Positions 1 to 22,457 of a stretch of DNA of 22,457 bases are shown here, piece after piece. Source of the stretch: a virus. The stretch is from positions 1-22,457 of the IMG/VR virus record IMGVR_UViG_3300020411_002472, one strand, 5' to 3'. Position 1 is the first letter of the stretch. The number at the start of each line of letters is the position of its first letter. The position numbers were made by a program, and so were the translations under genes. Under the pieces are notes generated by a model. It ran no database searches. It had not been told where the DNA came from and saw only the letters and a program-made list of their open reading frames with translations.

Positions 1-95
1 CCAAGATACTTGATCTGATCCTCAGGGATAGAATGCTCCCTCAAGATAGCTTGTATCTGCATATGGGTGAGTTCATATTGAGCAGGAACTTTCAT
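1..95 (-). CDS. Hypothetical protein, N-terminal 31 codons only (cut by window edge)
   Basis: An open frame begins at ATG 95-93 and stays open to the left edge, giving MKVPAQYELTHMQ and then a charged stretch ending EDQIKYL. A TAG lies in frame 24 nt upstream and no other ATG or GTG intervenes, so this start is fixed if the frame is real; Met12 (ATG at 62) is the only nearby alternative. I see no convincing Shine-Dalgarno sequence in the GCGAAAAACA before the start. A strong sigma70-like promoter (117-145) points into it, with a predicted leader of about 15 nt. The N-terminus looks soluble, with no signal peptide or membrane segment. I do not recognise the family and propose no function. The gene lies 84 nt beyond the tail-gene run and may be expressed separately from it. 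Confidence 0.6.
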   Translation of the reverse strand, partial: MKVPAQYELTHMQIQAILREHSIPEDQIKYL

Positions 96-116
96 TGTTT
101 TTCGCTTGATGACATC

Positions 117-145
117 ATCCTACCACAGCACCCAGAAGGTGTCAA
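117..145 (-). promoter_or_regulatory. Sigma70-like promoter, TTGACA-17 bp-TAGGAT
   Basis: Read on the minus strand, a perfect -35 TTGACA (145-140) is followed by exactly 17 bp and then TAGGAT (122-117), which matches 4 of 6 positions of the -10 consensus. TGG just before the -10 box gives an extended -10. Transcription would start near 110 and run into the gene at 95. It lies in the only sizeable gap in the window (96-179). The match is direct; activity is inferred. T4-like phages use host sigma70-type promoters for early genes, so this may mark an early gene next to a late block. Confidence 0.6.
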
Positions 146-179
146 CCAATTGAGTGGACACTATACTAACTGTCCTACG

Positions 180-539
180 TTACTCTGGTTTTGCTGGAAT
201 TTTGTTACCATAAGGCATAGCACCTGATGGGTTAACAACATAACATTCAATAAAATAATCTTGATCTTCTAGGTCAGTTGATTGTGGGAACCACTCGTTT
301 GCTGTATCTATAGCACTAGTCTGGTTATCAAATTCATAGAAGGTATATCTTTCAGAGAATATCTCCCCGATCTCATCTATAGGTAAGAAATCCTCATAGT
401 ATGTCTTTACTGTAGCTTTCTTAGTATCACCTAGTGCCATCCATGTGGATGTATCGATGACTAAGATATGTTTATTCTTTTCTTTAGCGAAATAATGAAT
501 CAATTCATATAATCGCTGTGCGTTCATTGATACTAACAT
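180..539 (-). CDS. Small hypothetical phage protein (119 aa), coupled to the upstream gene
   Basis: The frame runs from ATG 539 to TAA 180. Its ATG overlaps the stop of the 332-residue gene by one base (TAATG) and is preceded by a strong Shine-Dalgarno AGGAGAGG at 551-544, so this start is well supported; Met5 is a weaker alternative. The protein is soluble and acidic, with a predicted helix-strand opening (MNAQRLYELIHYFA, then HILVID) and a Pro/Gly tail containing NPSG and YGNK. There is no signal peptide, membrane helix or recognisable catalytic motif. Overlap with a chaperone-like gene beside a giant adhesin suggests an accessory role in fibre assembly or a minor virion part, by context only. 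I do not recognise the family. Confidence 0.75.
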   Translation of the reverse strand: MLVSMNAQRLYELIHYFAKEKNKHILVIDTSTWMALGDTKKATVKTYYEDFLPIDEIGEIFSERYTFYEFDNQTSAIDTANEWFPQSTDLEDQDYFIECYVVNPSGAMPYGNKIPAKPE

Positions 540-1537
540 TATACCTCTCCTGCTTCAATTCTAGAAAGAAGGTCATCTAACCATGCTTGACCTTTCTCTT
601 CTACAGTTTCTGAAGTGATCATTTCACCATCGTTATAGTCACCGCCAAAATATTTAATTCTTTCTGCTTCAGTCTGGAACTTATATGGTGCTTGGTTGGC
701 AGTAATTTTTGTTCTGTAATTATCAATATCAATTCTACCAAACTTACCTTCACCCATAGCATCTCTGGTAATGGTTGTTAATACTAAATACACACTCATT
801 TTCTGAGCGAAGTATGATAAAGAGTTAGCTGATAGTTTCCAGAAATGATAGCTACTTTCAAGATAATCTTTATCATTACCCTGTTCACCATACAGTTCTA
901 GAGCTTTGTCAGACATACCATCTGCTTTTCTTTTTACATACTCGTCTGGTGTGATAGGGAAGATAACATCATATGCTGTCTCTGCTTCTTGTCCTTGTGC
1001 ATTTGTTTTGGGATTGTCTCTAATCCATTTTCTATATGCCAACCACATTGCCTTCTTCTCATCAGTTAGTCCATTATCTCCCAACTGTGTCCAATCACAA
1101 TCACCTAACAAGAACATTCTTACTAATTGAATCTTACTCCAACTAAGGATGTTTGCTTCTTCAATCTTTCTACGAACTGCTTCTTCATATTGTGCTTCTG
1201 TTATATCTTTAAACTCAAAGAATTGCTCTCTTAGCTGATCATACAGATTAGTAGGACTATACTCCTCTATACCAGTAGGATCAAACTCATATGATGTCCA
1301 TTTACTAGTCTTTGTCTTATGATCTCTTCTATACTTAGATCTCTGGATCAAATAAGTTCCATCTTCACGATACATAAACATCTCAAGTCTATCCTTATCA
1401 GAATCCCATAAGGGTCTAATGATAGGTGAGATCTTTGTATTCCAAAAATCATCATTTAATTGTTTTGAAACACCTCGATAGCTAATAACTCTATCAAAAG
1501 CGTTAAAAACTAATTGTGCAGTGCTAGATGACGCCAT
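539..1537 (-). CDS. Putative tail-fibre assembly chaperone-like protein (332 aa)
   Basis: The frame runs from ATG 1537 to TAA 539. Residues 143-175 carry LLGDCDWTQL, then D-x-x-LTDE, then W-x-x-YRKWIRD. This closely resembles the 'DWTQL...L(T/S)DE...W..YR..LRD' signature I know from phage tail-fibre assembly chaperones and related tail proteins. The rest (1-140, rich in Trp and charged residues, and 200-332) matches nothing I recognise, and the protein is longer than a typical chaperone of this type, so a virion role cannot be excluded. It follows the 1,928-residue adhesin-like gene directly, the usual place for a dedicated fibre chaperone. A GATAAATA element 21 nt upstream suggests its own late promoter. 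The Shine-Dalgarno is weak (AAGAACTGGTAAA before ATG). It is cytoplasmic by sequence: no signal peptide or membrane segment. Family call moderate; role inferred. Confidence 0.85.
   Translation of the reverse strand: MASSSTAQLVFNAFDRVISYRGVSKQLNDDFWNTKISPIIRPLWDSDKDRLEMFMYREDGTYLIQRSKYRRDHKTKTSKWTSYEFDPTGIEEYSPTNLYDQLREQFFEFKDITEAQYEEAVRRKIEEANILSWSKIQLVRMFLLGDCDWTQLGDNGLTDEKKAMWLAYRKWIRDNPKTNAQGQEAETAYDVIFPITPDEYVKRKADGMSDKALELYGEQGNDKDYLESSYHFWKLSANSLSYFAQKMSVYLVLTTITRDAMGEGKFGRIDIDNYRTKITANQAPYKFQTEAERIKYFGGDYNDGEMITSETVEEKGQAWLDDLLSRIEAGEV
544..551 (-). promoter_or_regulatory. Strong ribosome binding site for the 119-aa gene
   Basis: AGGAGAGG on the minus strand lies 4 nt before the ATG at 539, inside the last codons of the upstream gene. 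It is the best Shine-Dalgarno match among the junctions I checked. With the TAATG overlap it suggests both coupled and independent initiation. Confidence 0.7.
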
Positions 1538-1558
1538 TTTACCAGTTCTTTATGTTGT

Positions 1559-1566
1559 TATTTATC
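1559..1566 (-). promoter_or_regulatory. Candidate T4-type late promoter GATAAATA
   Basis: GATAAATA fits the NATAAATA form of T4-like late promoters (T4 consensus TATAAATA, 7 of 8 matches). It starts at the base after the 1,928-residue gene's stop codon and ends 21 nt before the ATG at 1537, giving a leader of roughly 15 nt. The position in one of the few true gaps supports it. The same octamer precedes the start at 7353. Confidence 0.55.
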
Positions 1567-4500
1567 TTATAATGCTTTAATCAAATACTTTGATCTATGG
1601 TACTTAGTGACCAGTGAAAGAGTTTCTTGAACTTGTGCAGTACCAGTAACAGATACTGGAGTTGATGCTGACAAATTAATTGTACCATCTGTAAATCTGA
1701 TGTTTGAATCTTCAGCACTAACTACTCTTTTTATTACATTAATACCATCTTCAGGTCCACAATCACCTTCATTACCAGGCAAAGTTGCATCTAACGTTGG
1801 AACAAATACTCTATCAGTATATGTGGCATATCTAACACCAAATAGTGCAATACCCCAGTTATCATTTTCATCATCTGGGTTGTCACCAGAATTGTCAGGT
1901 CTTGTTTGTCTTATAACCAAGTATATTCCATTAGCTCTTGCGTCACTATTCTCATCTAAAGGAATAGAATAATTAACCCATCCAGATGCAGATATACTTC
2001 CTGATTGTGCAATTGCTTGCAATGCTGTCTCTGATGTAGCATCTAGACCAGTTTTCCAATATACAACCAAATCTTCTTCTGGTGAATCACCACCATTAGA
2101 ATTATTACCTTTAATGATACCCATTGTAAGTTGGTCTACATTTGTTAAATTAAAAGGACCAATCTGAAGGAATCTATTTCCTGCACCCTCAAACCTAATA
2201 TTTCTATTTGATAAGTTATTTGAAATATTATTTGCAAGTGGGAAGTTAGAACCAGTTGAACCAACAACTTCTACAGCAGGAGAAGCAGAATGCCAAATAG
2301 CACCTAAAGGTCCAGTATTAGGGTTACCAGATATAAGATATCCTGGTTCAGGGAAATCTGGTACATCCCAATACCTACCTGCAGGTTCAGAAATACCTAC
2401 GACATTATCATCACCAGGTAATTGTCCATAACATGCAAGTGTAACTCTACCACCTTCACCATTGCTACCTCCACCTGCTCCACCATTACCACCTGAACCT
2501 ACATTCACAGCGAATGCAGTTTTAATATCATCTTCAGGACTTTCTCGTTGAATACTAAATTGCAAACCAGCACCTGCTCCACCACCACCTCCAGATGGAT
2601 TATTACCTTGAGCTTGGAAGTTTACAGTTAATGAAACATATCCATCTCCAGTAGATCCAGCAGATTCAGAGGCTGAAGTAACAAAACTACTATTGACAGC
2701 AGATCTACCAGCTTCACCACCATTTCCTGATCCAGTATTAGAATGATTAGCACCAGCTTCACCACCAGCACCACCGTTACCGCCTCCAGAAGGACCGCAG
2801 CCACCGCCGCCTCCTCCACCGCCACCAGCGGTACATCCTTTTGATCCACCATCACCACCACTAGTAAATCCGATTGGATTGACAATAGCTAAACCATTTG
2901 GGTTGGGTAATCCAGCACCACCAATCCAACATAAGTCTTGGACACCACCTGGAGCAGAACCATTATTATCTCCACCACCAGTACCGCCGCCACCGCCGCC
3001 ACCGCCAGCACCAGCATAAATGATACCTGCAGCACCTGATAGTGATGTGGAACCACCTCCACCTCCACCAGATCCACCGTTACCCCATGCACCTTGACCT
3101 GATGCACCACCATTAGAAGTACCAATACCACCTGGAACAGAAGGTTCATCAATAGATCCTTCTTGTTGGTTTAATCCTTCTGCACCTTGAAGACCAATTT
3201 CCCAAGATAATGTTCCTGGATTACCATTAATTGAACCAGTAACTCTTCTACCTGCAGATGCTGTACCACCAATATATCCAACACAATTAAATATACCATT
3301 TGGGGGACCATTACCACCTGAACCACCAGATATATCAAAGTTTACACTAGTGATCTGAGATCCCTCTGACGCATTAAAACCTGGAGTGTTGTTAACATTA
3401 TAACTACCAGTATTTCCACCAGAACCAGGAACAGTAAATGTAGTTGTTCCACCTGTACAATTATTTCTGGAAGTAAATATGTCTTGACCAGTATCAAGTC
3501 TTACACCTCTAAATCCAATAGAACATGGGTTATTTGCCCAAGAGTTATCACCATTAGCAGCAGCAACGTTTCTAACCCTAAATGTTATTTGATGCCAACC
3601 AACAGCAAGATTAGTTACTGTAAATACTTCATTTGGTGTCCAACAACTACCATCTCCTGGGTTACCTGAACTATTTGAAGCACTACCGAGTGTTGAACCA
3701 TCTGGAGCTCTCCAAATCATTTCAGAAAGACCATCAGATGCGAATGTAACTTGAACACCTTGAGTAAGAGTTGATCCAACTACTTCAAAACCAACACCAG
3801 CTTCTATCCACTGATCTACATAAGGATCTGAACCTCCTGTTGGAACAATTTTATAAATTCCATTTTGTAACAGCCAAGGACACCATACAGCAGCAGCACC
3901 AGCAGATATATCATTAACTCCTACTGGAAACCAATCTCTTGTTTGTATTAAAGGAATTTCTCCATCAGCAGTCCATGTATTAGTCCAACTATCAATAGTA
4001 GTATAAGTGCTGAATCCACCATTACCACCATATCCTTTACTAGTAAAAGGTAAAGAATTTCCACCAGCAGGTTGAGCACCATTATCAATTCCACCATTAA
4101 GACCATTATCTCCACTTACTGAGATATCAAAGCTAAATCTTGGATCAGCAAATAATTGAGCAGGAATAGAGTATGTTCCTCCTTGACCACCAGCACCACC
4201 ACCGTTTCCAGAGGTTCCTCCACCTCCACCACTAGCAATAATAGTATATGGTACTCCATCAACATTTAATGTGAGTTCTGTAGGGTTACCAGAATCTCCA
4301 TTTCCAGTGGAGCCACCTCCACCTCCTCCACCACCTTGCATCTGAACAACATATGATAATACATTTTCTCCACTAGCACTCGCAGCAACGTTAGCTGTAC
4401 CACTGTCATATGTCTCGTTATATCTTTCTTCTCCTTCACCTGGTTGAACAACAATAATTTCCTTACCACCAATAACAGTAGTATTATCAACAATCCAAAC

Positions 4501-7353
4501 TCTTGGTGTAGGAGTGACAGGAAATTCTTGAAAATATCCAGTAGAAATACTTGCTGTACCAATAGAACTAGATCCAACCTTAGTTGTTAATGCTTTAAAT
4601 ACTGATGCACTAAAACCATCAGCAATAATTTCATAATTACCATTCAATTGATCTGCTGCACCTGAAATAGCTACATTTTGTCCAATGGCAAATTCATGTA
4701 CACCAGGAAATATAACTGTTAATACTGATCCATTCGCAGATGCTGAAGTGAATGGAATAGCACCTGGTTCAGTAACCTTATAATTATAACATCCATCCCA
4801 TTCTCCTTCACCAGCATTACTAGTTAATCCAATCTTTGCAACACCAAAAGCATCATAAGCATTGGGTTGGAAGATTGATCCTGCAGGATCATTTAAAGTA
4901 CCACTAAGATTTTCACCTGAAGTAGAATCATATTCACCCACTGGGTTTGAACCAGTAACTGCACTAGCAGAAGTTTGCTGCATTTCAAAAGTAACTGGTT
5001 GAGCTGCAGCAGACCGATAATTTACTGGAATATCAATATATCTATTTTTCCATACAGCATATGATGCATCATATGCAGCATACCCAGTTGTTCCGTTAGC
5101 AATATTAAATGTTCCAGATGACTCCATTAATTCTACCCATGGAGTAGGAGTACCACTCTCAACATTTGGAGAACTGAATCTAATTCTTAAATTATCAGTA
5201 GTATCATTGACTCTTTCACCACCATTAGTATCATTACCACCTTTAGCTAAAACAAAGAATTGCCCATATCCTTCACAATTAAGACTTACAGAAGCTTCTC
5301 TTGTAGCTTGATGAGTAGTGAATGTGCTACTACCTGGTGTACCAAAAGCAAGATATTGCTGACCACTACCAGGACTGGTAAATCCTCCTGCTTCACCAAA
5401 ACCAGTTCCCCAGTTAATCAAAGCAGTTCCATTTAAAGTCCAAGTTAATGCTACATCATTTACATCATAATTCTTATCATTAACATTATTAGTTTGTACT
5501 CTCTCACCAATACCATCAACGTTTCCAAGTGTTGCAGTCTTTGGACTTAATGGTCTATATCCTAACAAACCATGTGAGTGTCCTCTTGTTTCAGCAGTAG
5601 CATTTGGAATAAAGTTATCAATGAAACCACGATATTTCAAATATGAAGTTGTAAATACATCAGCACCATTAGTAGCTGTACCTTGTGTTGTCTCATCTGG
5701 TTCACTGTGAAGTAATTGATGATTATGTGTTGGTGGTCTTGAAAAAATATAATCCTGAATAGGACCAACTGTATATTCCTTTTCACCAATTAAATATGGT
5801 GATATAAGTGTTTCAACATTAGTATATCCTGATGTTAATACATCACTAATTTGATAGAATTCAGCTGGATCTTCAATAACATCTGTACTAATATACCACT
5901 GACCTCCAGTATCACCAACTGTAATACTAGCAGCATTACCAGGTAAAGGAGTTCCAGCACCATCTACACCTTCACCAAATCCAAGTAACTTTTTTTCTCT
6001 ATAGTCTGGTACTCTAAATTTTCCTAATATGTATGGCAAATCTTGAATATTAAATGTCTTCCTAATTCTAATAGTTGGTTGAGTTGCTAAAGTGTTAATA
6101 ATTACATCTAAACTTCCTGCATTAGGATCAAAATTATCATCACCACCAACAACTATTAAATTATCTGTAAAATAAGGTGCTCTGTTATAGTCTGGAATTA
6201 ATTGTCCACTACCTGCTTGAAAATCGACATGAGTTACTAATTCCTGAGCATCTGTTAATATTGCTTTAACGTGAAGTCTATATGTATGTCTTTCTCCTGA
6301 TGGTGGTTGTGGTCCTGAATAACCATTGTTAACCCAATCAGGAGCAGAACCTAAAGATGTCTCTTCTACACTATTTTGTAGAACTGTTATTGAATTAAGT
6401 AATGATTGGTTAACAGTCAATCCAGTAACAACACTTGGAATGTTTTGAAGATGCCAATGCCTGAATGCATTTCCATTACCATCAACGATAGCTAAATCTT
6501 CTAATACTAATTCATATGTGTCAATAGCAAAATCTCCAGGCAGACCAGATAAGTTTGCCCAAGAAATAGCTATAGTATCATTATCTGCACCTGGATATTG
6601 TGTATATCCTGTTGGATAACCTGTTCCTGTTAAAGGATCGAATGTACCAGGATCTAAGGCAGGAATTGTACCATAGTTTGCTATTGGTAATACAGCACCA
6701 TCAACACTAGGGAGTAAAGATGTTGATGTTAAAGTCCAAGTAACTGCTCCACCTGGAGTTGATCCTCCACCACCAGTATTACTAGGATCATAAGTAAGAA
6801 GCATCCTATAAACATGAGTTCCAACAATAGCAGCACTAGCCTGATATGTATCAGAATATTCTAATCTGTATGCAGTATTCTCAACTACCTGTCCACCAGC
6901 AGTAGGATAATCACCAAGTTCGTCAAACGATATAGTAGCATTGTTAGGAACTACTCTCTCATAGCTATTAGTTCCTGCTATTGGTTTTGCGTAAATTTCT
7001 ACGAATACATTACTACCATCAACAAATGTTCTGTATACTGTACCAGGATCTCCAGATACATTTGATCGAATAGCATTATTGGTAATCTTTTCACTGTTTA
7101 ATGTGACATAATCATTACCAATCTTCTCATATAATAAAGGATAATCTTTAATATCATACTGTGCTCCATCACAGTACATAAAATTGCGGTAAGAAAAATT
7201 TGGATCCTCTCCAGCATTACCTTCACCAGTATTTGCTCCTGCAGGATCTGTCGAATAACTATCTACCAATACAGGTACAATAGATCCGATGGACATATAT
7301 GAACCTGATTTATCAGAATAAAAATTAGAGTAAGGATTCCTGTATTGTGCCAT
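1567..7353 (-). CDS. Giant adhesin-like tail fibre protein: collar-like N-terminus, PEBP-like domain, glycine-rich section (1,928 aa)
   Basis: The frame runs from ATG 7353 to TAA 1567; the ATG overlaps the TGA of the upstream gene (TGATG) and lacks a clear Shine-Dalgarno, so coupling is likely. Domains in order: a divergent collar-like start at 20-85 (GSIVPV, then FMYCDGAQYDIKDYPLLYEKIG), with a partner strand FRVPDYREKKLLGFG near 446-460; a PEBP/YbhB-like domain at 204-366; His-x-His motifs at 543/545 and 592/594; a beta-sandwich candidate at about 690-800; a short 'GxNVxISG...NGxY' unit near 890; nine glycine-rich clusters between about 1,000 and 1,640, with a lectin-like unit ending GWHQITFRVRN near 1,230-1,265 embedded; a second beta-sandwich candidate at about 1,690-1,850; and a C-terminus ending KYLIKAL. 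The last resembles the endings of the two upstream collar proteins. I infer a distal receptor-binding fibre. The PEBP part may bind a ligand or serve as scaffold. Confidence 0.9.
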   Translation of the reverse strand: MAQYRNPYSNFYSDKSGSYMSIGSIVPVLVDSYSTDPAGANTGEGNAGEDPNFSYRNFMYCDGAQYDIKDYPLLYEKIGNDYVTLNSEKITNNAIRSNVSGDPGTVYRTFVDGSNVFVEIYAKPIAGTNSYERVVPNNATISFDELGDYPTAGGQVVENTAYRLEYSDTYQASAAIVGTHVYRMLLTYDPSNTGGGGSTPGGAVTWTLTSTSLLPSVDGAVLPIANYGTIPALDPGTFDPLTGTGYPTGYTQYPGADNDTIAISWANLSGLPGDFAIDTYELVLEDLAIVDGNGNAFRHWHLQNIPSVVTGLTVNQSLLNSITVLQNSVEETSLGSAPDWVNNGYSGPQPPSGERHTYRLHVKAILTDAQELVTHVDFQAGSGQLIPDYNRAPYFTDNLIVVGGDDNFDPNAGSLDVIINTLATQPTIRIRKTFNIQDLPYILGKFRVPDYREKKLLGFGEGVDGAGTPLPGNAASITVGDTGGQWYISTDVIEDPAEFYQISDVLTSGYTNVETLISPYLIGEKEYTVGPIQDYIFSRPPTHNHQLLHSEPDETTQGTATNGADVFTTSYLKYRGFIDNFIPNATAETRGHSHGLLGYRPLSPKTATLGNVDGIGERVQTNNVNDKNYDVNDVALTWTLNGTALINWGTGFGEAGGFTSPGSGQQYLAFGTPGSSTFTTHQATREASVSLNCEGYGQFFVLAKGGNDTNGGERVNDTTDNLRIRFSSPNVESGTPTPWVELMESSGTFNIANGTTGYAAYDASYAVWKNRYIDIPVNYRSAAAQPVTFEMQQTSASAVTGSNPVGEYDSTSGENLSGTLNDPAGSIFQPNAYDAFGVAKIGLTSNAGEGEWDGCYNYKVTEPGAIPFTSASANGSVLTVIFPGVHEFAIGQNVAISGAADQLNGNYEIIADGFSASVFKALTTKVGSSSIGTASISTGYFQEFPVTPTPRVWIVDNTTVIGGKEIIVVQPGEGEERYNETYDSGTANVAASASGENVLSYVVQMQGGGGGGGGSTGNGDSGNPTELTLNVDGVPYTIIASGGGGGTSGNGGGAGGQGGTYSIPAQLFADPRFSFDISVSGDNGLNGGIDNGAQPAGGNSLPFTSKGYGGNGGFSTYTTIDSWTNTWTADGEIPLIQTRDWFPVGVNDISAGAAAVWCPWLLQNGIYKIVPTGGSDPYVDQWIEAGVGFEVVGSTLTQGVQVTFASDGLSEMIWRAPDGSTLGSASNSSGNPGDGSCWTPNEVFTVTNLAVGWHQITFRVRNVAAANGDNSWANNPCSIGFRGVRLDTGQDIFTSRNNCTGGTTTFTVPGSGGNTGSYNVNNTPGFNASEGSQITSVNFDISGGSGGNGPPNGIFNCVGYIGGTASAGRRVTGSINGNPGTLSWEIGLQGAEGLNQQEGSIDEPSVPGGIGTSNGGASGQGAWGNGGSGGGGGGSTSLSGAAGIIYAGAGGGGGGGGTGGGDNNGSAPGGVQDLCWIGGAGLPNPNGLAIVNPIGFTSGGDGGSKGCTAGGGGGGGGGCGPSGGGNGGAGGEAGANHSNTGSGNGGEAGRSAVNSSFVTSASESAGSTGDGYVSLTVNFQAQGNNPSGGGGGAGAGLQFSIQRESPEDDIKTAFAVNVGSGGNGGAGGGSNGEGGRVTLACYGQLPGDDNVVGISEPAGRYWDVPDFPEPGYLISGNPNTGPLGAIWHSASPAVEVVGSTGSNFPLANNISNNLSNRNIRFEGAGNRFLQIGPFNLTNVDQLTMGIIKGNNSNGGDSPEEDLVVYWKTGLDATSETALQAIAQSGSISASGWVNYSIPLDENSDARANGIYLVIRQTRPDNSGDNPDDENDNWGIALFGVRYATYTDRVFVPTLDATLPGNEGDCGPEDGINVIKRVVSAEDSNIRFTDGTINLSASTPVSVTGTAQVQETLSLVTKYHRSKYLIKAL
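1800..2270 (-). other. Possible reelin-like or jelly-roll beta-sandwich, copy 2
   Basis: It contains NRFLQIGPFNL, then DLVVYWKTG, GWVNYSIPL, YLVIRQTRP and NDNWGIALFGVRY. This is the same order of elements as the segment at 4960-5290, and the last resembles the 'D.WAIDDI' end of reelin subrepeats. A carbohydrate-binding role is plausible by position near the C-terminus but not shown. Confidence 0.4.
2445..4349 (-). repeat. Glycine-rich section, about nine poly-Gly clusters
   Basis: On the plus strand this appears as repeated ccacc/ccgcc triplets, locally more GC-rich than the surroundings. In the protein it gives runs of five to nine glycines separated by variable segments. Poly-Gly clusters are known in T-even gp38-type adhesins, where they pack as polyglycine-II helices and present variable loops. 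Several units here also look like 'strand, poly-Gly, strand' glycine-rich domains. The same triplets create long shadow reading frames in other frames. Confidence 0.75.
4960..5290 (-). other. Possible reelin-like or jelly-roll beta-sandwich, copy 1
   Basis: The segment contains DNLRIRFSS, then PWVELMESSG, then AVWKNRYIDIP and PVTFEMQQTS. The order 'x.L.. S..g..W..L ... W....i.iP ... ..f.. Q' recalls reelin subrepeats and related jelly-roll domains. The resemblance is weak and rests on pattern only; a second, similar segment lies at 1800-2270. Confidence 0.35.
6256..6744 (-). other. PEBP/YbhB-like domain within the adhesin (residues 204-366)
   Basis: The segment follows the order of the phosphatidylethanolamine-binding protein family: an opening WTLTSTSLL with DG and P..Y, then ISWANLSGLPG (the family's 'SW.g.P.g'), VLEDLAI where DPDAP is usual, FRHWHLQNIP (family 'HW...nIP'), and YSGPQPPSGERHTYRL (family 'GP.PP.G.HRY'). 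The anion-site His (about 299) and His356 are kept. The DPDxP loop is degraded to ED, so binding may differ. The fold call is fairly confident; ligand binding is unknown. Confidence 0.75.
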
Positions 7354-8726
7354 CAGATTTTAATTAGATACTCGGTTATAATAAATGGCTGTATGTATTT
7401 ATCTGCCTTCGGTTCAGTGTTTTTAGTGATTGTAATTTGGGATGTTAATCCACCAGAACCAGGAGCAAATGCTGCTCTTGTTCTCATTTGATATGTATGT
7501 GGTGTCTCAGCATCAAAATCTATTCTATGTCTATGCATTGCATCACTACCACGTTCACCTGTTAAAGTAGTTATGTTAGCTACACCACCTTCCCTAATAA
7601 CATAATAATCCTCATCAAGAACAGTAAATGGAAGGTTTGTTGTAGATTCACCATAAGTAGGACCATAGTTTGTTAACTGTGCTGAGTCAACAGTGAAACT
7701 ACCCTGTCCTCCATATCCACCAATACAGAATAGACCTAAGAAGAGTACACAATCACAATCTTGATACAATTCTGGTTCGTATGTGATATTACCTAAAGTG
7801 ACATTATCTCCTACGCTATTTGTACCAGCATTACAATCATCTCCAATAGCATCTCTAAAGTCCCAAGTTGTATTTTCCATTTCTGGACAGTAATCTCCTC
7901 CCTCTGGCCATAAACACATACTAGAAGATGTAAATCCTAAACAACCATTAAAACATGCACCCCAATACTGCATTCGGTTAGAACCCTTCCTTGTTGGAGT
8001 CTGATAAGCATCTAGTCCATTTACAGCATACTGAGACCATTGATAATAACATAATGGTTGTGCTGTATTTTCCCACCACTGACAAACATTCAATGAAGAT
8101 TTTGTTCTTTGATGATTCTTTTGTCTAGCAGAAAAGAAGTTTCCATTTTTATCCTTTTGTCTAGCTCTGAGAGTTTGCGATCTATGCATATGTGGTTGCC
8201 ATGCATTCTGCGGTACTTCATCACTAGATGTATATACACCAGTATCAAGTGTAAATCTTGGTTCTCCTCTCAAATCAATAGTTTGAGGAGGAATGTAAAA
8301 TTCACCAGTATATATTAATTCATATGGACTTGGAACGTTTTGTGCAACATTTAATCCGATACCAGATTTTTTAACATCCTCATTATTTTCATCTTGAACA
8401 ACAAGATCATTATACTGTCCAATATTAGCAGAGGTTGTAGCTCTGATATTTTTACATCTCAAATCTGGTAACTGAAATTGTTCGTCAGTAAGTGCCTGAC
8501 CAGCTTTTAAAAATTTAGTGGATAATCCAGTTCCTAAAACTGCAGCTAGTTCTGGATATTCTACAGCAAATAAAACTCTACCATCACATCTAAGATATCC
8601 TGCAGGAATTAATTCTTGATTACTAGGACCATTCGGATCATCTTCAGTCAACTCAACAGGGAACGTAATAATCGATCCCGTCATCGTTCCATGAATTGAT
8701 TTTTCTTTGGTGTAAAATGCTGGCAT
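7353..8726 (-). CDS. Tail-collar domain fibre protein with Cys-rich insert (457 aa)
   Basis: The frame runs from ATG 8726 to TGA 7353, starting one base after the stop of the previous gene (TAA A ATG); the nearest Shine-Dalgarno is a weak AGAG. Residues 15-95 show the phage tail-collar pattern: MTGSIITFP, IPAGYLRCDGR, EYPELAAVLG and FQLPDLR. Such domains occur at the ends of T4 gp12-like short fibres. His-x-His motifs lie at 179/181 and 398/400, and the protein ends PFIITEYLIKI. Its neighbour (8728-10134) has the same plan. Unusual is a Cys-rich block: ten of its twelve cysteines fall between residues 215 and 334 (for example GACFNGC and QDCDC), while the neighbour has one cysteine in total. 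Probably a trimeric fibre or pin; homotrimer and metal binding are inferred from T4 gp12 and gp37. Confidence 0.88.
   Translation of the reverse strand: MPAFYTKEKSIHGTMTGSIITFPVELTEDDPNGPSNQELIPAGYLRCDGRVLFAVEYPELAAVLGTGLSTKFLKAGQALTDEQFQLPDLRCKNIRATTSANIGQYNDLVVQDENNEDVKKSGIGLNVAQNVPSPYELIYTGEFYIPPQTIDLRGEPRFTLDTGVYTSSDEVPQNAWQPHMHRSQTLRARQKDKNGNFFSARQKNHQRTKSSLNVCQWWENTAQPLCYYQWSQYAVNGLDAYQTPTRKGSNRMQYWGACFNGCLGFTSSSMCLWPEGGDYCPEMENTTWDFRDAIGDDCNAGTNSVGDNVTLGNITYEPELYQDCDCVLFLGLFCIGGYGGQGSFTVDSAQLTNYGPTYGESTTNLPFTVLDEDYYVIREGGVANITTLTGERGSDAMHRHRIDFDAETPHTYQMRTRAAFAPGSGGLTSQITITKNTEPKADKYIQPFIITEYLIKI
7396..7403 (-). promoter_or_regulatory. Candidate T4-type late promoter GATAAATA before the adhesin gene
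   Basis: The octamer is identical to that at 1559-1566 and ends 42 nt before the ATG at 7353. It lies within the last codons of the 457-residue gene (in ADKYIQP), so coding constraint could explain it alone. Two identical matches at two large-gene starts make a promoter reasonable. Confidence 0.45.
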
Positions 8727-8727
8727 T

Positions 8728-10134
8728 TTAAAAAGCTCTGATAATGTATAGCATAGTTAATGAAGGAGTGTTATTATTAATTTGAACACTCAATGCTGTA
8801 TCTACAGATAATGGTGCAGTTGTACCAGTGGAAATATCATTTACCAAAATAGTAGATGGAACAGAAAGACTACCCCTTGCCATATTTACTTCCATTGCAT
8901 TATGACCATGAGATTTTAATGCATCATCTGCCCATTGTTCGCCATTATGATTTAGTGTGGTAGTATATGTATCTGTTACAGCTGTATTTATTGGTTGTTT
9001 CTCACCACCAAGGGCATCATAACTCATATCCTCAATATTTGTTGCTGGCATCTGATTACCTCTATGAAACTCTGGAATATCAACAGCAGAATAATAGTTT
9101 CTTTTATTATTATAATATCCAGCAGGGGGAAATGCACCAACATGAGATTGTGTTTGAATATTTGCTACCGCACGATTATCATCTTGATAGACATTTTGAT
9201 CACCACCAGGAGTTGCACTCCAACCTCTAAATTGAATATAAGGTCTAAGATCAATAATTCTAGGAGAATCTGGTATAGCAGGAACCAGTTCTAATTGAGC
9301 ATCAACAAATTGTCTGGCACTTCCATCAACCATAGTCATACCACCATCATTTTCATCATACCATGTAATATCTCTCCAACCTGGTCTAAATGTATGTGCT
9401 TGAGAATCATTACTCCTATGACCAATAGGAGAAATAGCAATATAATTTGGGCTCTCATCTTTTAGTCCACTACCAGGTAAGAACTCCATCATAGGTTGAC
9501 CAGTTGGAGTTGCAGACCAAAACTGATCAAAATCAGAATCACTAGCTGGTCTGTGACTATGTTCTGGAGTATGTTCAATACCTAATTTTCTCGGAATAAC
9601 ATATGCTGTGTCAAAGTATATCGGGTCTTCCATTGTTATACCAGTAATTCTACCAGCTAATGTAGAAGATGGTTGCATAGTAAATGTTATATTTACATCA
9701 GCATCAAGAAGAACAGGTGGTTGTACAGCATCAGGACCATTACGACCAATATATTGTCCAATATGTAAGAGATCAGTAGATGGAATTCTAGATCCCTCGA
9801 TATCAATCAACGATAATTGATTTAGATCTGGTAATCCAAATTTATCAACATGATATTCAGGATTTTTATTATATGGAAAATCATTAACTAATCCAAAATT
9901 CACTCCTATCTCTTCATTACTACCTGTTTCTGGAAATGGTCCATATTGATTTCCTAATGTTGCTGCTAGAAGAGGATAATCAGCAGCATCTAATACAGCA
10001 TTAGCTAAACTACAGATAATCCAACCTTTTGGAATATCCTCCATGCGATCTCCTTGACCCGTACCGCCCGTCCAAGGTATAATAGTACCTATTGGGGCGA
10101 TCTTACTTGCTTTTACTCTATTATAGAATGTCAT
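8728..10134 (-). CDS. Tail-collar domain fibre protein, gp12-like (468 aa)
   Basis: The frame runs from ATG 10134 to TAA 8728, three bases after the giant gene's stop, with AGAGG at 10147-10143 spaced 8 nt from the ATG; this start is secure. Residues 13-105 give a clear collar domain: IAPIGTIIPWTG, DIPKGWIIC, DYPLLAATLGNQYG and FGLPDLN. His-x-His motifs lie at 192/194 (EHSHR) and 409/411 (SHGHN), and the C-terminus is LYIIRAF. The distance from the last motif His to the C-terminus is 57 residues, the same as in the next gene, which supports common descent. In T4, gp12 forms the short tail fibres and its His residues bind metal on the trimer axis. By analogy this is a baseplate-attached fibre. 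A cyanophage short-fibre or tail-pin name would be a guess. Confidence 0.88.
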   Translation of the reverse strand: MTFYNRVKASKIAPIGTIIPWTGGTGQGDRMEDIPKGWIICSLANAVLDAADYPLLAATLGNQYGPFPETGSNEEIGVNFGLVNDFPYNKNPEYHVDKFGLPDLNQLSLIDIEGSRIPSTDLLHIGQYIGRNGPDAVQPPVLLDADVNITFTMQPSSTLAGRITGITMEDPIYFDTAYVIPRKLGIEHTPEHSHRPASDSDFDQFWSATPTGQPMMEFLPGSGLKDESPNYIAISPIGHRSNDSQAHTFRPGWRDITWYDENDGGMTMVDGSARQFVDAQLELVPAIPDSPRIIDLRPYIQFRGWSATPGGDQNVYQDDNRAVANIQTQSHVGAFPPAGYYNNKRNYYSAVDIPEFHRGNQMPATNIEDMSYDALGGEKQPINTAVTDTYTTTLNHNGEQWADDALKSHGHNAMEVNMARGSLSVPSTILVNDISTGTTAPLSVDTALSVQINNNTPSLTMLYIIRAF

Positions 10135-10137
10135 TGA

Positions 10138-13100
10138 TTAGACCTCTTTTAACCACCATCCTTGTACGGAGGAAGAAACGATAGTGCCTTGTGAATCTGT
10201 TGCTCCTAGGTAAACCAGAGTAAATCCAGCATTTGCTGTTTGTACTACCAATTCACCAGAATTATATGGAGTTGTACCACCCAATCCAATTGTAGTTCCT
10301 CCAGCATCTCCTTGTACTTTAGTATTTGGAGTTAATGCTCTAACAATTAGCATTGTGTCGTAACTTAAGTTACCACCAACTTCAACGAATCTTACTTCAT
10401 CTCCTGTAATTGGATTTTCAGGTAAGTAACAGATCAAGTTAGTCTGATTACTTACATTAGCAAAGTATGTGACGTTAGCTTCTAGGTTTAGATCAGCAGC
10501 GTCAGATCCAGAAGAGATATAACGTGCATGTCTACCACCAGTCTTGGTGTAGTAGTTACTAATACCAAAAGCATCAATAGAATTATCTCTATTAATGATA
10601 AAGGAATCAGCACCATTAATTCCTAAGTTATTTAACTGGAATTGTGGTGTCTTAGATGGTATTTCAGATGCTAAACCAACAATTTTTAATGAATTGCCGA
10701 TTTCTGCATCACCATCGTTATCAACTTTAAATGTTACTTGATTTCCAATAAGTAGAACATCTTCTGGACCTGAACCAGAGTAAAGTTTGAAATCACCTCT
10801 ACCAAGAACACCAGCGTCAAAGTAGATAGTACCAGAGTGATCTGCGTGACCATCATCATTAATAATTTGTAGGATGTTAGTTTGACCAACAGAATCCTTC
10901 ATGGTGAATATACCACCATACATTGTCATATCCTTATTAAGGATTAGATCACCATTTCTGTGTGTAGTAGAACCATCAAGGATAGTTTCATCCATGGTAG
11001 TTGTATGAACCTTACCTGCTAGTCCACCATTTACATAGAATATTTCATTAGAATCATTTACCTTATCATATAAACGGAACCAGTTTAAATAATCAAACTT
11101 AGTTTGTGCAATTCTACCATTGTCAAGAATGACAGAACAGAAATCAGCACCACCACGTAGTCTTGTTTGAATGTCAACTAGGTTAGATGTCTCAGAGTGT
11201 TTAAGAATTCTCTGTACTGTTGTTGTAGTAGCTAGATAATCGGTTAATGCATTAGCAGTTGTTCCTTCCTTAGCTGGTAGACATCTTAGAAGTTTACCTG
11301 CTACATCAACTGCAGCAACTTCCATGATCTCCCATTTGGGTTGTGTACCACCACCACTAGGTGAGTAAACACCACCATTTGCAATCGCAGTTACATCACC
11401 AACAACAACTAGATCACCTTCAGCAAATCTACCAGTTCCTTCACCAATAGAGTTAACTGTTAGATAAACAGAACCAGCAATGGATCCAGTAGCAGCATCT
11501 ATAGATAAAGTGGTATTAGGACCATTACCCTGTATAACCTGAGGATCTAACCAATAAGAGTAAACTCTAATATCAGATTCATTACCAGAATATCTCGCAG
11601 TTGTAGTAGCAATAGCTTCAACATCAGGAAGAACTCTCTCAATATCTAATCTTCTATACTGATTACCAATTTCCATGGTAGCAGCACATGTATCAAAGTA
11701 TAGAGTGTTCTGATCATTACCGTTTTGAATGATAAACTCTTCATTCCTAACAACCGTGAAGCTAATATTAGTTAATACAGCATTAAGAACAATTGGTTTA
11801 GTAAGTTTGATTTGATTAGCATCAATCTCCTCAATTCTAGTATCACCAAACATTGTTGCGGTAACAGTACCAGTGAACCTGACAGTATCACCAATTTGAA
11901 CCTTAGCAATGTCAGCAGGACTGACGTTAGTAATATATCTGGTTATTTCCTCATTAGCATTTGGTGTTAGAGTACCAATGATTGTTCCTCTGTTAATAGT
12001 TCCACAACCACCTTCAAGTCTTAATTGACCTTCAAGAATAGTGTCACCACCAATGTAAGTATCACCAGTTACAGAATCAATAGTGAATACATTACCAGCG
12101 TCACCTAAAGAACAATCTTTAGAGACTGTGAACTTCTGAACTTCAGCAGATAATGGTGTAACAACCTTAATTACTTCACCAAAGTCATCTATACCATCAC
12201 CAGCTGGTACACCATCATCACGACCAATAACAACATAATCTGTGTTTGTTAAATTACCACCAAACTCAGCAAGATATACATTGTCCTGAGGACCATTACC
12301 ATCAAGTGCCTGTTCTGTCCATGTGGCATCAAACTGAACATTAACTCTGTAGATAGGTGTATTATCTGGATGAGTGTCAAGAACAGTAGTGAATGTACCA
12401 ATAGGTTGACGCTTAACCTTTACAAAGTAAGGTGATACGTTAATTCTTGTTAATTCAAGAATCTGTACAAGTTCAGGATGCTCAGTAGCACTATTAACAG
12501 GACTATCAATTAAGAGATAATCGTTAGTAGCAAAGTATGGATCACCGTTAGCTTTAACTGGTGAATTTGCTAAAGGTAGATAATATTCATCACCAGTTAA
12601 TGCAGGTAAATCCTGTGGTTCAACCACTGGGCTTCCACCAAGACCAGTTTCTGCATTCTGGAAGAATGAACTACCCCATGGTCCATTACCAGCAGTATCA
12701 ATTTCATTGTATCCTTCATCAGTAGGAGCTACAACGATAACATTCAGAATGTCAACATTCTTATTGAATAATGTTTGACTGATAACACCATCATCATGAG
12801 GATTGATTGTAGAACCAAGTTGTCCTCTTTCACCTAAGAATGAGAAGGAAGCAACACCACCACATAATGTGATATTACTATCAAACTGTGCAGATGCAAT
12901 AACTTTTAATTGGTTATTGACTGTAGTTGTACCACCTTGACCTGCAATATTAATCTCAGATGCATTAGTTGCAAAGTTAAGGATTGAAGGACCACCAGTA
13001 TTAGATAAGAAATCAACTTGTGATGCTTGTGACTTAAGTGATACAGTGTCACCAATTCCTCTACGGAATCCGAGCCACATATCACCATCAACTCTGAAGT

Positions 13101-16100
13101 TTCTAGTCTTAACTTTAGTGTAAGATAGATCTTCGTTGGTATTGGTGTATGCACCACCAATCTCTACCTTAGAGATCTCTGAAGTAAGAGTCTCAGGAAC
13201 AGTACCTATAAAGATGTTACTGTGTAAAGAAGCAGTACCAATATTGATGAAGTGATCACCAGTTACATTATTGAATAGGTTAACTGTCTGAGTAGCAGTT
13301 CTACTATTACCAATATTAATAAATTGTGCATCACCAGCAATATTGATTGTACCTTCAAATGAACTATCAGTTACAAGATTAAATGTACCCGTTGTCTGTG
13401 ATGTTCTGATTTCAGCAGTTGTACCGTCATCACCATTGACTTCGATATCATGCTCAAACTTAGCATCATCAGTAAATCTAGATGTACCGTCAACAACGAA
13501 TGCTCTATCAAGTTGAGAATTATCAACGTTAATACCAACACGACCATTGTTTGTAGTAGCTACACGGAAGACTGCTTCATCAGTTACAGTAGAACTATCA
13601 CCACCAACTACAAATGCATCATCAATAGCAGTCTTATCACGATCAGCATATAAATCATGCCCTAAGAAATCACCAGTTTTTCTACCACTAATGTATGCAT
13701 TACCAACAACATCAAGGTTTGCACGAGGATCAGTGTCAATAGAAGTAAATGCAGTTTTATATGCTTCCTTAGCAGCACGAACAACAGTGTTGATACCTAA
13801 CTTGTAGTCACCAATAGTCTCTGTTTCAGTTCTAAGTGCCTCAGCACCAATGACTCCAAGTTCCTTAAAGTTAGAGTTAGAGAACTCAATAGTAGGAACA
13901 TCAGCACCTACTGCAGTTCCAGAGATAATAGTCTCCCAAGGTTGTGAATCCTGTGGAATTAGGTCAATAACTTGGAAATGACAGTAGTTATTAGATGGAT
14001 TAAATGCATCACCAGGTTTGTTGTATACTTGCCATGTTAGATTTAATCTAGGATCATAGTAGAAGTTCTTGATTCTAATCTGTGATGCAGTTGTGATACC
14101 AATATCAGTATTTGATAGAGCAATGCCAGTATTAAAGTCTCTGAATGAAAGTTTAACAACGTTTGTTCCATCAAATACAATATTATCAATACTATCAGCA
14201 CCAATCTGAGTAAAGTAGTTAGAGAATATCCATGCAAGAGATCCACTCTTACCAACTTCAGATCCCTTGAGTAGCATATCGCCAGGTACAGGGGATACAC
14301 CACCGTAGCTAATAGTTTGAGATACATCAATTGTGGTTCCACCTTGAGCAATCAATGGAGATTGATTAGGAGTAGCATTAGATGCAATACCAGAAACGGT
14401 ATGAGTCTGCATCATATATGCTTGACCATTTCCTCTAGCATTAAATCCAAAGATAGCAGACTGTATTCTGTTCTTACTAATTCTTATATCACCCTCAGTA
14501 GGAGGTGCGAATGAAGTTCTATCTAATTGCTGATCCTGTTCTAATTGTGTTACAGGATCAATAGAAGATACATTAGAACGAATGATTAATGCATCACGTT
14601 GCTGTGTTAGATCAGCATCCTGAATTGCAATAGTAATTGGTGATTCAAATGTATTGACTAGCTCACCATTACCACCAACAACTGTAATATTCTGGTTGAA
14701 TGTTACAGGAGTATCGAAGGTAGTAACTAGACCTCCAATTGTATCATCCTCATCTCCATCATCTACAAGACGTGCAGAATCGATGAATGTTTCTTCACCT
14801 GTGATAGCATTGATTCTTCTGTTACCAATATACAAGTCACCTTGTGAATTGATACCTGTGTAGAATACAATACCAGCATCTTGCTTCTTACTCTGTGCGT
14901 AGAAGTCTTCTTCAGGTGTTAATACAACTTCCTGTCTAGCTGGTAGACCAGTTGAGTAGTTACCTGGACCAAAACCAAGATATTCAAATGTATGGTTACC
15001 TGCACGAGCAATAGATGGTCGTCTAAGTTCAACATAGTATTTCTGATCTACAAGAACTGTGCTGTCACCAGAAATAGAGATTGTACGATCTTCAGATCCA
15101 GAGGTTGCATTACCAGGTTGTGCCTGAATTGCATTTTTACCAGTGTAAGAATTAAACAAGAATGCAGGTTGTTCTGTAAGGTCTGCAACCATTTCTCTGG
15201 TTGTAGAATTCTTAAAGTCGTTAACTGTAACTAAACCATGTGTATAGTTGTCAGCAGCAGAATATGCTTGTGGTGGATCAATTAATCCAGCATAGTAATC
15301 TTTCTCTTCTTGTGATGTACCAGACTTCTTAAACCAGAGAGGATCATTTCTATAGTTTAGAGGATATAGCTTACTAACTGGTTGAGAGAACTTAAACTTC
15401 TTGAAGTTATTAGTTACACCAGCACCAGTTGGGAATGGAGAAACGTTACCACGAAGTGCAGTTAGATAGTAAATACCATCTTGCTGACCTGCGATACGTT
15501 TCTGTAGTGTCTCGTAACCGAAGATGTAGAATGTATCTTCAATAATTCCTGCATCCTCAACACTATCAACATAGTATTCAACACCAGCATCATCTTGAAT
15601 ACGATCACCTGGTGTGATAGTATAAACGTTTGCGCCGTTTTGCTTGTAAAAATACTGCGGATTATTTTTTGCGATTTGCTGTTTTAGAGGAAGCGATTTG
15701 CCCATGTCCTGATCCTCAAGCATGTCAGCAAAAACATTACCTTGAGTAAATCTTGTGTTAGCATACTCACTGTACTCTAGATCACCACCACGAATATTCT
15801 TGATGATAATGTAATGATTACCATTTACAGTGTAATATGCATGAACGTTAGCTAAACCAGAAGAATTACCAGCAAAACTAATAGCATTAGGAGATCCTGA
15901 AGTATTATCTACCTTACTGGTTACAAAGTTACCACCCTGAGGAGAAGTAATCTTAACTGTAGTAAATGTCTCATTTCTCAATCCAGGGAAGTTTCTAGTA
16001 TCAACAGCATGGTCATATAGATTCAACTCAAGATACTTGATATTAGGATCTAGAACATCTTCTACATAACGACCAGATTGAATAGTTGCCTGAATACCAG

Positions 16101-19100
16101 AGCTAAATCTTGCGAATGCTCTATACTCAATACCTGCTCCAGTTTGATCTTTCTTAAATGGATCATATTGTGCATCTACATTAAGAGTATTAATCCTAAA
16201 GTCATCTGCATCGTATCCAATATATTCTCCTGCTTGTACTGGGTTCTCAAAACGAGCACCATATACTGTACCAACAACAGGTTTTAATAGAACCTTCTGA
16301 GGTACTAGCTTACGTGTGTCATCCGTTCTTGTCTTAAGAACAAATCCATTAATAGGATCTCTTGCGTTCTCAAGATACTTAGGAATGACCATACGAATCT
16401 TGTATGTTCTGTCATCTGCCTCACGATTATCTTCTAGACGCTCATACCACGCATCAGTGGTTCTTTGTCTATCAGCATAATCTGTCTCATTAAGTCTCCA
16501 GAAGATATTATTTGTAGGATCACTAACACCAGTTACCTGATCCTTACACTGGATGTACCACTTACCATTACTTGCAGTAGCATCAGTGAAACTAGGATCG
16601 AAACGCATTGGCGAACGACGCTTGTTAGCATAAACATTAAAGTCTAATCCTTCCTGACCAGATGCAAATGTAATTGGATTTACATCATTAATTGCATCAG
16701 CATGTGTCTTATGAAGTGTGAATGTCTTATTGTTCTGATAACGAGTGAAGAATTCAATGTTAGGATTTATTCTGCCATAATTAGAATCGCTAGTGTCAGT
16801 AACAGCAACCTGAGAATCATTAGCATATGTCTGTGCTACTAGAGGTAGAACTCCACCCTCAACAGCTCTAATGAATGCCTTTTGTGATGTAGTACCAGCA
16901 TTAGGAATATCAAAGATGTTAGATACTGTTGTTTCAATACCAGCATAAACTGAGTCGCTAAAGGAACCAGTATAAGCATGTAGATCATACTTGTCATCAA
17001 GAACGAATTGATAAAGATCAATCTCAACATCCTTATCGATGCTGTCAGTCTCAGATGAATAGATGTAGATACCAGATGCTGCATTCTCTCTAGAGGTTGC
17101 AAGCATCAATCTAGTCTGATCACTACCATCGAAGAATGATGTACCACCATAGTTCTCAGGTTGTGTAACTCTACCTGGTGCAATTACATAGTATGTTCTG
17201 TTAGTCTCAAATCCATTAGGTAGTCTAATAAGACGCTTATCAACATCAACATACTTACCTGTGACTTGATCAAAGCGAGGACGTGGAACCAATCTAACTG
17301 GTGTACCAGTTTCAAAGTCATGTGGGTTAGAAGGACCAGCACCAGAGATGTCAATAGTAAATACTGTAGCTCTAGATGCAAGAAGTGCAGTGTTAACTGT
17401 CTGTTCTGATCTTACAACTGTTCCTAAACCACTGTTAATAATAGTAGTGATGTTACCAACTAATGTTTCGATTGCATTAGCAGTACCAGAACACTCTCTG
17501 TTTGTGGATGATACTGTAGTGTCAGCAATAATATCAGGACCTTCTGATTCAGGACCAACAGTTACAGTATTTGGTAATGTGTCTGCCCAGATACCTTTTT
17601 CATATACAAAGTATAATTCAGTTGTAGTGCTGTTCTGTAAAGCATTGACTGTGTTACCTTCACTTAGTCTAGAACCATTAACACCAAGTTCAATCTGTGT
17701 ATTACTAATAATGTTCTTGACATATGTACCAGCAGGGATATTAGATACTACCTGAGTAGCACCATCCTGTAATAGTCCATTAACATATGCAGGATTAACT
17801 GGATCAGTGTCATCATATTCCTTGACACTCATACCAATGATGATGCCACGAGTATCGTTAACATCAACGATTGCACTACCAGCAGTTGTTGAACAATTGA
17901 ATGCAAGAACATCAAAGTTCCTCATAGCTGCAGTTGCTATCTGTCCAACATAGTTCCATGCATCTAATGTTTCTGTCTTCTCACCTTGAATATACTCTAG
18001 GTTGTTACCAACATAGTATGCTTCACCAGCTTGGATACTATTAAGGTTACCACCGAGTCTAAGGTCATTAACGATAGCATCAACGATGTAAGTAACATCA
18101 CGGAAACACTTGGATGCTTCGTTATTAATTGTGAAGTCACCTGTGTTAAGAGGAGGTAGACCAGCAAGTGTACCACCATTGATTGCATCATTGAGAATAT
18201 CAAATAATGTCTCAATAGATGCACGAACGTTAGCACAATCCCACTCACCATTGTTTAGAGGTGGTAGATTGTTTAAGTTACCTTCACTAAGTGAATTACA
18301 TGCAATGTCAACCAATGCGTTAACAGTTGCAAGAACATCAGAACAGTTACCATCTGCATATGCAGTAGGTCTGTACTTACCAGATGCTCTAGGATATGCA
18401 TGTGTAAGAGTATTCTGATCTTTAGTACACTTAAAGACGAGAGATTCATCCTTAAGTTTAACGCTAGTACCAATAGCTAAACTATGAGCACCAATCGTTA
18501 GAGCAATAGATCCAGTTGCAGGATCATATACTGCGTTAGATACGTTATGCTCAACTAGAGGAGATGCACCAACGTTAATTGTAATTGAATGTGAAGTTAC
18601 AGCAGTTGGGTTAACGTTTGCACCAGCAACAGGATCAGTTCCAACACGAGGATATGTCTTAGTGGTTGTATCTCTACCCATGTCACATGTGAATGTGAGT
18701 GAGTTATCATCGAGAGATATCTGATCACTAGTGGTTACACCATGTGCAGATCCAAAGTATAGAGTTAGAGCACCAGTTGCAGCATCGTATGTTGCATTAG
18801 TTGGTGTTAATGGACTACCGTTAACTACGTTAACAGAATTTGCAGATGCACTTACAAATGTATGAGCATAAGCACCACCAGATACTACAGCACCAGCAGT
18901 TGCACCAATGAATGTGTGTGGATATTGATCTTGAGATGCAGATGCACCAACGTTAAGTGTAATAGAAGTTGCAGTTGCACTAACAATATTAAGTGCCTTG
19001 TTCCATGCAGGGTCAGCATTGTCTTGTGTTGTTCTAGTTACACCATCAAGGTTACCAACACCAGCATCAGTTCCGATTGCCTGTATGATGATGTCCATCA

Positions 19101-22100
19101 ATGTGTCAACAGCAGCTACTGCTGAACCACACTTAGGTAGTAGTTCATCCTCATCCCAATCAGTTACGATTGTAGAATCAATCTTCTGAGTTAGAGTGTT
19201 GCCAGTAGAAACACTAACTGTTTCATTCTTGACAACCTGCATTGCAATACTCTTAGCTTCTTGGAATACCTTCGCTACTTCATCTCTTTCTACATCTTGA
19301 ATGATCTGTGGATATGTCTTACCATTAAAGTCATTGGTGATGTAACCCTTAGCAACATCATATGTCTTATAGTTACCACCAAACTTAACATCCCACATTA
19401 CCTCACGTAGAACATCATATACATCATCTAAACAATCTTGTTCTGTATTTCCAGCAGAAGGAGTGTATGCAGGATATGCTGCCTTCATCCTTAAGTATGC
19501 TTCCTTAGCAATAAATTCTTTATTGTCAAGAACCATGTCATGTGCATCACATTCAATATTTCCTACAATTGGAGGATCACCTGTTTGATCTAGTGTGATA
19601 TTAAGATCACGATCATAGTATGTGTTGGTCAATGCACGTTGCATTAATTCTTCAGCACGTTTAAATGCACTGATTGCAGGAGTAACTTCCTTAGTTACAT
19701 CTAAACCATTTGCAAGTAGCTGATTACCTTGGAAGTATTCCTTAGTTGCAGCAATAGTAAATTCATTACCACCAAACCAAAGGTCTTGTGCAACAGCATC
19801 AACAACAATACCAAGGTCTCTACGACACTTAGCTTCACCTGTTAAGAACGTTCCAGTGTTAGCAGGTTGATTCCAGATACCACCTGTGATGTTACCAGCA
19901 GTGATAGCATCAGTAACGATAGTACCAAGAGTTACGATTGCTGACTGAACATCAGCACATGCACCTGAACTAGTTCTAGGTTCAATTGTGCTTGATGTAG
20001 TTGTAACAGCATTAACTGTTGCTCCTACAAATGTATGGTTGTAATCACCACCAGTCTTAACAGCACCAGGAGTTGCTGATACAAAGATATGATTATATGA
20101 ACCACCAGACTGTACAGCAGCAACAGATGTACCACCTGCCCAGTTGTGTGTGGTTGTATCAGATGAGATACCAACGTTAACTGTGATTGTGGTAGCAGAT
20201 GTACCGATAACAGTCAATGCTTGGTCGTATGCTCTGTCACGCTTAGCTTTGATGCCATTGATAGTACCAGATACAAATATATGAGATGTTGTATTTGTTG
20301 GAGTTGTACCCTGAAGGATATTAACTTCAAATGTATTTGCAGTTACGTTATCAATCTTAATCCATTCTCCACTTACAGGGTCTGTTGAACGTGGATAAGC
20401 ATGTTGTGTTTGATTACTATCCTCAGCACATGTGAAGGTTAGTGAGTCATCATCAAACTTAACGAAGTCTCCGTTCTGGAATCCATGATTGCTAGTAGTA
20501 GTAATCTTAAGAAGACCAGTTGCTGCATTATATGTTGTTCCTGCACCTGCAGAAGCAGTATCAATTGCATTTCTAGGATAAGTCTTAACAGTAGTGTTAT
20601 TATCACCGTTGTGATCACAGGTGAATGATAACTTATCATCACCAATCTTAATTCTTGCGTTAGACTTAGTAATGCAGTTTGTAGCAGCAGAAACAAATGT
20701 ATGAGTGCTACCTACGTTAGCTTCACCAACATTAACATCGAATGTTGTAGCAGTTGCATTAAAAATAGTTAACCACTTACCTCTTACTGGGTCAGTAGCA
20801 CGTGGGTATGTTCCTTGATTTCCACCAGGAATATTAGCGTTAGCAATACCAACGTTAACTGAAATTGTTGTAGCAGTTACAGCAGTAATTGCCAATGCTT
20901 GTCCAGATGCAGGGTCGGTTGCTCTTGGATATGAATGATTACTTGCGTTATTATCAGCAGCACATGTGAATGTTACAGCATCGTCTGCAATAGTAACTGT
21001 GTTTGAAGTTGTAAGACTGTGTGCTCCAATTGTTAATTCTAGAACACCAGTTGCAGGATCATATGTTGTACCTGTAGCAGCAGTATAGTTACCACCTAAG
21101 TCATCAAGAAGACCATTTGGAGATCCTTGTACAAATGTGTGTGCACCCATAGGAGCATCACAACTGAATACTAATGAATCATCAGCAATCTTAATTTCAT
21201 CATCGTTCTCAAATGCACCTTCACCAGCAGTATGAGTAAATGTCAATACACCACTGATAGGATCATATGCAACACTGGTAGGTGTAAACTGTGTTGGAGC
21301 AGGAATACTATGAGCACCAACTGTTAATACCAATTCACCTGTTGTAGGTGTGTATGATGCATCAGTTACGTCATGGTTAACAATAGGTGTTTTACCTACA
21401 TCAACAGTAATTGATGTTGCTGTTACTGCAATAATTGGTAGAGCAGTATTGTATGCTGGATCAGAAACTCTTGGATAAGTATGCTCTGTTGCATGACCAT
21501 CCATATCACAAGTAAATGTCAATGAACCAGGTTCAAGGAAGATACTTTGTAGAGTAGTGTAGCTATGAGCACCGATTGTTAGTTCCAGTGTACCATCTGT
21601 ACCAGAGTAAGAAGCACCAGTTACATTCTTTGCTACAATAGGAGAAGCACCAACGTTAACATCAAACTGATCTGCATTCTTATTAGAAACTGTCAACCAA
21701 ACATTAGCTGCTGGATCTGTTTCACGAGGATATGTCTTCCATCCAGTTACTGAACCAACGTTAACTGTAATTGTTGTACCAGTTGCAGATATAATTGGAA
21801 GAGACTGATTATATACAGGGTCAGTAGTTCTTGGATATGTGTGAGTAGTTTGATTTTGATCCTTAGCACAAGTAAATGCTAGAGAATTTGCTGCAATAGT
21901 AATTGTATCAGCAGATGTATAGCTATGAGCACCAATTGTTAATTCTAGAACACCAGTTGTAGGTGTATATGCTGCGTTAGTTACGTCTTTTGCATCACTA
22001 CCATTAACTGTTACTGCACCAGATGCTGTTCCACCTACCCATGTATGTGGAGAACCAGTACCCATGTCACAAGTAAATGTTAATGAGTTAGGTACAATCT

Positions 22101-22457
22101 TAACTTTATCACCATTCTGTAAACTATTTCCAGGAATAGTTAATGTAATAGCACCAGTTGTTGCATTATAATCTGCAGCAGTTGGAGTACCTACAGGAGT
22201 ACCACCACTAAAGATTGCTAGACCTTCAGTAACTGTGAGATCCTTATGATATAACTGGTTAGTAACTGCTTTCTTCATCTCGTTGATAGCAGTTGTATAT
22301 GCAGTTACACTTTCTGCTTCCTCACCTACAAGACCATTACTTAATGGTGTAGTAGCATTAGTAAAGTATTGTTCTGTGAATGCTCTGGTATGCTTATTAC
22401 CTTCACAGTACATATCAACAGTGATTGCATCAATGAAGTATCCTAAGTCACGAGCAC
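10138..22457 (-). CDS. Giant modular virion structural protein, 5' end cut by window (at least 4,105 aa)
   Basis: The frame is open to the right edge: 14 in-frame codons (ARDLGYFIDAITVD) precede the first ATG at 22413, and they continue a motif seen three more times, so that ATG is internal. Residues below count from it. 1-810: FTC/YPR beta repeats. 819-1,490: Cys-starting helices and CxxD...GGN modules, with two more beta repeats at about 1,190-1,350. About 1,640-2,900: a middle with segments I recognise from cyanophage virion proteins, such as LRGNVSPFP with FSQPVSKLYP, and RAGNHTFEYLGFGPGNY near 2,460. About 2,900-3,060: short Gly/Asn beta repeats (VVGNAYISG, FINIG). About 3,980-4,091: a compact end domain with GDEVRFVEVGGNLSY and finishing QGWWLKEV. 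There is no signal peptide or enzyme motif in view. It lies directly before gp12-like fibres, so a baseplate or tail-fibre role (perhaps gp10-like) is likely. Confidence 0.9.
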   Translation of the reverse strand, partial: ARDLGYFIDAITVDMYCEGNKHTRAFTEQYFTNATTPLSNGLVGEEAESVTAYTTAINEMKKAVTNQLYHKDLTVTEGLAIFSGGTPVGTPTAADYNATTGAITLTIPGNSLQNGDKVKIVPNSLTFTCDMGTGSPHTWVGGTASGAVTVNGSDAKDVTNAAYTPTTGVLELTIGAHSYTSADTITIAANSLAFTCAKDQNQTTHTYPRTTDPVYNQSLPIISATGTTITVNVGSVTGWKTYPRETDPAANVWLTVSNKNADQFDVNVGASPIVAKNVTGASYSGTDGTLELTIGAHSYTTLQSIFLEPGSLTFTCDMDGHATEHTYPRVSDPAYNTALPIIAVTATSITVDVGKTPIVNHDVTDASYTPTTGELVLTVGAHSIPAPTQFTPTSVAYDPISGVLTFTHTAGEGAFENDDEIKIADDSLVFSCDAPMGAHTFVQGSPNGLLDDLGGNYTAATGTTYDPATGVLELTIGAHSLTTSNTVTIADDAVTFTCAADNNASNHSYPRATDPASGQALAITAVTATTISVNVGIANANIPGGNQGTYPRATDPVRGKWLTIFNATATTFDVNVGEANVGSTHTFVSAATNCITKSNARIKIGDDKLSFTCDHNGDNNTTVKTYPRNAIDTASAGAGTTYNAATGLLKITTTSNHGFQNGDFVKFDDDSLTFTCAEDSNQTQHAYPRSTDPVSGEWIKIDNVTANTFEVNILQGTTPTNTTSHIFVSGTINGIKAKRDRAYDQALTVIGTSATTITVNVGISSDTTTHNWAGGTSVAAVQSGGSYNHIFVSATPGAVKTGGDYNHTFVGATVNAVTTTSSTIEPRTSSGACADVQSAIVTLGTIVTDAITAGNITGGIWNQPANTGTFLTGEAKCRRDLGIVVDAVAQDLWFGGNEFTIAATKEYFQGNQLLANGLDVTKEVTPAISAFKRAEELMQRALTNTYYDRDLNITLDQTGDPPIVGNIECDAHDMVLDNKEFIAKEAYLRMKAAYPAYTPSAGNTEQDCLDDVYDVLREVMWDVKFGGNYKTYDVAKGYITNDFNGKTYPQIIQDVERDEVAKVFQEAKSIAMQVVKNETVSVSTGNTLTQKIDSTIVTDWDEDELLPKCGSAVAAVDTLMDIIIQAIGTDAGVGNLDGVTRTTQDNADPAWNKALNIVSATATSITLNVGASASQDQYPHTFIGATAGAVVSGGAYAHTFVSASANSVNVVNGSPLTPTNATYDAATGALTLYFGSAHGVTTSDQISLDDNSLTFTCDMGRDTTTKTYPRVGTDPVAGANVNPTAVTSHSITINVGASPLVEHNVSNAVYDPATGSIALTIGAHSLAIGTSVKLKDESLVFKCTKDQNTLTHAYPRASGKYRPTAYADGNCSDVLATVNALVDIACNSLSEGNLNNLPPLNNGEWDCANVRASIETLFDILNDAINGGTLAGLPPLNTGDFTINNEASKCFRDVTYIVDAIVNDLRLGGNLNSIQAGEAYYVGNNLEYIQGEKTETLDAWNYVGQIATAAMRNFDVLAFNCSTTAGSAIVDVNDTRGIIIGMSVKEYDDTDPVNPAYVNGLLQDGATQVVSNIPAGTYVKNIISNTQIELGVNGSRLSEGNTVNALQNSTTTELYFVYEKGIWADTLPNTVTVGPESEGPDIIADTTVSSTNRECSGTANAIETLVGNITTIINSGLGTVVRSEQTVNTALLASRATVFTIDISGAGPSNPHDFETGTPVRLVPRPRFDQVTGKYVDVDKRLIRLPNGFETNRTYYVIAPGRVTQPENYGGTSFFDGSDQTRLMLATSRENAASGIYIYSSETDSIDKDVEIDLYQFVLDDKYDLHAYTGSFSDSVYAGIETTVSNIFDIPNAGTTSQKAFIRAVEGGVLPLVAQTYANDSQVAVTDTSDSNYGRINPNIEFFTRYQNNKTFTLHKTHADAINDVNPITFASGQEGLDFNVYANKRRSPMRFDPSFTDATASNGKWYIQCKDQVTGVSDPTNNIFWRLNETDYADRQRTTDAWYERLEDNREADDRTYKIRMVIPKYLENARDPINGFVLKTRTDDTRKLVPQKVLLKPVVGTVYGARFENPVQAGEYIGYDADDFRINTLNVDAQYDPFKKDQTGAGIEYRAFARFSSGIQATIQSGRYVEDVLDPNIKYLELNLYDHAVDTRNFPGLRNETFTTVKITSPQGGNFVTSKVDNTSGSPNAISFAGNSSGLANVHAYYTVNGNHYIIIKNIRGGDLEYSEYANTRFTQGNVFADMLEDQDMGKSLPLKQQIAKNNPQYFYKQNGANVYTITPGDRIQDDAGVEYYVDSVEDAGIIEDTFYIFGYETLQKRIAGQQDGIYYLTALRGNVSPFPTGAGVTNNFKKFKFSQPVSKLYPLNYRNDPLWFKKSGTSQEEKDYYAGLIDPPQAYSAADNYTHGLVTVNDFKNSTTREMVADLTEQPAFLFNSYTGKNAIQAQPGNATSGSEDRTISISGDSTVLVDQKYYVELRRPSIARAGNHTFEYLGFGPGNYSTGLPARQEVVLTPEEDFYAQSKKQDAGIVFYTGINSQGDLYIGNRRINAITGEETFIDSARLVDDGDEDDTIGGLVTTFDTPVTFNQNITVVGGNGELVNTFESPITIAIQDADLTQQRDALIIRSNVSSIDPVTQLEQDQQLDRTSFAPPTEGDIRISKNRIQSAIFGFNARGNGQAYMMQTHTVSGIASNATPNQSPLIAQGGTTIDVSQTISYGGVSPVPGDMLLKGSEVGKSGSLAWIFSNYFTQIGADSIDNIVFDGTNVVKLSFRDFNTGIALSNTDIGITTASQIRIKNFYYDPRLNLTWQVYNKPGDAFNPSNNYCHFQVIDLIPQDSQPWETIISGTAVGADVPTIEFSNSNFKELGVIGAEALRTETETIGDYKLGINTVVRAAKEAYKTAFTSIDTDPRANLDVVGNAYISGRKTGDFLGHDLYADRDKTAIDDAFVVGGDSSTVTDEAVFRVATTNNGRVGINVDNSQLDRAFVVDGTSRFTDDAKFEHDIEVNGDDGTTAEIRTSQTTGTFNLVTDSSFEGTINIAGDAQFINIGNSRTATQTVNLFNNVTGDHFINIGTASLHSNIFIGTVPETLTSEISKVEIGGAYTNTNEDLSYTKVKTRNFRVDGDMWLGFRRGIGDTVSLKSQASQVDFLSNTGGPSILNFATNASEINIAGQGGTTTVNNQLKVIASAQFDSNITLCGGVASFSFLGERGQLGSTINPHDDGVISQTLFNKNVDILNVIVVAPTDEGYNEIDTAGNGPWGSSFFQNAETGLGGSPVVEPQDLPALTGDEYYLPLANSPVKANGDPYFATNDYLLIDSPVNSATEHPELVQILELTRINVSPYFVKVKRQPIGTFTTVLDTHPDNTPIYRVNVQFDATWTEQALDGNGPQDNVYLAEFGGNLTNTDYVVIGRDDGVPAGDGIDDFGEVIKVVTPLSAEVQKFTVSKDCSLGDAGNVFTIDSVTGDTYIGGDTILEGQLRLEGGCGTINRGTIIGTLTPNANEEITRYITNVSPADIAKVQIGDTVRFTGTVTATMFGDTRIEEIDANQIKLTKPIVLNAVLTNISFTVVRNEEFIIQNGNDQNTLYFDTCAATMEIGNQYRRLDIERVLPDVEAIATTTARYSGNESDIRVYSYWLDPQVIQGNGPNTTLSIDAATGSIAGSVYLTVNSIGEGTGRFAEGDLVVVGDVTAIANGGVYSPSGGGTQPKWEIMEVAAVDVAGKLLRCLPAKEGTTANALTDYLATTTTVQRILKHSETSNLVDIQTRLRGGADFCSVILDNGRIAQTKFDYLNWFRLYDKVNDSNEIFYVNGGLAGKVHTTTMDETILDGSTTHRNGDLILNKDMTMYGGIFTMKDSVGQTNILQIINDDGHADHSGTIYFDAGVLGRGDFKLYSGSGPEDVLLIGNQVTFKVDNDGDAEIGNSLKIVGLASEIPSKTPQFQLNNLGINGADSFIINRDNSIDAFGISNYYTKTGGRHARYISSGSDAADLNLEANVTYFANVSNQTNLICYLPENPITGDEVRFVEVGGNLSYDTMLIVRALTPNTKVQGDAGGTTIGLGGTTPYNSGELVVQTANAGFTLVYLGATDSQGTIVSSSVQGWWLKEV
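10143..10147 (-). promoter_or_regulatory. Ribosome binding site for the 468-aa collar protein
   Basis: AGAGG, in the context AAAAGAGGTC, lies 8 nt before ATG 10134 and overlaps the last codons of the giant gene. It supports the chosen start and independent initiation at this junction. Confidence 0.65.
17428..17493 (-). repeat. Cys-starting helix, copy 5
   Basis: CSGTANAIETLVGNITTII, the last copy seen. No GGN module follows; instead a beta-rich section begins (FTIDISGAGPSNPHDF). Confidence 0.55.
18046..18108 (-). repeat. CxxD...GGN helical module, copy 4
   Basis: CFRDVTYIVDAIVNDLRLGG plus N, residues 1,436-1,456, followed by GEAYYVGNN. It is preceded by two Cys-starting helices at 18172 and 18280. 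Confidence 0.85.
18172..18237 (-). repeat. Cys-starting helix, copy 4
   Basis: CANVRASIETLFDILNDAI, followed by GLPPLNTGDF. It lies 43 residues before the Cys of GGN module copy 4, the same arrangement as copy 1 with module 2. Confidence 0.65.
18280..18345 (-). repeat. Cys-starting helix, copy 3
   Basis: CSDVLATVNALVDIACNSL, followed by NLPPLNNGEW. It forms a tandem pair with the next copy, 36 residues apart. Confidence 0.65.
18370..19010 (-). repeat. Beta-repeat array B in the giant protein
   Basis: Two further units of the array A type (SLTFTC...TYPRVGTDP and SLVFKC...AYPRASGKY) plus partial VNVG-type and HTFVSA segments. They lie between helical modules, so the array is split rather than continuous. 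Confidence 0.8.
19066..19131 (-). repeat. Cys-starting helix, copy 2
   Basis: CGSAVAAVDTLMDIIIQAI, same pattern. It stands between GGN module copy 3 and beta-repeat array B and has no GGN module directly after it. Confidence 0.55.
19372..19434 (-). repeat. CxxD...GGN helical module, copy 3
   Basis: CLDDVYDVLREVMWDVKFGG plus N, residues 994-1,014. The Arg of CxRD is replaced by Asp, and the spacing to GGN is unchanged. It is followed by AKGYITND, equivalent to the EYF.GN segment of copy 2. Confidence 0.75.
19765..19827 (-). repeat. CxxD...GGN helical module, copy 2
   Basis: CRRDLGIVVDAVAQDLWFGG plus N, residues 863-883. It is followed by ATKEYFQGN and a helix ending LTNTYYDRDL, which matches the LTVTEG region after copy 1. 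Confidence 0.85.
19894..19959 (-). repeat. Cys-starting helix, copy 1
   Basis: CADVQSAIVTLGTIVTDAI begins 44 residues before the Cys of GGN module copy 2. Pattern: Cys-x-x-(V/A)-x-x-x-(I/V)-x-x-L-x-x-I-x-x-x-I. Confidence 0.6.
20016..22176 (-). repeat. Beta-repeat array A in the giant protein (FTC...YPR...VNVG units)
   Basis: Seven imperfect units carry 'LxLTIGAHS', then 'SLxFTCxxD', 'HxYPRxxDP' and 'TATxIxVNVG'. FTC-type marks sit at residues about 113, 180, 300, 416, 482, 597 and 660; YPR at 193, 228, 313, 495, 536, 612 and 673. Complete units are about 70-90 residues. At DNA level the plus strand shows recurring accaacgttaac and gcaccaattgttaa words. Confidence 0.85.
22396..22455 (-). repeat. 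CxxD...GGN helical module, copy 1 (cut at edge)
   Basis: ARDLGYFIDAITVDMYCEGN aligns with the three complete copies downstream. The preceding codon reads NGT; TGT (Cys) would complete the motif. The following residues (FTEQYF, then an Ala/Lys-rich helix) also match copy 2. Confidence 0.8.

Follow-up and report, generated by a model that had tools for sequence, protein, structure and literature searches.

A predicted PEBP-fold domain with a broken polar site, nested in the tail-collar domain of a short-tail-fiber-like phage protein

Gene neighborhood of the carrier protein

The window, that is, the whole stretch of DNA analyzed here, comes from IMG/VR as a viral record 22,457 bases long, and its minus strand encodes, in this order, a 4091-aa protein, two collar/short-tail-fiber proteins, a 1928-aa protein (P0001) and a tail assembly chaperone. 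P0001 (1567..7353, minus strand), the carrier of the PEBP-fold domain described below, is a virion structural or short-tail-fiber-like protein that matches phrog_30655 (virion structural protein, 1.2e-69) and phrog_4924 (short tail fiber, 6.2e-17) in PHROGs. Its syntenic counterparts and orthologs are annotated as 'putative short tail fibre' in phage S-RSM4 and as 'virion structural protein' in S-WAM2, and the collar/fiber neighbors are shared as well. The 332-aa chaperone gene (539..1537, minus strand; phrog_4697, 9.6e-37) adjoins the fiber gene in the same order as in S-WAM2. The remaining genes encode a tail-collar protein of 457 aa (7353..8726, minus strand; PF07484, 29.8 bits; phrog_4714, tail collar), a short tail fiber protein of 468 aa (8728..10134, minus strand; phrog_4591, 4.3e-55) with a full-length homolog in S-RSM4, and the giant 4091-aa short-tail-fiber-module protein (10138..22413, minus strand; phrog_4527), of which the C-terminal 1620 aa are 44% identical to S-WAM2. 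In the N-terminal half of this giant protein, a module of the TYPR..DP / HTFVSAT type recurs many times.

P0001 shares its collar halves and an HxH motif with the gp12-type collar proteins of cyanophages (S-RSM4 CAR63408, S-WAM2 YP_009324193 and S-PM2 gp12) and, with the first two, also the glycine-rich distal part and the gene order. This homology and gene order link it to the gp12-like short tail fibers, and the collar domain itself is recognized by PF07484. Judged from its sequence, the carrier is thus a collar-bearing, short-tail-fiber-like protein, and its presence in the virion is predicted.

Two HxH motifs lie downstream of the collar on the minus strand, THNH and HSH, at 5715-5727 and at about 5577; the former does not vary among the aligned relatives and recalls the metal-binding histidines of T4-type short fibers. 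The glycine-rich distal fiber region, delimited by sequence and by identity per region, occupies residues ~1020-1650 (2404..4296, minus strand), and its long glycine-rich stretches may resemble polyglycine-type phage adhesins.

Identification of the PEBP-fold domain

A preliminary description of this DNA had placed a PEBP/YbhB-like domain at codons 204-366 of the fiber protein (6744..6256, minus strand). The reading frame and residue numbering are right, and the family motif order is present, with SW..P, HW..NIP and GPQPPSGERHTY all found. A search with the PEBP family profile, PF01161, matched the whole of P0001 with 35.6 bits (E 1.4e-8) and the domain alone with 40.5 bits, above the cut-off of 24; the match spans residues 262-371 and ends at profile position 107 of 135. 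In the AlphaFold model, the canonical C-terminal part of PEBP is replaced by a beta strand that returns to the collar. PF01161 also matched each of the 10 relatives tested, and some distant carriers fell under its cut-off (L053, 18.5 bits; L066, 21.5 bits) or gave no match (L062). A profile of the relatives, compared with PDB sequences, retrieved PEBP entries only (YbcL at 2.3e-4, YbhB and HP0218), and the A1 profile matches the PEBP-fold domain with 345 bits.

Structure prediction gave the same identification. The domain modeled alone has a mean pLDDT of 76.6; the model of residues 1-551 is confident over residues 60-450, and within residues 200-397 its values are mostly about 77-97, with a dip to 63. 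In Foldseek searches with these two separate models, all structure matches at E<=1e-3 were PEBP chains (7/7 and 10/10), namely, Rv2140c, YbcL, YbhB, CT736 and HP0218. A structure search of BFVD was unusable, as all its matches were long and multi-domain and had a very high rmsd (A0A6S4P7W4 being the best). Profile and predicted fold both make the domain a homolog of the PEBP family. Its proper extent, set by PF01161, the A1 profile, AlphaFold and Foldseek, is residues ~200-397 (6163..6756, minus strand); the identity of the domain and its place within a fiber protein stand, and its length had been somewhat underestimated.

A chance resemblance, in which an Ig-like or other beta-sandwich fiber domain mimics the PEBP motifs, had to be weighed, given that Ig-like beta domains are common in fibers, that the score against NCBIfam TIGR00481 (YbhB/YbcL), 41.9 bits, is under the strict cut-off of 57.75, and that the TM-scores of the PEBP structure matches are moderate (0.50-0.67 by target). 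Against these points stand the passed Pfam cut-off, the matches in every relative tested and the exclusive retrieval of PEBP structures by both models. We consider such mimicry very improbable and dismissed it.

Nested insertion into the tail-collar domain

The preliminary description had missed that a tail-collar domain surrounds the PEBP domain as an insert. The first half of the collar (residues 52-82; 7108..7200, minus strand) matches PF07484 with 26.4 bits on its own, and the second half (residues 443-460, KFRVPDYREKKLLGFGEG; 5974..6027, minus strand) was located by alignment with S-RSM4 and S-WAM2. When the halves were rejoined in silico, taking the second part from around residues 438-470, this artificial test sequence scored 34 bits against PF07484 (cut-off 24). 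Two layers separate the halves in P0001. The first is a beta-rich middle domain (residues 86-186; 6796..7098, minus strand), delimited by the L077-L082 profile and by the AlphaFold model, in which its pLDDT is mostly about 85-92. The second, which includes the PEBP-fold domain, spans residues ~187-421 (6091..6795, minus strand) and corresponds to an alignment gap in relatives that lack PEBP.

These relatives define the insertion site. S-RSM4-type proteins have a continuous collar, in which 37-41 residues separate CDG from FxVPD and the site is empty, and in S-WAM2 an unrelated insert of about 120 residues occupies the same place. Six loci (L077-L082) have the middle domain and lack the PEBP layer; their profile aligns with window residues 1-186 and then with 422-470, and skips 187-421, which therefore marks the PEBP layer. 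The layer itself is present in 40 loci found via the second collar half (L037-L076) and in two from a wider survey (L146 and L148), so that 42 collar-survey loci and the window carry PEBP. As an aside, the six middle-domain loci offer a ready-made intermediate of the insertion series.

Origin and distribution

In a tree built from collar-region columns, with the PEBP layer excluded, all 35 carriers used fell on one side of a single branch (support 100/99; 200/200 bootstrap trees), and the PEBP-lacking L077-L082 were the next branches beside them. Because the carriers form one clade, a single acquisition of the PEBP domain is the simplest reading of these sequences.

A tblastn search with the domain against 50,697 phage records gave no match at 1e-3, and a search with residues 1-551 at E<=1 gave only collar parts besides two weak matches (E 0.1 and 0.9); the former, MT835538 from human feces, is also matched by a generic YbhB-like consensus that served as a search probe only. 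Whole genomes of S-RSM4 and S-WAM2 contain zero PF01161 matches. A small number of phage records, H40-H46 among them, contain stand-alone YbhB-like genes of the same family; these are apparently separate small ORFs, one of them in a transduced bacterial bio locus and none in a related phage. Among the papers searched, none links PEBP with cyanophages or with tail fibers.

All carriers are metagenome or MAG contigs. In the genome collections, three carrier loci are filed in marine MAGs (L164, L165 and L166) assigned to unlike phyla (Gammaproteobacteria, Proteobacteria and Euryarchaeota); the contigs are more likely mis-binned phage contigs than evidence of hosts. The phage relatives hint at a possible cyanobacterial host; psbA was searched for on the 12 longest carrier contigs, which are fragments, and was not found on them.

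Erosion of the ancestral polar site

Five polar residues are nearly invariant in PEBP proteins (D71, D73, H87, H118 and R119 in FT numbering), and multiple replacements among them are known in two groups only, including the mitoribosomal proteins L35/L38, which have a new role (PMC8793217); anion binding has been said to depend essentially on the DPDxP and GxHR motifs (PMC7901119). We compared these positions across 44 aligned carriers including the window, with one contig represented twice (as L071 and L145) and with the FT numbering of the carriers resting on HMMER alignments. Neither member of the salt bridge between D73 and the GxHR Arg is retained: the D73 equivalent is found in 0/44 copies, and the R119 equivalent is Arg in 0/44 and Thr in the window. 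The rim residues are patchy, with the D71 equivalent being D in 31/44 and N in 13/44, the H87 equivalent being H in 16/44 and otherwise L, N, Q, C or I, and the H118 equivalent being H in 32/44. Between two and all five of these residues are lost, depending on the copy, and the full rim trio (D71, H87 and H118) survives in 6/29 non-redundant copies.

The window's copy is among these six. Alignment places D286 (6496..6498, minus strand) at the rim Asp (FT D71 / PEBP1 D70), within the altered DPDxP loop EDLAIV, as the preliminary description had noted of this loop; H299 (6457..6459, minus strand) is the rim His equivalent (FT H87), and H356 and T357 (6283..6288, minus strand) are the equivalents of FT H118 and FT R119 in the residue set of PMC8793217. 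The anion pocket thus retains D286, H299 and H356, and also Y358, and has lost D73 and R119. Scaffold positions are held far more tightly: W105, G152, P153, Q154 and P155 (domain numbering) and others are invariant, and the loop WVNNGYSGPQP is nearly so. Because D73 and R119 are always lost and the rim is patchy while these scaffold positions do not change, the ancestral anion site is free of family-wide constraint, a state compatible with some ligand binding, and the window's copy might conceivably still bind something. As the polar set that defines the functional family (DPDxP, GxHR) is broken here, the domain is, on this residue-level comparison, best classed as a derivative of the PEBP fold whose site no longer holds together, rather than as a working PEBP.

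The same data bear on the classical PEBP function that had been proposed for the fiber-borne copy, namely, binding of phospholipid head groups or phosphate groups via the ancestral anion site. The significant PEBP match and the rim trio of the window's copy would fit this function, but no copy has either of the two motifs said to be required for anion binding intact, and many relatives carry substitutions among the rim residues. We therefore regard the proposal as improbable; the scaffold role that had been named as its alternative fits better.

Selection and the role of the domain

Pairwise dN/dS for the PEBP part is about 0.15-0.44; hence, purifying selection maintains the domain. Between distant relatives, identity is 38-60% in the PEBP domain and 44-65% in the N-terminal module, and it falls to 17-66% over residues 552-1000, which, like the glycine-rich region, are less conserved than the PEBP domain in most comparisons. 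The PEBP domain thus evolves alongside the conserved N-terminal module and not with the variable distal fiber. Because its identity tracks that of the N-terminal module and the distal parts are lower, we infer that host-specific variation lies mainly elsewhere in the fiber.

We consider it moderately probable that the PEBP fold has been exapted to decorate the collar structurally and does not act as a phosphate sensor. An ancestor of marine T4-like phages related to S-WAM2 and S-RSM4 would have captured a PEBP/YbhB-type domain once, inserted in the tail-collar loop of a gp12/short-tail-fiber-like protein, and the module would have stayed folded as its inherited polar site was lost. It may now project as a decoration or spacer from the collar, which is presumably trimeric and was modeled by AlphaFold as a monomer, or, alternatively, it may help hold the fiber against the baseplate or neighboring fibers; host recognition would then fall chiefly to the distal parts, which vary more. 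The location of the domain in the particle, its trimer state and its function are here inferred. We count in favor of decoration the empty site, the intermediate with the middle domain only, the single clade of carriers, the purifying selection and the universal loss of D73 and R119. Three observations pull the other way: the near-invariant WVNNGYSGPQP loop could be a functional surface and not only core, the full Asp-His-His rim is present in several copies including the window's, and a variable rim in a conserved domain could reflect changing ligand specificity.

The last of these leads to a different explanation, in which the domain is a ligand-binding module of the fiber whose pocket has been re-specialized for a sugar, a phosphorylated glycan or another host-surface group, with the rim changes reflecting different hosts. 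The four pocket residues retained in the window's copy, the at least 11 letter changes at the H87 position on the tree next to an invariant W105 (domain numbering), the fusion of YbhB domains elsewhere to carbohydrate-metabolism modules (PMC8793217) and the general role of fiber proteins in host recognition all speak for it. However, D73 and R119 are gone from all copies, the rim His has become Leu or Ile in many, and the domain varies about as much as the N-terminal module and less than the distal fiber. This explanation is possible but doubtful, and slightly more doubtful still is its fullest form, that a marine phage lineage has made a PEBP/YbhB domain of cellular origin serve as a new module for receptor binding, with the old cavity, altered in chemistry, reading a host-surface group.

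Comparison with other PEBP-fold proteins

The phage domain shares its fold, motif order, and W and GxP..P scaffold positions with bacterial PEBP proteins (YbhB, 1fjj, and YbcL, 1fux, of E. coli; Rv2140c, 4beg, of M. tuberculosis), but the bacterial proteins stand alone and belong to a family that keeps the nearly invariant Asp/Asp/His/His/Arg, whereas the phage domain is nested in a fiber, carries a long loop behind its first strands and is without the profile's C-terminal part. Mitoribosomal L35/L38 (PMC8793217) offer a parallel, as a PEBP fold with a broken polar site used in a large assembly; the assembly is a different one and the case independent, and the two are likened by description. 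With the fiber domain, the lineages that break the almost universal PEBP polar set would apparently number three, and it helps separate the role of the polar residues from that of the fold. It also provides a traceable capture of a cellular domain by a phage fiber, with the empty site, the intermediate and the single gain visible in relatives, and identifies the collar loop of T4-like marine phages as an insertion hotspot for domains.

In some carriers, a further domain, about 140-150 residues long, precedes or follows the PEBP layer. Extra domains of the same cassette occur in L070, L072-L076 and L048 (about residues 165-300), and an extra domain follows the PEBP domain in L062, L069, L071, L146 and L148. 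That of L070 weakly matches a galactose-binding-like profile, PF22633, with 22.1 bits against a cut-off of 27.8.
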